This document shows positions 1-64,000 of a stretch of DNA of 64,000 bases, one piece after another. Source of the stretch: Terriglobia bacterium (lineage in GTDB: Bacteria; Acidobacteriota; Terriglobia; Bryobacterales; Bryobacteraceae); assembly GCA_020073145.1 (NCBI GenBank), contig JAIQFS010000008.1, forward strand, positions 1-64,000, given 5' to 3'. The position numbers and the translations under genes are program-made. The number at the start of each line of letters is the position of its first letter. The first letter of the stretch is position 1. The notes under the pieces are model-generated. The model searched no databases and was not told the DNA's origin. It saw nothing but the letters and a program-made list of their open reading frames with translations.

Positions 1-38
1 TTCACGAGTTCTTCCAAATACTGCTTGCGCGCGTTCAT
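1..38 (-). CDS. 5' end of an unidentified protein, possibly a transposase/integrase (partial)
   Basis: Only the first 12 codons are inside the window (MNARKQYLEELV), running off the left edge. The start is supported by an AAGGTGG ribosome-binding sequence a few bases upstream of the ATG. The N-terminus resembles that of integrase-like proteins of acidobacterial insertion sequences. The flank (about 95-145) has short repeated GGTGAC words of the kind seen near element ends. Identity cannot be fixed from 12 residues, so the mobile-element assignment is inference. Confidence 0.35.
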   Translation of the reverse strand, partial: MNARKQYLEELV

Positions 39-167
39 GTCCACCTTTCATGGGTGTCATGCTTCGCGCCTTCTTGGGTTACATTCTCATTTGACCCATC
101 CGAGTCTCCTCTGGTGACATTTTAGGTGACCCAATTCGGACCGCCCACAACCGGCGGCGGGAGGTGG

Positions 168-173
168 TATACT
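168..173 (+). promoter_or_regulatory. -10 element (TATACT) upstream of the PIN/TRAM gene
   Basis: TATACT lies about 94 bases before the TTG start at 267. No convincing -35 is visible at 17 bp. It is the only good -10 between the left-edge gene and 267, so it probably drives the yacL-ispD-ispF run. Confidence 0.4.
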
Positions 174-266
174 CTTGGCTCGACGGCGGTCGTCGATTTT
201 TCCGGGTTCCCAGGGCAGCCATGCAAGGTTCTTCCGATCCTGTACCTACCCTGAGGGGGTGCTCGC

Positions 267-1364
267 TTGCTCGATCTAGCTATCGTTCGGTTGGTTTTCA
301 TCCTGGTTCTGGCAGTTGCGGCGTATGCATTACATCCGTTTCAGACTTCCCCTTGGGTCGCGGCCGGGGGCGGCCTGATCCTTGGCGTCGGCATCATTTT
401 CTTTGAGATCCGCCTGGAACGGGTCAGCCTCAAACGCCTGATTGGCGCGGCTGTCGGCAGCGTGCTGGGAATCTTCGGCGCGTTCCTGATGTCGTTGGTT
501 CTCGGTAAGGCGACTTCGGAGCCGTTCCTCCAACTGGTGCTGCTGCTGTTGATGACCTACGTCGGCCTCGTCGTAGGCGCCAAGAAAGGCGACTTGCTCA
601 ACCTGGCCGCTCTGGGCGGTGTCTTTGGCGGCGAGAAGTCCTCTAAGAAGACGTTCAAGATCCTCGACACCAGTGTCATCATCGACGGTCGAATCGCCGA
701 CATCGCCGAAACCGGTTTCCTGGACGGAGTGCTGGTGATTCCCCAGTTCGTTCTCCGTGAATTGCAGCTGGTGGCCGATTCGTCCGACTCCATGAAACGA
801 AATCGCGGCCGCCGCGGCCTGGACATCCTCCAGCGTATCCAGAAGATGGCCCACCTCCATGTGCAGATCGTGGAGGAAGACTTCCCTCACGTCCGTGAGG
901 TCGACATGAAGCTCATCGAACTGGCCAAGGTTTACGACTGTAAAGTCATTACTAACGACTTCAACCTCAATAAAGTCGCCCAGCTCCACGGCGTCGACGT
1001 GCTGAATATCAACGAGCTGGCCAATTCGCTCAAGCCCATCGTGTTGCCGGGCGAAACCATGCGCGTCTTCATCCTCAAAGAAGGCAAGGAATACAACCAG
1101 GGCGTGGCCTATCTGGACGACGGCACCATGGTGGTGGTGGACAACGCCAAGAAGCTGATTTCCAAAACCATCGACGTCTCAGTCACCAGCGTGCTTCAGA
1201 CCACCGCGGGAAAGATGATTTTCGGCAAGTACGACGAGCGCGGGCACGCCGCCGCCGCGGAGCGCACGGATCGCGGCCCCGAACGGCACGACCGCCCTGT
1301 GCGGCGTCCCGAATCTCAGTCCGCTGCCAATCTCGGGTCCGAGAAAACCACGATAGAATCGTAG
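267..1364 (+). CDS. YacL-like membrane protein with PIN and TRAM domains
   Basis: 365 aa. Residues 1 to about 110 form several hydrophobic helices that anchor the protein in the inner membrane. A PIN-type ribonuclease domain follows, with the first acidic motif ILDTSVIIDGR near residue 132 and a later ITNDFNLN acidic motif. A C-terminal TRAM RNA-binding domain covers about residues 262-320. The family is a putative membrane-bound RNase; its substrate is not known. The start is TTG at 267, chosen because a GAGGGGG ribosome-binding sequence sits 8 nt upstream. The last 40 residues are a charged, low-complexity tail. It lies 5 nt upstream of ispD, an arrangement also common in other phyla. Confidence 0.88.
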   Translation: MLDLAIVRLVFILVLAVAAYALHPFQTSPWVAAGGGLILGVGIIFFEIRLERVSLKRLIGAAVGSVLGIFGAFLMSLVLGKATSEPFLQLVLLLLMTYVGLVVGAKKGDLLNLAALGGVFGGEKSSKKTFKILDTSVIIDGRIADIAETGFLDGVLVIPQFVLRELQLVADSSDSMKRNRGRRGLDILQRIQKMAHLHVQIVEEDFPHVREVDMKLIELAKVYDCKVITNDFNLNKVAQLHGVDVLNINELANSLKPIVLPGETMRVFILKEGKEYNQGVAYLDDGTMVVVDNAKKLISKTIDVSVTSVLQTTAGKMIFGKYDERGHAAAAERTDRGPERHDRPVRRPESQSAANLGSEKTTIES

Positions 1365-1369
1365 TTCGC

Positions 1370-2104
1370 ATGAAAATTGCCGTCATCGTGCCGGCCGCGG
1401 GTCTGGGCACCCGTATGGGCAGGAGCTCCGCTGAGAAGACCGGCACCAGCCGCAAGCAGTTCATGTTGCTAAACGGCGCGCCCATCCTGGTGCACACGGT
1501 CCGCAAATTCGCGGCTTCCGGCCGCGTGCGCGACATCGTAGTGGCGGTGCGCGCCGAAGACCTGGACTGGGTCCGCGAGGTGGTCGCCCGCGAATTCCCG
1601 GGCCGGCGCGTGCGCGTAGTGGAAGGCGGCAACAGCCGGCAGCAGTCGGTGGAGAATGCGCTGGCCTCACTTGATCGCGACACCGACCTGGTGGCCGTCC
1701 ACGACGCCGTGCGTCCCTTCATCGACCTGGACACCATCCACAAGGTTCTCGACGAAGCCGCCGAAAGCGGCGCGGCCATCGTGGCCGTAGCTCCGGTCGA
1801 TACCGTCAAACAGGTCAACCGCGGCACCGGCCGCGTGCGCGTGCGCACCACCCTGCCGCGCGACCGGCTGGTGCTGGCCCAGACTCCACAAGTCTTTCGC
1901 TATGATGTGCTCACCCGCGCCTTTCAATCCGCGCGAGACGATGGCTTTATTGGGACTGACGAAGCCAGCCTGGTCGAACGCCTGGATATCGAAGTGACGG
2001 TGGTGCTGGGAAGTGACCGCAATATCAAGATCACCAAGCCCGCCGATATGGATCTGGCGCGTCTGTTTCTGCAAGAACAAACGGCCGGAGAAGCCCGCTC
2101 TTGA
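1370..2104 (+). CDS. ispD: 2-C-methyl-D-erythritol 4-phosphate cytidylyltransferase
   Basis: 244 aa cytosolic enzyme of the MEP isoprenoid pathway, joining CTP and MEP to give CDP-ME. The nucleotide-binding motif GLGTRMG is at residues 11-17 after the PAA turn, and the HDAVRPFI substrate loop lies about 110 residues in. Length is normal, with a small insertion (SSAEKTGTSRKQF) around the CTP loop. The stop overlaps the TTG start of ispF by 3 nt (TTGA), so the two are probably translated together. A TAGAAT hexamer lies 10 nt before the ATG inside the upstream gene and could be an internal promoter. Confidence 0.95.
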   Translation: MKIAVIVPAAGLGTRMGRSSAEKTGTSRKQFMLLNGAPILVHTVRKFAASGRVRDIVVAVRAEDLDWVREVVAREFPGRRVRVVEGGNSRQQSVENALASLDRDTDLVAVHDAVRPFIDLDTIHKVLDEAAESGAAIVAVAPVDTVKQVNRGTGRVRVRTTLPRDRLVLAQTPQVFRYDVLTRAFQSARDDGFIGTDEASLVERLDIEVTVVLGSDRNIKITKPADMDLARLFLQEQTAGEARS

Positions 2105-2592
2105 GCGAAATCCGCGTCGGCCAGGGCTGGGACACGCACCGCCTGGCGCCCGGACGCCCGCTGATCCTGGGCGGTGTGACCGTGCCCTCGGAATTCGGTT
2201 TGGAAGGCCACTCCGACGCCGACGTGCTGGCGCACGCCATTACGGACGCCATCCTCGGTGCTGCCGCACTCGGCGACATCGGCATGCATTTTCCCGATTC
2301 CGACCCCCGCTGGAAAGGCTGTGACAGCCTGGTCTTCCTGCGCCACGCCAAGGACCTTGCCGAAGCGCAAGGCTACCGCATCGTGAATGTCGATTCCACC
2401 GTCATTCTGGAACGCCCCAAGTTGAAGGATTATCGCGAGGCCATGCGGGACAAAATTGCCGCCACCCTGGGGCTGGCCCCCGGCCGGGTGTCGGTGAAAT
2501 TCAAGACCGCTGAACAGATGGGACCCGTGGGCGAGCACCGCTCAGCCGAGTCCCAGGCCTTAGTGACGCTGGCTACCGAGAATCCCGCCTAG
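2101..2592 (+). CDS. ispF: 2-C-methyl-D-erythritol 2,4-cyclodiphosphate synthase
   Basis: 163 aa. It converts CDP-ME 2-phosphate to MEcPP in the MEP pathway. The zinc ligands D11, H13 (WDTHRL) and H45 (LAHAITDAILG) are all present, as is the GDIGMHFPDSDP loop. The start is TTG, coupled to the ispD stop. The C-terminal motif reads AEQMGPVGEHRSAES, where the family consensus is closer to EKLG..G.GEG. The displaced copy of this 3' end at 6273 is nearer to the consensus. Codons from E104 to the stop belong to a 204-bp segment repeated at 6273-6476. Confidence 0.95.
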   Translation: MSEIRVGQGWDTHRLAPGRPLILGGVTVPSEFGLEGHSDADVLAHAITDAILGAAALGDIGMHFPDSDPRWKGCDSLVFLRHAKDLAEAQGYRIVNVDSTVILERPKLKDYREAMRDKIAATLGLAPGRVSVKFKTAEQMGPVGEHRSAESQALVTLATENPA

Positions 2593-2613
2593 CCGGCGGC
2601 TTTCAGCAGGCAC
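2410..2613 (+). repeat. 204-bp direct repeat, copy 1 (ispF 3' end plus adjacent bases)
   Basis: This segment matches 6273-6476 without any gap at a constant offset of 3863 bases. By eye there are about 17 mismatches, roughly 92% identity. It covers the last 60 codons of ispF and about 21 bases beyond the stop. On the minus strand those bases read CLLKAAG-stop, which matches the C-terminus of the zinc-ribbon gene that follows copy 2. Confidence 0.9.
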
Positions 2614-2645
2614 CTTTGGCCGGTACGCCAGCGTCGAACTCTGCT

Positions 2646-3323
2646 TCAGACCGGTTTGGCCCACCCGCGCTCGATCCAGTCGGCCGCTTCGGAACCCGAG
2701 AGTTGGAGGATTTGGCCCGGATGGTAGGTCTCCACGGTCTCGCCGATCCGCTCGATCGTAGCCAGAGCCTGGACCAACTGCGCACGCATGCTCTCCATCT
2801 GCGCAGCCGGAATCCCGTAGCCCTCGCCGATGCGATCGAGCTGAGCCCGGGCTTCATCGAATTCCTTCTTCGAGATCCGGACCTGTTCCACCAGCAGCCG
2901 GTTCTGCATCTGCAGCTTGCGGTACAGCCAGCGTGTTTCGAGCAGGTTGTGGACGCGTAGCGTGGCTTCAGTAGTGTCGATGGGCTTGGTCAGGAAGTCC
3001 TTGGCGCCCAGAGAGAGAGCCTTCTGCTTGGCGCCGCGCGAGACATCGGCGGTGATCACCAGAATCGGAAGATAGACATCGTCTGGAATCCAGCCCCGGA
3101 GTTGAGACATGACCGCGTACCCGTCGAGTCTGGGCATCATCAGGTCGAGCAAGATCAAGTCCGGCTTGAAGATCCGGAACTGCTCCACCACCTCTCTCGA
3201 GTCCGTGAGGCACACCAACTGCGTAAAGCCTGCCTGCTGGAGCATACGCTCGATCAGCAGGACGCCGGGCGGCTGATCGTCTACGATCAGGATCCGGCTG
3301 TTCTCTCGAATCTCTTTATCCAT
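2646..3323 (-). CDS. Response regulator: receiver domain plus coiled coil, no DNA-binding domain
   Basis: 225 aa. The receiver domain covers about residues 8-130, with acidic pair D15-D16, phosphoacceptor D60 (LILLDLMMP), T91 and K113 (LTKP). Residues 131-175 are a charged helix or coiled coil. The C-terminus contains PGQILQLSGSEAADWIERGW, which resembles short tail modules of phage structural proteins more than an output domain. No helix-turn-helix, GGDEF or HD-GYP domain is present, so output is probably through protein contacts. It starts one base after the stop of the hybrid kinase at 3325 and is surely co-transcribed with it. Confidence 0.85.
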   Translation of the reverse strand: MDKEIRENSRILIVDDQPPGVLLIERMLQQAGFTQLVCLTDSREVVEQFRIFKPDLILLDLMMPRLDGYAVMSQLRGWIPDDVYLPILVITADVSRGAKQKALSLGAKDFLTKPIDTTEATLRVHNLLETRWLYRKLQMQNRLLVEQVRISKKEFDEARAQLDRIGEGYGIPAAQMESMRAQLVQALATIERIGETVETYHPGQILQLSGSEAADWIERGWAKPV

Positions 3324-3324
3324 C

Positions 3325-5787
3325 TTACGGAACCTCTATTCCAAGTGTTTCATCGATGAATCTCAGCAGTTCTTTGACATCGAGCGGCTTGGAGAAGAAC
3401 GCCTGGGCGCCGGCGGCGCGCAGGCGTACGCCCTGCGCGGGCATGGCATCGGCAGTAATCATAGCCACCGGGATGTGAGCCGTTTGGGGATCTGCTTGCA
3501 GAACGCGCAGCACCTCATCGCCCGGCAGATCGGGCAGATGCAGGTCCAAAAGGATGAGGCGGGGCTGGTGGTGGTGCGCCAGTTCCACACCCAGCCGCCC
3601 TTGTCCTGCCGACACCAGCTTGATATCGCTCCGGTTGGCGAGAATCCGCTCCATCAGGAGGGTGTTGGAGGGGTTGTCTTCGACATACAAGATGACTTTT
3701 GCTTCGGGAACACAGACCGGCGCCTCGAATGGTCTACTTCCCGCGAGCCGGTCATACGCGGTTATCGGATCTTCATGGAGCGGGAGTTCCACCCAGAACG
3801 TGCTGCCCACACCAACTTCGGTTTCGAAATCGAGGGTGCCCCCCATGGCTTCGGCAAGTCGCCGGCTCAACACCAATCCGATGCCGGTGCCTTGGATACC
3901 GGTAGACTCGGCGCCCAAGCGTTCGAACGGGCGGAACAGCAGGCCCACTTTGCCGGCGGGGATTCCGGTCCCGGTGTCGCGCACTTCCAGCCGCAGGCGG
4001 CCCGGCCGCGAGTATGCGCCAGATACGGTAACGCGGCCTCCCTCGAGGTTATACTTGACCGCGTTGGAAAGCAGGTTGAGAAGGACCTGCTGTAAACGCG
4101 GCCGATCCGCCAGGACATACTCCCTCCAACACGGCGAAGGTTGAATCCGCAAGAGGATTCCCTTCTGCGCCGCCAGGGGCTGAATGAGCGAGACCGCTGT
4201 CTCCACTGCTTCGTGTGCGAGAACAGGCTCGGTAGACAGCGTGAGACGCCCGGACTCGATTCGCGCGATGTCCAAGACCTCGTCCACCAGGGTTAGCAAG
4301 TGCCGGCCGCCCTTCAGGATCTGATCGACGCTTTCCCGATGATCTTCCGGCAGGTTGTCGAGCTCCAGAATCTGCGCGAACCCCAAAATGGCGTTCAGCG
4401 GAGTGCGCAGTTCGTGGCTCATGCGCGAAAGGAATTCACTCTTGGCCCGATTGGCGGCCTCGGCCTCCAAGGCGGTTTGCGCAGCTTTTTCGGCGCGCTT
4501 GGCGTCGCTGATATCGCGAATGACTAAGATGCCGGCGGAAGCTCCTTTGTGTTCTTCGTGAAGGGGCCGCGCCCAGGCGCTGAGCCATACACCTTCCGGT
4601 CGTTTCGCGTTCCGGACAAACACTTCGGCATGATCCACGGCTTCACCGCGGATCGCGCGCGCGAGGGGCAAGTCGCGGGGCGGGTAGGGAGTGACCATGT
4701 CGGGCAGGAAGATTCCGTACTCTTCCGACCAGCGTTCCGGCGGCGTTTCCACAGGGCCCAAGCCGAGCATGACCTCCGCCGGTTCGTTGAAAAGAACGGC
4801 CTTGCCGTCCGCGTTGGCCACAATGACGCCGTCGGCGATGCTATTCAAAATGCGTTGCAGAACACCGGCTTGCTCGCGGTAGCTCATTTTGGCACGCTCT
4901 TGCTCTTCGCCCTGCTTCATCAACGCCTCGGCGGCCAGTTTCTGTTCGGTGATGTCGGTGCGGATCACCACGTACCGCCGCGGCTTGCCGTTTGCGTCCA
5001 GTGAAGGCACGATAGTCGTCTGGACCCAGTAAGTCGATCCGTCTTTGGCCCGGTTCTTGACCTCTCCTTTCCACACTTTTCCTTCGGCGATCGTGCGCCA
5101 CAGCTCCTCAAAAAACACCTTCGAGTGATGCCCGGAGTTGACCAGGCGGTGATTCTGGCCGATCAGGTCTTCACGGGCATATTTTGAAACCTCGCAGAAT
5201 TTGTCGTTCGCGTAAATGATGGCGCCATCGATATTGGTGACTTCCAGAAGCGCGTGCTCGTCCAGAGCATCCTTCAATTGCGTGATCTCTAGCAGAGCTT
5301 CGGTCATCTGCCGATACGCCCGCCGCTGCGCGGTCACATCGCGAGCGATTTTTGAGGCCGCGATTACGCGGCCGCCCTCGTCATAAACCGGGGACACGGT
5401 GAGCGACACTTCGACCAGGGTCCCGTCTTTCCGCCGCCGCACAGTTTCAAGATTCTGGAAAGTTTCACCCCGTCCGACGCGCCCCAGAACCTCCGCCTCC
5501 TCGTCCACTCGGTCGAGTGGGATCAGGGCTTCCATTTTTCTCCCGATCACCTCTGGAGCGGTATAGCCGAACATCCGCTCGGCCGCCGGATTCCAACTGA
5601 TGATGAGGCCGTCGAGCGCTCGGGCGATGATCACATCCTCGGACGATTCGATGATCGCTGCGTAGTGCCGAAATCGATCTTCGGCGTCAACGCCAGAACC
5701 AGGTAAGGCGTTCGGAAGGCCCGGATGCCTGCCGGTGGCCGAAAGCGCCGCTGGCCTTTGATCTGGAGTGATCGGCGTGGGAGTCAT
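3325..5787 (-). CDS. Hybrid sensor histidine kinase (PAS-PAS-PAS-HisKA-HATPase-REC)
   Basis: 820 aa, with no membrane segment, so cytoplasmic sensing is likely. Three PAS domains lie at about 36-155, 165-285 and 310-435. The first has the typical SWNPAAERMFGY core and the second ends in the usual TDITEQK. The HisKA dimer domain has phosphoacceptor H458 in SRMSHELRTPLN. The HATPase domain has N-box NLLSNAVKYN and G-box DTGTGIP. The C-terminal receiver has acceptor D748 (LILLDLHLPDLPG). The signal is unknown; PAS domains often bind small molecules or haem. The ATG overlaps the stop of a small upstream ORF (TCATGA). The kinase, regulator and small ORF all lie between the two ispF 3' repeats. Confidence 0.93.
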   Translation of the reverse strand: MTPTPITPDQRPAALSATGRHPGLPNALPGSGVDAEDRFRHYAAIIESSEDVIIARALDGLIISWNPAAERMFGYTAPEVIGRKMEALIPLDRVDEEAEVLGRVGRGETFQNLETVRRRKDGTLVEVSLTVSPVYDEGGRVIAASKIARDVTAQRRAYRQMTEALLEITQLKDALDEHALLEVTNIDGAIIYANDKFCEVSKYAREDLIGQNHRLVNSGHHSKVFFEELWRTIAEGKVWKGEVKNRAKDGSTYWVQTTIVPSLDANGKPRRYVVIRTDITEQKLAAEALMKQGEEQERAKMSYREQAGVLQRILNSIADGVIVANADGKAVLFNEPAEVMLGLGPVETPPERWSEEYGIFLPDMVTPYPPRDLPLARAIRGEAVDHAEVFVRNAKRPEGVWLSAWARPLHEEHKGASAGILVIRDISDAKRAEKAAQTALEAEAANRAKSEFLSRMSHELRTPLNAILGFAQILELDNLPEDHRESVDQILKGGRHLLTLVDEVLDIARIESGRLTLSTEPVLAHEAVETAVSLIQPLAAQKGILLRIQPSPCWREYVLADRPRLQQVLLNLLSNAVKYNLEGGRVTVSGAYSRPGRLRLEVRDTGTGIPAGKVGLLFRPFERLGAESTGIQGTGIGLVLSRRLAEAMGGTLDFETEVGVGSTFWVELPLHEDPITAYDRLAGSRPFEAPVCVPEAKVILYVEDNPSNTLLMERILANRSDIKLVSAGQGRLGVELAHHHQPRLILLDLHLPDLPGDEVLRVLQADPQTAHIPVAMITADAMPAQGVRLRAAGAQAFFSKPLDVKELLRFIDETLGIEVP

Positions 5788-6053
5788 GACGGCTTCGCGA
5801 GAACGGTTCGCAACCTGTTATTGCGGAAACCAACGGACTTGTTGACTTCCGCACTATTCCCCATCGAGGTTACCAACACTTTTTCAATATCAAATACTAA
5901 ATAAGGTGTATAGGGTTTTACTTTCGGGATCAATGAGAGAGTAACCACATTTACTATTTGCGACCCGGGACTGGAACGCGGCCCGGCGGAGACGGCACGC
6001 CAGGCTAGCGCCAGAGTTCCCAGGTAAAGCGCGATCCCAATTCCGTGCATCAT
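5784..6053 (-). CDS. Possible small membrane protein upstream of the hybrid kinase
   Basis: 89 aa if started at the ATG at 6053 (MMHGIGIALYLG), or 103 aa from 6095. One hydrophobic segment (about residues 2-24) is followed by a polar stretch with no recognised motif. The argument for it being real is the ATGA overlap of its stop with the kinase start, which is typical of coupled genes. Against it are the lack of a ribosome-binding sequence and the lower GC of this stretch. It may instead be untranslated leader of the kinase. Confidence 0.3.
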   Translation of the reverse strand: MMHGIGIALYLGTLALAWRAVSAGPRSSPGSQIVNVVTLSLIPKVKPYTPYLVFDIEKVLVTSMGNSAEVNKSVGFRNNRLRTVLAKPS

Positions 6054-6272
6054 TGTCAAAAACGGGAGGCGGCTCCAGGAAGTGGCGGTAGACAACCGAG
6101 AGCCGCTTCCATCAGAAACTCCCGATCCAACCGTAGTTCGGATTCAGCGGAAAGACTACGGCTGCCTTGGTGGCTAGGAGACTGCGAACATCCGTTCGCC
6201 GCGATCTCCCGCAAATGAAGGCGCCGGTCAGACCACTTTGCGGGTATCCTGCCCGTCCCGAGTTGCAAGCTC
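6054..6272. other. Intergenic stretch before the displaced ispF fragment, no gene seen
   Basis: No convincing gene was seen on either strand. The bases just to the left (about 5870-5960) are AT-richer than the surroundings. That fits a promoter region for the minus-strand kinase or DNA of different origin, but no -35/-10 pair at normal spacing was found. Confidence 0.4.
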
Positions 6273-6455
6273 GAGCCCCCCAAGTTGCAGGATTATCGCG
6301 AGGCCATGCGGGACAAAATTGCCGCCACCCTGGGGCTGGCCCCCGGCCGGGTGTCGGTAAAATTCAAGACCGCTGAAAAGTTGGGACCCGTGGGCGAAGG
6401 CCGCTCAGCCGAGTCCCAGGCCCTGGTGACGCTGGCTACCGCGAACTCCGGCTAG
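6273..6455 (+). pseudogene. Displaced 3' fragment of ispF
   Basis: 60 codons collinear with ispF residues 104-163, in an intact reading frame and ending at the equivalent TAG. No start codon or N-terminal two thirds is present, so it cannot make IspF. The copy reads AEKLGPVGEGRSAES, closer to the IspF family consensus than the intact gene (AEQMG...GEHRS). About seven replacements and several silent changes separate the copies. It may be the older native 3' end, pushed aside when the 2.6-6.3 kb module arrived. Confidence 0.85.
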
Positions 6456-6476
6456 CTGGCGGCCTTCAGCAGGCAC
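6273..6476 (+). repeat. 204-bp direct repeat, copy 2
   Basis: This is the partner of 2410-2613, gap-free over its length. Its right end runs 22 bases past the ispF stop into the 3' end of the convergent zinc-ribbon gene. The two genes' stop codons overlap in the palindrome CTAG (6452-6455). The pair of repeats brackets exactly the two-component module. Confidence 0.9.
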
Positions 6477-6625
6477 ATGCGCCGGGCGGCGCGCCGGGCC
6501 TTTAGCCGTTCATTGGCCTTCTTCTGCTTCTCCGCGGAAACAATAGTCTGACAGGCGTCGCAGCGCTTCCGGATCCGGGATCGTGTGACGAATTCGGCGC
6601 CGCAGCGGCGGCACTGTTTCGTCAT
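6452..6625 (-). CDS. Small zinc-ribbon protein
   Basis: 57 aa from the ATG at 6625, chosen because GGAGG sits 5 nt upstream. A longer frame from a GTG at 6715 has no such site. Two CxxC pairs (QCRRCGAEF and RCDACQ) form a treble-clef or zinc-ribbon site. The basic helix that follows (KQKKANERLKARRAARR) suggests nucleic-acid binding. The function is unknown. Its last codons lie within repeat copy 2, and a matching CLLKAAG tail remains after the intact ispF, so the gene may once have followed ispF directly. Confidence 0.6.
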   Translation of the reverse strand: MTKQCRRCGAEFVTRSRIRKRCDACQTIVSAEKQKKANERLKARRAARRMCLLKAAS

Positions 6626-6972
6626 CGTCTCCTCCAACGGAAGGATTCCCGGCTTTTTCGGCAACAGATGAGAATAATGAAAATCGCAGCGATTCATGTC
6701 AGGCACCTCTTGCACTTAACCATGGTATTAGGATCAAAATGGTATTAGGACCAAAATAACCCAAATTGGGTGTTGTGGCGCAGAATCCACCATTGGGGAT
6801 TCCCCTGATCCGACCCCTCCGACTCACAACGGCACTCCCTTCCAGGTGTGGCATGTATTTCCGTTGCAGTCACTTCCAGGCCGCAAGCAGGCCTCGTCGG
6901 GGATCGGAAGTATAATTCGGTCGCGTGAAACGGTCATGCTTCGTACAGTTCTATGCACGCCGCGCGCCGAAA

Positions 6973-7446
6973 TCATTGGGGGCTCGGCGAAGCGGGCCGG
7001 TAGGGCTCGGCAGCGCCCAGCAGTTCCCACCGCAAGTGATTGATATAGAAAATGAGTATGGTTTCCGGATAGGTTTCTCTGAATTTTCCGAGAGCCCGTT
7101 CCTCCCAGCCTTCCGTGAAATACTGTTTCGCGTCCAGGTCCTTGGCAAAGAAGCCGTTCTCGTGCGGCACGCCCAGGAAGTCCAGCATTGCCGTGATCAT
7201 GTCCAGGTGCGACACCAGCACCGCCTGCGCCAGGTCTCGGGCAAACTCTTCGTCATGCTCTCCCAACCGCGTCCAGAACCGCGGAATGGCCTTGCGCAGA
7301 ATCTCGGTATTGACTTTGTGCAGATGCGCGCGCACCTTGAAACCCTCATAGATCTGATAGGTTTTCAGCTTGCCAATGGAGATGCCGCGCACGAGTTGAC
7401 CGAAGGCGTCCTGGCCGAGACCCAGGTAGACTTCTGAAAGCTGCAT
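6973..7446 (-). CDS. Conserved hypothetical protein
   Basis: 157 aa, soluble, mostly helical by composition. It starts MQLSEVYLGLGQDAFGQLVR and ends in a short Pro/Ser tail. No catalytic motif or signal peptide is recognisable. It is transcribed divergently from purA, with about 90 bp between the starts. Coding potential is judged from the length, codon pattern and plausible start; the function is unknown. Confidence 0.6.
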   Translation of the reverse strand: MQLSEVYLGLGQDAFGQLVRGISIGKLKTYQIYEGFKVRAHLHKVNTEILRKAIPRFWTRLGEHDEEFARDLAQAVLVSHLDMITAMLDFLGVPHENGFFAKDLDAKQYFTEGWEERALGKFRETYPETILIFYINHLRWELLGAAEPYRPASPSPQ

Positions 7447-7517
7447 AGTTCAGGGTAAAGTCCAGCGTACCACGGGCTGCGGCTTCTGGACGCGGCGGTC
7501 TGGATGCCTGACTACGG

Positions 7518-7523
7518 TACAAT
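7518..7523 (+). promoter_or_regulatory. -10 element (TACAAT) close to the purA start
   Basis: TACAAT ends 8 nt before an in-frame TTG (7532) and 17 nt before the ATG (7541) of purA. The first spacing would give a leaderless message starting at TTG; the second a very short leader. No Shine-Dalgarno sequence of quality is present. Confidence 0.45.
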
Positions 7524-7540
7524 GGATCGGTTTGCCCAAA

Positions 7541-8845
7541 ATGCGGAACGTGATTGTCCTGGGATCCCAGTGGGGAGACGAAGGCAAGGGGAAGATGGTC
7601 GACCTCTTCTCCGAGCGCTTCGACATTGTGGCGCGCTATCAAGGCGGCCACAACGCGGGCCATACCGTCTTCATTGGCGAGAAGAAGTTCGTTCTGAAGC
7701 TGATCCCGGGCGGCATCCTGCGTCCCGGAAAGCAGGCCGTGATCGGCAATGGCCTGGTGATCGATCCGGCGGCGCTGCTGACGGAAATCGATTCGCTGGA
7801 GGCCGCGGGCATCCCGGTTGCTAAGGCTTTGTCGATCAGCAACCGCGCCCACGTCCTGCTGCCGGCCCATCGCATGATGGAAAAGATGTCGGAAGGGCGC
7901 GCCGGACGCGTCTCCATCGGCACCACCTCCCGCGGCATCGGCCCGTGTTATGAGGACAAAATCGCGCGCCGGGGGATCCGCATCGCCGATCTGCTGGATC
8001 GCGACAGTTTTCGCGCGCAATACGCTACCTTGATGGAAGAAAAGACCACCATCGCCACCGCGCTGGGGATCGCCGAGGAGCTCGACTACAACCGCATCCG
8101 CGACGACTACGAACGCTTCGCCGAGCGGGTCCGCCCCATGGTGCGCGACACCGCCCTGCTGCTCAACCAAGCCATCGCCGATGGAAAGTCCGTGCTCTTT
8201 GAAGGCGCGCAGGGCACCATGCTGGATATCGACCACGGCACCTACCCGTTCGTCACGTCTTCTAGCGCCAGCGCCGGCGGCGCCTGTACCGGCACCGGTG
8301 TCGCTCCTACCCGCATCACCGGCATCATCGGCGTCTCCAAGGCCTACATCACGCGCGTGGGAGCCGGCCCGTTTCCCACCGAGTCGCTGGACGGCGCGGG
8401 GGAGCAGATCCGTCAGCGCGGCAAGGAATTCGGCGCGGTCACCGGGCGGCCCCGCCGCTGCGGCTGGTTCGACGTGCCGCTGCTGCGCTACTCCGCCGCC
8501 ATCAACGGCTTCGACAGCCTGGTGATCACCAAGCTCGATGTACTCGACGAGTTCGACAACATTCCGGTCTGCGTCCGCTATCGCATCGGTCAGCAGGAAG
8601 TCACGGATATGCCGCCCACCGTGGCCGGGATCGCCCAGCTCGAGGCGGTCTATGAGTGTCTGCCGGGCTGGAAGCAATCCACCTTCGGGATGACTTCGTA
8701 CGAGCAGTTGCCCGCCAAGGCGAAGGACTACCTGGCCTTTCTGGAAAGCCGCACCGGCGTCGAAGCCGGCTGCATTTCCACCGGCCCGGAGCGCAACCAG
8801 ACCATTGTGAAACCGGGATCGCGGTTCCAGAGTCTCATGTCATAA
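7541..8845 (+). CDS. purA: Adenylosuccinate synthetase
   Basis: 434 aa. It couples IMP and aspartate with GTP hydrolysis, the first step from IMP to AMP, in the cytosol. The P-loop GSQWGDEGKGK is at residues 8-18 with catalytic D13. H41 lies in QGGHNAGHT. Both numbers match E. coli PurA exactly when the ATG at 7541 is used. An upstream in-frame TTG at 7532 is an alternative. Full length. The stop overlaps the next gene's ATG (TAATG), so the secreted protein downstream is translationally coupled. Confidence 0.96.
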   Translation: MRNVIVLGSQWGDEGKGKMVDLFSERFDIVARYQGGHNAGHTVFIGEKKFVLKLIPGGILRPGKQAVIGNGLVIDPAALLTEIDSLEAAGIPVAKALSISNRAHVLLPAHRMMEKMSEGRAGRVSIGTTSRGIGPCYEDKIARRGIRIADLLDRDSFRAQYATLMEEKTTIATALGIAEELDYNRIRDDYERFAERVRPMVRDTALLLNQAIADGKSVLFEGAQGTMLDIDHGTYPFVTSSSASAGGACTGTGVAPTRITGIIGVSKAYITRVGAGPFPTESLDGAGEQIRQRGKEFGAVTGRPRRCGWFDVPLLRYSAAINGFDSLVITKLDVLDEFDNIPVCVRYRIGQQEVTDMPPTVAGIAQLEAVYECLPGWKQSTFGMTSYEQLPAKAKDYLAFLESRTGVEAGCISTGPERNQTIVKPGSRFQSLMS

Positions 8846-9681
8846 TGCTGTTGCGCGCGTTCACGTGCGTTCCCCTGCTTTGTGCCGCCGGGCTGCTTCC
8901 GGCGCAGGACGCCCGCGAGATCATCCGCCGCGCCGTGGAACAGAGCGACCGGAATACGAAGGCCGCGCTCACCTACACCTATCTGCAACGGCAGGAAGTG
9001 CGCGAACTCGATGGTTCCGGCCACGTCAAAAAGCGCACCATCCAGACCTGGGACATCACTCCAATTCAAGGCTCGCCCTACCGGCGTCTGGTAGCTCGCG
9101 ACGACCAGCCGCTTCCTGCCGCGGAACAGAAGACCGAAGACGAGAAGCTGCGTTGGAACAACGAGCAGCGCCGAAAGGAAACCAGCGAGGAGCGCGCGCG
9201 CCGCGTGGCCGAATGGCAGCTCCGTCAGGAGCGCGAGCGCGAGCCCGTCCGGGAGTTGCCCGACGCTTTCACCTTCACGCTAGCCGGCGAAGAGCAGGTC
9301 GCGGGCCGCCCCGTCTACCGGATCGACGCCACTCCCAAGCCCGGTTACAAACCGAAATCGCAGCTTGCGAACTTTTTCCCAAAGGTGAAACTCCGTCTCT
9401 GGATCGACCAGCAGGACCTCCAAGGCGCCCGGATCGAGATGGAGGTCCTGGATACGATTTCCTTCGGAGGCTTCGTCCTGCGGCTCTCCAAAGGCACGCG
9501 CCTGACGATCGAGCAGACCCGCCTGGGCGATGCGGTATGGCTTCCCAAGCAAGTCGCCTTGACCGCGACGGGGCGCATCCTGCTGGTCAAAGGCCTGAAC
9601 CGCGAGTTCCGCTATACCTTCTCCGATTACAAGAAATTTCAGGTTGACTCACATGTGCTGGCGATCGCGGAAGAACCGTAA
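8845..9681 (+). CDS. Secreted protein of unknown function
   Basis: 278 aa. It begins with a signal peptide (MLLRAFTCVPLLCAAG, probable cut after PAQ). The ATG at 8845 overlaps the purA stop; an in-frame extension back to 8656 lies inside purA and is not credible. The mature part has a long charged helix (about 85-140, Glu/Arg rich) and then a beta-rich region of alternating hydrophobic strands, reminiscent of lipoprotein-carrier (LolA/LolB-like) folds. That fold suggestion is inference only. There are no cysteines for a lipobox. Confidence 0.7.
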   Translation: MLLRAFTCVPLLCAAGLLPAQDAREIIRRAVEQSDRNTKAALTYTYLQRQEVRELDGSGHVKKRTIQTWDITPIQGSPYRRLVARDDQPLPAAEQKTEDEKLRWNNEQRRKETSEERARRVAEWQLRQEREREPVRELPDAFTFTLAGEEQVAGRPVYRIDATPKPGYKPKSQLANFFPKVKLRLWIDQQDLQGARIEMEVLDTISFGGFVLRLSKGTRLTIEQTRLGDAVWLPKQVALTATGRILLVKGLNREFRYTFSDYKKFQVDSHVLAIAEEP

Positions 9682-9716
9682 CGCGGCTGTGTTTTTCGCC
9701 TTGTCTTCGCCTGCGC

Positions 9717-9722
9717 TACACT
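9717..9722 (+). promoter_or_regulatory. -10 element (TACACT) 7 nt before the addB start codon
   Basis: TACACT ends at 9722 and the addB ATG begins at 9730. Transcription would normally start about 7 nt after a -10, that is on the A of the ATG. No Shine-Dalgarno sequence exists in the 7-nt gap, so a leaderless mRNA is the simplest reading. Confidence 0.55.
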
Positions 9723-9729
9723 AAACCCA

Positions 9730-12399
9730 ATGCGGCTCCTGACGGGTCCGGCTGGGTCGGGTAAGACTTCCTACGTGTTAGAGCGTTTCACCGAGGCTCT
9801 GCGCGCGAACAACCACGCGGTCCGCCTGCTGGTGCCCACTGCCACCTTGGCGCAGCATCTGCAAAATCGCGTGGCGCGCGAGGGCTTCGTCTTCCGCCGC
9901 ACCCTGATTCAGACGCTCTCCAGCTTCATCGAATCCTGGGCGGGTGACCGGGCGCAGGCGTCCGGGCCGGTGCTGTACCTGTTGGTCGAGCAGGCCGTGG
10001 CCCGCGCCAACCGCTCCGAGTTCCGCCGCGTAGCGCAGTTGCCGGGGTTCTGCGCGGCAGCGGCCCGCACCATCGCCGAGTTCTCTTCCGCCGGCTGCGA
10101 CAGCGCGCGTCTTGCCGCCCACCTTCCGGACGCGCCGCTCGCCGCTGCCTTTCTTGCTGTGTACCGCGAAGTCGACCGCGACCTTGGCCGCCGCGGGCTG
10201 GCCTTGCGCGGCCAGCGGCTCGAACGCGCGGCCGCGCGAATCCGCGCCGAGGGTCTCGAACAGATCCAGACCATCTGGCTCGATGGGTTCCACGTTCTGC
10301 CGGACCCCGAGATGGCTGTCATCGAAGCGCTTGCGCAGCATGCCGAGATCACGCTCACATTGGCGGACACCGATGCCGGCGAGGACGTGCGCGCGCGGCT
10401 GTGGGCCATGGGTTTCGAAGAGGAGCGCGCCCCGGGGTTCCCGCCGGCGCCGGATCTCCGGCTGGTGCGCGCGACCGGCATCGAGCGCGAGGCCGATGAG
10501 ATCGCCCGCCGGATCGTGGAGCAGGCCGCGGCCGGCCGTCCGTTTCGCGAGATCGGAATTATCGTCCGGTCTCCCGAAACCTACGTTCCCATCCTGCGCG
10601 CCACCCTGGAGCGGTTCGGCATCCCCGCGCGCTTCTATTTCGATGCCGAACTGGAACGCCAGCCGGCTGTCCGCTTTCTGGAAGCGGCGGTGGACGCCAT
10701 GCTGGGAGGGTGGGATCATTCCGCGACCCTCGCCGCCCTGCGGCTCGCGCCCCGCTTTGCCGGCTCGACCGCCATGGATCGCTTCGATTTCGACGTCCGC
10801 GAGCAGGCGCCGGATCGCGGCCTGGGCAGTCTGAAGGCGCTGCTGGGCGACCTCGAAAGCCCGCTGTCCAAGCTCATCGATTCGCTGGCCGCACTCGAAG
10901 AGTGGCGTTCGTTCGAAATGAATCCCGCCGACTGGGCCGCGCGCTTTCACACTCTGCGGAACGTCTTCCGCCCCGCCGGGCCGGTGGAAGACGCGGATCA
11001 CGAGCTCACGTTGCTCGGGAGTAGCCAGGCCGCGGCCCTGGGCGCCTTCGAGGAAGCGGCGCGCGATGCCGCCCAGGCGCTCGATCCGGCTCTGCCGCTG
11101 GGAATCGTCGAATTCTGGAGAGCGTTGAAGTCCGTGCTCCGTCTGACGGCGTTGCGCGCGGAGGACGGCCGCCGTAACGTGGTCCAGGTCTTGAGCGCCC
11201 ATGAGGCCCGCCAGTGGGTCCTGCCCGTGGTCTTCGTTTGCGGGATGGTGGAGAAGCAGTTCCCGCAGTTCCATCCGCAGGATCCGTTCTTTCCGGATGC
11301 GGCCCGCAACGCCCTGGACGCCGCCGGAATTCGTGTGCGCACCGGCGCCCAATTCGAGCGCGAAGAGCGGGCCTTGTTCGATTCCGCCGTCACGCGAGGG
11401 ACGGTCGAGGTGACGCTTTCGTACCCGGAGTCCGACGCGCGCAGCGAGCGCAACCTGCCGTCGCTCTACTTGGAAGATCTGCGCTTGCCGGCCGAGCCGG
11501 CCCGAGTCGTGCAGCCGTGCCCGCGCGCGGTTCCCTCGCGCCCCGTGCCCGGAGTGATTCGCGCTCCCGAGTTGCTGACCCGGCTGAGAGAAAAAACGGA
11601 GCGGCTTTCGCCGACCGGGCTGGAATCCTTTCTCCAATGCCCGTTCCAATACTTCGCCCTCAAGATTCTACGCCTGAAGACCGCGCCCCTTCTCCCGAAG
11701 GAGCGGCTGAATTTCATGGAACAGGGTCGCCTGATTCACTCGGTCCTGGCCGAATGGGTTGCCGCGCCTCAAGACATCGGCGCGCTCTTCGACCGCGCTT
11801 TTGACGACTTCCGCGAGGAACACCGCCTCCCGCCGGGATATCACACCGAGCGGCTGCGCCAGGCCATGCGCGCCGACCTCCAGCGTTTCGCGGACCGAGA
11901 CACCTGGCCGCGCGCCCGATTCCAGACCCGCGTCGAACAGCCATTCGAGTTTCCGCTCGACGAGTCGGTGCGCATCGCGGGGCGCATCGACCGCCTCGAC
12001 ATCGACGCCGATGGCCGCGCCTACATCATCGACTACAAATACAGCGGCGCGCAGCGCATGAAGAAGGTGATGGGCGGCGACCGCCTGCAAGCCCCCCTCT
12101 ACTGGATGGCCGCCGAGCGCGTCTTCGGGGCCAAACCCGCCGCCATGTTCTACGTCCGGTTGAAGAAGAAACTCGAGTACGCGGGATGGAGCGAAGATCC
12201 TGCCTTGATGGACGGCGAACCCATTCCGGAAGGCTGGCCCGCCGCGGCCGTTCCGCGTATGCTGGCGATGGTGGAACAGATGCGGCAGGGCCGCCTGGCG
12301 CCCGCTCCCGCCGACGCCGGTGAGTGCCGCCTGTGCGATGCGTGCGATGTCTGCCGCATCGAGGTACAAGCGCCCGCCGTCTTCGCGGAGGGCGAGTGA
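9730..12399 (+). CDS. addB: AddB-type helicase-nuclease subunit
   Basis: 889 aa subunit of the AddAB complex that resects double-strand breaks for recombination. The Walker A motif GPAGSGKTS is at the extreme N-terminus. The C-terminal RecB-like nuclease has GRIDRLDIDADG and IIDYKYSG (the D...DxK catalytic signature). An iron-sulphur cluster site typical of AddB is visible: C637 in CPFQYF, plus C866, C869, C872 and C875 in ECRLCDACDVC. The spacing here is CxxCxxCxxC. The gene is shorter than Bacillus AddB (about 1160 aa). The stop overlaps the GTG start of addA (GTGA). Confidence 0.85.
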   Translation: MRLLTGPAGSGKTSYVLERFTEALRANNHAVRLLVPTATLAQHLQNRVAREGFVFRRTLIQTLSSFIESWAGDRAQASGPVLYLLVEQAVARANRSEFRRVAQLPGFCAAAARTIAEFSSAGCDSARLAAHLPDAPLAAAFLAVYREVDRDLGRRGLALRGQRLERAAARIRAEGLEQIQTIWLDGFHVLPDPEMAVIEALAQHAEITLTLADTDAGEDVRARLWAMGFEEERAPGFPPAPDLRLVRATGIEREADEIARRIVEQAAAGRPFREIGIIVRSPETYVPILRATLERFGIPARFYFDAELERQPAVRFLEAAVDAMLGGWDHSATLAALRLAPRFAGSTAMDRFDFDVREQAPDRGLGSLKALLGDLESPLSKLIDSLAALEEWRSFEMNPADWAARFHTLRNVFRPAGPVEDADHELTLLGSSQAAALGAFEEAARDAAQALDPALPLGIVEFWRALKSVLRLTALRAEDGRRNVVQVLSAHEARQWVLPVVFVCGMVEKQFPQFHPQDPFFPDAARNALDAAGIRVRTGAQFEREERALFDSAVTRGTVEVTLSYPESDARSERNLPSLYLEDLRLPAEPARVVQPCPRAVPSRPVPGVIRAPELLTRLREKTERLSPTGLESFLQCPFQYFALKILRLKTAPLLPKERLNFMEQGRLIHSVLAEWVAAPQDIGALFDRAFDDFREEHRLPPGYHTERLRQAMRADLQRFADRDTWPRARFQTRVEQPFEFPLDESVRIAGRIDRLDIDADGRAYIIDYKYSGAQRMKKVMGGDRLQAPLYWMAAERVFGAKPAAMFYVRLKKKLEYAGWSEDPALMDGEPIPEGWPAAAVPRMLAMVEQMRQGRLAPAPADAGECRLCDACDVCRIEVQAPAVFAEGE

Positions 12400-15300
12400 A
12401 GACCGTCTCTTTCACCGAGAGCCAGCAAGCGGCGATCGACGTCTCCCAGCGGCATCGCGATGCCTGCGTGGTGGCCGGGCCGGGCTCCGGCAAAACCACC
12501 GTCCTGGTGGAGTATTTTCGCCGCCTCGTGGAAGTGGATGTCGATCCAGGGCGCATCCTGGCCATCACCTTCACGGAGAAGGCGGCTGGCAACATGCGCG
12601 CCAAACTGGCGGAAGCGTTTCAAGAAGACCCGGTCGTGCGCGCTAAGCTGGAGCGCGCCTGGGTCTCCACCGTCCATGGCTTCTGCGCGCGGTTGCTCAA
12701 GGAAAACGCCGTGCTCGCCGGCGTGGATCCGCAATTCGTGGTGGCCGATGATCTTGAATCCGCCCGCCTCCGGCAGCAGGCCATCGACCGGGCCGTGGCT
12801 GTGCTTTTCGAGGAACATCCCGCCACAGTTCGCAACTTGATCCGCGGGCTGTCCTCGTTCGAGTTCGAGACAGCCGTTCTTTCGGCTTACGACGGCATGC
12901 GCGGGGCCGGGATGGACATCGAGCAGCTGGCGGCGATTCCGCCGCCGCCCGGAGTTACCCGCCGGGAAGTCGCCGAAGCCGTCGAAGCGCTGCGCCTCGA
13001 CCCGCTCGACGGATGGAAGCCGGAGCAGAAGCATTACCGGAAGACCGTGCTGGAGCAGGCCGACCGGATCGTCGCGGCGCGCGGGCCGCGCGAGACCCTG
13101 CTCGCCATCGGAGCCTTCTCCGTCAACCTGACGAAATGCAAGCAGGGAACTCCGGCTCGTGAGCTAGTAAGACGCCTGCGCGATGATCTCATCGAAAGAT
13201 TCCAGTATTCGCTCATTTCTGAGCTCTACCACGCCGAGCGCGAAACGCTCCTCGAGATCCTCCGCCGTTTCGATCGCACGTACCGGGAACTGAAGCGGCA
13301 GGCCGGGGCGCTCGATTTCGCCGACCTCGAGGAAAGCGCCGTGCGATTGCTCGAACAGAGTCCGGAAACGCGGGCCCGGTTGCAGTCGCAGTTCGAGCAC
13401 ATCGTCATGGACGAATTCCAGGACACCAACGGCCAGCAGGCCCGGCTGCTGCGGCTGCTCCGGCGTCCCGGCCGCTTTTACGCCGTGGGCGACATCAATC
13501 AATCCATCTTCGGGTTCCGCCATGCCGAGCCGGACGTGTTTCGCGAGTACCGCGACCAAGTCGAGCGGCGAGTGGATCTGGATGACAACTTCCGCAGCCG
13601 GCCTCCCATTCTGAGCGCGGTGGAGACCATCGCGGAGGGCGCTGCCGGCATAGAATCGCGCCCGCTCACGGCCCGGCGCGAATTCGATGATTGGCGCGAG
13701 GTGTGCGTCGAGGCCATCGCCGCCTTGGCCGGCCAAGTCGATGCGGCCTTGGAGATCGAGGCCCAGTGGGTCGCCCGCCGCATTCTCGAGCTGACCGGAC
13801 AACCCGAGCGCCCCTTCGCCTTCCGCGACATCGCGGTGCTGGTTCGCAATACCGAGGTGCTGGGCGCGTTCACCGGCGCGTTCGATGCAGCCGGGATTCC
13901 CTGCGTCGTCAGCCGCGGCAAGGGCTTTTACGAGGCGCGCGAGGTCAAGGATTTGACCCATCTGCTCCGCGTGATCGCCAACCCGCGCGACGAGATGAGC
14001 CTTGCTGCCGTTCTGCGCTCGCCTCTCGTCCAGGTGTCGGACGAGGCGCTTCTGCGCCTGAAGATGCAAGACGGGAACCTGGGAGCCGCTCTGGCGCATC
14101 TCTCATCGGCCGCCTCGGATTTCGACGCCGGGGATTTTGCGAAGTTGTGTCGCTTCCGTGATCGTCTGCGCGGCTGGCGCGCGAGGCGCGAACACGTCTC
14201 CTTCGACCGCCTGTTGCTTGCTGCCATCGATGACTGCGGCTATCCCGCCGAGCCGGGCACACGCGCTTGGGCCAATATCGAAAAGCTCCTGGCCCAAGCC
14301 CGCCGCGTTACGGGCCGTCTGTCGCTCGATCAATTCGTGGAGGAACTGGCCGCGGTCCGCGCCTCTGATCCGCGTGAGCCCGATGCGCCGCCGGAAGATT
14401 CCGCCAATGCCGTGAACGTCATGACCGTGCACGCCGCCAAAGGCCTCGAGTTCCCCGTGGTGTTCGTGTCCGCGCTCCACAAGGGTGTACAGACTAACCC
14501 GCCCGTGATCGCATTTTCGCGGCGCTTCGGCTTGGGCGCCCACTGGCGTCACCCGGCCAGCGGCGAAGAAGTAGACGACCTGTTCCAGAGCGCGATTCGC
14601 GAGGAGCGCAAGAAGCTGGAAGACGAGGAAAGCAGCCGCCTGCTGTACGTGGCCATGACGCGCGCCGAGCAGCATCTGGCGCTGAGTTTCTCGGTGGTGG
14701 GCAAGCGGCGCGAGAACTGGGTCAAGCTGGTTGTGCCCAAATTAGGAATCGGCCTGGACCAGCCGCGCGAGGAAACTCAGACGCACACAGCGCCCGATGG
14801 GAAGGAGTGGAAGCTTCACCTGCGGGTCGTGGACCGGCCGCCCGGCCCGATGTCGCGGCCGCTGTTGGAAGAAATCGCGCCGCCCGTGGAGCGCATCGCG
14901 CCGCCCAAGGTCGGCGAGCAGCAGGATACCAACGCCAACGTGACCGGCGTCAACGCCTTCGCCACCTGCCCGCGCCAGTATTACATCGGCCACTACCTCG
15001 GATGGGAAGGCCGCCCGCGCCGGCTGCGGGACTCCGGCGAACTCCCCGCGGCCGAACTCGGCACCCAGGTCCACGCCCTGCTGGCCGGCGTCGCGGTGCC
15101 CGATCCCGATCCGGAGGCGCTCCGCTTGGCCGACGTGTTTCGCCAGAGCCCGCTCGGCCGGCGCGCCGCGCGGGCCGCGCGCGTCGAGCGCGAGTTTGAC
15201 TTTTTGATGGCGCTCGAGGGACTGGTTCTCCGCGGCCAAGTCGACCTCTGGTTCGAAGAGGGCGGCGACTTGGTGATTGTCGATTACAAAACCGATTCGG

Positions 15301-15611
15301 TCACTGCCCACGAAGCGCACCAGCGCGCGCAGGATTACACCATGCAACTGCGGCTCTACGCCCTGGCCTTGGAACGCGCCACCGGCCGCGCGCCCAACCG
15401 GGCCTGGCTGCATTTCCTGCGGCCGAACACGGCGATCGAAGTGGACTTGCGCCCATCGCTATTGGACGCCCCTGAGCAGATCGTACGCGATTTCCAGGAT
15501 GCCCAATCGCGGCTGGATTTTCCGCTCGTCGAAGCCGAGCACTGCCAACGGTGCGCGTTCTTCCACGACCTGTGCCCGTCCAAGTACTCGTCGTCGGGGA
15601 CTGGATCATAA
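12396..15611 (+). CDS. addA: AddA-type UvrD/RecB helicase-nuclease
   Basis: 1071 aa from the GTG at 12396, which overlaps the addB stop. An in-frame start at 12324 lies inside addB and is rejected. This is a superfamily 1 helicase: Walker A GPGSGKTT near residue 30, TFTEKAAGNMR motif Ia, Walker B DEFQDTN, and late motifs TVHAAKGLEF and LLYVAMTRAEQ. The C-terminal PD-(D/E)XK nuclease has GQVDLWFEEG and VIVDYKTDS, followed by a Cys pair (CQRCAFFHDLC). Together with addB it forms the double-nuclease complex that replaces RecBCD. Confidence 0.9.
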   Translation: MKTVSFTESQQAAIDVSQRHRDACVVAGPGSGKTTVLVEYFRRLVEVDVDPGRILAITFTEKAAGNMRAKLAEAFQEDPVVRAKLERAWVSTVHGFCARLLKENAVLAGVDPQFVVADDLESARLRQQAIDRAVAVLFEEHPATVRNLIRGLSSFEFETAVLSAYDGMRGAGMDIEQLAAIPPPPGVTRREVAEAVEALRLDPLDGWKPEQKHYRKTVLEQADRIVAARGPRETLLAIGAFSVNLTKCKQGTPARELVRRLRDDLIERFQYSLISELYHAERETLLEILRRFDRTYRELKRQAGALDFADLEESAVRLLEQSPETRARLQSQFEHIVMDEFQDTNGQQARLLRLLRRPGRFYAVGDINQSIFGFRHAEPDVFREYRDQVERRVDLDDNFRSRPPILSAVETIAEGAAGIESRPLTARREFDDWREVCVEAIAALAGQVDAALEIEAQWVARRILELTGQPERPFAFRDIAVLVRNTEVLGAFTGAFDAAGIPCVVSRGKGFYEAREVKDLTHLLRVIANPRDEMSLAAVLRSPLVQVSDEALLRLKMQDGNLGAALAHLSSAASDFDAGDFAKLCRFRDRLRGWRARREHVSFDRLLLAAIDDCGYPAEPGTRAWANIEKLLAQARRVTGRLSLDQFVEELAAVRASDPREPDAPPEDSANAVNVMTVHAAKGLEFPVVFVSALHKGVQTNPPVIAFSRRFGLGAHWRHPASGEEVDDLFQSAIREERKKLEDEESSRLLYVAMTRAEQHLALSFSVVGKRRENWVKLVVPKLGIGLDQPREETQTHTAPDGKEWKLHLRVVDRPPGPMSRPLLEEIAPPVERIAPPKVGEQQDTNANVTGVNAFATCPRQYYIGHYLGWEGRPRRLRDSGELPAAELGTQVHALLAGVAVPDPDPEALRLADVFRQSPLGRRAARAARVEREFDFLMALEGLVLRGQVDLWFEEGGDLVIVDYKTDSVTAHEAHQRAQDYTMQLRLYALALERATGRAPNRAWLHFLRPNTAIEVDLRPSLLDAPEQIVRDFQDAQSRLDFPLVEAEHCQRCAFFHDLCPSKYSSSGTGS

Positions 15612-15623
15612 GGTGAGTTAGGC

Positions 15624-16532
15624 ATGATTTTCAAAGAACTAGCCAACACGGGCGTCCGCATCCCCGAAATCGGCATCGGGACGTACGACTATCACGGCGG
15701 CCCCGAGCCGTTACGGCGCGGCTTGGAGAGCGGCGCGCTCTTCATCGACACGGCGGAATTGTATGGCACCGAACCCGTGGTCGGTGAAGCCGTGCGGGGC
15801 ATGCGGGACCGCGTCTTTCTTGCCACTAAAGTATCGCCGGAGCACTTCCGTCCGGAAGAATTTCGCCAGTCGGTGGACGCGAGTCTGCTCCGGATGGGCG
15901 TCGATGCTGTTGACCTGCTCCAGTTGCATTACCCCAATCCGGCCATTCCGATTGCGGACACCATGGGCGCGCTCGCGGGCCTCATTGACGCCGGCAAGGT
16001 CCGGTTTGGCGGCGTGAGCAATTTTTCCGTCAAACAAATGGAGGACGCGCAGCGCGCTTTCGGCAAGCACCCCATCGTCTCCAATCAGATTCGCTATAAC
16101 CTCATCGATCGCACCATCGAAGCCGACTTGTTGCCGTATTGCCAGGCGCGCGGGATTGCGGTCATCGCGTACAGCCCGCTCGCCAAGTCGTTGAGCCGAT
16201 TTCTGGACTGCGACCCGGCGGGCATCATCGCCCGGATCGCGCGGGAGACCGGAAAGACGCCCGCCCAGATCGTCATCAACTGGTGTCTGTGCAAAGATGG
16301 CGTTTTTGCAATTCCCAAGGGCGGGTCGGTGGAACACATCCTGGAGAACTGCGCTGCGTCGGACTGGCGCTTATCGCCCGAACAGATCACCCTGCTCGAC
16401 ACCAAGATTCAATATCGCCGCCGGAGTCGCCTGGACCGGTTGGTCCGCACGCGGATGCCGCACTCGCTCCAACGCCTCGCCAAATGGACGGCGGACCGTC
16501 TGCCGCGGAGTGTGCGCCGCCGGTTCTTCTGA
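15624..16532 (+). CDS. Aldo/keto reductase
   Basis: 302 aa cytosolic NAD(P)H-dependent oxidoreductase with a TIM barrel. The complete catalytic tetrad is present: D42, Y47 (DTAELYG), K69 (LATKVSP) and H102 (LQLHYPN). The cofactor end carries AIPKGGSVEHILEN, equivalent to the usual IPG/KS motif. The final 45 residues are unusually basic (RRRSRLDRLVRTRMP). The substrate cannot be told from sequence. It follows addA by 12 nt in the same direction and may be co-transcribed. Confidence 0.85.
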   Translation: MIFKELANTGVRIPEIGIGTYDYHGGPEPLRRGLESGALFIDTAELYGTEPVVGEAVRGMRDRVFLATKVSPEHFRPEEFRQSVDASLLRMGVDAVDLLQLHYPNPAIPIADTMGALAGLIDAGKVRFGGVSNFSVKQMEDAQRAFGKHPIVSNQIRYNLIDRTIEADLLPYCQARGIAVIAYSPLAKSLSRFLDCDPAGIIARIARETGKTPAQIVINWCLCKDGVFAIPKGGSVEHILENCAASDWRLSPEQITLLDTKIQYRRRSRLDRLVRTRMPHSLQRLAKWTADRLPRSVRRRFF

Positions 16533-16542
16533 ATCTGGAAAA

Positions 16543-16619
<77 letters not shown>

Positions 16620-16777
16620 GTACCTCACTTCCCAAACTCTAGCATGGCCCGGTCGCTGGGCAGGGAGATCACCGCCGCTCCTCTCTAAATCGACAGACCA
16701 GGGGCTGGCCGCTCACCTCCGTCAATATTGTTTTTCCCCTTCAATCCGCCTACCCTATGGCTGGCAGGGCTATCCCT

Positions 16778-17200
16778 ATGGACATTCGGTCAATCCTCGA
16801 GCCACGGCGAACCGTCCTGATCCTGTTGACCGGCCTCCTGGTGATCCCGGTGTTGTCCGCGAAGAAATCACGGACCGTCCTCGACTGGAAAACCGGGTAC
16901 GTGTGGGAGTCGCCCGACGCTTGTATCGATACGTGGGGTCTCAATCGGGAGACCTTTCTCATTTTCGGGGAGGACACTCTGTATCATGTGTCCCATCGCC
17001 TTCTGATCGGCCACAAAGCCGGCGTGATGGAACGCTCCACCGTGAAATATGCCCTCGCCGGTGGGGGCTTCTACCTTCAGGATGAGGCCGGGCGGGTGTT
17101 CAAACTGGCCGTTGTGAAGACCGAGTTCGACCCCAACGCAATGGCGCGTATTAACAGCGGGAGACAGCCATGCCAGCCAGCGGGCGTGGCGGGGCTCTGA
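16778..17200 (+). CDS. Hypothetical exported protein
   Basis: 140 aa from the ATG at 16778, preceded by CAGGG at about 8 nt; an ATG at 16757 would add 7 residues. A hydrophobic N-terminal segment (RTVLILLTGLLVIPVLSA) acts as signal peptide or anchor. The rest is short beta-rich sequence with one Cys in the middle and one near the end. No family was recognised. The frame lies directly upstream of the dihaem cytochrome gene in the same orientation. Confidence 0.5.
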   Translation: MDIRSILEPRRTVLILLTGLLVIPVLSAKKSRTVLDWKTGYVWESPDACIDTWGLNRETFLIFGEDTLYHVSHRLLIGHKAGVMERSTVKYALAGGGFYLQDEAGRVFKLAVVKTEFDPNAMARINSGRQPCQPAGVAGL

Positions 17201-17228
17201 CCGCGCGCGGCCTCCAGCTTTGGTGGGA

Positions 17229-17234
17229 TATACT
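17229..17234 (+). promoter_or_regulatory. -10 element (TATACT) before the dihaem cytochrome gene
   Basis: TATACT ends 14 nt before the ATG at 17249, leaving room for only a very short 5' leader and no clear Shine-Dalgarno sequence. Confidence 0.4.
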
Positions 17235-17248
17235 GTCCGCAGTCGATC

Positions 17249-17923
17249 ATGAAGTGGGTTCCACGCGCACTCTTGGTTCTGGCGGCGTTCGCGGCGGCCG
17301 CGCAGCCGGTCCCACCGGCCAATCTGGCGGCCACCATGCAGGACATCTCGCATGCCTTGGGCGTGAGCTGCGGCTACTGCCACTCGGCTGAACGCGGCAG
17401 CGGACAGCCGGAGCCGAAAAAAGAGATCGCGCGCGCCATGATGGCGATGACGCGCGACATCAACGCCCGAATCGAAGCCGCCGTGGGCAAGACCGCCGCG
17501 GAGACCGCTCGCGTCGATTGCGTCACCTGCCATCGCGGCGTGGCCGTTCCCCGGCAACTGTCCGACGTCCTCATGCAAACCCTGCGGGAGAAGGGCGCCG
17601 CCGCGGCCGTGGCGCAGTACCGCGACCTGTACGACCGCTACTCCGGCCGCGGCGCTTACGATTTCGGCGAGGACACGCTCCTCGGCATTGCCCAGACCCT
17701 GGCCAACTCACGGCCCGATGACGCGATCGCGCTGTTGCAGCTCAATCTCGAGTTCCATCCCAAGTCGGCGCAAAGTTATGTCGTCCTGGCCTATGCCTAC
17801 ACCCGGAAAATCGACGACGCCTCCGCCATGGCCGCGCTGGAAAAAGCTCTCACGATAGAGCCCGATAACGGAGTCGCCCGGGGCCAACTGGAGCAACTCA
17901 AGTCCTACCACCGCAAACGGTAA
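17249..17923 (+). CDS. Dihaem c-type cytochrome (reaction-centre cytochrome-like) with TPR tail
   Basis: 224 aa exported protein. After an N-terminal signal (LLVLAAFAAAA) come two haem c sites, CGYCH at 41-45 and CVTCH at 91-95. The spacing and surrounding sequence (MQDISHALGV before the first site, DCVTCHRG at the second) recall the cytochrome subunit of photosynthetic reaction centres, a family often found in non-phototrophic acidobacteria. The C-terminal 90 residues form two or three TPR-like helix pairs, suggesting a protein partner. It probably carries periplasmic electrons; the donor and acceptor are unknown. Confidence 0.75.
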   Translation: MKWVPRALLVLAAFAAAAQPVPPANLAATMQDISHALGVSCGYCHSAERGSGQPEPKKEIARAMMAMTRDINARIEAAVGKTAAETARVDCVTCHRGVAVPRQLSDVLMQTLREKGAAAAVAQYRDLYDRYSGRGAYDFGEDTLLGIAQTLANSRPDDAIALLQLNLEFHPKSAQSYVVLAYAYTRKIDDASAMAALEKALTIEPDNGVARGQLEQLKSYHRKR

Positions 17924-18008
17924 CGGAACAGGCGACCCGCGGTGAGGCGAATGATGCGCAGAATGCCCCACGGAGCACGCACAATCGCGGTATTTCCGAA
18001 ACACTCCG

Positions 18009-18722
18009 CTACCGCGGTCTACCGCCTACCCGCAGAAACACTTCGCCGACCGCCTGGTTTAGCCGTGTGTCCCCTTCCACGTCCGGCGTCGCAGCCAGGA
18101 TGATGCCCTTGCCCGTTTGCGCGAAATTGGAAGGACCGGAAAAGATGACCAGCGAGCCGCCTAGCGCGATGGCTTGGATGGCAATCGACCGCGGAGTCTG
18201 GTCGCGAGTCAGCAGGCCGTGCTCCTGGTCCACCATCTGAAGAGCCGAACGCATGTAGCCGCCCACGGTGTCGCCGGCCGGAATCGTGCAGGCGCCCAGC
18301 GAAGCCGTGGCCGAAAGGGCAACCAGGCAGTGTCCGTCTGATCCGGAAACCGTCAGCCGCCCATTGCCGTACATCAGGTAGGCCGACTGCAGCTTGCCCA
18401 GCGCCGCGCCGATTGCGGTGAGCGCGTCCTGCGGCGCGGGCGGACCGCCGGCCACCGAATAAATCAGCAGGTCGGCGCGCTCCAGTTTGTAGTCTTTGAT
18501 GGCCTGGGCCGCGATCGAATCGGCTACCGAGAGGGGCACATCGAACCCTGCCATCGCGATCACGGCGCGGTGGCCGCGGCGATCTTCCACCGCCAGCGCC
18601 TTCACGTCGCCGTAGGGCGCATACCCCGCTTTGTAGCTGTATCCGGCTGCGAACGCGCTCAGCGCGCACGTGAGCTCAATAACGAGCCAGCCAACGAGCC
18701 TTGTCCATGACTTTTTCGGCAT
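18009..18722 (-). CDS. Exported protein, possibly ceramidase-N-terminal-like
   Basis: 237 aa with a signal peptide (TRLVGWLVIELTCALSAFAAG). The mature sequence begins AGYSYKAGYAPYGDVKALAVED and alternates strands and Gly/Ala-rich helices. This loosely recalls the N-terminal domain of neutral/alkaline ceramidases (bulk-lipid hydrolases), but the histidine metal ligands of that family are not evident. The only in-frame start overlaps the end of the E1-beta gene by 47 nt. That supports coupling but makes the exact start uncertain. Confidence 0.55.
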   Translation of the reverse strand: MPKKSWTRLVGWLVIELTCALSAFAAGYSYKAGYAPYGDVKALAVEDRRGHRAVIAMAGFDVPLSVADSIAAQAIKDYKLERADLLIYSVAGGPPAPQDALTAIGAALGKLQSAYLMYGNGRLTVSGSDGHCLVALSATASLGACTIPAGDTVGGYMRSALQMVDQEHGLLTRDQTPRSIAIQAIALGGSLVIFSGPSNFAQTGKGIILAATPDVEGDTRLNQAVGEVFLRVGGRPR

Positions 18723-19647
18723 TGGGTAAGAAAGCCTCTTCCAGAGGCGGGCTGAACGGCACCGGCGTATCGGGCGCCGTCACGCGCACAATCGGGCCGT
18801 CCAGATACTCCCACACGCTCTCCGTGAGCGTTGCGGCCAATTCGCCGGCCATGCCGCCCGTGCGCGTGTCTTCGTGCAGCAGCAGCACCTTCGCCGTCTT
18901 CTTGGCGCTCGCGCACACCGTCTCCCGATCGAGCGGCAGCAGCGTCCGCAAGTCCACCACTTCGATTTCGATGTCTTCCGCGGCTAGTTTCTCGGCCGCA
19001 TCGAGAGCCACCCACACCATCGCGCCATACGTAATGATGCTGAGGTCGCGGCCCTCCCGCGCGATCCTCGCCTTGCCGATGGGAACCGTGTACTCCGCCT
19101 CCGGCAGTTCCTCTTTGATGCGGCGGTACAGGCCCTTGTGCTCGAAAAAGAGCACGGGGTCGTTGTCGCGGATGGCAGATTTGATCAGCCCCTTGGCGTC
19201 GTAGGGGGTGGCCGGCGCCACCACTTTCAGACCGGGGGTCCGCACAAACCACATCTCGGGGTTCTGCGAATGGTACGGGCCTCCGTGAATGCCGCCTCCC
19301 GAGGGCGCGCGCACCACCATCGGCACCGGCGCGTTCCAGCGGTAGCGGCACTTGGCGGCGAAGTTGACAATCTGGTCGAAGCCGCAGGTGATGAAGTCGG
19401 AGAACTGCATCTCGGCCACCGCGCGCAACCCCATGAGGCTGGCGCCGATGGATGCGCCCACAATGGCCGATTCGGAAATGGGCGTATCCACCACGCGCTT
19501 CTCGCCGAATTTTTCCAGAAAGCCCGCGGTCACTTTGAACGCGCCGCCGTATGCGCCGATGTCTTCGCCGATCAGGAAGACGTTGGAGTCGCGCTCCATC
19601 TCTTCCCACAAGCCTTCGCGGATGGCTTCCAGATAGGTGGTCGGCAT
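18676..19647 (-). CDS. 2-oxoacid (pyruvate or branched-chain) dehydrogenase E1 component, beta subunit
   Basis: 323 aa. With the alpha subunit it forms the thiamine-diphosphate-dependent E1 that decarboxylates a 2-oxoacid and passes the acyl group to lipoyl-E2. Recognisable features are LIGEDIGAYGGAFKVT at the cofactor face, DTPISESAIVGASIGAS, GGGIHGGPYHSQNPE and the C-terminal transketolase domain (VVDLRTLLPLD). Pyruvate and branched-chain substrates cannot be separated by eye. It starts 3 nt after the alpha gene. No E2 or E3 gene lies nearby. Confidence 0.88.
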   Translation of the reverse strand: MPTTYLEAIREGLWEEMERDSNVFLIGEDIGAYGGAFKVTAGFLEKFGEKRVVDTPISESAIVGASIGASLMGLRAVAEMQFSDFITCGFDQIVNFAAKCRYRWNAPVPMVVRAPSGGGIHGGPYHSQNPEMWFVRTPGLKVVAPATPYDAKGLIKSAIRDNDPVLFFEHKGLYRRIKEELPEAEYTVPIGKARIAREGRDLSIITYGAMVWVALDAAEKLAAEDIEIEVVDLRTLLPLDRETVCASAKKTAKVLLLHEDTRTGGMAGELAATLTESVWEYLDGPIVRVTAPDTPVPFSPPLEEAFLPNAEKVMDKARWLARY

Positions 19648-19650
19648 GGG

Positions 19651-20685
19651 TTACAGGTTCTCGTACACGTCGTCGAGCAGCGTCGCCGGATCGGGGTACG
19701 GGCTCTGCTCGGCCCACGCCACGGCTTCGTCCACTTCGGCCTTCACGCGCGCCCGCAGTTGGTCGAATTCGGCCTGGGTGCCCCATCCCTTATCGCGCAT
19801 GCGGACTTCCAGCCGGGTGATCGGATCGAGCTTGGCCCACTCGTCCCAGAGGTTCTTGGGGACGTAGTCGGCGGCGTCGTTCGCGGAGTGGCCGGTCATG
19901 CGAAACGTCTTGCACTCGATCAGGTAGGGGCCTTTGCCGGCGCGGGCGTGCTCCATGGCCCGTTTGCCGGCTTCCTGAACGGCGAGGATATCGTTGCCGT
20001 CCACGATCTCCGCCGGAATGCCGTAGGCCGGCCCGCGGTCGGCCACATTGGCGCAGCTCATCTGCCGCGAGATCGGTGTGGAATACGCGTATTGATTGTT
20101 GTTGCAGATAAAGACAACCGGCAGCTTCTGCACGGCGGCGAAGTTGAGGCCTTCGTGCCAATCGCCGCGGCTGGTGGCGCCGTCGCCGAAGTAACAGAGC
20201 ACCACATTGTTCTTGCCTTGGTAGCGGAGCGCCAGGGCCGCGCCCGCGGCCACTGGCACGCAGGCCGCCATGGCGCTGATGATGGAGACCACGTTCAGCT
20301 TGAGGTCGCCCATGTGCATGTTGCCGTCTTTGCCGCGCGTCACGCCGCCCACGCGCCCCATGTACTGAGCCAGAATCTGCCCCGCCGTCACGCCGCGAAT
20401 CAGCAGCACGCCCATGTCGCGGTGCGACGGGAATAGAACGTCACCCGGCGCGGCCAGCAGTGCCGTCCCCACCGAGATGGCCTCCTGCCCGCGGCCCACG
20501 TACACGCCGCCCACGATCTTCCCCTGCCGGTACAGCTTGCGCTCGATGCGGTCTTCCACTTCCCGCATCAGCGACATGTAGTACAGGCATTGCCGCGCCG
20601 CTTGGGCCGGTTCGCCGCCTTCCAACGCTGTGTGAGGAATTGTCAGCTCAGCCGCACCCATGGTTGCCCTCACCGGAGTAGCCAC
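19651..20685 (-). CDS. 2-oxoacid dehydrogenase E1 component, alpha subunit
   Basis: 344 aa. The TPP motif GDGATSRGDWHEGLNFA ends in the typical FICNNNQYAYST. HRDMG and the phosphorylation-loop region (RMTGHSANDAADY) also match. The start at 20685 is GTG, 8 nt after a TATACT hexamer, with no Shine-Dalgarno sequence. An ATG nine codons in (MGAAELTIPH) is the alternative. It heads a minus-strand unit with the beta subunit and the exported protein at 18009. Confidence 0.88.
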   Translation of the reverse strand: MATPVRATMGAAELTIPHTALEGGEPAQAARQCLYYMSLMREVEDRIERKLYRQGKIVGGVYVGRGQEAISVGTALLAAPGDVLFPSHRDMGVLLIRGVTAGQILAQYMGRVGGVTRGKDGNMHMGDLKLNVVSIISAMAACVPVAAGAALALRYQGKNNVVLCYFGDGATSRGDWHEGLNFAAVQKLPVVFICNNNQYAYSTPISRQMSCANVADRGPAYGIPAEIVDGNDILAVQEAGKRAMEHARAGKGPYLIECKTFRMTGHSANDAADYVPKNLWDEWAKLDPITRLEVRMRDKGWGTQAEFDQLRARVKAEVDEAVAWAEQSPYPDPATLLDDVYENL

Positions 20686-20693
20686 AATCGGCT

Positions 20694-20699
20694 AGTATA
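20694..20699 (-). promoter_or_regulatory. -10 element (TATACT) 8 nt before the E1-alpha start
   Basis: On the minus strand TATACT is followed by 8 nt and then the GTG start at 20685. This is a leaderless-type arrangement. No good -35 hexamer is seen at 16-18 bp. Confidence 0.5.
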
Positions 20700-20761
20700 A
20701 CGCCTTTGGGGATGGGTGTTCGGGGGGATCCGGTACCTGGGAAAAGTCCGGCGCGGCCCGG

Positions 20762-21067
20762 TCACCGCCACTTCCTGGCGGCCCAGTCCTCCACGGCGGC
20801 CTCGGTGAGCCGCGCCAGGTCGGCGAGCGCCTCGGGCCCGGGTTCATCCTTGAAGTTGAAGCAGCTCTTGCCCTGCATGCGTTTCTTGAGAGCCGGGGAC
20901 ACCGCCTTCTGCAGCCCTTCGTGCCTGTAGATCGGCATCAGGTGGTAGCTGACATAGGCTTTTCCCACTTTCACCGCCCCGAACCACATCGGTTGTCCCT
21001 TGTGCTGCGGAAATGGCGATGCGGCTTTGGTGATCACTGTGTATTCGCCCGGCGGATCGGTCTTCAC
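20762..21067 (-). CDS. Conserved small protein (DUF1801/YdhG-like), start codon probably mutated
   Basis: 101 aa from the first usable GTG. The sequence has family-like features: FPQHKGQPMWFGAVKVGK, YVSYHLMPIY and KKRMQGKSCFNFK. The frame stays open and protein-like for 24 further codons upstream (ADFPSVFAALKPLLAQHARR) to 21139, matching the expected N-terminal helix. At 21139-21137 the codon is GCG. It sits exactly 7 nt after a TACACT -10 (21147-21152), the spacing at which addB has its start. A single T-to-C change from GTG would explain this. The function is unknown. Confidence 0.6.
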   Translation of the reverse strand: MKTDPPGEYTVITKAASPFPQHKGQPMWFGAVKVGKAYVSYHLMPIYRHEGLQKAVSPALKKRMQGKSCFNFKDEPGPEALADLARLTEAAVEDWAARKWR

Positions 21068-21146
21068 GGCCAGACGCCGGGCGTGCTGGGCGAGCAGCGG
21101 CTTCAGCGCCGCGAATACGGATGGAAAATCGGCGGCCGCGAGAGCC

Positions 21147-21152
21147 AGTGTA
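21147..21152 (-). promoter_or_regulatory. -10 element (TACACT) upstream of the DUF1801-like gene
   Basis: Minus-strand TACACT followed by GGCTCTC and then an in-frame GCG, where neighbouring genes have ATG or GTG. This supports both a promoter here and a lost start codon. Confidence 0.4.
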
Positions 21153-21244
21153 CACGACCAGCGGACGCAAGCGGGGGCACGGTTCGGTAAGGTACGGTAA
21201 TAGTACTCTCGGTTCCGGCCGCGGCTGACTGCGCCAATCTTTAG

Positions 21245-21250
21245 TATGAT
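21245..21250 (+). promoter_or_regulatory. -10 element (TATGAT) 6 nt before the MoxR start
   Basis: TATGAT ends at 21250 and the GTG start is at 21257. TGGAAC in between is not a useful ribosome-binding site, so a leaderless message is likely. Confidence 0.5.
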
Positions 21251-21256
21251 TGGAAC

Positions 21257-22240
21257 GTGACGTCCCAGCGGGAATCCACGATCGCCCCGGCTGGATTCTC
21301 CCTACAAACTCTGCCCAAGTTGGCCGAGCTCGAGACCGCTCTCGGTTCGGTGCTCCGCGGCAAACCGGAAGTGGTGAGGCTGTCCCTCGTGTGCCTGCTC
21401 GGCCGCGGGCACCTCCTCATCGAAGATGTGCCGGGTGTCGGCAAGACCACGCTCGCCCAGGCGCTGGCGCGGGCCGTCTCCTGCCGCTTCCACCGCCTGC
21501 AGTTCACCAGTGACATGCTGCCCAGCGACGTGCTCGGCGTCACCATTTATAACGCTCATTCCGAGGCCTTCGAATTCAAGCCCGGGCCGATCTTCTCCAA
21601 CTTCCTGCTGGCCGACGAGATCAACCGCACCACGCCCAAGACGCAATCGGCGCTGCTCGAGGCCATGAACGAAAGCCAGGTCACCATCGACGGCAAGTCT
21701 CACTCGCTGCCGCGCCCGTTCATGGTCATCGCTACCCAGAACCCCGTGGAACATCACGGCACCTATCCGCTGCCGGAATCACAGCTCGATCGCTTCCTGA
21801 TGCGGCTGCGCATCGGGTATCCCGATGCCGCCAGCGAGCGCCTGATCGTCCGCCAGCTGGATCGCGCGCTGCCCGAAGTGGCGGCTTCGGCGCTCACGGC
21901 CGAAGATGTCCTCCACCTGCAGGATGCGGTGCACTCCGTCAAGGTGGAAGAGTCGCTGGTCGAGTACATGCTCGCCATCGTCGAGAAAACACGCAACCAC
22001 GAGGCTCTCGCCCTCGGGGTCAGCCCGCGCGGCTCGCAGGCGCTGTTCCGGACCGTGCAGGCGCTCGCGCTGGTGGAGGGCCGCGACTACGCCCTCCCCG
22101 ACGACGTGAAGCGGCTGGTCGTCCCCATCTTCGCGCACCGCGTCGTCATCAATACCCGCACCACGCTGGTTCCGCGCCGCCTCGACACCAGCGAGCGGAT
22201 CATTGAAGAAATCCTCAGCCAGATGGAAGTGCCCCTGTAG
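21257..22240 (+). CDS. MoxR-family AAA+ ATPase
   Basis: 327 aa cytosolic chaperone-like ATPase. Walker A is GVGKTT at 60-65. Walker B is LLADEINR with D120/E121. Sensor 1 is ATQNPVEHHGTYPLPESQLDRF, and the lid domain carries SPRGSQALFR. MoxR proteins usually work with a DUF58/von Willebrand-A partner to mature enzyme complexes; no such partner follows here, the next gene being a YchF-like GTPase 12 nt downstream. The start is GTG, set by the adjacent -10. Confidence 0.9.
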   Translation: MTSQRESTIAPAGFSLQTLPKLAELETALGSVLRGKPEVVRLSLVCLLGRGHLLIEDVPGVGKTTLAQALARAVSCRFHRLQFTSDMLPSDVLGVTIYNAHSEAFEFKPGPIFSNFLLADEINRTTPKTQSALLEAMNESQVTIDGKSHSLPRPFMVIATQNPVEHHGTYPLPESQLDRFLMRLRIGYPDAASERLIVRQLDRALPEVAASALTAEDVLHLQDAVHSVKVEESLVEYMLAIVEKTRNHEALALGVSPRGSQALFRTVQALALVEGRDYALPDDVKRLVVPIFAHRVVINTRTTLVPRRLDTSERIIEEILSQMEVPL

Positions 22241-22252
22241 ATTACCTCCTCT

Positions 22253-23326
22253 ATGAAGACAGCCATTATCGGCTTGCCCATGGTGGGCAAGACCTCGTTG
22301 TTCACGATCCTGACCGGCGTCCACCAGGAGACCCACATCGGTTCCACCGCCGCGCGCGTCGGTATCGCCAAAGTCCCCGACGGGCGCCTGGACGAGCTGG
22401 CGCAGCTGTTTGAGCCGCCCAAAATCACCCACGCCACCGTCGAGTACGTGGATATGCCGGCCATCTCGAAGGAAAACCTGCGCGACCCCAGTTACCTCGC
22501 CAGCCTGCGCGTGGTGGATGCTTTCGCGCACGTGCTCCGCTTGTTTCCCGACGAGACCGTGCCGCACGAGAAGGGATCGGTCGATCCGCTTCGCGACCTA
22601 GGCGACGTGGAGACCGAGCTGATCCTCAGCGACCTGGTAGTGGTGGAGAAACGCCTGGAGCGCGTCGACAAAGACCGCAAGAAGATCAAGAATCCCGAGC
22701 TCGATCACGAATTCGCCCTGCTCGAGAAATGCAAGGCCATGCTGGAGGCCGACCAGCCCCTGCGCCAGATGGAGCTCGATGCCGAGGAAGAGAAGCGCAT
22801 CCGCGGCTTCCAGTTCCTCTCGCAGAAGCCCATGCTCTACGTGCTGAACCTGGGCGAAGCCGACGCCGCCAAGCTGCACGAGCGCGAAAAAGAGTACCGC
22901 GAAGGCCCCCTCGCCGGGCGCAAGCACACCTCAGCCACCGCCGTCTGCGGCAAGATCGAAGCCGAGCTGGCCGAGCTGCCGCCCGACGACCAGCGCGAGT
23001 ACCTGGCCAGCTACGGGCTCACCGAATCGGGCCTCGTCCGTCTGATCTCGGCGACCTACGCGCTGCTCGGCCTGATGAGCTTTCTCACCGCCGGCGAAAC
23101 CGAAGTCCGCGCCTGGACCATCCCCATGCACAGCACGGCCGTAAAGGCCGCCGGCGCCATCCATTCGGATTTCGAAAAGAAATTCATCCGCGCCGAAGTC
23201 GTGAACTGGAAGGCGCTCATGGACCACAACGGCTATCCCGGCGTTCGTGAAAAAGGCCTGCTCCGCCTGGAAGGCAAAGAGTACATCGTCAAGGATGGCG
23301 ACGTCCTCGTCATCCGGCACGGATAA
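22253..23326 (+). CDS. YchF/OLA1-like GTPase with TGS domain
   Basis: 357 aa. G1 is GLPMVGKTS near the N-terminus. The family's G3 region should read DxxG, but here it is VDMPAISKENLRDPSY with no glycine. G4 is NLGE, matching the NxxE that gives YchF its ATP preference. A coiled-coil insertion (about 125-190, rich in Lys/Glu) and a C-terminal TGS domain (about 275-357) follow the family order. The altered G3 and the lack of the usual GLGN segment suggest a divergent subgroup with changed hydrolysis. It lies 12 nt after moxR. Confidence 0.82.
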   Translation: MKTAIIGLPMVGKTSLFTILTGVHQETHIGSTAARVGIAKVPDGRLDELAQLFEPPKITHATVEYVDMPAISKENLRDPSYLASLRVVDAFAHVLRLFPDETVPHEKGSVDPLRDLGDVETELILSDLVVVEKRLERVDKDRKKIKNPELDHEFALLEKCKAMLEADQPLRQMELDAEEEKRIRGFQFLSQKPMLYVLNLGEADAAKLHEREKEYREGPLAGRKHTSATAVCGKIEAELAELPPDDQREYLASYGLTESGLVRLISATYALLGLMSFLTAGETEVRAWTIPMHSTAVKAAGAIHSDFEKKFIRAEVVNWKALMDHNGYPGVREKGLLRLEGKEYIVKDGDVLVIRHG

Positions 23327-23333
23327 CGCAGGC

Positions 23334-24347
23334 CTACCGCGCCGTGTACGTCTGGCTGTACCCGTTTCGTCCGTTGGTCAGCGTGAACTTGCCGTCCTTG
23401 GCGACCGACGCCTTCAGCCAGTTGCCTTTGCACTCGGCCGTGGCTTCCAGGTTCGCGATCTGCCGTTCGTCGGTGTTGTGCGCCCGGTCGGTGGCCAGCG
23501 CCAGATGCGACTGCCACACGCCTTCCAGGCCCTGAATCTTCTGGATGGTCTCCCACGCCGACACCTGCAGGCCTTTGCGCGGCCCGTCGTTCACCACCAC
23601 CACTTGCGGCTTCAGCGACCAGTACAGTGCCGGAGCGCCCGAAAAATCGTTGACGAAACCGTGATGCGTGGCTTGCAGCAGCGTGATCGTGCCCAGCTGG
23701 TTCACCGGACACGCCAGCTCCATTTCTTTGTCCCAGGTCAGGTCGCCAATATCCAGGAACTTGACCTTGCCGTACGTGAGCAGGAATCCCGCGCTACGCT
23801 GGTTCTCGGTTTTGTCGGGATCGTGCGCCTTTGCGTCCGCACAGAACGGATTCGGCCCGCCGCCGTGGATCGGTTTGGACAGCACCGCGCCATTGGCGGA
23901 GACCACTTCGACGCTGACGCCGGAAAGCGGGATGCGGTCTCCGGGCTTCACCGTCGTTCGTTTTCCCTCGGCCACTGCCTGGTACGCGTGGAACAGCTGC
24001 ACGGCGGCAGGGGTGGTTTCGATGGAATCGCCGTGATCGAAATACCGCCCGATCGGAATCATCTTCGAGAGCGCCGGAGTGCCGCCCACGTGATCGCCAT
24101 GGAAGTGCGTCGTCAGCACCATGTCGATCTTCGTCAAGCCCGCCATCTGCGCCACCGCGAACACGCGCTTGGCGTCGCGGTCGTCCGGCCCGGGATTGCC
24201 GGCATCCACCAGCAGCGATTGGCCGGAGGGCGACACGATCAGCGTCGCCCCTCCCCCCTCCACGTCGATCCAGTAAATATCGAGCGTCCGGCTCTGCGCG
24301 GCGAGCAGGCCCGCCGCGCACGCCATCAGAAGAATCCCGCGAATCAC
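23334..24347 (-). CDS. Exported metallo-beta-lactamase-fold hydrolase
   Basis: 337 aa from the GTG at 24347, which overlaps the upstream stop (GTGA). A longer in-frame opening back to 25067 lies within the upstream gene and is rejected. The signal peptide is MIRGILLMACAAGLLAA. The metal site is THFHGDH (H81, H83, D85, H86), with D48 in LLVDAGNPG and further ligands at GDL and ATHHG. The overall pattern resembles the MBL part of ComEC-type proteins, suggesting a periplasmic phosphodiesterase or hydrolase; the substrate is unknown. It is the last gene of the six-gene minus-strand run that starts with the efflux genes. Confidence 0.8.
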   Translation of the reverse strand: MIRGILLMACAAGLLAAQSRTLDIYWIDVEGGGATLIVSPSGQSLLVDAGNPGPDDRDAKRVFAVAQMAGLTKIDMVLTTHFHGDHVGGTPALSKMIPIGRYFDHGDSIETTPAAVQLFHAYQAVAEGKRTTVKPGDRIPLSGVSVEVVSANGAVLSKPIHGGGPNPFCADAKAHDPDKTENQRSAGFLLTYGKVKFLDIGDLTWDKEMELACPVNQLGTITLLQATHHGFVNDFSGAPALYWSLKPQVVVVNDGPRKGLQVSAWETIQKIQGLEGVWQSHLALATDRAHNTDERQIANLEATAECKGNWLKASVAKDGKFTLTNGRNGYSQTYTAR

Positions 24348-25384
24348 TTCCCCACCACCAGGATCGAAAACGAATCCGCCGTCATCGGCCCGCGGCCGCG
24401 CCCGCGCGCTCCCGGCGGCGGAGTCGTCGCGGGCGCATCGTACTCCGCGGCGATCAGCAGGATGCGGTTCGTCTTGCTGTCCAGCGTCAGGGTCTTGGCG
24501 CTCACCATTGTCTGCACGGTCTGCTCCACGGTGAAGCTGGTGGGGCTCTCTTCCTTCACGATGGTCAGCGTGCCGTCGCCCTGCGAGCTGAACGCCTCCA
24601 TCGTTGCTGGGTTGAAGACCGCGCCGTCCGTCCCCTGCCCGATCGGCAGCGTGGTGATGATGTTGCCATCCGCGGCGTTGAGCACCACCATGGCTTGCGG
24701 ATTGCGGCAGGTGGCGAACAGGATGTTGTTCTTCACATCCATCGCCAGCCCGGCGCACGCCCCGCCCTTGCCCGCCAGATCGTAGTGGGCGGTGACCATC
24801 ATGGTCTTGGTGTCGACCACCGCGATCTGGTTCTTGTCTTCCAGATCCACATACAGATGGCCCTTGCCGTCGCTGGCCGCCTGTTCCGGGGCTCCGCCCA
24901 GGTCGATGGTTCCCACCACCGACCCGTCGGCTGCGTTGATCACGGTGGCGTTCGGCGCGATGTGGCTGAGCACATAGACCCGGTCGTTGAACGCATCGTA
25001 CATAATGCCGTCCGGGCCTCCCTGCACGTCGATCGTCTTGATCGGAGCCAGCGTCTTTGCATCCCACATGGTGATGGGCCTGCTGCTTCCAAAGCCGTGA
25101 TCGGATTTGGGCGAGACGGCAGCGCCGCGGGCGTTGGCCATGGGGATTTCGCCCGCCGGCTCGAGCGTATCCAGATTGAACACGGTGATGCGCGCCCCTG
25201 GGCCCGTGCGCGGAATGTAAAGGCGGCGTCCGGCCGCATCCGCGTAAACGTAATCAAAGCCGCCGGCGCCGCCAACCTTGACCCTCTTCTGCACTTGATA
25301 GGGCCCGCTTTGCGCTGCGGCGCTGCCCACGAAGGCCGCCAGAGCCATCGCCAGAGCGGAAACAAACGTACGTCGTCGTTGCAT
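24344..25384 (-). CDS. Exported YVTN-type beta-propeller protein (second of a tandem pair)
   Basis: 346 aa from the ATG at 25384, which has GGGAGGAG about 8 nt upstream; the 20 codons further upstream look untranslated. Signal peptide about 1-25 (ALAMALAAFVGSAAAQ). Then come about six repeats of roughly 45 residues with blade motifs such as DYVYADAAGRRLYIPR, DGIMYDAFNDRVYVLS and YVDLEDKNQIAVVD. It ends in a Gly/Arg-rich stretch and SFSILVVGK. It is paralogous to the upstream gene, which ends SFHVLVVGK. Probably a periplasmic scaffold or binding protein. Confidence 0.75.
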   Translation of the reverse strand: MQRRRTFVSALAMALAAFVGSAAAQSGPYQVQKRVKVGGAGGFDYVYADAAGRRLYIPRTGPGARITVFNLDTLEPAGEIPMANARGAAVSPKSDHGFGSSRPITMWDAKTLAPIKTIDVQGGPDGIMYDAFNDRVYVLSHIAPNATVINAADGSVVGTIDLGGAPEQAASDGKGHLYVDLEDKNQIAVVDTKTMMVTAHYDLAGKGGACAGLAMDVKNNILFATCRNPQAMVVLNAADGNIITTLPIGQGTDGAVFNPATMEAFSSQGDGTLTIVKEESPTSFTVEQTVQTMVSAKTLTLDSKTNRILLIAAEYDAPATTPPPGARGRGRGPMTADSFSILVVGK

Positions 25385-25421
25385 AGCCGATCTCCTCCCA
25401 AACTGAATTCTCACTTGCGAA

Positions 25422-26414
25422 TCATTTTCCAACCACCAGGACATGGAAACTATCCGGCAGCACCGAAGGCCGGCCCTTCTTCTCGCCCGCCGCCGGCGGC
25501 CCGTATTCGGCGGCCAGCAGATAGACGCGATGCGTTCTCGGGTCCACCGTCATGGTGCGCGCGCCGCGCTCGGTCTGCACCGTGTCCACTGTATCCCATT
25601 TGCCGCCCGTGTTCTTCACAATCGTCAGGGTTCCGTCGCCATTCGAGCTGAACGCCAGGCCCGTGCCGGCGTCGAAGCCCGCGGCATCCGGTCCCGCTCC
25701 GATGGCCGGCGTCGCCACCACTTTCAGGCTCTTCAGATCCGTGACCGCCATCATCTTGTTGTCGCAGACCGAAAACAGCACGCCATCCTTGCTATCCAGC
25801 GCCAGCCCCGACGGCGAGTCGCAGGGCGCGAGCGACGCCGTCCGCAGCACCGCCGGCTTGGCCGCGTCAATCTCCACGATCGAGCTCTTATCTTCCAGGT
25901 TCACGTACAGCTTGCCCGTGCCGTCCGCCACGCAGAACTCCGGCTTCCCTCCCACCGCGAAGGTCATCAGCGCCTCGCCCGTCTTGGCGTCGATGGCGGT
26001 CGAGTCATTGGAGCGTCCGTTGAATGTGAACACCCGCTGCGTCTTCGGCTCGTAGCAGATCGAGTCCGGATTCATTCCCGTGGCCGGCTCGCCCGTCTTG
26101 GCCAGCGTCTTCAAATCGAAGATGGTCACGCTCTGCGATTGCCCGTTGCTGATGAATCCCTTGTTGAGCGCCGGCGCGAGCGCCACCCCGTGAACGCCAT
26201 GCAGTTGCGGAATCTGTCCCACCGGTTTCCCGGCATCGAGATCCACCACTTCGACGATCGTTCCATGCGTCGCATAGAGGCGATGCGCGTTGCTATCCAC
26301 GGTCACGTAATCCCAGCCGCCCGTGCCGCCAATTTTGATCTTGTTGAGAACGTGATAGCCCTCGGCCGCAAAGGCCGCGCTGACCACCAGAGCCACCGTC
26401 ATGAGCTTCTTCAT
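25422..26414 (-). CDS. Exported YVTN-type beta-propeller protein (first of a tandem pair)
   Basis: 330 aa from the ATG at 26414 (MKKLMTVALVV), preceded by GGAG at normal spacing. A longer in-frame start at 26456 lacks such a site. Signal peptide about 1-17. The mature protein is a repeated propeller: DYVTVDSNAHRLYATHG, PDSICYEPKTQRVFTF, YVNLEDKSSIVEID, ALDSKDGVLFSVC. The order of blades and many residues match the downstream paralogue, so the pair arose by tandem duplication. It starts 43 nt after the RND pump stop and is probably in the same transcript. Confidence 0.75.
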   Translation of the reverse strand: MKKLMTVALVVSAAFAAEGYHVLNKIKIGGTGGWDYVTVDSNAHRLYATHGTIVEVVDLDAGKPVGQIPQLHGVHGVALAPALNKGFISNGQSQSVTIFDLKTLAKTGEPATGMNPDSICYEPKTQRVFTFNGRSNDSTAIDAKTGEALMTFAVGGKPEFCVADGTGKLYVNLEDKSSIVEIDAAKPAVLRTASLAPCDSPSGLALDSKDGVLFSVCDNKMMAVTDLKSLKVVATPAIGAGPDAAGFDAGTGLAFSSNGDGTLTIVKNTGGKWDTVDTVQTERGARTMTVDPRTHRVYLLAAEYGPPAAGEKKGRPSVLPDSFHVLVVGK

Positions 26415-26457
26415 CTTCTTTACTCCTTGGTCCGGACAGACCCGGATGTTATCCAAT

Positions 26458-29400
26458 TCAATCTCGGCCGCCGAGGTAATAGCGCACGGCCGGTGTCACC
26501 ACCAGAGAGAGAACCATCGAGGCCAAGATGCCGCCGATCACCGCAATCGCCAGCGGTTGCAGCATCTGCGATCCCGCGCCCAGCCCCAGCGACAGCGGAA
26601 TCATCCCCGCCACCGTGGCCAGCGCCGTCATCATGATCGGCCGCAGCCGGCGCTCTCCCGCCTGCAGCATGCTGTCTTCGGCCGCATTCCCTTGCGCCCG
26701 GAACTTCTGATCCGCATCCAGCAGCAGAATGCCGTTCTTGGCCACGATCCCGATCACCATGATCAGCCCCATGAACGACGACAGGTTAAAACTGGTCTGC
26801 GTCACCAGCAGCGCCACGAACACGCCCGAGGTCGAGAGCAGCGCCGAACACAACACCGCCACCGGCGCGGCGAAATTGCCGAACTCGAACAACAGCACAA
26901 TGAACACCAGCACAATCGCAAGAATCAGCACCAGCGCCAGATCGCGGAATGATTTCTGCTGCTCCTGGAACTGCCCGCCGTAGCTGACGCGAATCGAAGG
27001 CGGCAGGTTCAGGTCATTCACCACCTGCTGCACCTTCTGCATGCCCTCCCCCAGGCTCATGCCTTCGAAGCGCGCCGTCACCTGCACATCGCGCTGCAGG
27101 TTCTCGCGGCGGATTTCGGTCTCGCCCGGAACTTCCACCACGTTGGCCAGCGCGCCCAACGTCGCCGTCTTGCCGGTGGAGCTGACCAGCGGGGTGTTGC
27201 GGATCGCGTCCAGGGTGGCCCGGGTCTCCCCGGGGAAGCGCACACGAATGGGGTAAACCCGGTCATTCAAGACCACCGGTGTCGGCGCCGGCTCGCCTTG
27301 CAGGATGGCGCTGACATCCAGCTCGACCTCCTGCGGGGTGAACCCGGCGCGCGCCGTGACTCCCGGATCGACGTTGAAAATACGGGCCGGGCCGCTGATG
27401 GTGTTTTCGATGCCGTTGAGCTCGTCCACGACCCCAGGAATCTTCTTGATGGCATCGCCCACGCGCGGCGCCCACTGGGCCAGTACCGCGGCGTCTTGGG
27501 AAAACAGCTTGATCACGCAGGGCTCCGGCGCGCCCTGCAGGTCGCCGATCATATCCTGCAACAGCTGCGGGAATTCCACGTCCAGAACCGGCTCCGCCTT
27601 GTTGATGCGGCCGCGGATATCGGCGATGACTTCCTCCACGCTGCGCTTGCGGTCGCGCTTCAGCTTCACCGAGATGTCGCCGGTATTCGCTTCCGTGACG
27701 AAGAAAATGCCGAGTTGCAGTCCGGTGCGGCGCGAGGTGCTTTCCACCTCCGGCGTCGCCCGCAGCATTTTTTCCACGCGAGTGATCACCCGGTTGGTCT
27801 CTTCCAGCGACGAGCCCGCCGGCATGATGTAGTCGATAATGAATCCGCCTTCGTCCATCGCCGGCAGAAGGTCGCTGCCCAGCGCCTGGAAACACGCGTA
27901 CGACGCGCCGATGAGCAGCACCACGAAAACCGCCAGCACGGCCTTGTGCTCCAGCGTGAAACGCAACACCGCCGCGTACGGCCGGAACAGCCAGTTCGGC
28001 ACGCCGCTGTGCGCCGCGCCGCCGTCGCCGTGCTGGCTGCGAATCAGGTAGTGGCTCAGGGTGGGAGTCCACGTGAGCGCCAGCGCGAGAGAAGTGAAGA
28101 GCGCCGTCCCCACCGTGATGGCCAGCGCGCGAAAGAAGACGCCCGTCACCCCGGTGATCGAAATCAGCGGCAGGAAGACCACGATGGGGGTGAGCGTGGA
28201 GCCCACCAGCGGCACCCGGATCTCCCGCAACGCGCTGCGGATCGCCTCCGCCCTCGTCTGGCCGGAGTCGCGGTGCATCACGATGTTTTCCACCACCACG
28301 ATGGCGTCGTCGATCACCAGCCCCACCGCCGCCGCCAGCCCGCCGAGCGTCATCAGGTTGAACGTCTGGCCGAGCGTCTTCATCACCACGAACGTCACCG
28401 CGATCGTCGCCGGAATCACCAGCCCCGCCACCAGCGACGTGCCCCAGTCGCGCAGGAACAGCACCATGATCAGCGAAGCCAGGATCAGCCCGATCAGGAT
28501 CGCGTCGCGAACGCTCTTGATGGAATCGGTGACGATCTCCGATTGGTCGTAGAACGGCCGCAGGTCGATGTTCTTCGGCAGGGTCTTGCGGATCTGCGCG
28601 ATCTCCGCGCGCACCGCGTCCGCCACCTCCACCGTGTTGCTGTCCGGCTGCCTCAGGATGTTCAGCAGCACCGCCGGTTTTCCGTTCGCCGTGACCACCG
28701 TGTACACCGGCATCACCGAGGGGGTCACGCCCGCGATGTCGCCGATCCGGACCGGGTTTCCATTGGGCGCGGTCTTCACCACGATGTTGGAGATTTGCTC
28801 CGGCGTGCGCGCCTGCCCGCTCACCAGGCTCAGCACCAGCTGGTGCTGCATTTCGATCAGCCCCGGCGAATCGATCATGTTGCTGCGGCCGATGGCGTCC
28901 AGGATGTTCGGAATCGTGGTGCCGGTCTGGATCAGCTTCGAGGGGTCGGGCTGCACTTGGAACTCGGGCTGCTGCCCGCCCTGCACCACTACGCTGGAGA
29001 CGCCCGGCTGCCGGTTCAACCGCGGCTTCAGCTCGTAGTTGGCCGTCTCCCAGATCTGCGTCTGCGGCACCACGTCCGACGTCAGGCTGTAGCCCATCAC
29101 CGGAAACGCCGCGAACGTCTGGCGGTTGGCGGTGACTTTGGCGGTAGGGGGCAGAGAGGTCTGCACCCGCGCCACCGCGGCGTTGACCAGCTCCAGCGTC
29201 CGGTACATGTCCACGTTCCATTTGAAGAACAGGTCGATTTCGGCCGTGCCGCGGCTGGTAACGGACCAGATCGTATCCAGCCCCTGCACCGTGTTCACCG
29301 CCTCTTCAATCGGCCGCGTGACCGTGACCTGCATCTGGTCGATGGGCGAGACCCCGTTATCCACGCCGATAATGATGCGGGGAAAGTTGGTATCGGGGAA

Positions 29401-29547
29401 CACCGCGATGGGGATGGTGAGCGCCAGGTAGATGCCCACCGCCACCAGCGTGAGAATCACGAAAATGATCGGCTTGCCGTGCCGCGCGGTCCAGTGCTGT
29501 TCTTCGCCTTCGGCGGCCCCCGGCGGGTTGGCGGAGAGCGGACTCAT
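26458..29547 (-). CDS. RND-family efflux pump, inner-membrane subunit
   Basis: 1029 aa proton-driven transporter of the AcrB/MdtB/Mex type. The N-terminal helix (IIFVILTLVAVGIYLAL) leads to two large periplasmic loops and the 12-helix pattern. TM4 carries VIDDAIVVVENI near residue 410 with the conserved Asp pair needed for proton relay. The motif GSTLTPIVVFLPL and the second-half repeat VMGLIMVIGIVAKNGILL are also typical. No HAE3 or strict heavy-metal signature was assigned; the substrate is unknown. Its ATG overlaps the adaptor stop (ATGA). Confidence 0.93.
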   Translation of the reverse strand: MSPLSANPPGAAEGEEQHWTARHGKPIIFVILTLVAVGIYLALTIPIAVFPDTNFPRIIIGVDNGVSPIDQMQVTVTRPIEEAVNTVQGLDTIWSVTSRGTAEIDLFFKWNVDMYRTLELVNAAVARVQTSLPPTAKVTANRQTFAAFPVMGYSLTSDVVPQTQIWETANYELKPRLNRQPGVSSVVVQGGQQPEFQVQPDPSKLIQTGTTIPNILDAIGRSNMIDSPGLIEMQHQLVLSLVSGQARTPEQISNIVVKTAPNGNPVRIGDIAGVTPSVMPVYTVVTANGKPAVLLNILRQPDSNTVEVADAVRAEIAQIRKTLPKNIDLRPFYDQSEIVTDSIKSVRDAILIGLILASLIMVLFLRDWGTSLVAGLVIPATIAVTFVVMKTLGQTFNLMTLGGLAAAVGLVIDDAIVVVENIVMHRDSGQTRAEAIRSALREIRVPLVGSTLTPIVVFLPLISITGVTGVFFRALAITVGTALFTSLALALTWTPTLSHYLIRSQHGDGGAAHSGVPNWLFRPYAAVLRFTLEHKAVLAVFVVLLIGASYACFQALGSDLLPAMDEGGFIIDYIMPAGSSLEETNRVITRVEKMLRATPEVESTSRRTGLQLGIFFVTEANTGDISVKLKRDRKRSVEEVIADIRGRINKAEPVLDVEFPQLLQDMIGDLQGAPEPCVIKLFSQDAAVLAQWAPRVGDAIKKIPGVVDELNGIENTISGPARIFNVDPGVTARAGFTPQEVELDVSAILQGEPAPTPVVLNDRVYPIRVRFPGETRATLDAIRNTPLVSSTGKTATLGALANVVEVPGETEIRRENLQRDVQVTARFEGMSLGEGMQKVQQVVNDLNLPPSIRVSYGGQFQEQQKSFRDLALVLILAIVLVFIVLLFEFGNFAAPVAVLCSALLSTSGVFVALLVTQTSFNLSSFMGLIMVIGIVAKNGILLLDADQKFRAQGNAAEDSMLQAGERRLRPIMMTALATVAGMIPLSLGLGAGSQMLQPLAIAVIGGILASMVLSLVVTPAVRYYLGGRD

Positions 29548-30911
29548 TTCTTGGGAGCGCCCTCTTTGGCATCGGGCGGCGGCGGTGTGTCGTCCTCGTC
29601 ATCCGCCTTCTCTTCCGCGGCGCCTACGATCTTGACCTTCGCTTTATCGTCCACGCCCAGGCCGCCCACCACCACCACTTCGTCGCCGGGATTCACCCCG
29701 CTGACGATCTGCACCTTGTCGCCGAAGCGCACTCCCACTTCGACCGCCCGCAGGTGCGCCGTGGAATCGGAGCTCACCGTCAGTACGGCGGTGCCGCCTT
29801 CTTCCCCGGGAAGAATCGCAGCGGCCGGCACGATGGACGCGTTCCGGATGGCTTCGATGAGGATCACCGCGTGCACCGCCGCGCCCGGCTTGAACCGTTC
29901 GCCCGGATTCGCGGCGGCGATCCAGACTTGCACGGTGGTGGTGTTGGGATCGGTGGCGGGACTCACCACCGTGACCGTGCCCTCCAGCGCTTCGCCGTTA
30001 CCGGTCTGCGTGACGGTGGCGGTTTGCCCCACCTTCACCGCGGTGGCCTGAGCCTGCGGCACGTTGACCCGCGCCACCACGCGCCCGATGTCCATCACGG
30101 TCAGCAGCGGCGTGCCGGCGCTGGCCATTTCGCCGGCATAGATCGGCCGGTCGGCGATCACCCCGTTGATCGGGCTGTGCACTTCCGAGTAGCTGACCTG
30201 CGCCTCGGCCGATTGCAGATGCCCGCGCGCGGCTTCCACCTGCGCCTGCGCGGTCTTCACCTGCTCTTCCTTGCCGACGCTCTGCAGCGCCCGCAGATGT
30301 TCCTGGGCCGCGGCCAGCTGGCTCTTCGCCTGCACGTAACTCAGCTGCGCCTCATCCACCAGCCGGCGGGCCAGCGCGCCCTCCTCCAGCAGCTTCTGGC
30401 GCGACTCCGCGATTTTTTGCGCCGCGTCCACTGCCTGCTGCGCCGCCTGGACATCGGTTTGCGCTTTGATGACCTGCTCGGGAACCGCCGCCGCCGAAAT
30501 ACTGCGGAGGTTCGATTCCGCTTGGTCCAGCTGTCCGCGGCTTTCCGCCACCGCCGCCGTGAGGTCGCGGTTCTCGAGCACTGCCAGCAGCTGCCCGGCC
30601 TTCACACGGTCGCCGCGGTTCACCAGAAACTTCTGGACCGGCGCGCTGATCTTGGGCATCACGCTGGCCTGGTCCTGCGGGTACAACACGCCGTCGGCCT
30701 CCACCGTGCGGCGGATGGTATCCTGCGTGACCGCCGTCACCTGGACGGGCGCGGGGGCTTCGGTCTTCTTGGCGTCGTCGTCGCTATCCTTCCGGGAGCA
30801 CCCGGCCAGCGCTAGCAGGCACGCCAGCAGCGGCACAAGGGTCCCGCACGCGGGACCGAATCGGGCCGGACACCTCCGGCGCCTCCCGGCGTTCACGGAG
30901 TCCGCGGCCAC
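29544..30911 (-). CDS. RND efflux periplasmic adaptor, lipoprotein
   Basis: 455 aa membrane-fusion protein. A lipobox LALAGC near residue 38 anchors it to the inner membrane after a long N-terminus. The order is barrel-sandwich half (ITQDTIRRTVEADGVLYPQDQASV), a long alpha-helical hairpin with Gln/Ala-rich coiled coil (about 120-240), second lipoyl half (HSPINGVIADRPIYAGEMA) and beta-barrel domains. It ends in an acidic/proline tail. The GTG start overlaps the outer-membrane factor's stop by one base. It works with the pump and channel encoded on either side. Confidence 0.88.
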   Translation of the reverse strand: MAADSVNAGRRRRCPARFGPACGTLVPLLACLLALAGCSRKDSDDDAKKTEAPAPVQVTAVTQDTIRRTVEADGVLYPQDQASVMPKISAPVQKFLVNRGDRVKAGQLLAVLENRDLTAAVAESRGQLDQAESNLRSISAAAVPEQVIKAQTDVQAAQQAVDAAQKIAESRQKLLEEGALARRLVDEAQLSYVQAKSQLAAAQEHLRALQSVGKEEQVKTAQAQVEAARGHLQSAEAQVSYSEVHSPINGVIADRPIYAGEMASAGTPLLTVMDIGRVVARVNVPQAQATAVKVGQTATVTQTGNGEALEGTVTVVSPATDPNTTTVQVWIAAANPGERFKPGAAVHAVILIEAIRNASIVPAAAILPGEEGGTAVLTVSSDSTAHLRAVEVGVRFGDKVQIVSGVNPGDEVVVVGGLGVDDKAKVKIVGAAEEKADDEDDTPPPPDAKEGAPKK

Positions 30912-32329
30912 TAAAACCCTCCCGTCACGGTCTGCAGTTCCGCCAGCGCCACCCGGTACCGCGCCAGCCCGTCATCCAGCGCGTTGCGCGCCTGCGTCAG
31001 GGTATTCTGGGCGTCCACCAGCTCCAGAATGGTCGCCTCTCCGGCCTGGTACCGCAGCGTGTTCAGCCGCAGGTTCTCGCCCGCCAAATCGCTCGATTGC
31101 CGCAGCAGGTCCGCCTCTTCGCGCGCCGTCTGCGCCTCCTGGTAAAACCCCGTCAAGTTCCGCAGCAGTTGCCGCTGCGCGGCGTTCAACTCCACGGTGG
31201 CCTGCTCGCGCCGCACCTCCGCTTGCCGCAGCCGGCTCTTGCGCGCGCCCCAGTCCCACACCGGGAGGTTCAACGACGCCGTCAGAAAATACCCCACCGA
31301 CGGCACCTTGCCGCGCGCCGGGTCCCCCGCCACCACCGTATTCCATCCCAGCTGGTTGGCCTCCAGCCCGTAATCCATGTCCACCGTGAGTGTCGGGAGA
31401 AACGCCTGGTGCGCCAGCGTCACCTCCAGACCGGCCCCCCGCACCGTCTCCAGCGCCGCCCGCAGATCCGGATTCTCCCGCCGCGCCATCGCCTGCACGT
31501 CCGCATACGCCGGCAGTGCCGCCGCCAGATGGAGATCGTCCACCACCTGGAAATTTTCATCGAACGTGCTCGAGAGCAGCACCGTCAGGTCCAGACGCGC
31601 GTTCTCCATCCCCAGCCGCGCGTCGCGCAGCGTCTGGTCCTGCGCATTGGATTGCAGCTGCGCCTTGATCGTATCGCTGTGCGGCGCTTCCCCGCCGCGC
31701 TCCAACTCCTGCGTGATGGTCACAAACTGCTGCGCCTGCGTCAGCGCCAGTTGCGCGGTGGCGTACTTCCGCTGCGCGATCACTAGCCCGTAGTACGTGC
31801 GCGTCACCGTCAGCGCCAGCCCGCGGCGCGCGATTTCCGCCTTCGCCTGGGCCACCGCTTCGGCCGCCGTGGCGCGGTGGTAGCCCGATTTCGTGAGCGT
31901 GCCCGCTGAAAGGTCCTGGTGCGCCACGCCCCATTCGCGGTACAGGTGGACGCCGTCGTTGCTGACGTACCGCCCCGAGGGAAATACGCCATTCCCCTGC
32001 GTATTGAGAAAGTCCGACCGCAGCCCCGCCGAAGGCAGCAGCGCCGCCCGCGCCTGGAGACTGTCTTCGTGAGCCAGCCGGGCGCCGTTGACCGCTGCGA
32101 GAAACGAGGGTTCATTCTGCTGCGCCCGCGCCAGCGCATCCTGCAAGGTGAGGGTCGCCGGCGCCGCCGGACGGGCCGCGCCCTCCGCCGTCTGCGGCTG
32201 GACCAGCGCGGCCAGCCCCGAAGCCCCCCGGTTCTGTGCCATCCCCGGCGACGCCCCCGCGCCCAGCGCCAGGACGATCGCCGCGCACCGCCCCAGCGAG
32301 TTCTTCACAGTGTAAGGATGCGTACGCAA
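30911..32329 (-). CDS. TolC-family outer-membrane efflux protein
   Basis: 472 aa channel subunit. The TTG at 32329 is chosen because TAGGAGG ends 4 nt upstream; the longer frame to 32404 has no such site. Signal peptide CAAIVLALGAGASPGMAQ. Two homologous OEP halves follow, each with long helices (LTLQDALARAQQNEPSFLAA at the start of the first; MARRENPDLRAALE at the second) and strand pairs for the barrel. It ends TVTGGF with the C-terminal Phe usual for outer-membrane proteins. First gene of the efflux operon. Confidence 0.88.
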   Translation of the reverse strand: MRTHPYTVKNSLGRCAAIVLALGAGASPGMAQNRGASGLAALVQPQTAEGAARPAAPATLTLQDALARAQQNEPSFLAAVNGARLAHEDSLQARAALLPSAGLRSDFLNTQGNGVFPSGRYVSNDGVHLYREWGVAHQDLSAGTLTKSGYHRATAAEAVAQAKAEIARRGLALTVTRTYYGLVIAQRKYATAQLALTQAQQFVTITQELERGGEAPHSDTIKAQLQSNAQDQTLRDARLGMENARLDLTVLLSSTFDENFQVVDDLHLAAALPAYADVQAMARRENPDLRAALETVRGAGLEVTLAHQAFLPTLTVDMDYGLEANQLGWNTVVAGDPARGKVPSVGYFLTASLNLPVWDWGARKSRLRQAEVRREQATVELNAAQRQLLRNLTGFYQEAQTAREEADLLRQSSDLAGENLRLNTLRYQAGEATILELVDAQNTLTQARNALDDGLARYRVALAELQTVTGGF

Positions 32330-32377
32330 GGTTCCTCCTAGGAGCGCGGCCCCAAACAGACAGGCAGACCGCCTCCC

Positions 32378-32411
32378 AGTATAGGCCCCGCGAAATGAAC
32401 GCACGATGAAC
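32378..32411 (-). promoter_or_regulatory. Efflux operon promoter with 11-bp-period direct repeat over the -35
   Basis: On the minus strand -10 is TATACT (32378-32383). With a 17-bp spacer the -35 is TCGTGC (32401-32406). Overlapping it is a perfect direct repeat CGTTCAT-CGTG-CGTTCAT (forward ATGAACG at 32395-32401 and 32406-32412), one helical turn apart. That is the geometry favoured by OmpR-type regulators. The core GAACGCACgATGAAC (32397-32411) recurs with one mismatch at 37894-37908, over the promoter of the OmpR-type two-component operon. Confidence 0.6.
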
Positions 32412-32576
32412 GGAGGGGTTAGGAGCTAGAGGCCTCCAAAACTGCACTGCTATAAGGGAAATTTAATCGAGAAGGCGACAGCACGATAAGGAATATTCAT
32501 GGGCGAGAACTGGAAGCTCGGAGCGCGTGGGGTGGGACTAGAGCAGCCCGGTACAGCTTGACTAGAAGGTAGTGTC

Positions 32577-33335
32577 CTAATTTGCGTAGTTTGGATATGT
32601 GCCTTCCGGGCACCCGCCAAAATTGTTGCCGCCGTTAGATACTCCACAGTAGCTAGTGGTGTGGTGTCTTCCAAATACGTCCTTGTACCCGAAGCGTCCG
32701 TAGATGTATATCCACAAAAGCGGCGGCTTTGCATTGAAGGCGGCAATGTCTTTGCCTTCAACCAATCTACTAGCCCCACCCATTGCGCTAGTGACTGGGT
32801 CAGGTCCGTAAACAATGCCAGGAAAGATCATTCCGACTCGATTCTGATGTTCTCCGGGAATGTCCTCAAGGTGGCGGACTGGAAACCCGCTTACCATTAT
32901 AAACACTGGGCCTTCAGACGGAGTAGCTGGGGTCTTCCCTTCGTTCTTAAACCAGAGTTCAGCAACAAAAGGCTCACCGAGTATCAGTGGTTTCAAATTC
33001 AAGCCACTGATGTATATCCATGGTCGTTCGTCAAGTTGCAAGGCATTAATGCTGGCGTTAAGGGCCTTTTCACTTTGTTCCCTGCTGGCATCCACAGCCT
33101 CCTTGTTCGCCTTGAACGCTTTAGAAATCGCACCACGGCTGTCGGACAGGGTTGTGTTCATGACATCCACAATGCCACCGGCCTTGGTCGTGAGTTTATC
33201 GATCTGGGTGCCAGTGGCTTCCGATTCCTTATAGAAGATGTAGACGTTCAGGCCGGTAGCCACCGCAATAATGGCAGTAAGCGCGATCATCCACACGTCA
33301 GAAGGGCCTATGCGTTTCTTGTCTTCAGTGCTCAT
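32577..33335 (-). CDS. Membrane-anchored coiled-coil protein of unknown function
   Basis: 252 aa. A short cytoplasmic N-terminus is followed by one membrane helix (WMIALTAIIAVATGLNVYIFY). A coiled coil comes next (about 40-98, KAFKANKEAVDASREQSEKALN). The C-terminal domain starts DERPWIYISGLNLKPL, with an Ig-like beta pattern; this type of domain follows a coiled coil in several island-encoded proteins. It lies 89 nt downstream of the Ser/Thr kinase on the same strand. GC is clearly below the surroundings, consistent with recent acquisition. No enzyme motif. Confidence 0.65.
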   Translation of the reverse strand: MSTEDKKRIGPSDVWMIALTAIIAVATGLNVYIFYKESEATGTQIDKLTTKAGGIVDVMNTTLSDSRGAISKAFKANKEAVDASREQSEKALNASINALQLDERPWIYISGLNLKPLILGEPFVAELWFKNEGKTPATPSEGPVFIMVSGFPVRHLEDIPGEHQNRVGMIFPGIVYGPDPVTSAMGGASRLVEGKDIAAFNAKPPLLWIYIYGRFGYKDVFGRHHTTSYCGVSNGGNNFGGCPEGTYPNYAN

Positions 33336-33424
33336 TGTGCGTTGGCTCTGTGTTTTATGTACTGCGGGATCTTCTGCATTACCATGAGCGGCAGGGAGAT
33401 TCTAACAGTACCCAGGCTGGGCTG

Positions 33425-34450
33425 CTAATAGGCTCTTGTCCGCCCCTCCAATGTGCGCCTCTCCAATTCGTATGTCAGTCGGCCCGCAATCCTGTCAATC
33501 GGGGGGCGACCAGAAGGGCCGCGCAGATGCATGTCCAAGATCAGCTCGGCAACGCCAACATCTGCATCTGATAGGTGATAACCCATCGCAATAAACCGGC
33601 TTGCGGTCGTTCCACGTGAAAGGCGAGCGTTGAGAATCTCGAACACGTGGTGTGGTGAAGGGAGAATCTGACCAGTGAACAGTTCGAAAAGTGTAATGCC
33701 GAAGGAGTATATGTCACTTCGCACCGTTACGTCCCTGGGGGCTATTGCTTGCTCGGGAGACATATACTTCAGGGTTCCTAGACCCCGCTGGCTCGTCATC
33801 GTCAGCGTCCCGCTGGTGACCGACGCTTGAAAATCACCCCACTTCATGATCCCGAAATCGCCCAGCTTCGCACGAGGTAATGAGCCCATTGGGTTTTCGG
33901 ACGGCAAGAAAACATTGGCGGGTTTCACGTCGCGATGGACGAGCTTCTTCTGATGGAGATATTTCAATGCTTCGGCAACGTGCACCGCAATCGAGAGCCG
34001 CTCGGGATTTAGGGCAAACACCCTCAATCCGCTTCTGCCAGCATGCGACCCTTCCTCACGCCTGATATGATCCTCCAATGTCCGGCCCTTTACCGCCTCC
34101 ATGAGGATGAATGGGTTGCTCGGCCCCGCTCCAAGAAACGCTACTCCTTTGGCGTTCCCCTCGTAAGCATGGATGGTAACCAGACCATAGTGCCTCAGCT
34201 GAGTGCCGCGCTGGCCTTCCCGTTGGAACCGGGCTGCTACCTCATCGAAAACGGATTCGTCGATGTAATTCGGATCGGGCGCGAGAAACTTGATTGCAAA
34301 TTCGGTTCCGTCATTGACCCTCATAGCCTTGCGCACAAGTCCCGCAGCGCCGTCCCCGAGCTTTCCGGCAAGGCGGTACGTCGTGCCATTGATAAGGAAT
34401 TTCTGACCATTTTCTGGACTGCATAGGCTGCGACTTAGAGGGTGTTCCAT
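33425..34450 (-). CDS. Soluble Hanks-type Ser/Thr protein kinase
   Basis: 341 aa. All catalytic elements are present: glycine loop LGDGAAGLV (31-39), K54 in FAIKF, HRDVKPAN with D174 and N179, DFG at 198-200, and YMSPEQA as the APE equivalent. The C-terminal lobe reads SDIYSFGITLFELFTG. No membrane segment, PASTA or other sensor domain is visible, unlike most acidobacterial kinases of this class. It probably forms a pair with the membrane coiled-coil protein downstream. It lies in a lower-GC island. Confidence 0.88.
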   Translation of the reverse strand: MEHPLSRSLCSPENGQKFLINGTTYRLAGKLGDGAAGLVRKAMRVNDGTEFAIKFLAPDPNYIDESVFDEVAARFQREGQRGTQLRHYGLVTIHAYEGNAKGVAFLGAGPSNPFILMEAVKGRTLEDHIRREEGSHAGRSGLRVFALNPERLSIAVHVAEALKYLHQKKLVHRDVKPANVFLPSENPMGSLPRAKLGDFGIMKWGDFQASVTSGTLTMTSQRGLGTLKYMSPEQAIAPRDVTVRSDIYSFGITLFELFTGQILPSPHHVFEILNARLSRGTTASRFIAMGYHLSDADVGVAELILDMHLRGPSGRPPIDRIAGRLTYELERRTLEGRTRAY

Positions 34451-34991
34451 GGCTGCCCAAGATTATCGGGAAGACTCCCAACTCCGCAGATCGAGCGTGA
34501 CCTTTCTCAACTGCATCAGAGTATACCTACAAATGAGTCTACCCGGGTGGGAAGGTGCTTCAAGTCTGGACCGCGAAAAAAACTAGCATCGCAGCGGCCC
34601 GGTGCGGCCAATCCGACTAGCGCGGGCCGGGATGACCTGCCTTCAATAATCTCTACTAGCCAGAATTGAGAAGTGCCCAGAATTTCCAGTGACCCATGGC
34701 TGAGGTTTTTGGGGGGCTCCGCTCACCAACCCCGAATGGAACGCACGCCGAACAGACGGGTGCACTCGTGGTGCAGGCCCAGCCGCCCAATCGCAAGGGC
34801 GGAGGGAGAGGCGGGTTCGCCCCCAAGAACCTCCAGGTGCTCGATCCAGCCATCGAATGGGCCCAGCACTTCGATAAGGATCCGGTCACGCGATCGAACG
34901 AAGTCGAGCCTGTACTCCCTCTGCGGACTTCCCGGGGTTTTCGAGACCCCCCGGCAAGTCCAGTCACCTCCCTTTTCCGTCCCAACCCCCT
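34451..34991. other. Intergenic stretch without a convincing gene
   Basis: Short overlapping ORFs occur on both strands but none has a ribosome-binding site or recognisable motif. A minus-strand TATACT (34520-34525) lies about 70 bases upstream of the kinase start and could be its -10. The right half (34690-34990) is GC-rich and may be the leader or remnant of the broken gene that follows. Confidence 0.4.
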
Positions 34992-35795
34992 GTGTTTCCA
35001 CCAAGCCGCGCCGCTCAATTTCAGACTCCAGCCCGCCGGGGTGCTACCTCTGGAATCAGAAGAGGTCTCCCCTTGTCGCTTCCCCACCATCCCTTCTCTG
35101 AGAAGCAGCGCGCTGCGAACCGCGCGAATGCCCAGCACTCCACCGGACCGCGTACCGCCGAAGGCCTGGCGCGCTCCGCGCAGAACGCCCGCAAGCACGG
35201 CTTCACCGCCTCCACCTTTGCCGTCGTGCGCCTCGAAGAGCTCGACGAAGTCGCCCGCCTCAATGACGACCTCCTCCACGTCTGCCCGCCGGTCTCCTCC
35301 CAGGAACTCTACGACCTCGAGCGCATCGCCCTCTCCCAGCAGGCCCTCCTCCGCGCGGCCCGCCTCGAAGCCGGCCTCTTCACCACCGCCCTCGATGCCA
35401 CCCTCTGTCGCGACGGCACGCCCTTCATCCCCATGTCCCAGGAGCTCGCCGGCAATGGCGATATCGAAATCACCCGCGCCCAGAACCGCAATTACGCCCT
35501 CGGGGAAGGCTTCCACCGCATGGCCCAACGCTCCAATAGTTGGTCGCTGTTCCTGCGCTATCAGGCCCAGTCCGACCGGCTGTACCGCCGCGCCGTGGAG
35601 GACTTCGAGCGCCTGAAGCGCCTCCGCCCCTCCCTGCCCGGCGAGGATTTCCCAAACGAACCCACCGATGGCGCCCAACCCGCTGGAAACGAAAGCGCTT
35701 CGCCTGTTGACGAAACGAACCCATTTCCGCCCGCCAACCCGCCGGATCCGCCGGCGCCCGAAGCTCCCGCCGCTCAGGCCGGTGCGCGGCTTGCC
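34992..35795 (+). pseudogene. TGPRTAEG-type accessory protein gene, normal stop lost
   Basis: The protein-like part carries SEKQRAANRANAQHSTGPRT followed by AEGLARSAQNARKHG, a signature of a multi-copy protein family of unknown function common in acidobacteria. A helical body (about 75-230) and a Pro-rich tail with ETNPFPPANPPDPPAPEAP follow. Related proteins usually end about here. In this window the frame has no stop and continues to 36686 as the exact antisense of the sensor kinase gene, which cannot be functional coding. The end given is therefore the edge of the kinase gene, not a stop. GTG start, no clear ribosome-binding site. Confidence 0.5.
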
Positions 35796-37169
35796 TTACC
35801 CCGGCAGCCGCACCGTGAACGTGCTGCCCGCGCCGGGTTCGCTCGCCAGTTCCACCGCCCCGTGGTGCGATTCCGCGATCCACTTCACAATGGCGAGCCC
35901 CAGCCCGAACCCGTCCTGCTGCCGCGAGCGCGCCGGGTCTGCTCGGTAAAACCGCTCGAAGATGTGCCGCGAGGCTTCCGGCCCGATCCCCACCCCGGTG
36001 TCGGCGATTCGGATCCGCACATCCGCCCCCTGGGCCTCCAGCGTGGCCGAAACCGTCCCGCCCGGCGGCGTGTAGCGCACCGCGTTGTCCAGCAGGTTGG
36101 CCACCATGCGGCGCAGCAGCCCTTCGTCCCCGCGGAACGGCACGTCTTCCGCGCACCGGCACTGCACGTCGATCTGCCGCGCCGCCGCCAGCGGCTGCAC
36201 CGCCCGGCAGCATTCCGTCAACAGGTCGTTCAGATACAGCTCCTCCACCCGCAATTGCACCCTCCCGGCGTCGGCCCGCGCCAGGTTCAACAAATCGTCC
36301 ACCAGCCGCGAGAGCCGCTGCGACTCCAGCTGAATCGTGGCCAGCGACTCCCGGTACTCGGCGGCCGTCCGCTCCCGCGACAACGCCACATCGGCTTCCC
36401 CGCGGATCACCGCCAGCGGCGTCCGCAGCTCGTGCGACGCGTCCTGCACGAAGCGCCGCATGGTGTCGAACGATTGATCCAGGCGCGAGAGCAGCTCATT
36501 GAACGACGCCGCCAGCAGCGTCAGTTCTTCCGCCGCGCGCCCGATTTCCAGCCGCGCGTCCAGATTCTGGCTGCTGATGCGCCGCGCCTGCTCCGCCATC
36601 CAGCCCAGCGGGGCCAGCCCGCGCCGCGTCAGCCCGTAGCCCCCCGCGCCCGCCACCAGCAGCAGCAGCGGGAGCGCAATCGCTAGCGTGCGCCGCACCA
36701 CCCGCAAATCGGCGGCCACCGAATCCAGCGGCTCCACCGCCAGCACCGTAAACGTGCGGCCCTGGAACAAGAACCGGCGGGCCGCCGCGCGCGCGCCATT
36801 CGGTCCCCACTGCGGCAGTGCGAACGCGCTCTCCGTGCGCGCCACGTGCGCCGCCGCTGCCAGCGCCGCCCTCTCCCCCGCCGCGCCGCCCGCCAGCCAC
36901 CGGACGTCCTCCAGAAGCGCCACCACGTTGCCCCGCGGCTTCATCTCGGAAAGCACGTCCTCGGCGGCGTTGGGCGCGTCCCCATGCATCTCTTCCAGTT
37001 CCTCCGCCAGCAGCGCGGCCGCCGTGCCCGCCTGCGACGCCAGCGTCTCATCCAGCCGCCGCTCCAGCGAGCGCGCCAGCATCCCGTACAGCGCCAGGCA
37101 CAGCACCAGAAACAGCAGCGAGAAGAATGCCAGATACCAGGCCGTCAGCCGCAGCCGCAGGCTTCTCAT
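35796..37169 (-). CDS. Sensor histidine kinase (CusS/QseC type)
   Basis: 457 aa from the ATG at 37169, which overlaps the regulator's stop (ATGA). Two membrane helices (about 12-34 and 161-182) enclose a 125-residue periplasmic sensor domain. HAMP (about 183-235) and HisKA follow, with H246 in QDASHELRTPLAVIRGE. The HATPase has NLLDNAVRYTPPGG, ADTGVGIGP and GFGLGLAIV. The layout matches kinases that sense metals or antimicrobials and control RND efflux; the ligand cannot be read from the sequence. It pairs with the regulator at 37169. Confidence 0.92.
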   Translation of the reverse strand: MRSLRLRLTAWYLAFFSLLFLVLCLALYGMLARSLERRLDETLASQAGTAAALLAEELEEMHGDAPNAAEDVLSEMKPRGNVVALLEDVRWLAGGAAGERAALAAAAHVARTESAFALPQWGPNGARAAARRFLFQGRTFTVLAVEPLDSVAADLRVVRRTLAIALPLLLLVAGAGGYGLTRRGLAPLGWMAEQARRISSQNLDARLEIGRAAEELTLLAASFNELLSRLDQSFDTMRRFVQDASHELRTPLAVIRGEADVALSRERTAAEYRESLATIQLESQRLSRLVDDLLNLARADAGRVQLRVEELYLNDLLTECCRAVQPLAAARQIDVQCRCAEDVPFRGDEGLLRRMVANLLDNAVRYTPPGGTVSATLEAQGADVRIRIADTGVGIGPEASRHIFERFYRADPARSRQQDGFGLGLAIVKWIAESHHGAVELASEPGAGSTFTVRLPG

Positions 37170-37867
37170 CACGGCCGCTCTCCCGCGCCCGTTCCCCGCG
37201 CCGCCGCCAGCAGGTAGCCTTCGCCGCGCCGCGTGTGGATCAGACGCCGCTCCGCGTTCGCGTCCAGCTTGGCGCGCAGCCGCTTGATGTAAACATCGAT
37301 CACGTTCGAGAACGGATCGAAGTTTTCGTCCCACACGTGCTGCGCAATCTGTTCCCGTCCCACCACCCGGCCTTCATTGAAGACCAGGAATTCCAGCAGC
37401 GCATACTCCTTCGCCGTGAGGGTCACCGGCCGGCCTCCGCGCGCCACCGCGTGGCTGGCGGTGTTGAGCGTGAGGTCGGCCACCTGCAGCGTGGCTGGCC
37501 GAAGCGCCGCCGAGCGGCGCAACAGCGCCCGGATGCGCGCCAGCAGTTCCTTGAAGTCGAAGGGCTTGGTGAGATAGTCGTCGGCTCCGCAGTCCAGCCC
37601 CGCCACCCGGTCATCCACGCTGCCGCGCGCCGTCAGCATCAGGATCGGAATGCGCCGGCCCAGGCCGCGCAGTTCCCGGCAGACCGCGTGTCCGTCCTTG
37701 CGCGGCAGCATCACGTCCAGAATCACCAGGTCGTATTCGTTCACCGACCCCAGGTGCAGCCCTTCCTCGCCGTCGCGCGCCAGGTCCACCGCGTAGGTCT
37801 GCTCGCGCAGGCCCTTGGCCAGGAACCCCGCCACCCGGGCTTCGTCCTCCACCAGCAGAATCCGCAC
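37169..37867 (-). CDS. OmpR/PhoB-family response regulator
   Basis: 232 aa from the GTG at 37867. Receiver: D8-E9 region (VEDE), phosphoacceptor D51 (VILDVMLP), T79 and K101 (YLTKPFD). The winged-helix DNA-binding domain carries LTAKEYALLEFL, VIDVYIKRLRAKL and the terminal HTRRGEGYLL. A longer TTG start (37903) lies inside the promoter. The GTG follows a -10 hexamer by 7 nt, with AGGAGAG directly before it, so it may be leaderless or use a very close ribosome-binding site. The nearby shared motif suggests autoregulation and control of the efflux operon. Confidence 0.92.
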   Translation of the reverse strand: MRILLVEDEARVAGFLAKGLREQTYAVDLARDGEEGLHLGSVNEYDLVILDVMLPRKDGHAVCRELRGLGRRIPILMLTARGSVDDRVAGLDCGADDYLTKPFDFKELLARIRALLRRSAALRPATLQVADLTLNTASHAVARGGRPVTLTAKEYALLEFLVFNEGRVVGREQIAQHVWDENFDPFSNVIDVYIKRLRAKLDANAERRLIHTRRGEGYLLAAARGTGAGERP

Positions 37868-37874
37868 CTCTCCT

Positions 37875-37908
37875 ATTGTGCGCGACCGGACGGGAACGCA
37901 CAATGAAC
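37875..37908 (-). promoter_or_regulatory. Promoter/operator of the OmpR-type two-component operon
   Basis: Minus strand: -35 TTGTGC (37898-37903), 17-bp spacer, -10 CACAAT (37875-37880), then 7 nt to the GTG. The two hexamers lie in a perfect inverted repeat, ATTGTGCG (37875-37882) and CGCACAAT (37897-37904). The same sequence therefore reads as a promoter in the opposite direction, toward the sugar transferase. Over the -35 lies GAACGCACaATGAAC (37894-37908), which matches the efflux operon site at 14 of 15 positions and in the same position relative to the -35. Confidence 0.65.
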
Positions 37909-37973
37909 CGCGATTTCACAACATGTTTACACGGCCTGCTGCGGGGCCGCCGCTAAGATCGAGGTAGGTATCC

Positions 37974-38627
37974 GTGGCATCCGTTCCGCTCCTCCGTCAA
38001 GCCGCCCCCGCGGTTCCAGTCGCTTCGCCCGCCGCCGACTTCTGGGAAAGATTGGCCTCCGCCGCGGCGTTGATCGCGGTGAGTCCGGTGTTGTGCGCGA
38101 GTGCGGCGACGCTGGCGATCCTATCGGGACGCAGCCCGCTCATCGCCCACCGCCGCGTTGGCTGGCACGGCTCCGACCTGTGGATGCTGAAGCTGCGAAC
38201 GATGTGGGACCGCGACAGTGGCCCCCATTCCGGCTGGATCGAGTACATCGATGACGAAACCGGCCCTCTCCGCAAACACGACCGGGACCCGCGCGTTCCC
38301 AGCGCCTTCGCCCGTTTCTGCCGGCGCCATTCCATCGATGAGTTGCCGCAGTTGATCCACGTCATCCGCGGCGAGATGTCGCTGGTCGGTCCGCGCCCCC
38401 TGACCGCCCGCGAATTGCGCAGCCATTACGGCCCGGATGCGGAGGAGGTCCTCGAAGCCAAGCCCGGCATCGCCGGCCTCTGGCAGGTCTCCGGACGCAA
38501 CCGCCTCACCTACGCCGAGCGCCGGGAGTTCGACTTGCAGTTGGTGCGCGCCCGTTCTCTCCGAATGGTTCTGCGGATTCTGTTCCGCACCGTGGCTGAA
38601 GTCTGGACCGGCGCCAACTCCTGGTAG
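37974..38627 (+). CDS. Sugar transferase (undecaprenyl-phosphate glycosyl-1-phosphate transferase)
   Basis: 217 aa. It would load the first sugar phosphate onto undecaprenyl phosphate to start a surface polysaccharide unit. Family motifs: SPLIAHRRVGWHG and MLKLRTM, RRHSIDELPQL, GEMSLVGPRPL and KPGIAGLWQVSGRN. One N-terminal membrane segment (about 28-50), so it is the short PglC/WbaP-C-type form without the extra N-terminal helices of WcaJ. GTG start with GAGGTAGGT upstream. First gene of the polysaccharide locus. Confidence 0.9.
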   Translation: MASVPLLRQAAPAVPVASPAADFWERLASAAALIAVSPVLCASAATLAILSGRSPLIAHRRVGWHGSDLWMLKLRTMWDRDSGPHSGWIEYIDDETGPLRKHDRDPRVPSAFARFCRRHSIDELPQLIHVIRGEMSLVGPRPLTARELRSHYGPDAEEVLEAKPGIAGLWQVSGRNRLTYAERREFDLQLVRARSLRMVLRILFRTVAEVWTGANSW

Positions 38628-38643
38628 CCGGAGTGTTGGCTCC

Positions 38644-38671
38644 GGGCCGCCCCTAAAGGTAGAGGCGGCCC
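38644..38671. terminator. Bidirectional terminator-like hairpin
   Basis: Arms GGGCCGCC (38644-38651) and GGCGGCCC (38664-38671) pair perfectly. Two more pairs form after one mismatch, and the loop is AAAGGT. It lies between the convergent stops at 38627 and 38679. No long T-run follows, so strength is uncertain. Confidence 0.5.
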
Positions 38672-38678
38672 CTCGATC

Positions 38679-40205
38679 CTATTGACCCGCTAACGGCGTC
38701 GCGTCCGGCAGATCGCCCGGAGGCAGCGACGAGAACACCGGGAAGTCTTCGGCGTTGATCGCCAGGCTCAGGATCGGCACCGTCGAGGTCACCTCCACCG
38801 AACCGTTGAAGCTCGGCAACCCCAGGAGCGAGGAAACCAGCTGCGATCCGTGCGCATTCGGCGCCAGTTGGAAGCTCGTGCTGCCCAGAACCGTTCCCGT
38901 CGTATCGAGCGCCGTGATCGTCACCGTCGCGGCTTGCGCCGACGGGTTCCCGTACGTCACCCCCGTCAGCGTCTGCCCAAAGGTCACGAACTCGGTGGCC
39001 GGAGCCGTCACGGCGTTCACCGCCGCTTCTCCCTGCGGCACGCCATTACTGTAGAAGCGGAAGATCAGGCTGGCCTTCACCGGCTGGGTGCATTGCGCCA
39101 CGGCCCAGCCTCCCACGTTGGCGGAGTTCGCAGCGGCTTGCGATTCCTGGTGGAGGTCCTCACCCGGTCCCAGAATGTCGGTTCGCGTGGTAACGGCGGC
39201 GGCTCCGCCAAACGGAATCGCCAGAGGCGCCCCCGTGTCCCCAAAGAACGAAGTCTGGCAGCTCATGCTCTGCTGCCCATAGTTCACGATCGTCAGCGTG
39301 GTCTGCCACCCGCCGCCCAGAGCCAGGTGCGGAAAGTAGTACGTGTTGGTCGGCGCGCCCGACACCGGGTTCGGATCTCCTGTTCCAAACGACAGCGGCG
39401 TCCCATCCGGCAAATCGCCCGGAGGCAGCGAGGAGAAGACCGGAAAGTCTTCCGCATTGATCGACAGGCTCAGAATCGGAACCGTCGAAGTCACCTGCAC
39501 CGAACCGGTGAAACTGGCCAACCCCAGCAGTGACGAGACCAACTGCGACCCATGCTGTCCCGGCGGCAGTTGGATGGTCGTGCTGCCCAGAGGCGTCCCC
39601 GGGCCCGTGTTCTGCGCCTGAATGGTGACGGTAGCTGTTTGCGTGGAGGGGTTCGCGTACGTCACCCCCGTCAGCGTCTGGGCAAAGGTCACGAACACGG
39701 TGGACGGCGCCGTCACCGCGTTGACCCCCGCCTCTCCCTGCGGCTTGCCGTTACTGTAGAAGCGGAAGATCAGGCTGGCCTTGACCGGCCCGGTGCATTG
39801 CCCCTCCGCCCAGCCTCCCACGTTGGCGGAGTTGGGATCGGCCTGCGATTCCTGATGCAGGCTCTGCCCCGGTCCCAAGAGGTCGGTTCGCGTGGAAGCC
39901 GTCCCTCCACTGAACGGAACCAGCAGCGGATTGCCGTTGTCCCCCGTGAAGGTGGTCTGGCAGCTGACACTCACCTTCGAATAGTTCACATACGTCAGCG
40001 TGGTCTGCCAGCCGCCGCCCAGAGCCAGATGAGGAAAGTAGTAGGTGTTGGAAACGGGCGTCGTATCCGCTTGCGCGAGGTTTGAGGCGAGCTGGCCGCC
40101 GAAGATCGAAGTATAAGTTCGTTGCCGTGCGGCCGGAGCCGTCTGGCCGTATGCCGCAACTGTCCCACTCAAGATAACAAGTGTTAACAGGAAAGAAGTC
40201 CTCAC
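38679..40205 (-). CDS. Secreted protein made of two near-identical repeats
   Basis: 508 aa. Signal peptide MRTSFLLTLVILSGTVAAYG. The mature protein is two tandem copies of a domain of about 225 residues. Each starts NTYYFPHLALGGGWQTTLT and contains KASLIFRFYSNG followed by NAVTAP. Each ends in SINAEDFPVFSSLPPGDLPD or its near-match AINAED. Each copy has one Cys pair. The copies are similar enough at DNA level to suggest recent duplication or gene conversion. The beta-rich, Ser/Thr/Gly-rich composition suggests a cell-surface or matrix protein. No family was recognised. It is convergent with the sugar transferase. Confidence 0.75.
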   Translation of the reverse strand: MRTSFLLTLVILSGTVAAYGQTAPAARQRTYTSIFGGQLASNLAQADTTPVSNTYYFPHLALGGGWQTTLTYVNYSKVSVSCQTTFTGDNGNPLLVPFSGGTASTRTDLLGPGQSLHQESQADPNSANVGGWAEGQCTGPVKASLIFRFYSNGKPQGEAGVNAVTAPSTVFVTFAQTLTGVTYANPSTQTATVTIQAQNTGPGTPLGSTTIQLPPGQHGSQLVSSLLGLASFTGSVQVTSTVPILSLSINAEDFPVFSSLPPGDLPDGTPLSFGTGDPNPVSGAPTNTYYFPHLALGGGWQTTLTIVNYGQQSMSCQTSFFGDTGAPLAIPFGGAAAVTTRTDILGPGEDLHQESQAAANSANVGGWAVAQCTQPVKASLIFRFYSNGVPQGEAAVNAVTAPATEFVTFGQTLTGVTYGNPSAQAATVTITALDTTGTVLGSTSFQLAPNAHGSQLVSSLLGLPSFNGSVEVTSTVPILSLAINAEDFPVFSSLPPGDLPDATPLAGQ

Positions 40206-40269
40206 GATTTCCCCTCGGTTTCCATCTTACGGACAAACGCGCGCGGGCCGGGTAAATTCCGAGCACATT

Positions 40270-42108
40270 TTACTTTTGCGCAAGCCGTGGTTGTACGGTG
40301 TTTAACTCCGCGCGCATCTCGTCCAGGGTGCGAGCGACTTCGGGATGCTTGCCGCCGTCGAGTGCCGCGGCCAAAGCCGCTTCGCGCCGGGCTTCCTCCA
40401 TGCGCCCTTGCACTTGCAGGACTTGCGCCAGAGTCCAGTGCGGCTTGAACCAGTTCGGATAGGCGCGGATGGCCGCCCGCAGGCTGCGCTCGACGCATGG
40501 GCCGTCTTCGCGGCTGCCGCAAAAGACGGCCAGGTTGTACCACGCGTTAAAGGGATCCTCCGCGGTTTGGGTGGCGCTCACCGCCGCCGTACTGGCTTCG
40601 CGGAGGGCGGCCGCCCGGGTCTGCGGGTTGGGCGATTCGGACGCCAGCGCGAGCGCTGCGCGCGCGTACCAGAGGTCGCCGGTTCCGCCCGGCAGGTGCA
40701 GCCTCTCGTACTGTTGAAACTGCGCGGCGGCATAGGACACATCGCCGCGATCGAGCCCGTCCTTGGCCGACGCCAGCGCGGAATCGGCGGCCGCCAGCCG
40801 GGCGGCGCAATACAGAAGACCCGCGGCCACCACGGTCGCGCCCGCGGCCCATGAGCGAGACCGCCGGAGGGTCACGGCCGGAGTCTTCACCGCGACCACC
40901 AGACCCAGCGTCACGAAGAGCAGGAGCGCCGTCGGGACCGTGAACGAAGTGAACTGCTGGCTGACCACGCCGGCCGCCAGCGCGCCGGCGAGCGCCGGCA
41001 GCTTCCAGCGGAGGGCGGCCGCGAATCCCAACCCACAGAGCGCGGCCAACACCAGCAGGCCCGGCACTCCCTGCGCCACCAGCGTGTCGAGAAACATGTT
41101 GTGCGGCGACTCGTGCGCAAAGTCGGGAAACGACTGCGCCAGCGTGGCCGATTCGTACTGCGGGAACTCGGCGGTAAACACTTCCGGTCCATATCCGGCC
41201 GCCAGCCGGTGAGAGGCCATGTGCACGCTATCGCGCCAGAGATCGAGGCGGGCGCCGCCCCGGGCATCTTCCGCAAACCACCGGGCGCGGCTGCGCAATT
41301 GCTGACCGGGCGGCGCGTAATAGAAGATCGCTCCGGCCAGAATCGCCGCGCCCGCCAACGCCAAGGTGCGGCGCGTGACCTGGATTCTCCCCACGGCAAT
41401 CCAGACGACGCCGCCGGCCGCCAGGCCCAGCAGGGCCGCGCGCGTACCTGTCATCACCATGGCGCATCCGGCCAGCAACGACGCGGTCTCAGCGACTCGC
41501 CGCCACGCCGTGGATGTTTCCATGGTCCGCAGGTGTAGGCTGAGAAACACCACGAACAGCAGCCATGTGGCGAAGTAGCTGGCATACCCCAACGTTCCGG
41601 GCGGCCGGACGATGGTCCAGATCCCCTCGCCGACGTGATAGCTGGCGGCCGGCAGAAACGGGTCGGCACCCAGGTATTGGCCGATTCCGTACAGCGCGGT
41701 GGCCGCGCCGGCCCCGGTCACTCCGCGCAGAAGAGTGCGGACGCGCTCGGGCCGGCCGGCGCATCCCACAGCGATGGACCAGCTGAAAAGGCAAACTGCC
41801 AGTTGAATTACGCTGCCCGAGCGCCTCCAATTCGTGCCGAAGAGCGAGAATGCCGGCTGCGCGGACAGCGCCGTCGAGACCGCGAGCGACGCCGCATTCA
41901 AAAGAAGCAGAACCGAGAAAGCGGTCAGGACCTTTCGCGAGCGGTCCGGCAAGGACACGGGGATTCCCGAGAATGCCATCCACAACAGAACCGCGCCGGT
42001 CCCCGCCAGCAGCACGACGATCTTGGGAGTAACATCGAAGTAAAATGAGTAGCCAGGCGCGATAATTAACGCGAGTAGTGCGACCACGGCGGCCTGGAGA
42101 CGGGACAT
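40270..42108 (-). CDS. O-antigen ligase/polymerase-like membrane protein with C-terminal TPR region
   Basis: 612 aa. About 12 membrane helices cover residues 1-440. A large periplasmic loop of the Wzy_C type carries ESPHNMFLDTLVAQGVPGLL, the usual conserved His region. The C-terminal 170 residues are soluble TPR-like helices (DVSYAAAQFQQYERL, NAWYNLAVFCGSREDG). It probably polymerises or ligates polysaccharide repeat units at the periplasmic face. It is transcribed divergently from wzz, with only 27 bp between the starts. Confidence 0.8.
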   Translation of the reverse strand: MSRLQAAVVALLALIIAPGYSFYFDVTPKIVVLLAGTGAVLLWMAFSGIPVSLPDRSRKVLTAFSVLLLLNAASLAVSTALSAQPAFSLFGTNWRRSGSVIQLAVCLFSWSIAVGCAGRPERVRTLLRGVTGAGAATALYGIGQYLGADPFLPAASYHVGEGIWTIVRPPGTLGYASYFATWLLFVVFLSLHLRTMETSTAWRRVAETASLLAGCAMVMTGTRAALLGLAAGGVVWIAVGRIQVTRRTLALAGAAILAGAIFYYAPPGQQLRSRARWFAEDARGGARLDLWRDSVHMASHRLAAGYGPEVFTAEFPQYESATLAQSFPDFAHESPHNMFLDTLVAQGVPGLLVLAALCGLGFAAALRWKLPALAGALAAGVVSQQFTSFTVPTALLLFVTLGLVVAVKTPAVTLRRSRSWAAGATVVAAGLLYCAARLAAADSALASAKDGLDRGDVSYAAAQFQQYERLHLPGGTGDLWYARAALALASESPNPQTRAAALREASTAAVSATQTAEDPFNAWYNLAVFCGSREDGPCVERSLRAAIRAYPNWFKPHWTLAQVLQVQGRMEEARREAALAAALDGGKHPEVARTLDEMRAELNTVQPRLAQK

Positions 42109-42114
42109 ATCGGT

Positions 42115-42121
42115 TACACTA
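42115..42121. promoter_or_regulatory. Overlapping divergent -10 elements between the ligase and wzz genes
   Basis: The palindrome-like core GTTACACTAAC gives TACACT on the plus strand (42115-42120, 15 nt before the wzz ATG). On the minus strand it gives TAGTGT (42116-42121, 7 nt before the ligase ATG). The two promoters would overlap and compete. Confidence 0.35.
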
Positions 42122-42135
42122 ACTCAGGAAAACGC

Positions 42136-42960
42136 ATGGCGGACGCGTCAGATGGATTTCGTTACATTCGTTACGTCCGGCTGCGATGGCGGTTCGTCGC
42201 CGCGAGTTGCCTGATCGCAGTGGCATTCGCAGGCGCGGTGAGCCTGGCGCTGCCGCGAGAGTATACAGCCACCGCACGAATCGTGATTGAACCTCCAGCC
42301 GGCGCGGATCCGCGCTCGGCCACGGCGGTGAGCGCCGTCTATCTCGAATCCCTGAAAACGTACGAACAGTTCGCTGGCAACGACAGCCTGTTTCAGAAAG
42401 CAGCCGGCCGCTTTCAGCTCCGCGCGCTGCTGGGCGCCCGCTCGATCGAATCCATCAAGAAGAGTGTACTGAGGGTGGGGATGATTCGCAATACGCGGAT
42501 CCTGGAGATCGCGGCAACGCTACCGGATCCGGCGCGGGCGCAAGCCCTCGTCCAGTTTCTGGCGGAGGAAGCGGTCCGGCTGAACCGGTCGCTGACCGCG
42601 GAAAGCGAGCGCGACCTCATCCAGGGGATCGAGCAGCAGGAGCGCGAAGCCCGCGCGCATCTGGCGCAGGACGGCGAAAAGCGTGATGGCACGGCGGGGG
42701 CCGCGGACGCCATCGACACCCAACTGCGCGAAGGTCGCAACGACGTTGGCTATCGCGGCGAGCGCCTGAGCATCATCGACCCGGGCGTGGTGCCGGAGCA
42801 GCCGTCTTCTCCCGACGTCCCGATGAACCTGGCCGCGGCTCTTGTGCTCGGTCTGCTGCTGCCGGCGGTCTATCTCGCGCTTGCGCTGGGTTTCCAGCAG
42901 CAGCGCGCGGAATCGCGGCGCGGCGGGCTGCAGACACTGTACAAGACCGGCGATGAATAG
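42136..42960 (+). CDS. Wzz-like polysaccharide chain-length protein
   Basis: 274 aa. Two membrane helices (about 17-40 and 235-258) flank a periplasmic domain, the standard Wzz topology. The Pro-rich stretch before TM2 (VVPEQPSSPDVPMN) fits the family. The helical hairpin is shorter than in enterobacterial Wzz, and there is no fused tyrosine kinase. It sets the length of the polymer made by the neighbouring Wzy-like proteins. Its stop overlaps the next gene's ATG by 8 nt. Confidence 0.75.
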   Translation: MADASDGFRYIRYVRLRWRFVAASCLIAVAFAGAVSLALPREYTATARIVIEPPAGADPRSATAVSAVYLESLKTYEQFAGNDSLFQKAAGRFQLRALLGARSIESIKKSVLRVGMIRNTRILEIAATLPDPARAQALVQFLAEEAVRLNRSLTAESERDLIQGIEQQEREARAHLAQDGEKRDGTAGAADAIDTQLREGRNDVGYRGERLSIIDPGVVPEQPSSPDVPMNLAAALVLGLLLPAVYLALALGFQQQRAESRRGGLQTLYKTGDE

Positions 42961-44353
42961 CGCGCTCTACCCGCAAGTCCGGTGGCGCTGGAGCATACCG
43001 GTCCTGCTGGGCGCCTGGGCGGCGGCCGTGGCGGTGGCTCCGAGTTTGTCTCTGAAGCTGCTGCTGGCCGTACCGGCGGTTCTGCTTCCGGTTTCCTTCT
43101 GGACGCTCGAAACGCCGGGCCGCTGGATTCCGTGCTTCTTCGCCGCGGCACTCCTGCTCCCGCCGCTCCCCTTCGCTTGGGGAGACTCGGGGCCTCATCC
43201 GAGTCTGTGGTTTGCCGGGCTCGGCTTACTGGCCGGGCTGCTGGGATTGCCACGCTGGCGCGTCCGTGTCACGGGATTGAACGCCGCGTTGGGCACGCTC
43301 CTGGTTGTGTTGCTGGCGAGTGTGGCTCCCGCCGCCATCGATTCCGGCGCCGCCATCGCCGCCGCAAGCCTGGCGCGCGTGGGGCTGTTGGCCATCGCGG
43401 TCTACATTTTCTTCTACACGGCCCAGGGCCCGGCGCCGGCCTCGCCTCCCTTCCCGGCGATCCGCAGGCTCTACTGGATTGCGGCTGCTTCCGCCCTTTT
43501 CGCCTGTATCGATTTCTACTTTCAGTTCCCCGCTCCCGCGGGCTACGGCCCGCAATTCGTCTGGCTCGATACGGCCATCGTCCGGCGCGCGCAAGGCGTA
43601 TTCTACGAAGCCAGCACGCTGGGAAATTTTTGCGCGTTCTTCCTGGTGATGATCGCGGTGTGCTGGTCGCGCCCGCGCGAGCAAGCCCCGGTTTCGCGCA
43701 AAGCCCTGCTGGCCGGCGGCGCGGTGTTCTTCACGGCGCTGGTTCTCTCGTACTCGCGGGCGTCGCTGGTGAATGTCGCGGTGGCCGGGGCGGTGCTCGG
43801 GTGGCGCAGCCGCCGGCGGTTTTCTATGGTAAAGCTGGTGCTGATGGCGGCGGCATGCGCGGCGGCCGGCGCGCTCCTGACGTGGGCCCTATTCCCCGCG
43901 CTGGCCGAGGCGTACTGGCTGCGCCTCTCGGCTTCCGCCACGTATCTGTTTTCCAGCACCGAGGGCGTGCTGTCGGGCCGGGTGGCGAGCTGGCGGACGC
44001 TGGTGGACTGGATGGGCGCTCACCCCTGGCAGACGTTGTGGGGCATCGGCTACAAGACGCTGCCGTACAGCGATCATCTGGGCGCGCCGCTGGTGGCCGA
44101 CAACATGTACCTCAGCCTGCTGGTGGAGACCGGCGTCGCCGGGCTGGGCGCGCTGCTTTGGTTGAATGGCGCGATTCTGCGCGCGGCGTGGCGGGCCTCG
44201 CGGTCCACCGCGATCGAAACCTCGTTCTGCGGAACGTGGATGCTGTGCTTCTGGGCGGGACAGACGGTGCAGATGCTTTCGGGCGATCTGCTCACCTACT
44301 GGCGCGTGCTGCCGGTGTACTTCTGGGTGCTGGCGCTCGCGGTACGCGCGTGA
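42953..44353 (+). CDS. O-antigen ligase/polymerase-like membrane protein
   Basis: 466 aa from the ATG at 42953, overlapping the wzz end; an earlier in-frame start (42842) lies within wzz. About 11 membrane helices. The periplasmic loop includes LSGRVASWRTLVDWMGAHP and ADNMYLSLLVETGVAGLG, the Wzy_C signature. Early motif YEASTLGNFCAFF and SYSRASLVN also fit. It is the second Wzy/WaaL-like protein in the locus; one may polymerise and the other ligate. The stop overlaps the next gene (GTGA). Confidence 0.8.
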   Translation: MNSALYPQVRWRWSIPVLLGAWAAAVAVAPSLSLKLLLAVPAVLLPVSFWTLETPGRWIPCFFAAALLLPPLPFAWGDSGPHPSLWFAGLGLLAGLLGLPRWRVRVTGLNAALGTLLVVLLASVAPAAIDSGAAIAAASLARVGLLAIAVYIFFYTAQGPAPASPPFPAIRRLYWIAAASALFACIDFYFQFPAPAGYGPQFVWLDTAIVRRAQGVFYEASTLGNFCAFFLVMIAVCWSRPREQAPVSRKALLAGGAVFFTALVLSYSRASLVNVAVAGAVLGWRSRRRFSMVKLVLMAAACAAAGALLTWALFPALAEAYWLRLSASATYLFSSTEGVLSGRVASWRTLVDWMGAHPWQTLWGIGYKTLPYSDHLGAPLVADNMYLSLLVETGVAGLGALLWLNGAILRAAWRASRSTAIETSFCGTWMLCFWAGQTVQMLSGDLLTYWRVLPVYFWVLALAVRA

Positions 44354-45495
44354 GAGTCCTGATTCTCGACCAGTTTAGCGAACCCGGGGGGGCGCAGCAG
44401 GAGTTGCTGCAGATGCTGGAAGCCGGGCGCGCGCGGGGCTGGGACGCGCGGGTCGGACTGCCGGGCGAAGGCGCGCTCTTCGGGAGCGCGCAGGCTCTGG
44501 GATGCGAGACGTTCCGCATTTCGTGCGGCCCGTATTCGCTGGGGCACAAGTCGGCGGCCGACATGGCGCGCTTCGTGCGGCAACTGCCCGCCGCCGCGGG
44601 TCAGATCCGCCGCCGCGCCCGCGAGTTCCGGCCGGATCTTCTTTACCTCAACGGCCCGCGCGTGCTGCCCGCCGCGGCCTTGGCCGGTCTGGGAATTCCG
44701 GCGTTGTTTCACTCGCACAGTTATGTGCCTCCGGGTATGACGCGCGAGATGGCAGGCCGGGCGCTCCGCCGACTGGGCGCCAACGTTGTGGCGTGCTGCG
44801 GCTTTGTGGGGCAGCCCTGGGAGCGGTTTGTGGCGCGGGACCGGGTGTCGGTGATCTTCAACGGCGTGGCTGGGCCGGACGAACCGGTCTTCCACTGGAA
44901 CCCCGGCGCGCCCAAGATCGGATGCATCGGGCGGATCTCTCCGGAAAAAGGCCAACTGGAGTTCATCGAGGCGGCCCGCCGGATTCACACGGCGCTACCG
45001 CAGAGCCGCTTTGCGATTTATGGGGCGCCCTTGTTCTCGAACGAGGCCGCGCGGTACGCCGACCGGGTGCGGGCGGCGGCCGGATCGCTGCCGGTCGAGT
45101 TTGCCGGCTGGACCGTCGACGTCTACCAGGTGCTGTCGGGTCTCGATTTGTTGCTGGTCCCGTCAGGGCGGCAGGAAGCGACCACCCGCGTGATCCTGGA
45201 AGCCTTTGCCGCCGGCGTGCCGGCGATCGCGTTCCGGGCGGGCGGCATTCCGGAAGTGGTGGAGGACGGCCGCACGGGATTCCTGGTGGATTCCGCGCGG
45301 GAGATGGCGGAGTGCGCGCTCACCTTGCTCTCCGGCGATCCCGCGCGCATGTGTGCGGTTTCTCAGGCCGCGCGGGAGAGCTGGTGCGCCCGCTTCACTC
45401 TGGAGCACTACCAGCAGCAACTACTGGCAGCGCTGGAGGCTGCCGCACGGTCTTCGGATCTGCCAGCAAGGCGCGAAGCAGACCGGCGGAAGTGA
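44350..45495 (+). CDS. Glycosyltransferase family 4 protein
   Basis: 381 aa from a GTG that overlaps the ligase stop. GT-B fold: the N-terminal Rossmann begins VRVLILDQFSEPGGAQQELL with the GG loop. The hinge is IGCIGRISPEKGQLEFIEAA. The nucleotide-sugar site has PSGRQEATTRVILEAFAAGVP and the following AGGIPEVVEDGRTG. It adds a sugar to the lipid-linked repeat unit on the cytosolic side. Its 3' end overlaps the convergent nucleotidyltransferase-MFS gene by about 100 bp, an unusually long tail-to-tail overlap. Confidence 0.88.
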   Translation: MRVLILDQFSEPGGAQQELLQMLEAGRARGWDARVGLPGEGALFGSAQALGCETFRISCGPYSLGHKSAADMARFVRQLPAAAGQIRRRAREFRPDLLYLNGPRVLPAAALAGLGIPALFHSHSYVPPGMTREMAGRALRRLGANVVACCGFVGQPWERFVARDRVSVIFNGVAGPDEPVFHWNPGAPKIGCIGRISPEKGQLEFIEAARRIHTALPQSRFAIYGAPLFSNEAARYADRVRAAAGSLPVEFAGWTVDVYQVLSGLDLLLVPSGRQEATTRVILEAFAAGVPAIAFRAGGIPEVVEDGRTGFLVDSAREMAECALTLLSGDPARMCAVSQAARESWCARFTLEHYQQQLLAALEAAARSSDLPARREADRRK

Positions 45496-47785
45496 CCGCG
45501 AGCGCCGCCGCACCCGCCAGCACCACCCCGTACCCAAACCGGGCCAGGAGTTGGCCCGCGCCGAACGCGGCGAGGGCCTGGGCCGAGAACCCCACCAGGT
45601 AGGTGAGCGCGGAAGCGCCGCCGCGCTCGTCTTCCGCCACGCGGTTCATCAGCAGGGTGTTCATACCGGGCTCGCTCATCCATTGGAACGACATGTAGGC
45701 GGCGTAGACCAGCACGGCCGCGCCGCCCGGCGGCTGCGCGCCCAGACCGCCGAGGCCCAGCGCGGTGGCGGCCATCATCCCCACGATTCCGTTCAATAAG
45801 CCAGCGCGGCGAATCACCCAGGGCGCCAGCAGGACGGTTGCGACCTGCACCAGCTGCGATCCCGAGAACACGTTACCAATGCGCTCGACGGAGAAGCCCA
45901 GGCGCGCGAAGTAGACGTTGTTGAACGGATTGAACGCGCCGGTGGCCAGCTGCCAGATGGCGAACGGGATCAGGAAGCGCAGTAGAAATCCGCTGCGCGG
46001 GTAGACGCGGGCGCGCTCGCGCGCGGGCCGAGGCGGCGCTCGGAGCCGCAGCGCGGGCAGGACCGCGAGAGCCGTCAGCGCCGCGGAGACGAGCAGGACC
46101 GTCTGTTTCCCGTGCAGCCACAGCGGCAAGCGCCCGCCCAGCCAGTTGCCCACAATGCCGGTAGCGAACATGGTGGCGAAGAATACGCTGAAGGCGGTGG
46201 GCCGCAGTTTCTCGCTGACGGCGCCGGCAATCATAGGGGTCAGCAGGACGGCCCAAACCGAGAAGATGGCGCCGCTCAGAAAAGCCAGGCCGGCGAGCGG
46301 GAGCCGCGCTCCGATGACGGCGCGGAACACTTCAATCACCGCGGTTGCCGCGAAGGTGGCAAGCAACGTGTTGCGCATGCCGAAGCGGCGCGCCAGATAG
46401 GCGGCGGGGAGCGTACCGGCCACGCTGCCCACGCGCGAAGCCCCGTTGATGATGCCCAGGAAGTCCTCGCGGAAGCCGAGGTCCAGCAGAAACAGGTTGT
46501 AGAGCAGGACGAAGATGAACAGGGCGAAGTTGAACAGCACGGCGGCGCCGAGAAAGATCCAGAACTGCTCGCCCAGGCGGTTGGTATGCCACCACCAGCG
46601 CGCGCCGGAGAGGGCGGCGCGCGGCAGGGCGAGGGCATGGTGGCGGAGCCGCGACCGGGCGTAGGCGGCCCCTCCCGCGGCCGGCCGGTTCAAGGGCAAG
46701 AGCCGCCGCCGCGCGACGCTCCAGGCATCGGCACGGGAGTCCAACAGGCTGAGGTGGAGCCACAACTCCTCTTTGTTGGGATGGAAGGGGGAGGTGGCGG
46801 GCGCTGTGGCGAATCGGGCAAACCAGTCTTGGGAGTCCGCCGGCAACTCTTCGATGGCCTCGGCGGCAATCGGGTGCAGGCGGCACCCGAACCACTCTGC
46901 GGCCAGGCGGAAGATGACGGCTTCGAGACGCCGCAGCCCGGGATGGTGGAGTGCGCGCCACTCGCTCCACCACGCGGCGTCTTCGGCGCGCGCCTGGAGG
47001 AGGCTGGCGATCTCGTACACGTGGAAGGGGCTCACGCTGCCGCGGAGCAAGTGGCGGAGGGCATGAAGCGCGGCATAGCCGAGCGCGTCGGCCGGATGAA
47101 GCACGCCGATCTCGATGCCGGCGATGCGGCGGGTGGCGCGGCGGTCCCAGAACCGACCCACGCCGGGCGCGGGCAGACGCTCCAGCCGGTCATTCCAGAA
47201 CTGAAAATGGAGCTCGACGCTGAGTGGGATGTCGACATCGAAGAAATCGCCGCGCCACGACCAAGCGGTTTTACGAACGAGCACCGGCAGGTGGTCGGTG
47301 GGGAAGCGCTCCATGTCTTCGGCGGACTCGTATCCCGCGGCCAGCAGAGCGTCGCGCGCCGCGTAGATGCCGCCGGGAGGAAGGAAGAGGTCGATGTCAT
47401 ACTGCACGCGCTCTTCGGGCCGCCCGCCGAAGAGGGCGCTATGAGTGAGGCCTTTCAAGGCTACGAATTCCGCGCCGGCAGCGGCGAGCCGGCTTGCGAG
47501 TTCGCGGTAGGTTTCTTCCGTGCGCGCCAGCCGTTCGAGGTTGCCGGCGGCATCGCGATCGAGGCGCTCGCGAACCCAGGGCGGCAAGGCGCCGAATGCC
47601 CGGCTGCGCAGGGCGAGGGTCAGCCGCGAGCGGTCGCAGAAGTCGAGGGCCTCGCGCCACTCCGGTTCGGTGAGGCGGCCAAGCGCCTCCACGCGGGGTT
47701 CGGCGAGATGCAGCGCCGCCAGGGCCGCCGCCGCGCCCGGCGGCAGCTTGTTGCAATTCGGCCAGGGGTTCGGCACCGCAGTCAC
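45395..47785 (-). CDS. Nucleotidyltransferase-family domain fused to an MFS transporter
   Basis: 796 aa. Residues 1 to about 380 match the uncharacterised nucleotidyltransferase family (NTP_transf_5 type): KGLTHSALFGG with K111, the acidic DIDLF pair D130/D132, then VDIPLSVELHFQFW. From about 405 to 780 there are 12 hydrophobic helices with the MFS loop motif AAYLARRFGMRN between helices 2 and 3. Both halves lie in one uninterrupted frame. NTP_transf_5 proteins elsewhere occur near HprK-like kinases in peptide-modification and polysaccharide loci, and such a kinase lies at 51134. A fusion to a transporter is unfamiliar to me. GTG start. Confidence 0.75.
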   Translation of the reverse strand: MTAVPNPWPNCNKLPPGAAAALAALHLAEPRVEALGRLTEPEWREALDFCDRSRLTLALRSRAFGALPPWVRERLDRDAAGNLERLARTEETYRELASRLAAAGAEFVALKGLTHSALFGGRPEERVQYDIDLFLPPGGIYAARDALLAAGYESAEDMERFPTDHLPVLVRKTAWSWRGDFFDVDIPLSVELHFQFWNDRLERLPAPGVGRFWDRRATRRIAGIEIGVLHPADALGYAALHALRHLLRGSVSPFHVYEIASLLQARAEDAAWWSEWRALHHPGLRRLEAVIFRLAAEWFGCRLHPIAAEAIEELPADSQDWFARFATAPATSPFHPNKEELWLHLSLLDSRADAWSVARRRLLPLNRPAAGGAAYARSRLRHHALALPRAALSGARWWWHTNRLGEQFWIFLGAAVLFNFALFIFVLLYNLFLLDLGFREDFLGIINGASRVGSVAGTLPAAYLARRFGMRNTLLATFAATAVIEVFRAVIGARLPLAGLAFLSGAIFSVWAVLLTPMIAGAVSEKLRPTAFSVFFATMFATGIVGNWLGGRLPLWLHGKQTVLLVSAALTALAVLPALRLRAPPRPARERARVYPRSGFLLRFLIPFAIWQLATGAFNPFNNVYFARLGFSVERIGNVFSGSQLVQVATVLLAPWVIRRAGLLNGIVGMMAATALGLGGLGAQPPGGAAVLVYAAYMSFQWMSEPGMNTLLMNRVAEDERGGASALTYLVGFSAQALAAFGAGQLLARFGYGVVLAGAAALAVTSAGLLRALLADPKTVRQPPALPVVAAGSAPE

Positions 47786-47938
47786 GGTTTCACCGCCGAG
47801 GCGCGGAGGCGCCGCGAAAACCTCGCCGGGGAGCGGACTTTTCCCTGAGGGCGCAGAGGAGGCAGGGAGCGCGGAGCGAGACCTCGCTTCGATTCCCGGC
47901 GGCTCTGCGAATCGGTGGAACGTCGTCCATGCGTCGGT

Positions 47939-50900
47939 CTAGAAATCGTACCGCAGAGCGAACTGCATGCGCCGAGGGGCGCCGGAGGTGAGGATCTGGC
48001 CAAAGAACGGGCCGAAGTCGGGATTGGGCACGGGAATTCCCCAGTTCGGATGGTTGAAGGTGTTGAAGGTCTCGGCCCGGAACTGCAAGGTCTGGCCCTC
48101 GCGAACGCGGAACCGGCGCTGCAGGGCGAGGTCGAAGATGTTGTTGCCGGGGCCCAGGATGGTGTCGCGCCCTGCATTGCCGAAGGTGAAGGGCGCGGGG
48201 GCGGTGAAGGCCGCGGTGTTAAAGAAGTGGCCGGCGGTCTGCTGGTCGCGCGGCAGCGCGACGCTCTGGCCGGGAACCAGGTCGGGGCGGTTGGGCGTGC
48301 CGGAGTTGGCGATGTCCAGGCCGAAGTAGAAGGGGTTCTCGGGTGTCCCGTCTTGCAGGGTCACGGTGCCGCTCACCGACCAGCGGCGCAACAGGGGGCC
48401 GGCGAAGCGCGCGTCCGGCAGCGCGTAGACGTAGCCGGCGCTGACGCGCCGTCCGGGATTGTCGAACGAGAGACCGCGCTCGAGCCGCAGGTTCCGCTCA
48501 TCCTGGGCGCCGACGCTATCGAACAAGCCGGGAATGACGCTATCGGCGTCATCGATGGACTTGGACCACACGAAGCTGGCGAGCAGCGAGAACCGGCTCG
48601 ACAGGTTCTTCTCCACCTTCACCTGCAGCGAGTTGTAGGACGAATTGGCGATGTGCTGGCGTTGAATGATTTTGCCGAGCGAGGGGAAGGTGCGGAGGGA
48701 TTGCAGGTCGCCGGGGCGCGGCGGCAGGTTCTCCCCGGTCTCGACATGGGCGGTCGTGTTGAACTGGCGGTAGCGCCCGAGCTTGGTTCCCTTCGAACCG
48801 AGGTAAGCGACTTCCAGCAGCATGCGGCCGGGAAGCTCGCGCTGCAGGCTGGCGTTCCACTGCTGCACGTAGGGGGTTTGCGCGTGCGGGTCAACGCCGA
48901 AATAGCTGGGGAATCCGGTGGCCGCGGTTTTCGGGAAACCGTCGCGCGTGGTCAGGACGGGCGCGTTGGCGCCTTGCGTTTCGTTGACTTCGTTGAGCAA
49001 GCCGTTGAGGAGCAGGTCGTAGCTTTCGACGGCGATTTCGGAATTGAAGTAGACACCGTAGCCGGCGCGGAACACAAAGAGCTTAGGCACACGCCAGGCC
49101 AGCCCCACCCGCGGCGCGAAGTTGTTGCGGTCCGGGGCGGTGGCGGAGCTGACGGGCACGAGGCGGGGCGGGCCGGGCAGGGTGGAATAGTCGAGGTTGA
49201 GCAGCTTGCCGCGCGCCTCGGTATACGGCGCGGCGTATTCGTAGCGCAGGCCCAGGTTGAGAGTGAGGCTGGGGCTGAGCCGCCAGTCGTCCTGGACATA
49301 GGCGGCGGAAACGCTTTGCCGCAGATAGGCCTGACCGGATCCGCTGGTGCGGGTGGTTTCCTGGGGAAAGCCGAGCAGGAAGTCGGCGAAGGGATCGCCG
49401 CTGTTGATCCCCGAACCATCCGCGCTGGTGAAGACGCCGGTGTAGGTGTATTGGCCGCGGGTCAGGTTGCTCTGCAAGTAGTTCAACTGGAAATGCAGAA
49501 GGTCTCCGCCGAATTTGAGGGTGTGGCGTCCGCGGACGAGCGAGAGGCCGTCGGAAGCCTGCCACAGGTTGTCGCGCTGCACCTGGGGAAGGGACGGGGA
49601 ATCCGTGACCATGGAATAGTTGGTGACGTTGAAGTAGGGGAGGCCGAAGCTGAAGGGATCGGTGGGCGGCTGGGCCAGGCCGAGTTGCTGCGCCACATTG
49701 ACGCGGAAGGCGGTTTCCGGCACGTCGAACAGGCGGAGGCGGGTGAAGGAGAAGCGCGTCTGGTTGATCCACGCGGTTCCGCTGGCCGTGTACGAGAGGG
49801 CTGCCTGTTGCGCGCGCACCTGCTCGGAGGTGGGCAGCAGCGGGAACGAGCCGGCCACGCGATTGCTCTCGCCATTGAAGGTGTAGCGGGCCGTGAAGGA
49901 TCTGTGATTGGCGAACTGGTGGTCGATGCGGCCGGAGGCGCTGTCGTTGGGATAGTCGTTGGGGGTAGCGTCGCGGTAGTTGCCGCCGGCGCTATTGGGG
50001 AGCGGTTCGTACTGCGCCAGGAATTTGGTGGCGATGGGGTCGATGCGGGTCTGGGGAATCTGGTTGTTGGCAAAGGGGGTGCGCGCGCCGGTGGCGGAGT
50101 CGAGGCTGAGCGGATCGTAGATGGGGGTCTGGGCGAAACTGCCGCCGCGCGTGGTCTGGTCCGGCACCAGGGCGAGGGCCGAGGTTCCGGAGTTCTGCCG
50201 CTGCCCTTCGTAGATTCCGTAGAAGAAGGTGTTCGGCAAGACGGGAAGGGGGCCGCCCAGGGAAGCGCCGAACTGGTTCTGGCGAAAGATGGGGCGCGGC
50301 AGGGCGGGGTCGTCGAAGAAGTTGCGGGCGTCGGTGGCCTCGTTGGAGAAGTACTCGAACGCGCTGCCATGGAAGGCCTTGGTGCCGGACTTGGTGACCA
50401 CGTCGATGGCGCCGCCGCCGGCTTGGGGAAACTCGGCGGGGGCGAGCGAAGACTGGATATGAAATTCCTGCACCGAATCCATGGGCGGATAGACCGCGAT
50501 GGCGAAGGTGTTGCGGTCGGTATCGTAAGCGCCATCGAGCACGAAGGCATTCATGGTGGAACGGGCGCCGTTGATGGGGGGGTTGAGGGCGACGGAGCCG
50601 CGGGAGCCTTCCTGGATGTCGTTGTTGACGTCGTGCACGAAGCCGCCGAGCTGGCGCGGGATGGCGCCGGGGCCGAGGGTGACGAGCGAAACGACGTTGC
50701 GGGAGGCCAGGGGCAGGTCGGCGATTTTGGAGTTGTCCAGGCGATACCCCACGGAAGCGTCTTCGGTATTGACGGGGGAGACGGCGGCAGCCACGGTGAC
50801 GCGCTCCTGGCTGGATCCCACGGCCAGCCGGATCTCCTGGCGGGCCGTCTGGTTGACTTCCAGGGCGAGCCCGTCCGCCTGGTAATCGCGGAATCCCGAC

Positions 50901-51130
50901 TTGCGCGCGCTGAGGGTATAGGTTCCCGGAGCGAGATCGCTCAACACGAAAGCGCCGCGCGCATCGGTGACGGTGGCGCGGGAGAAGCCGGTGGCCGCTT
51001 GTGCCGCCACCACTGCGGCTCCGGCGACGGCGGCGGAAGATTCATCGGTGACGGTTCCGGCAAGCGTTGCCGAGGACACCTGGGCGGACACAACCGCGGC
51101 GAAGGAGAGCAGCAAGAGTACCAGTTTCAT
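47939..51130 (-). CDS. Oar-like TonB-dependent outer-membrane receptor
   Basis: 1063 aa. The signal peptide MKLVLLLLSFAAVVSAQ is followed by a carboxypeptidase-regulatory beta-sandwich (about 20-100, LAGTVTDESSAAVAGAAVV; LAPGTYTLSARKSGF). A plug domain (about 110-240) and a long beta-barrel follow, ending in MQFALRYDF with terminal Phe. This architecture is greatly expanded in acidobacteria and related to myxobacterial Oar. It probably imports or secretes a polymer or peptide. It starts 3 nt after the HprK-like gene and is certainly co-transcribed with it. Confidence 0.88.
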   Translation of the reverse strand: MKLVLLLLSFAAVVSAQVSSATLAGTVTDESSAAVAGAAVVAAQAATGFSRATVTDARGAFVLSDLAPGTYTLSARKSGFRDYQADGLALEVNQTARQEIRLAVGSSQERVTVAAAVSPVNTEDASVGYRLDNSKIADLPLASRNVVSLVTLGPGAIPRQLGGFVHDVNNDIQEGSRGSVALNPPINGARSTMNAFVLDGAYDTDRNTFAIAVYPPMDSVQEFHIQSSLAPAEFPQAGGGAIDVVTKSGTKAFHGSAFEYFSNEATDARNFFDDPALPRPIFRQNQFGASLGGPLPVLPNTFFYGIYEGQRQNSGTSALALVPDQTTRGGSFAQTPIYDPLSLDSATGARTPFANNQIPQTRIDPIATKFLAQYEPLPNSAGGNYRDATPNDYPNDSASGRIDHQFANHRSFTARYTFNGESNRVAGSFPLLPTSEQVRAQQAALSYTASGTAWINQTRFSFTRLRLFDVPETAFRVNVAQQLGLAQPPTDPFSFGLPYFNVTNYSMVTDSPSLPQVQRDNLWQASDGLSLVRGRHTLKFGGDLLHFQLNYLQSNLTRGQYTYTGVFTSADGSGINSGDPFADFLLGFPQETTRTSGSGQAYLRQSVSAAYVQDDWRLSPSLTLNLGLRYEYAAPYTEARGKLLNLDYSTLPGPPRLVPVSSATAPDRNNFAPRVGLAWRVPKLFVFRAGYGVYFNSEIAVESYDLLLNGLLNEVNETQGANAPVLTTRDGFPKTAATGFPSYFGVDPHAQTPYVQQWNASLQRELPGRMLLEVAYLGSKGTKLGRYRQFNTTAHVETGENLPPRPGDLQSLRTFPSLGKIIQRQHIANSSYNSLQVKVEKNLSSRFSLLASFVWSKSIDDADSVIPGLFDSVGAQDERNLRLERGLSFDNPGRRVSAGYVYALPDARFAGPLLRRWSVSGTVTLQDGTPENPFYFGLDIANSGTPNRPDLVPGQSVALPRDQQTAGHFFNTAAFTAPAPFTFGNAGRDTILGPGNNIFDLALQRRFRVREGQTLQFRAETFNTFNHPNWGIPVPNPDFGPFFGQILTSGAPRRMQFALRYDF

Positions 51131-51133
51131 GAA

Positions 51134-52108
51134 TTATTCCAAGAGATGGGAGAGGAGCTCGATTCCCTCGCCCAGGGACCGATACCGCAGGCGATAGGAG
51201 GGCACGGCGCTCAGCCGTTCGAGGGTGCGTTGGCGAACGGCGTCGACTTCATCGCCGTAAGACGGGGAATCGCGCAACAGAGAATCGACGGCGGCGGACG
51301 GCGGCATTGCCTCGGCGCGGGCGGCACCGTCGCTGTGGCGGTCGAGAAAAACCAGGCAGCGGACGGGGCAGCGGGTCGCGGTCTGAATGCGCGGGAATTG
51401 GCCGAGCGGAAGTTCCATGGCGAGCTTGCCATTGGGGCGAGCGCGCTCCGCCCAGCCGGCCAGTTCCGGGAACAGCAGCGGCGCGTCGCCCCGCAAACGA
51501 ATTTGCCGCGACTTGCCGAGCGCCATCCGGTCACCGGACTCGGGCAGCAGCCAAGTGCAGTCGTCGGCGATATAGGTCCAGCCCACGCGAGCGCAGGCGA
51601 AGGAGAGGGTGCTCTTTCCGGCGCCCGATGGCCCGCAGAGGAGCGCCCCCGAGCCGTTTCGGGCCACGCACGCAGCGTGCACCGGCACCAGATAGCGCTG
51701 GGCCAGCAGCGTGTAGCCCAGCGACTCGATAAAGAACCAGCGCAGCCACGCGTGGTCGGCAGCGGTCTGCGACGAGACGCAGACGTAGGCGAACAAGGAC
51801 TGGAGGTCCGCGACGGCGAAATTGTCAGGGTCGGAAACCACGGAGTAAAGATGGCCTTGGCTGCGGAAGGACGGTTGGGGCGCCAGGACGCCGTCGGGCC
51901 GGACGATGACGCGCATTTCGATGGGGGGGCGGTCGAATTGGAGCGAGTCAGGCCCCCAGCATTCGGCGACCGCGTCGATCACCTCGCGCGAGTTGGTGGC
52001 CAGATTGAGTCGAAAACCCAACGGGTAGTGGGCGGCCCGGAGAGGGAGATCGAGGTGACGTAGCAACGGATCCAACAGGCTCATTTCCAGGCCCGGCGAT
52101 TTCCCCAT
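51134..52108 (-). CDS. HPr-kinase-like protein (HprK-related kinase)
   Basis: 324 aa. The kinase core has H144 in VPVHAACVARNG, Walker A GPSGAGKST at 159-167, and IADDCTWL with D182/D183, as in the catalytic domain of HPr kinase/phosphorylase. The N-terminal 130 residues differ from HprK and resemble the extra domain of HprK-related kinases found beside PqqD-like chaperones and NTP_transf_5 proteins. No PqqD-like gene or HPr is seen here. In peptide loci such kinases phosphorylate a precursor; the substrate here is unknown. First gene of a unit with the Oar receptor. Confidence 0.8.
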   Translation of the reverse strand: MGKSPGLEMSLLDPLLRHLDLPLRAAHYPLGFRLNLATNSREVIDAVAECWGPDSLQFDRPPIEMRVIVRPDGVLAPQPSFRSQGHLYSVVSDPDNFAVADLQSLFAYVCVSSQTAADHAWLRWFFIESLGYTLLAQRYLVPVHAACVARNGSGALLCGPSGAGKSTLSFACARVGWTYIADDCTWLLPESGDRMALGKSRQIRLRGDAPLLFPELAGWAERARPNGKLAMELPLGQFPRIQTATRCPVRCLVFLDRHSDGAARAEAMPPSAAVDSLLRDSPSYGDEVDAVRQRTLERLSAVPSYRLRYRSLGEGIELLSHLLE

Positions 52109-52191
52109 AAGACCTTGATATCACAGGGGTAATCGTTACAATGGTAAAAATATCGGCGACTCTGCCGCAAGGCGGGGCGACCGCTGTACCC

Positions 52192-52197
52192 TATGTT
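52192..52197 (+). promoter_or_regulatory. -10-like element (TATGTT) 5 nt before a glycosyltransferase start
   Basis: TATGTT ends at 52197 and the ATG is at 52203. Only ACAGG lies between, too close to act as a good ribosome-binding site, so a leaderless message is possible. Confidence 0.35.
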
Positions 52198-52202
52198 ACA
52201 GG

Positions 52203-53315
52203 ATGCGCGTCGCTTTGGTGCACTATTGGCTGCTCCGCCGCCGCGGCGGGGAGAAGGTGCTGGAGGCCCTGTGCCGCCTGCTGCCCGATGCCGACATTTT
52301 CACCCTGTTTTGCGATCCGGCCTCTCTCAGCCCGGAGTTGCAAGCGCACCGCATCACTACGTCGTTTCTGAATCCGCTCCGCCGCCATCATCGGGCGCTG
52401 CTGCCGCTGATGCCGATGGCCCTGGAGAGCTTCGATCTGCGCGGCTACGATCTGGTCATCAGCAGTGAATCGGGCCCGGCCAAGGGGGTTCTGTTACCCT
52501 CCACGACGCAGCACATCTGCTACTGCCACACGCCCATGCGGTACTTGTGGGAGCTGTATCCGGCGTATCGGAACGAGTATGTCTCGTCGCGGGCGAAACG
52601 GGCGCTGATGATGCCGCTCACGAACTACCTGCGGTTGTGGGATTTTGCATCAGCCGCCCGGGTAGACCGGTTCCTGGCCAACAGTGAGAACGTCCGCAAC
52701 CGGATCTGGAAGACCTACCGGCGGGAGTCGGAAGTCATTCATCCCCCGGTGGATGTGGACGCATTCACGTGGAAGCCGGCGGAGGACTATTTTCTGATTG
52801 TTTCGGAACTGGTTCCGTACAAGCGGATCGATACGGCGGTTCGTTTGTTCGCCCAGACGGGGCGGCGGCTGATTGTGGTGGGGGGAGGCCCGGAGTACCG
52901 CAAGCTGAAAGCACTGGCGACGCCCAACATCGAGTTCGCGGGGCGAGTGCCGGACGAGGTGCTCCGCGAACTCTACGCGCGGTGCCGGGCTCTGCTGCTG
53001 CCGGGCGAGGAAGATTTCGGAATTACGCCAGTGGAAGCGCTGGCCAGCGGCAAGGCGGTGATCGCGCAGGGGCGGGGCGGCGTCCGGGAGAGTGTGCCGG
53101 CGGGGCATCCGTGCGGCGGAATCTTCTATGACTCGCCCGACGAAGTGGGACTTGCCGAAGGGTTGGATGAGTTTGAGCGTATGGAACCACACATTCGACC
53201 GGCGGATCTGCAGCGATACGCCCGCCGATTTTCGCAACAAGAATTTGACCGGAAGATGAGCGCTACTCTCAACCTGCCGGCGCCCTTCCCGTCGGGCATC
53301 GTTGCAACCCCATAA
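52203..53315 (+). CDS. Glycosyltransferase family 4 protein
   Basis: 370 aa GT-B enzyme. N-terminal LVHYWLLRRRGGEKVLEAL is typical of a mannosyltransferase-like subgroup that also has CYCHTPMRYLWELY. The C-terminal half has VSELVPYKRIDTAV, LIVVGGGPEYRKL, and the nucleotide-sugar motif PGEEDFGITPVEALASGKAV. It is transcribed away from the HprK-Oar unit, about 94 bp apart. It probably adds mannose or a related sugar in the same polysaccharide pathway; the donor cannot be assigned by eye. Confidence 0.88.
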   Translation: MRVALVHYWLLRRRGGEKVLEALCRLLPDADIFTLFCDPASLSPELQAHRITTSFLNPLRRHHRALLPLMPMALESFDLRGYDLVISSESGPAKGVLLPSTTQHICYCHTPMRYLWELYPAYRNEYVSSRAKRALMMPLTNYLRLWDFASAARVDRFLANSENVRNRIWKTYRRESEVIHPPVDVDAFTWKPAEDYFLIVSELVPYKRIDTAVRLFAQTGRRLIVVGGGPEYRKLKALATPNIEFAGRVPDEVLRELYARCRALLLPGEEDFGITPVEALASGKAVIAQGRGGVRESVPAGHPCGGIFYDSPDEVGLAEGLDEFERMEPHIRPADLQRYARRFSQQEFDRKMSATLNLPAPFPSGIVATP

Positions 53316-53419
53316 AAGTACGGTCAAATTTGTGGTTCGGGCAAACATCGTTTGTGCGAAAATAAGTAGACCCGAGACAGGTAGAAGGCCATCCCCAATG
53401 CGGGGAGAAAGGCGCGTGA

Positions 53420-53731
53420 GTGGGCTACGAGGCGGAAACGCCGTTTGATAGCATCGAAGGGTCCCACGAGTACGTCGCACTGTTGGCAGAGGCGCTGGCA
53501 GAGGCCCGCCGGGATGTCGAAGCCGAAATCGCGGTGGCGGAGCGTGACCGGGCTGACCGGCGTAAAGAAGCGCTCATCCTGGTTTCCTACAATCTGGCCA
53601 AGCTGAACCTGCACATCACGACGAGCCGGCGGATCTTAAACGATCTGCGGACGCTGCGTCGACTGCTGCGGGCGGAGCGCGAGACTGCGGGGCAACCGGT
53701 CCCAGCGGCGGTATTGAAAGCAGGCGCCTAG
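53420..53731 (+). CDS. Small helical protein of unknown function
   Basis: 103 aa starting at GTG (MGYEAETPFDSIEGS). Most of the length is one predicted amphipathic helix pair rich in Ala, Arg, Glu and Leu (VALLAEALAEARRDVEAEIA; TTSRRILNDLRTLRRLLRAE). No membrane segment or Cys. Possibly a coiled-coil adaptor; no family was recognised. Confidence 0.5.
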   Translation: MGYEAETPFDSIEGSHEYVALLAEALAEARRDVEAEIAVAERDRADRRKEALILVSYNLAKLNLHITTSRRILNDLRTLRRLLRAERETAGQPVPAAVLKAGA

Positions 53732-53887
53732 ACCGACGGTGGCGGACTAACAACCACTTCTCCCAGGTGTACTATGCCTGTGGAAGAGCGGGATGGGAAG
53801 TTGCCGAGGGCTTGGCGGGGAGCTCACTCCGGAGTTCCGAGTGTCACGAAAAGTCCCGCCAATTGGCGCTTTCCGTGTTACTTCCTC

Positions 53888-53916
53888 TTGACAGAAGGGC
53901 GTTCCAAGCGTAACAT
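53888..53916 (+). promoter_or_regulatory. Strong sigma-70-type promoter of carD
   Basis: Consensus -35 TTGACA (53888-53893), exactly 17 bp, then -10 TAACAT (53911-53916). The leader to the carD ATG is about 58 nt. This is the best -35/-10 pair in the window. Confidence 0.7.
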
Positions 53917-53980
53917 CGAAAATCGATTCCACGTATTCCTGAGGGGCAACTAGATCACGGTGGTTTGTGGGGGACCCCGT

Positions 53981-54490
53981 ATGACCTTCCAAATCGGTGA
54001 TAAGGTCGTGTATCCCAACCAAGGGGTTGGGACGATTGAGAACATCAGTACCCGCTCTTTTGGTTCCGCCTTCGAACGGTTTTATCTGCTTCGATTCGGT
54101 TACAACAGTGTGACGGTGCTGGTCCCGTTTTCCAACGCAGCCAACATAGGTCTTCGCCGGGTGACCAAGGACCGGGAAATCTCGCGAGTGCTCTCGTATC
54201 TATCCAACGGATGGAGTTCCAGCGATTCCGACTGGAAGGTACGGTTCCGAGACAATACGGAGAAGATGCAAAGCGGCGATCTGTTGAGAGTCGCGGAAGT
54301 CTTCAAAGGGCTCCTTCAGCTGCATGTGGAGAAGCCGCTTTCGTTCCGCGAGAAGAAGATGCTGGAGCGGGCGCGGCACATGCTCGTTTCGGAGATCTCG
54401 ATTGCGCGGAACGTACCAGAGATCCACGCTGTGAATATGCTGCAGCGGGCTCTGCTGAAGGCTGGGCTTTCCCTACCGAACGTTGCCTGA
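53981..54490 (+). CDS. CarD-family transcriptional regulator
   Basis: 169 aa from the ATG at 53981, with GGGGGA upstream. The N-terminal Tudor-like RNA-polymerase interaction domain is QIGDKVVYPNQGVGTIENI. The helical C-terminal domain (LSFREKKMLERARHMLVSEI) contains the conserved basic patch that contacts promoter DNA. CarD stabilises open complexes, often at stable-RNA and ribosomal promoters. An additional middle segment (WSSSDSDWKVRFRDN) is usual. Its stop overlaps the TTG of the next gene. Confidence 0.88.
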   Translation: MTFQIGDKVVYPNQGVGTIENISTRSFGSAFERFYLLRFGYNSVTVLVPFSNAANIGLRRVTKDREISRVLSYLSNGWSSSDSDWKVRFRDNTEKMQSGDLLRVAEVFKGLLQLHVEKPLSFREKKMLERARHMLVSEISIARNVPEIHAVNMLQRALLKAGLSLPNVA

Positions 54491-55121
54491 GTCGTCAATC
54501 GTACAGGGTCCGCCGCCTCCGCCGATCGAACGGGGCTGGGGCGGGGACCGCGCCCCGGACGGTCCAGGCTCCTCGGGCTCCTCGCGCCGCGCTTCCTTCA
54601 TCGGACTGATCCTTCTGCTGGTTTCCAGCAGCGCGGTGTTCGTGGCGTTTACCGCAGCCCTGGCGATGCGGCGCGATATCGCCACCGACTGGGTGAGCAT
54701 CCACAAGCCGCCCATCCTCTGGCTGAACAGCGGGTTGCTGCTGGCGTCGAGCGTGATGCTGGAGCTCGCGCGCCGCACGCTGCGCTCAGGCAAACGCAGC
54801 GGGTTCAACCGGTGGTGGACGGCCGGTACTGCCTTCGGCGTGTTGTTTCTGGCGGGTCAATGGCTGGCCTGGCAGCAATTGCGCGAGGCCGGTCTGTACA
54901 TGGCCTCCAATATCAGCAGCGCCTTCTTCTACATCTTGACGGCGGTGCACGCCGCCCACCTGATCGGGGCGCTGGTCGCGCTGATCTACGTGGATGTGGG
55001 CGCGCTGCGTTTCCGTCTGGGCCCCTCCAAACGCACCGCCATCGATATCAGCGCCGTGTTCTGGCACTTCCTCGACGTGCTGTGGGTCCTTCTAATGGTG
55101 GTGTTCTACGTGTTGGACTGA
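54483..55121 (+). CDS. Cytochrome c oxidase subunit III-like protein
   Basis: 212 aa. After a Pro-rich N-terminus come five membrane helices. Subunit III signs are the Trp/Gln-rich helix LAGQWLAWQQLREAGLYM, HAAHLIGALVALIYVDVG, and the last helix VFWHFLDVLWVLLMVVFYVL with the typical HFLDVLW. The expected partners, subunits I and II, are absent. An orphan copy next to carD is odd. The TTG start overlaps the carD stop by 8 nt and the end overlaps tsaE by 16 nt. Confidence 0.8.
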   Translation: MPESSIVQGPPPPPIERGWGGDRAPDGPGSSGSSRRASFIGLILLLVSSSAVFVAFTAALAMRRDIATDWVSIHKPPILWLNSGLLLASSVMLELARRTLRSGKRSGFNRWWTAGTAFGVLFLAGQWLAWQQLREAGLYMASNISSAFFYILTAVHAAHLIGALVALIYVDVGALRFRLGPSKRTAIDISAVFWHFLDVLWVLLMVVFYVLD

Positions 55122-55543
55122 GCGATTCGGGTAACCTGGATCTCCCGCTCTTCGCCGGTCATCGTGCGAATGCGGATTTCGGTTCGCTCGGCGGGCAAGA
55201 GCTGCGGGAAGCGCTCGCCCCATTCCATCAAGACTACGGCTTCGCGCTCGAATAGATCTTCCAGGCCCAGCGTTTGGGCCTCGCGGGGCTCATCCAGGCG
55301 GTAGAGATCGACATGATAGACACGGCGCGAGCTGCCGTATTCGTGGATCAGGGTGAACGTGGGGCTGGAGACTTCGTCCGGCTGGGCGGCGCCCAGACCC
55401 ATGACGATGCCCTTGGCGAGCGTGGTTTTGCCGGCGCCTAACTGGCCGATCAGCAGGACCAACTGTTTGGCGGGAAGGTCGCGGGCCAAGCGTTCGCCGA
55501 GCGCGATGGTCTCCTCTTCAGAGGCCGTGCGATAGGTCGGCAC
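55106..55543 (-). CDS. tsaE: tRNA threonylcarbamoyladenosine biosynthesis ATPase TsaE
   Basis: 145 aa. Walker A GQLGAGKTT at 33-41, SSPTFTLIHEY (switch-like segment) and YHVDLYRLD with MEWGERF near the end, all diagnostic. It works with TsaB and TsaD in making t6A at position 37 of ANN-reading tRNAs. Its start overlaps the end of nnrE/D by 26 nt. Confidence 0.93.
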   Translation of the reverse strand: MPTYRTASEEETIALGERLARDLPAKQLVLLIGQLGAGKTTLAKGIVMGLGAAQPDEVSSPTFTLIHEYGSSRRVYHVDLYRLDEPREAQTLGLEDLFEREAVVLMEWGERFPQLLPAERTEIRIRTMTGEEREIQVTRIAQSNT

Positions 55544-57044
55544 ACTCCTCCATGGCTTGGGGAAGATAGCGGAGAATGTCGGTGGCGATGAGGGTCTGCT
55601 CGCCCAGCGAGCGCGCGCCGATTTCGCCGGCGAGGCCGTGCAGGTAAACGGCGGCGGCGACGGCTTGGTCGGGTTGCTTGGGGAATTGGGCGAGGAAACC
55701 CGCGATCAGACCGGTGAGGATGTCGCCGCTGCCGCCGGTGCCGAGCGCGGGGGTACCGGTGGGATTGATCCAGGCGCGGCCATCGGGGAAGGCGATGACG
55801 GTGCGCTGGCCTTTGAGCACCAGGATGACGGTGTGCTCGGCGGCGCAAGCGCGGGCGGCAGCCAGGCGATCGCTCTGGATTTCGGCAGTGGTCTTGCCGG
55901 TGAGCCGGGCCATCTCACCGGGATGCGGGGTCAGCACCCGAACGCGGCCGTGCGATCCACGAGGCTGCCCCGCCAGGGCATCGGCGTCGAGGACGATGGG
56001 CTGCTCGAAACGGGCGCAGGCGTCCTGAACCAGTGACGCGATGGCGGGGTCTTGTCCCAAACCGGGGCCCATGGCGATGACGGTCTTGCCCTGGGCGAGG
56101 GTATCGAGCCTGGCCTCGGGGGCAATCGAGCCCTGCGCGGTCTCGGGGAGGGGTTCGGTCATCACTTCCGGGGCGTGGCCGGCGATGACCGGGATGGCAC
56201 TGGCGGCCGAGGCCACGGTGACCAGGCCGGCCCCGGCGCGCAGGGCCGAGAGACCGGTCATGGCGGCAGCGCCGGTCTTTCCGCGCGAGCCTGCCACCAC
56301 CAGCACATGACCGAAGCTGCCCTTGTGTCCGGAAGGCGGGCGGGGGGCGAGCAGGGCGCGAAACAGGGGGGGATCGATCAGCGAGAGCAGCACATGGGCC
56401 AGCAGTTCGGGAGGGCTGCCGATGGCGCCGACCACCAACTCGCCAATGCGATCGCAATTGGGAGGCAGGACCATGCCTACCTTGGGGGCAGTGAAGGTGA
56501 CGGTGTGATGGGCGCGCGCGATCTCGCCCGCGATGTCTCCGGAGTCGCTCAACATCCCCGACGGAATATCCACGGCAACTACTTTGGCGAGGGGAAAGCC
56601 GGTGTTGATCTCGCGAATGCCCTCGAGCATGCGGCCGGCGGCGGCGCCTGCGATGCCGGTGCCGAGGAGCGCATCAATCACCAGACTGGCCTGGCGGGCG
56701 TCGCCCGGGATGGCGCGCAGCACGGGACAGCCGCAGGCTTCGAGCATACGAAAATTGGCCGCGGCCTCGCCCTTCAATTCGGCCGGATCGGCCAGCAGGA
56801 CCACGTGGAGCGCCGCGGGCCGGACGCGGGTGTGCAACTGGCGGGCGATGACCATCCCGTCGCCGCCGTTGTTGCCCTTGCCGCACAACACGGCGATGCG
56901 CTGCGACGCGAGGGGAGCGAAGCGCTGTTCCAGAAACTCGACGACGCGGTGGCCGGCGTTCTCCATCATGACGACGCCGGGGATGCCGCGCTCCACGGTG
57001 CGGCGGTCGACCTCGCGCATCTCGGCGGCGGTCAGGACCTTCAT
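55518..57044 (-). CDS. nnr: Bifunctional NAD(P)H-hydrate epimerase/dehydratase
   Basis: 508 aa. The N-terminal YjeF epimerase domain (1 to about 215) has MMENAGHRV and CGKGNNGGDGM at 54-63. The C-terminal ADP/ATP-dependent dehydratase (about 230-500) has GSRGKTGAAAMTGLSALRAG and the nucleotide site GTGGSGDILTG. It repairs damaged NAD(P)H hydrates in the cytosol. Coupled on one side to tsaE (overlap) and 13 nt from the phosphatase gene on the other. Confidence 0.93.
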   Translation of the reverse strand: MKVLTAAEMREVDRRTVERGIPGVVMMENAGHRVVEFLEQRFAPLASQRIAVLCGKGNNGGDGMVIARQLHTRVRPAALHVVLLADPAELKGEAAANFRMLEACGCPVLRAIPGDARQASLVIDALLGTGIAGAAAGRMLEGIREINTGFPLAKVVAVDIPSGMLSDSGDIAGEIARAHHTVTFTAPKVGMVLPPNCDRIGELVVGAIGSPPELLAHVLLSLIDPPLFRALLAPRPPSGHKGSFGHVLVVAGSRGKTGAAAMTGLSALRAGAGLVTVASAASAIPVIAGHAPEVMTEPLPETAQGSIAPEARLDTLAQGKTVIAMGPGLGQDPAIASLVQDACARFEQPIVLDADALAGQPRGSHGRVRVLTPHPGEMARLTGKTTAEIQSDRLAAARACAAEHTVILVLKGQRTVIAFPDGRAWINPTGTPALGTGGSGDILTGLIAGFLAQFPKQPDQAVAAAVYLHGLAGEIGARSLGEQTLIATDILRYLPQAMEECADLSHGL

Positions 57045-57057
57045 AGGCGGCGGGCCT

Positions 57058-58941
57058 TCATACGCGACGGGCGACCAGCATGGTCATATCGTCCTGCAGT
57101 TCGGACGACCCAGTCCACTGGACTACGGCTTCCATGACGCGGGCCATGAGCTCCGGCGAATCGAGGTGGGCATATTTGGAGAGCAGCTCTTGAAAGCGAT
57201 CCTCGCCGAACATTTCGCCATAGGTATTTTCCGGCTCGACGATGCCGTCGGTGTACGCGACGAGGAGATCGCCGGGCTCCAGCTGCACGGTCTCTTCGCC
57301 GTACTTGGCGGAGGGAAACGCGCCGACGACGGTGCCGTTGGGCTCGAGCCTTTCGAACTTGCCGCCGCGCATCAGGAAGGGCGGCAAGTGACCGGCGTTG
57401 GTGTAGGTGAGGGACTGCTGGGCCTCATCGTAGAGCGCGAAATAGAAGGTGGCGTATTTTTCCGGAGCGGTGCTGGCATAGAGCTGGCGGTTCAGGGTGG
57501 ACACCAGGCTGGCGGTAGAGAGGTGCTCCGGCCGCGAGCCGTTGGTGGCGGTCAACTGGGTGCGCATGGCGGATTGAATGCTGGCCATGAGGAGAGCCGC
57601 GGAGATTCCCTTGCCGGCGACGTCGCCGAGGGCGAAGGCCACGGCGCCCTCCGAGATGGACATGTAGTCGTAATAATCGCCGGACACCGAACGCGCCGGG
57701 CTGCAGGCGGCCGCCAGCTTCAGCGTGCGGTTCGACGGGGCGGCTTTGGGGAAGAGCTGGGCCTGCACCTCGCGCGCGATCTCGAGTTCGGATTGCAGGC
57801 GCTCCTTCTCCTTGGCGACCACGAGCAGGCGGCCGATATTTTCGGTCATGGTATTGAAGGAAGCGCTCAACTCGGCGAGCTGGTCGTTGCCCCTGACCGG
57901 GATCCGGTACGCGAAATTGCCCTCTTTGACGTGCGTGGTGCCTTCGTAGATCTCGTGAACGGCGCCGGTCATGGTGCGGCTGAGGCGGAACCCGGCGACC
58001 AGCGAAGCCATCTCGACCAGGAGGAACAAGACCAGCACCACCAGAAACAGTCCGGCAACCCCATTGGTCCATTGCTCGGTTTCGCCGAAGACGACGCCCA
58101 GCACCGCGAACGGGCGGGTATCGACGAGCAACACGCCTTTGTTGACGGTCTGGGTCGAGTCCCAGGAAGTAATTCTCACGGGGAACGGAAAGGAGAACTC
58201 AATATCCAAGAGGTTCTGCTTGGGAGGAACGTGGCTCACCTGGGCGCGCGTCGTGTAGGGGACCAGGTCGACATCGCCGAGTCCCGGGATGAGCCGGCTG
58301 AGCGACTCATGGGTAATCGGCGCGAGCAAGGTGAGTTCGTTGCCGTTGCCGACGGCATGCACCCAAGCGTAGACGCGCTTGTCCTTTAAGACGAGGCCGT
58401 TGGTATCGTTCCAGGCGGCGGGAGGACCTTCGAGCGTGTTGTCGGGCGGATAATGCACATCGGTTCGTCCGCTGATGCGCAGCTGAAAACCGGAGAAACG
58501 GCGCTCGATCATGGGGGCGAACTGGGCCGCGAACAATTGCGGATTGGCGCCGGGCATGCGGAGGAGCCCTTCCACCGGTCCGGTCAGGAAGGTGATGCGG
58601 CGGGTGAGCTCGCTGTTGACCAGATAGACCGCCACTTGGCCGATGACCGCCCAGGAAGCGATGCCGACGAGCACCAGCCCCAGGACCATGGGGACGACGG
58701 CGATCAACAGATAGGCCACCACGAGTTGGTTGCGCAGGCGCCAGATGGCCCGGCGCAACGTGCGGCGCACCAAGCGGATCAGGGCGAGCAGGCCCAGGAA
58801 CAGGCCCGCCAGGGCCGTGAGTGGCTGGAGGCTCGCCGCCAGGCCGGAGAAATACTGCAACGCAAAGATTACGGCCAGGACGAAGAACGTTTTCTCCACC
58901 CAGCCGAGCCGGCGCCAGAAGCCCCCGCGAACTTCCTGCAT
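57058..58941 (-). CDS. Membrane-bound RsbU/SpoIIE-type PP2C phosphatase with HAMP domain
   Basis: 627 aa. The N-terminal region has three or more hydrophobic helices (about 17-60 and 75-105), then a periplasmic sensor segment. Another helix (about 300-325) is followed by HAMP (VKEGNFAYRIPVRGND) and the PP2C domain. Metal-binding acidic motifs are SGDYYDY, GDVAGKGISAAL, YTDGIVEPEN and LQDDMTMLV. Such proteins dephosphorylate anti-sigma-factor antagonists in stress switches; no partner gene is next to it. Confidence 0.88.
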   Translation of the reverse strand: MQEVRGGFWRRLGWVEKTFFVLAVIFALQYFSGLAASLQPLTALAGLFLGLLALIRLVRRTLRRAIWRLRNQLVVAYLLIAVVPMVLGLVLVGIASWAVIGQVAVYLVNSELTRRITFLTGPVEGLLRMPGANPQLFAAQFAPMIERRFSGFQLRISGRTDVHYPPDNTLEGPPAAWNDTNGLVLKDKRVYAWVHAVGNGNELTLLAPITHESLSRLIPGLGDVDLVPYTTRAQVSHVPPKQNLLDIEFSFPFPVRITSWDSTQTVNKGVLLVDTRPFAVLGVVFGETEQWTNGVAGLFLVVLVLFLLVEMASLVAGFRLSRTMTGAVHEIYEGTTHVKEGNFAYRIPVRGNDQLAELSASFNTMTENIGRLLVVAKEKERLQSELEIAREVQAQLFPKAAPSNRTLKLAAACSPARSVSGDYYDYMSISEGAVAFALGDVAGKGISAALLMASIQSAMRTQLTATNGSRPEHLSTASLVSTLNRQLYASTAPEKYATFYFALYDEAQQSLTYTNAGHLPPFLMRGGKFERLEPNGTVVGAFPSAKYGEETVQLEPGDLLVAYTDGIVEPENTYGEMFGEDRFQELLSKYAHLDSPELMARVMEAVVQWTGSSELQDDMTMLVARRV

Positions 58942-58951
58942 ACCTTCCAGA

Positions 58952-59551
58952 CTAGCGTACCGGAGTCACCGGCACGGGCCGCAGTGTACCTTTCTGGCGA
59001 GCGACCTCGAGCAAGGTCGGGTAGAACTGGACGAAGGTATTGTCGACCGCGCCGTTCTGGGCGTGGCAGGAGTAGCAGGAAGCGGTGGTGGGGATGGGCG
59101 CCGCCGAATCATTCGCGCCGGGGAAGGCGAAAAAGGCCCACTTGCCTGGGAAGCGTCGTGCGTCTTTCACTTCCACTTCCATGGCCAGACGCGCGCCCTG
59201 ATAGTGGCCCTGCTGGTTGATGGAACCGTGGCTCTCGGAGGCGCGGACCTCGAGCACGAACACAGTCTGATCCGGCCAGGCGCCGGTCTGCAGAAACGCG
59301 CGATAGGCCGCGGGGTTGACGAAGACGTTGTCGAAGGACGGATTGCCGGCGGATCGAGCAGACGGGTTATACGACATGCCCAGGCCGGAGCTGAGCCAGA
59401 TCCACTCGCGGTAGTTGGCGGGACGCTGGAGTTGGCCGGCAGCGGTGAAGCGCGGGGCCTCGGGCGGGGGGGAGGATTGGGCTGCCAGGTGGAAGGCAAG
59501 ACCGGCAACCAACACTCCGGCGACGGTGAGAACGGGCCAACTTCGGTTCAT
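58952..59551 (-). CDS. Exported cytochrome P460-like haem protein
   Basis: 199 aa. A hydrophobic N-terminal signal or anchor (VLTVAGVLVAGLAFHLAA) precedes a beta-rich domain (NYREWIWLSSGLGMSY; VNPAAYRAFLQTGAWPDQT). Haem c attachment is CYSCH with C159, C162 and H163, near the C-terminus. The pattern matches the P460 family, in which a lysine-haem crosslink may occur; I could not place that lysine. It lies between pyrH and the phosphatase, where many genomes have frr. Confidence 0.75.
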   Translation of the reverse strand: MNRSWPVLTVAGVLVAGLAFHLAAQSSPPPEAPRFTAAGQLQRPANYREWIWLSSGLGMSYNPSARSAGNPSFDNVFVNPAAYRAFLQTGAWPDQTVFVLEVRASESHGSINQQGHYQGARLAMEVEVKDARRFPGKWAFFAFPGANDSAAPIPTTASCYSCHAQNGAVDNTFVQFYPTLLEVARQKGTLRPVPVTPVR

Positions 59552-59605
59552 CGTGTTCCCAGGATAGCGGGATTGGGGCGGGGCGAGCGATTCGGCCAGG
59601 GCGGT

Positions 59606-60313
59606 CTAGTGGATCAGGGTGCCGACGGTTTCGCCGGCGGTCATCCGCATGATGTTGCCGTGCGTGTTGAGGTTGAACACGATGATGGGCAACTTGTTGT
59701 CGCGGCACATGGCAATCGAAGTGGCATCCATCACGCCAAGGCCCTGGGAAAGGACTTCCAAGTAGGTGATCTGTTCGAACTTGACGGCGTCGGCGTGCTT
59801 GAGCGGATCTTTGTCGTAGACGCCGTCGACGCGAGTGGCCTTGGCGATGACTTCGGCGCGGATCTCAAGGGCGCGCAGGGTGGCCGCGGTATCGGTGGAA
59901 AAGTAGGGATTGGAAGTGCCGGCGGCGAAGACGACGATGCGACCTTTTTCGAGGTGGCGGATGGCGCGGCGCCGGATGTAGGGCTCGGCCACCTGATGCA
60001 TTTCGATGGCGCTCATGACGCGGGTGGGCACGCCCATCTGTTCGAGGGCGTCGGAAAGGGCCAGGGAGTTGATGACGGTGGCCAGCATGCCCATGTGGTC
60101 GGCGGTGACGCGGTCCATCTTCTGGGCGGCCGCGGCGACGCCTCGAAAGATATTGCCGCCGCCCACGACCACACCGATCTGGATGCCGCTGGAGGCGACG
60201 TCGGCCACCTCGCGGGCCAGTTCCTTGACGCGGTCGGCATGGATGCCGAAGGCTGCGCCGCCGGCCAATGCTTCCCCACTCAGTTTCAGCAGGACGCGCT
60301 TATAGCCAGCCAT
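59606..60313 (-). CDS. pyrH: Uridylate kinase
   Basis: 235 aa hexameric UMP kinase of pyrimidine synthesis. N-terminal [24 protein letters not shown], the UMP-binding [14 protein letters not shown] and [15 protein letters not shown] all match. Full length. It lies 6 nt after tsf in the usual rpsB-tsf-pyrH order. Confidence 0.96.
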
Positions 60314-60319
60314 GCTGGT

Positions 60320-60955
60320 TTATTGGGATGCCGCTTCGGTGGCGGCGTCGGCTCCCGTGGCGTCACCGACCTTGAAGCGCACGAAGCGCGCCACGCTGAT
60401 ATTCTCGCCGAGCTTGGCGATCTTGGTTTTTACCAGTTGGCCGATGGTGAGGGTGGCTTCCTTGACGAACGGTTGTTCCAGCAGGCAGACCTCTTCGTAG
60501 AACTTCTGGAGGCGGCCTTCGACGATCTTGTCGAGAATCTTCTCGGGTTTGCCTTCGGCGACCGCGCGGGCGCGGGCGATTTCCTTTTCCTTTTCGAGCA
60601 CGTCGGCGGTGACGTCTTCCTTGCGGACGAAATGGGGGTCGGCTGCGGCGATGTGCATGGAGAGGTCGTGCACCAACTCCTTGAAATCATCGGTGCGCGC
60701 CACGAAATCGGATTCGCAATTGACTTCCACCAGGACGCCAAGCTGGCCGCCGTGGTGAATGTAGGTGCCGATCAACCCCTGCTTGGTGGCCCGGGAGGAC
60801 TTCTTGCCGGCTGAAGCGATGCCCCATTTCCGGAGCAGGACTTCCGCCTCCGGCAGGTCGCCCTTGGCCTCCACCAGAGCCTTCTTGCATTCCATCATGC
60901 CCGCGCCGGTGCGCTCGCGCAGGTCTTTGACTAGTGCCGCGGTGACTTCCGCCAT
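60320..60955 (-). CDS. tsf: Elongation factor Ts
   Basis: 211 aa guanine-nucleotide exchange factor for EF-Tu. N-terminal UBA-like module with VKDLRERTGAGMMECKKAL, followed by the core VEVNCESDFVARTDDFKEL that inserts next to the EF-Tu nucleotide site. It is the short form with one core subdomain, as in Thermus and many non-proteobacteria. Confidence 0.96.
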   Translation of the reverse strand: MAEVTAALVKDLRERTGAGMMECKKALVEAKGDLPEAEVLLRKWGIASAGKKSSRATKQGLIGTYIHHGGQLGVLVEVNCESDFVARTDDFKELVHDLSMHIAAADPHFVRKEDVTADVLEKEKEIARARAVAEGKPEKILDKIVEGRLQKFYEEVCLLEQPFVKEATLTIGQLVKTKIAKLGENISVARFVRFKVGDATGADAATEAASQ

Positions 60956-60993
60956 AATTCTGATTTCTGGTCCTTGTTGCGGGCGCCGGGGTT

Positions 60994-61905
60994 CTAATGT
61001 CCGCTTTCGGTCACGGCCGGTTCCGTGGCCGGCTCGGCGATTTCCGAAGTGGGACCCTTTCGCTGCGAGGCTGCGGCCGGCTCGGCTTCCAGGCTCAGGC
61101 TCTCGGCCATGATCTCACTCAGCTTCTGGGTGTCCACGTAGTCGCTGTACTCATCCATACCTTCGCCCGCCGGGGCCTCATCGGTGATGATCTTATCGGC
61201 GGTGAAGTCGTGCTCGGTAGCCAGGGCGCGGCCTTCGACGGCGGCGTCGGCAATCTTGCTGGCAAACAGGCGAATGGCGCGGAGGGCGTCGTCATTTCCC
61301 GGGATGACCCAATCCACTTCGTCGGGGTCACAGTTGGTGTCGACGATGGCCACCACCGGGATGCCCAGCCGCCGCGCTTCCTTCACGGCAATGGCTTCCT
61401 TGTTGGAATCGATGACGAACATGACATCCGGGAGCCCGGGCATGTCCTTGATACCGGCCAAGTTCTGATCGAGGTGTTTGCGTTCGCGCTCGAGCCGGAT
61501 GACTTCCTTTTTGGGACGTCCGGCGTAGCCACCCTCGGTGGTCGCCATGACTTCCAGTTCTTTGAGCCGCTTGATGGACTTCTGGACGGTGGCCATGTTG
61601 GTCAGCAGGCCGCCCAGCCAGCGCTGGTTGACGTAGTACATGCCGCAGCGAGTGGCCTCTTCGGCGATGGCCTCCTGAGCCTGGCGTTTGGTGCCCACGA
61701 AGAGCACGTTCTTGCCCTGGGCCGCCATTTCGCCCACAAAGCGGGCGGCGTCCTTGAACATCTTCAGGGTCTTCTGTAAATCGATGATGTAGATCCCGTT
61801 GCGTTCGCCGAAGATGTATTCTTTCATCTTCGGATTCCAGCGCTTGGTCTGGTGCCCGAAGTGAACGCCCGCTTCGAGCAATTCCTTCATGGATATTGCC
61901 GGCAA
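60994..61905 (-). CDS. rpsB: 30S ribosomal protein S2
   Basis: 303 aa from the TTG at 61905, which has AGGAGG 4-5 nt upstream. ATG 61890 ([14 protein letters not shown]) is possible but has no site, and the 61938 start adds residues upstream of the ribosome-binding site. Core motifs: [36 protein letters not shown]. After the ribosomal core (about 235 aa) it has an acidic, disordered C-terminal extension of roughly 65 residues ([24 protein letters not shown]) absent from E. coli S2. Confidence 0.95.
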
Positions 61906-61961
61906 ACTACCTCCTAGAGAAGACCGGGGCGCGCCCAAAGCGAAATTTGCGCCCGCGGGCC

Positions 61962-61990
61962 TAAATACACAAAAATTCGCCTGAAAGCAA
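61962..61990 (-). promoter_or_regulatory. rpsB promoter
   Basis: Minus strand: -35 TTGCTT (61985-61990), 17-bp spacer, -10 TATTTA (61962-61967). The leader to the TTG start is about 57 nt. A TTGACG lies just upstream as an alternative -35. Confidence 0.5.
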
Positions 61991-62024
61991 CCACGTCAAG
62001 ACAACCTTCCAGGCTTCATCAACG

Positions 62025-62423
62025 TTAGCGTTTGGAGAATTGGAACCGCTTGCGCGCGCCCTTTTGCCCGTACTTCTTTCTTTCATGCTGGCGAGGATCC
62101 CGGGTCAACAACCCGAGTTTCTTGAGCCGGGGCCGCAGTTCCGCGTTGAACTCCACTAAAGCCCGCGCAATCCCGAGGCGGGCGGCACCGGCCTGGCCCG
62201 CGACACCGCCGCCATCGGCGAGAATCAGGATATCGAACTTGTCCATGGTTTCGGTCGCCAGCAGGGGCTGACGCACCACGGCGCGCGTGCTCTCGGTTGG
62301 AAAGTAATTCTCGAACGCGCGGTCATTGACCTTGATCTCGCCCTTGCCGGGCCGTAAAAATATGCGAGCCACCGACCTTTTGCGGCGGCCTGTGCCCAAA
62401 TGCTGAACCATCGTCGCTGCCAC
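62025..62423 (-). CDS. rpsI: 30S ribosomal protein S9
   Basis: 132 aa. [17 protein letters not shown] near the start, the [19 protein letters not shown] core, and the basic C-terminal tail [18 protein letters not shown] that reaches the P site. The GTG at 62423 has AGGAAGG 8 nt upstream; ATG 62411 is the alternative. It follows rplM, as in most bacteria. Confidence 0.96.
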
Positions 62424-62468
62424 GAACCGTACCTTCCTGCTCTCTTAGCCTGCTCTATCCGCGGCGGG

Positions 62469-62900
62469 CTATTTCAGCGCCAGCGCAGAGGGTTTCTGCG
62501 CCGCGTGCGGATGACGATCACCCGCATACACATTTAATTTTCGGAACATCTGTTTACCGAGCTTGGTTTTGGGAAGCATGCCCTGGATGGCCTCTTCCAC
62601 GATCCGGGTGGGCCTTTCGGCCCGGACGCGCCGGATGTTTTTCTCCACCAAGCCGCCGGGATACCCGGTGAAGTGGCGGTACACCTTGTCCTGTTCCTTG
62701 CGGCCGGTCAGCCGAACCTTTTCCGCGTTAATGACGATCACGTGATCGCCGGTGTCCAAGAACGGGGTGTAGGAGGGCTTGGTTTTGCCCATCAGCAGCA
62801 TGGCGGCCTTGGTGGCGAGCTTGCCCAAAATCACGTTCTGGGCGTCAATCACATGCCAGCGCCGGCTGATCGCGTTCTTGGAAGGGAATTCCGTACTCAT
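62469..62900 (-). CDS. rplM: 50S ribosomal protein L13
   Basis: 143 aa from the ATG at 62900 (MSTEFPSKN); a GTG two codons earlier (62906) is equally near the GGAG site. Family motifs: [51 protein letters not shown]. It heads the rplM-rpsI pair with its own promoter. Confidence 0.96.
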
Positions 62901-62937
62901 TGACACACGTCTCCAACTGTTCCTTTACAATCTATTT

Positions 62938-62966
62938 AGCCTAGCCGGAGACGCGGCGAAAGTCAA
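62938..62966 (-). promoter_or_regulatory. rplM-rpsI promoter
   Basis: Minus strand: -35 TTGACT (62961-62966), exactly 17 bp, -10 TAGGCT (62938-62943), then about 37 nt to the start. Confidence 0.6.
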
Positions 62967-63047
62967 ATGGCCTCGGGCACCGGGCATTTTCGGATTGTGC
63001 AGGTTGACACGGAATCGCGCCAGCCCCGTGAGCCTTCCTCGCCTGCA

Positions 63048-63857
63048 TCACTCAAAAGCCAGCTCGGCTGTTCCAACCGGACCAAAATCGGCCGTAATGC
63101 GGTCGCCGCGCTCGGCCCCATACACCTCGGTGGTGACTCCAGTGGTGACGTACTGGCCCGCCTGCAAGCCCAGACCGCGCGACGAGAGGGTATTGACGAG
63201 CCACTGCAAGGCATTGAGCGGATGACCCAGCACGGCGCTTCCGGTGCCTTCGCGAACCACGCGTCCATTGACGGTCAGGCGGACGGGTTGGGCCGCCAAG
63301 TCGAGGTGGCGCCAATTTTCCAGCAGAGGCCCTTTGACCCAGGCGGCGTTACAGGCGTTGTCGGCGATGAGGGAGGGAGCGCCCCGGGTGGTCCAACTCT
63401 CAAAGCGGCTATCCACGATCTCGATGCCGGGCAGAACACCGGCGACGGCAGCGGCGACCTCGTCGACCGGCCGCGGCGCCGCGGAGGCCGGCAAATCGCG
63501 GGCCATGCGGAATGCGAATTCGGCTTCGATGACGCGCTCGACGAACTGGCTGGCGGGCACATGGGCCGGGCTGTCGAAACAGAAGGGCGCGAGGAGATGG
63601 CCGTAGAACGGGCGGTCCACGTTCAGTTGCTTTTGGGCGATGGGGTTCGTGCAGGCGACCTTGTATCCAATGACGGCGCCGCCATAGTGCTCGAGGAGCT
63701 GGCGGACGAGGATTTCCTGGCAGCGATACGCCTCCTCGGCGTTGCGAGGCCGCGCGGATTCAGGGAGTTCGGTCAGCCGGCTGAGGCTGATGCGGGCTTG
63801 GGACAAGAGTTGGGCGCCGGTGAGGATCACCTGATTATGGTATCCCGAGGGCACCAC
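63048..63857 (-). CDS. 2-keto-4-pentenoate hydratase family protein
   Basis: 269 aa from a GTG at 63857; a start near 63830 (VILTGAQLLS) is also possible. The fold is that of fumarylacetoacetase C-terminal proteins: AEEAYRCQEILV, VIGYKVACTNP, the metal-binding VEAEFAF-type motif (VIEAEFAFRMARDLP) and GIEIVDSRF. MhpD/XylJ-like hydratases add water to 2-hydroxypenta-2,4-dienoate in aromatic ring-cleavage pathways. No other catabolic gene is nearby, so the role is uncertain. Confidence 0.82.
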   Translation of the reverse strand: MVPSGYHNQVILTGAQLLSQARISLSRLTELPESARPRNAEEAYRCQEILVRQLLEHYGGAVIGYKVACTNPIAQKQLNVDRPFYGHLLAPFCFDSPAHVPASQFVERVIEAEFAFRMARDLPASAAPRPVDEVAAAVAGVLPGIEIVDSRFESWTTRGAPSLIADNACNAAWVKGPLLENWRHLDLAAQPVRLTVNGRVVREGTGSAVLGHPLNALQWLVNTLSSRGLGLQAGQYVTTGVTTEVYGAERGDRITADFGPVGTAELAFE

Positions 63858-63867
63858 CCCATCGGGT

Positions 63868-64000
63868 CTAGTTCACGCTGACTTCGGGGGCGGGGGGGCG
63901 GTTGGGAGGAATGCCGCACCAGGCCAGCACCTTCGCCAGCGGGCGGAACCAGTTGGCGATGGTCTCGTATTGCGCGGGCGCGTCGGCGCGGAAGTTATCG
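63868..64000 (-). CDS. C-terminal end of an unidentified protein (partial)
   Basis: 44 codons enter from the right edge and end at TAG (63868-63870). They read NFRADAPAQYETIANWFRPL then KVLAWCGIPPNRPPAPEVSV. The Pro-rich tail is typical of a C-terminus. No family can be assigned from this fragment. It is co-directional with the hydratase gene, with a 10-nt gap. Confidence 0.5.
   Translation of the reverse strand, partial: DNFRADAPAQYETIANWFRPLAKVLAWCGIPPNRPPAPEVSVN

Follow-up and report, generated by a model that had tools for sequence, protein, structure and literature searches.

The window analyzed here, a stretch of 64,000 nt from a 6.3-Mb Bryobacteraceae genome in 88 contigs, belongs to contig C18. 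Three genes follow one another on its minus strand, in the order HPr-kinase-like (HprK-like) kinase (51134–52108), Oar-type protein (47939–51130), and a fusion of a nucleotidyltransferase domain with an MFS transporter (45395–47785). This set and its neighbors, called with a home-made codon-usage script that gives approximate starts, are as follows:

37974–38627, plus strand: initiating sugar-phosphate transferase (Bac_transf; PF02397, 140.9 bits)
40270–42108, minus strand: second Wzy_C protein, Wzy2 (PF04932)
42136–42960, plus strand: Wzz chain-length determinant (PF02706)
42953–44353, plus strand: Wzy/O-antigen-ligase-like protein Wzy1 (PF04932 on the longer frame 42842–44353; start set by the codon-usage script)
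44350–45495, plus strand: GT4 glycosyltransferase GTa (Pfam), convergent with the fusion gene and overlapping its 3' end by about 100 bp
45395–47785, minus strand: NTP_transf_5=MFS fusion, 796 aa, GTG start (Pfam, AlphaFold2 [AF2] model)
45398–46600, minus strand: MFS part of the fusion, aa 396–796 (MFS_1 profile, Foldseek)
46598–47785, minus strand: NTP part of the fusion, aa 1–396, predicted Pol-beta-like nucleotidyltransferase fold (AF2 of this part alone, pLDDT 92.2)
47939–51130, minus strand: Oar-type TonB-dependent-receptor-like outer membrane protein, locus-specific ortholog (OMP_b-brl_4 and CarboxypepD_reg)
51134–52108, minus strand: HPr-kinase-like P-loop kinase (weak Hpr_kinase_C and HprK_rel_A matches; conservation over 37 sequences)
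52203–53315, plus strand: GT4 glycosyltransferase GTb (Pfam), divergent from the HprK-like gene

Judging from these profile matches, the surroundings (sugar-phosphate transferase, Wzz, two Wzy_C proteins, and two GT4 glycosyltransferases) are an exopolysaccharide (EPS) locus, and GTa and GTb are conserved neighbors of the set in relatives.

The first-pass annotation of this DNA had described a single 796-aa frame joining an NTP_transf_5-type nucleotidyltransferase to a 12-helix transporter, and both halves were recovered by profile searches and modeling. NTP_transf_5 (PF14907) matched residues 41–300 (E = 6e−30, 105 bits against a cut-off of 31.2) and MFS_1 (PF07690) matched residues 412–739 (E = 5e−19, 68.8 bits against 33.4). 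In the AF2 model of the full-length protein (mean pLDDT 90.7, pTM 0.81), the MFS part has the 12-helix MFS fold, and the NTP_transf_5 domain (aa 1–372) is linked to the MFS domain (aa ~403–775) by a helix at residues 373–402. K111, D130, and D132, singled out in that annotation, are together with R126 invariant in 16/16 aligned fusions; the K, R, and D-x-D residues, which we take to be the catalytic residues of NTP_transf_5, are invariant in 42/42 NTP proteins drawn from genomes of the MFS type and of the radical-SAM (rSAM) type described below. Position 250 was the sole residue specific to one of these two NTP groups that passed the shuffle limit. The NTP domain gave VIA-align Z scores of 10.9 with ANT(2'')-Ia, 10.7 with MenT1, 9.1 with LnuA, and 8.4 with FKRP, all sharing its nucleotidyltransferase fold at an identity of about 10–17%, and had no Foldseek match at E ≤ 0.001. 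The modeled fold would fit nucleotidyl or phospho-alditol transfer; a fold alone shows no function. For the MFS part, the best Foldseek matches were DgoT, G6PT, SPNS2, and VMAT, a list that mixes importers and exporters, and the direction of transport is therefore not read from the fold. MFS_1 alone was above cut-off among the MFS family profiles, and a profile search of the PDB gave a single weak match, OCT2 (E = 0.005). Because the N-terminus of MFS proteins is cytoplasmic, the NTP domain is expected at the transporter's cytoplasmic mouth.

Fifty-six NTP genes with their surroundings were tabulated as rows after removal of duplicates, and among them were 31 distinct one-frame fusions, the window's included, two being cut by contig ends. 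A separate MFS gene lay within three genes of the NTP gene in 4/56 rows, and NTP and MFS were unfused neighbors in L052, L066, and L111. The 31 distinct fusions and the unfused neighboring genes rule out an assembly or frameshift artifact at the join.

The other two genes, reported at first pass as next on the same strand, were confirmed in coordinates and motifs. The Oar assignment (PF25183) rests on a carboxypeptidase-regulatory domain (69.8 bits) and an OMP_b-brl_4 barrel (711.8 bits), and a sequence search of the PDB with this protein gave no match; TonB-driven transport by it is putative. The kinase has the Walker A motif GPSGAGKS at residues 159–166, and its core is kept across relatives, with K165 in 37/37, D182 in 36/37, and D183 in 34/37 sequences; we take Walker A and the following Asp-Asp to be the core motifs of HPr kinases. 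Its scores lay below the cut-offs of the HPr kinase/phosphorylase profiles (PF07475, 21.2 against 33.3; TIGR00679, 20 against 240) and far below those of its best NCBIfam matches, HPr-rel-A (TIGR04352, 44.9 bits against 200) and SynChlorMet (TIGR04249, 32.7 bits against 125), and a sequence search of the PDB gave one P-loop match only, at chance level (E = 0.076).

A match to the fusion was found in 41 of 151 genomes, including that of the window (at most the best six candidates scored per genome), and in 14 of 396 genomes sampled across the phylum (at most the best two). In named records, the fusion loci come from Acidobacteriota metagenome-assembled genomes, many of them Bryobacterales or Bryobacteraceae. 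An HprK-like gene lay within three genes of the NTP gene in 40/56 rows. The gene order HprK-Oar-NTP=MFS recurs across relatives, often with 4-bp overlaps, so that the linkage noticed at first pass is conserved: the HprK and Oar genes, 3 bp apart in the window, overlap by exactly 4 bp in 9/16 pairs, HprK and NTP overlap by 4 bp in 7/14 pairs, and the Oar-to-fusion gap, 153 bp in the window, has a median of 5.5 bp in 22 pairs. In another family belonging to the same class (f11), the set is unfused, as in the order NTP_transf_5-Oar-HprK-MFS of L132. Genome G111 has it in two places, Oar-NTP (L142) being part of an EPS locus and HprK-MFS (L140) lying on a different contig. That the same four parts keep recurring, whether fused, unfused, or scattered, is our chief reason for believing that they work together, and the gene arrangements support a conserved operon-like set of HprK, Oar, and NTP=MFS. 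Neither refuting condition named at first pass held: many homologs are fusions, and the genes stay linked in relatives.

The first-pass annotation had likened the set to kinase/nucleotidyltransferase pairs of peptide-modification or polysaccharide loci, and it does resemble the pair of phosphoglycosylated lasso peptides. According to PMC9266682 and PMC8498205, in pseudomycoidin the kinase homolog PsmK phosphorylates a C-terminal Ser, to which one or two hexoses are added by PsmN, annotated as a nucleotidyltransferase, or possibly by a host enzyme. The likeness is one of annotation, both systems pairing an HprK-like kinase with a nucleotidyltransferase-annotated protein. In the same reviews, PsmN-type proteins of lasso clusters are sometimes fused to B2, whereas here the fusion is to MFS; unlike PsmK/PsmN, the set is found without PqqD, B2, a cyclase, or a convincing precursor, and has an Oar partner and EPS neighbors. 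The set is a variant of the known HprK-like/nucleotidyltransferase pairing, set apart by its transporter fusion, its Oar partner, and its lack of PqqD.

The PsmK/PsmN precedent would allow the set to tailor a peptide (RiPP-like) with an unlinked precursor, and the window genome does hold a locus of this type. Contig C9 (L072) carries PqqD, a lasso B2 protein (74.9 bits against a cut-off of 33), another HprK-like protein, and another NTP_transf_5; since this locus has its own kinase and NTP_transf_5, the peptide version is taken to be a separate system in the same cell. PqqD is the partner in the HprK_rel_A system (TIGR04352). The first pass had remarked that this chaperone was missing, and a search of 40 genomes found no PqqD gene (PF05402) close to the set, several sets being on short contigs. 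PqqD was present in 26 of these 40 genomes, on contigs other than the set's except in G012, where the two are 4.5 Mb apart on one contig. The search beyond the window that the first pass had advised places the PqqD gene of this genome in the C9 locus. Both PqqD (B1), B2, and a precursor, which mark the phosphoglycosylating lasso systems (C9, not the set's locus, has such a group), and the PqqD linkage and profile scores expected of HprK_rel_A were looked for; as they were not found with the set, we filed it under neither system. The first pass saw no precursor ORF in the short gaps. One 46-aa frame does lie on the operon strand within the 153-bp gap (47790–47930); we do not count it as a gene, since hardly any space, if any, separates Oar from the fusion in relatives. 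A precursor peptide hidden in the operon is disfavored by this tight packing. Short frames are also present in the gap before GTb. With PqqD on other contigs and little room for a precursor, we consider peptide tailoring by the set quite unlikely, and the peptide substrate of the earlier proposal is not borne out.

EPS genes (at least two of GTa, Wzy1, and Wzz) were found within eight genes of the NTP gene in 29/56 rows and were not found within that distance in 27/56, many rows ending at contig ends; among the rows lacking them, at least six have at least six genes called on both sides. As EPS genes adjoin the set and no MurJ or Polysacc_synt match was found on C18 in the window genome, the MFS domain might be the flippase of EPS repeat units, with the NTP domain only regulating or decorating. 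This is unlikely in our view: some EPS loci have no MFS, G462 carries a Polysacc_synt gene close to the set (L144), and in five MFS-fusion loci HprK has a MurJ-like gene directly upstream (the Pfam MurJ check covering the L042 copy). The occurrence of both in these five loci disfavors MFS as the sole, Wzx-type EPS flippase. The rows lacking EPS genes, together with the HprK family name and the possibility that Oar and MFS serve carbohydrate uptake, would also suit a catabolite-like control, in which the kinase and the NTP enzyme regulate nutrient uptake through Oar and MFS and the EPS linkage is secondary. However, loci lacking Oar and MFS (e.g., L057, L061, and L067) can likewise have HprK-NTP together with EPS genes, and the kinase scores below the HPr kinase families, which makes such control very unlikely.

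The transporter and the Oar protein are associated with each other. The window genome has 55 Oar-like matches, the next best after the locus copy reaching 303 bits. Over 53 genomes (at most the best 14 candidates each), the locus orthologs in other genomes scored 773–1854 bits, against at most 549 bits for all others among the matches listed; one ortholog fragment of 730 bits lies in a genome already counted. Such orthologs were present in 20/35 MFS genomes and in 0/18 genomes without MFS. By position, an Oar-like gene (>200 bits) lay within three genes of 27/34 MFS loci, six of these genes being low-scoring (213–457 bits), and of 0/18 non-MFS loci, leaving seven MFS loci without one. L064, a non-MFS locus, has an Oar-like gene of 121 bits four genes off. 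These counts exclude two short NTP pieces and two further loci, one lacking an MFS call and the other an Oar call. On a careful IQ-TREE tree, nine independent pairs differed in MFS state, with Oar changing in the same sense in 7.4 of them and in the opposite sense in none (p = 0.0156); a quick tree made earlier had given p = 0.0625. In f11, a second Oar lineage (976–1264 bits to the L111 copy) adjoins HprK-MFS or lies within a few kb of it in 6/8 stretches, two on the other strand, and in one Pyrinomonadaceae genome the Oar ortholog adjoins an MFS gene with no similar NTP, other NTP_transf_5 genes being present. The joint occurrence of MFS and Oar makes transport through both membranes plausible.

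Such a route could run outward, as first proposed. In the cytoplasm, HprK and NTP would modify a small molecule, a lipid-linked sugar, or a glycan, which MFS would then export to the periplasm for Oar to release or to move across the outer membrane. This modify-then-export scheme is the main rival of the import relay proposed below, and it is favored by the MFS-Oar association, by the tethering of NTP at the transporter in the AF2 model, and by the need for Oar in PopC secretion by Myxococcus, as reported in PMC6434023. It offers no reason, however, why the transport module alternates with, rather than accompanies, a biosynthetic-looking rSAM cluster, and we consider it rather doubtful.

This cluster comprises B12-binding rSAM proteins, methyltransferases, an amidohydrolase, and a SPASM rSAM protein, and occurs in many non-MFS loci (11/19, against 0/34 MFS loci). 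Among 53 whole genomes, 33 had MFS only, 16 rSAM only, two both, and two neither (Fisher 1.4e−9, not corrected for kinship), when rSAM presence was scored by one cluster member at E ≤ 1e−50 and MFS presence by a search with the MFS part. These genomes include 40 of the 41 matching among the 151 (G131, weak, was left out), eight new ones from the phylum sample (G280, G337, and G479, also weak, were left out), and five reached through loci. The two with both were G398, with its MFS outside any HprK locus, and G152, with rSAM genes beside MFS; the two with neither were G053 and G091 (84% and 81% complete). The scored rSAM member is fragmented in G010 and reaches only 273 bits in G152, and other rSAM-type genes stand beside the NTP gene of G091 (L055). 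A tree of 43 NTP loci, from genomes whose NTP was in the fetched stretch and called (G090, G091, G111, G398, G530, G542, G374, and G462 lie outside it), held 26 MFS only, 16 rSAM only, none with both, and one with neither, with 10–11 switches; its seven independent pairs comprised six opposite and one without difference (p = 0.031). L093, L096, and L111 entered this tree from a scan partly keyed on MFS, and without them the counts are 23, 16, 0, and 1.

In some genomes (e.g., G079, G038, and G071), the rSAM match is on a contig other than that of NTP, and therefore the alternation is not just one of two gene orders. MFS and the rSAM cluster are near-exclusive between genomes, suggesting two ways of obtaining one building block: as a transport module replaces a biosynthetic-looking module around an unchanged kinase/NTP pair, the same substrate would have a second supply route. 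This distribution fits import better than export, without proving import; make-or-import explains the alternation, for which export would need another reason. Of the original proposal that the set modifies a product and moves it outward across both membranes, the linked set and a plausible two-membrane route are thus supported, and the transporter as exporter of the finished product is not supported.

Starting from the established fusion, operon-like packing, frequent EPS context, MFS-Oar association, alternation, and conservation of the catalytic residues, our best explanation, held with less than even confidence, is an EPS-linked uptake-and-activation relay, in which Oar and MFS import, HprK and NTP activate, and the rSAM cluster otherwise makes the substrate. 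A small hydroxyl-bearing substrate would pass through Oar in the outer membrane and then the MFS domain in the inner membrane to the cytoplasm, where the HprK-like kinase would phosphorylate it. From its place at the transporter's cytoplasmic mouth, the tethered NTP_transf_5 domain would join the phosphate to a nucleotide or sugar, and the polysaccharide machinery would use the activated product, placing a phospho-substituent on the EPS. Phosphorylation followed by nucleotidyl or sugar-phosphate transfer is proposed on the basis of the pseudomycoidin kinase/PsmN chemistry. Related genomes lacking MFS would make this substrate themselves, with the cluster of B12-radical-SAM, methyltransferase, and amidohydrolase proteins. 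We infer the import direction, the substrate shared by both genome types, and the order of the chemical steps; that the rSAM cluster makes the HprK/NTP substrate is a guess. Against the relay stand the two genomes with both modules, the MFS loci without a near Oar or with a low-scoring one, the rows without EPS genes, the MFS fold, which does not tell direction, and the known relative of the kinase/NTP pair, whose substrate in pseudomycoidin is a peptide that the cell itself makes. A more specific form, in which the Oar/MFS-NTP/HprK relay supplies a scavenged block for phospho-decoration of the EPS and is swapped whole for the rSAM cluster in sister genomes as a make-or-import switch, seems to us possible but doubtful.

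The relay has partial likenesses among known systems. LplT is an MFS protein. It flips lysophospholipid over the inner membrane to the cytoplasmic side, where Aas acylates it, and some bacteria encode the two in a single ORF (PMC11416262), a parallel for a transporter adjacent or fused to a cytoplasmic transferase. The enzyme there is a different one, with no Oar or kinase, and no sequence relation is claimed. The Lic-1 genes provide choline uptake, a kinase, a cytidylyltransferase, and the transferase LicD. Their logic, from uptake through phosphorylation and a nucleotidyl step to the decoration of a glycan, is like that of the proposed relay, to which an outer-membrane Oar is added; to our knowledge, the Lic-1 kinase and transporter are not related to those of the set. 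Phosphorylcholine decoration is supplied by Lic-1 or by other pathways, Lic-1 going with ChoP-modified carbohydrates; since the kind of target, protein or carbohydrate, differs from one of these pathways to another, the precedent is loose (PMC10434233).

Within the open-licence PMC literature, lasso-peptide tailoring is the one setting in which an HprK-like kinase with such a nucleotidyltransferase has been tested. A conserved PqqD-free, transporter-fused, and often EPS-adjacent version would show a second chemistry for the HprK/NTP pair, and the relay would tie several unassigned Acidobacteria genes into one testable pathway. The alternation predicts that both genome types carry the same EPS substituent, one type needing uptake for it and the other synthesis. 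If the make-or-import switch is true, it serves a substituent of the cell surface, and HprK/NTP_transf_5 would there work on something other than peptides.

In the window, two further frames stand out apart from the set formed by the HprK-like kinase, the Oar-type outer-membrane protein and the NTP_transf_5-MFS fusion:

47790-47930, (-) strand: 46-aa frame in the 153-bp gap separating the Oar gene from the fusion gene
38679-40205, (-) strand: secreted-looking 508-aa protein with two similar halves

The 46-aa frame is arginine-rich and looks like intergenic sequence. The sequence NTYYFPHLALGGGWQTTLT is present twice in the 508-aa protein, for which a Pfam search returned no match, and a shorter relative adjoins the second Wzy_C protein (Wzy2) in three loci (L042, L051 and L091). 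Near the set, two-component system genes are repeatedly found with two conserved, unassigned genes, one of about 470-500 aa and the other of about 230-250 aa (L045, L062, L064, L067 and L071); L132 has a similar arrangement, and its two conserved genes had no match in a Pfam search.

The HprK-like and Oar genes themselves occur in variant forms, as follows:

L069 7063-9186, L070 7558-9588 and L071 7447-9480: HprK-like proteins of double length, about 676-707 aa
L046 894-3033: tandem pair of HprK-like genes ahead of Oar
L045 8925-12134 (genome G070): Oar gene adjoining the fusion, broken by one in-frame stop

Weak second P-loop-like matches lie at residues ~500-576 in both double-length proteins scanned (L069 and L070).

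HprK-like and NTP_transf_5 genes also occur in a lasso-type locus of the window's own genome and are linked elsewhere to clusters comprising several B12-binding radical-SAM proteins, methyltransferases, an amidohydrolase and a SPASM radical-SAM protein:

L072 (C9:38001-58000) 7755-10746: consecutive genes for a lasso-type PqqD, a B2 protease, a candidate precursor, an HprK-like kinase and an NTP_transf_5 protein; on inspection of the locus, no asparagine-synthetase-like C gene stood out
L072 8522-8668: the candidate precursor, 48 aa, with the pattern Y..P.V...G.....T, which we take to be a leader-like motif
L099 85-9980, L060 11162-19915 and L057 74-3755, with similar ones elsewhere: B12-radical-SAM clusters linked to HprK-NTP

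In Methylomirabilota (L107 9959-15215), B12-radical-SAM genes adjoin an MFS homologue, and this locus is an exception to the near-exclusive alternation of the two across genomes.

NTP_transf_5 is also joined to a different partner:

L144 2839-6726, (-) strand: NTP_transf_5 and Wza-type Poly_export/SLBB protein in a single 1295-aa frame

An NTP match was found in genome G374 too, within an open frame of 1378 aa. The L144 frame adjoins Wzz-like and Polysacc_synt genes and is a second kind of exopolysaccharide-linked NTP fusion.
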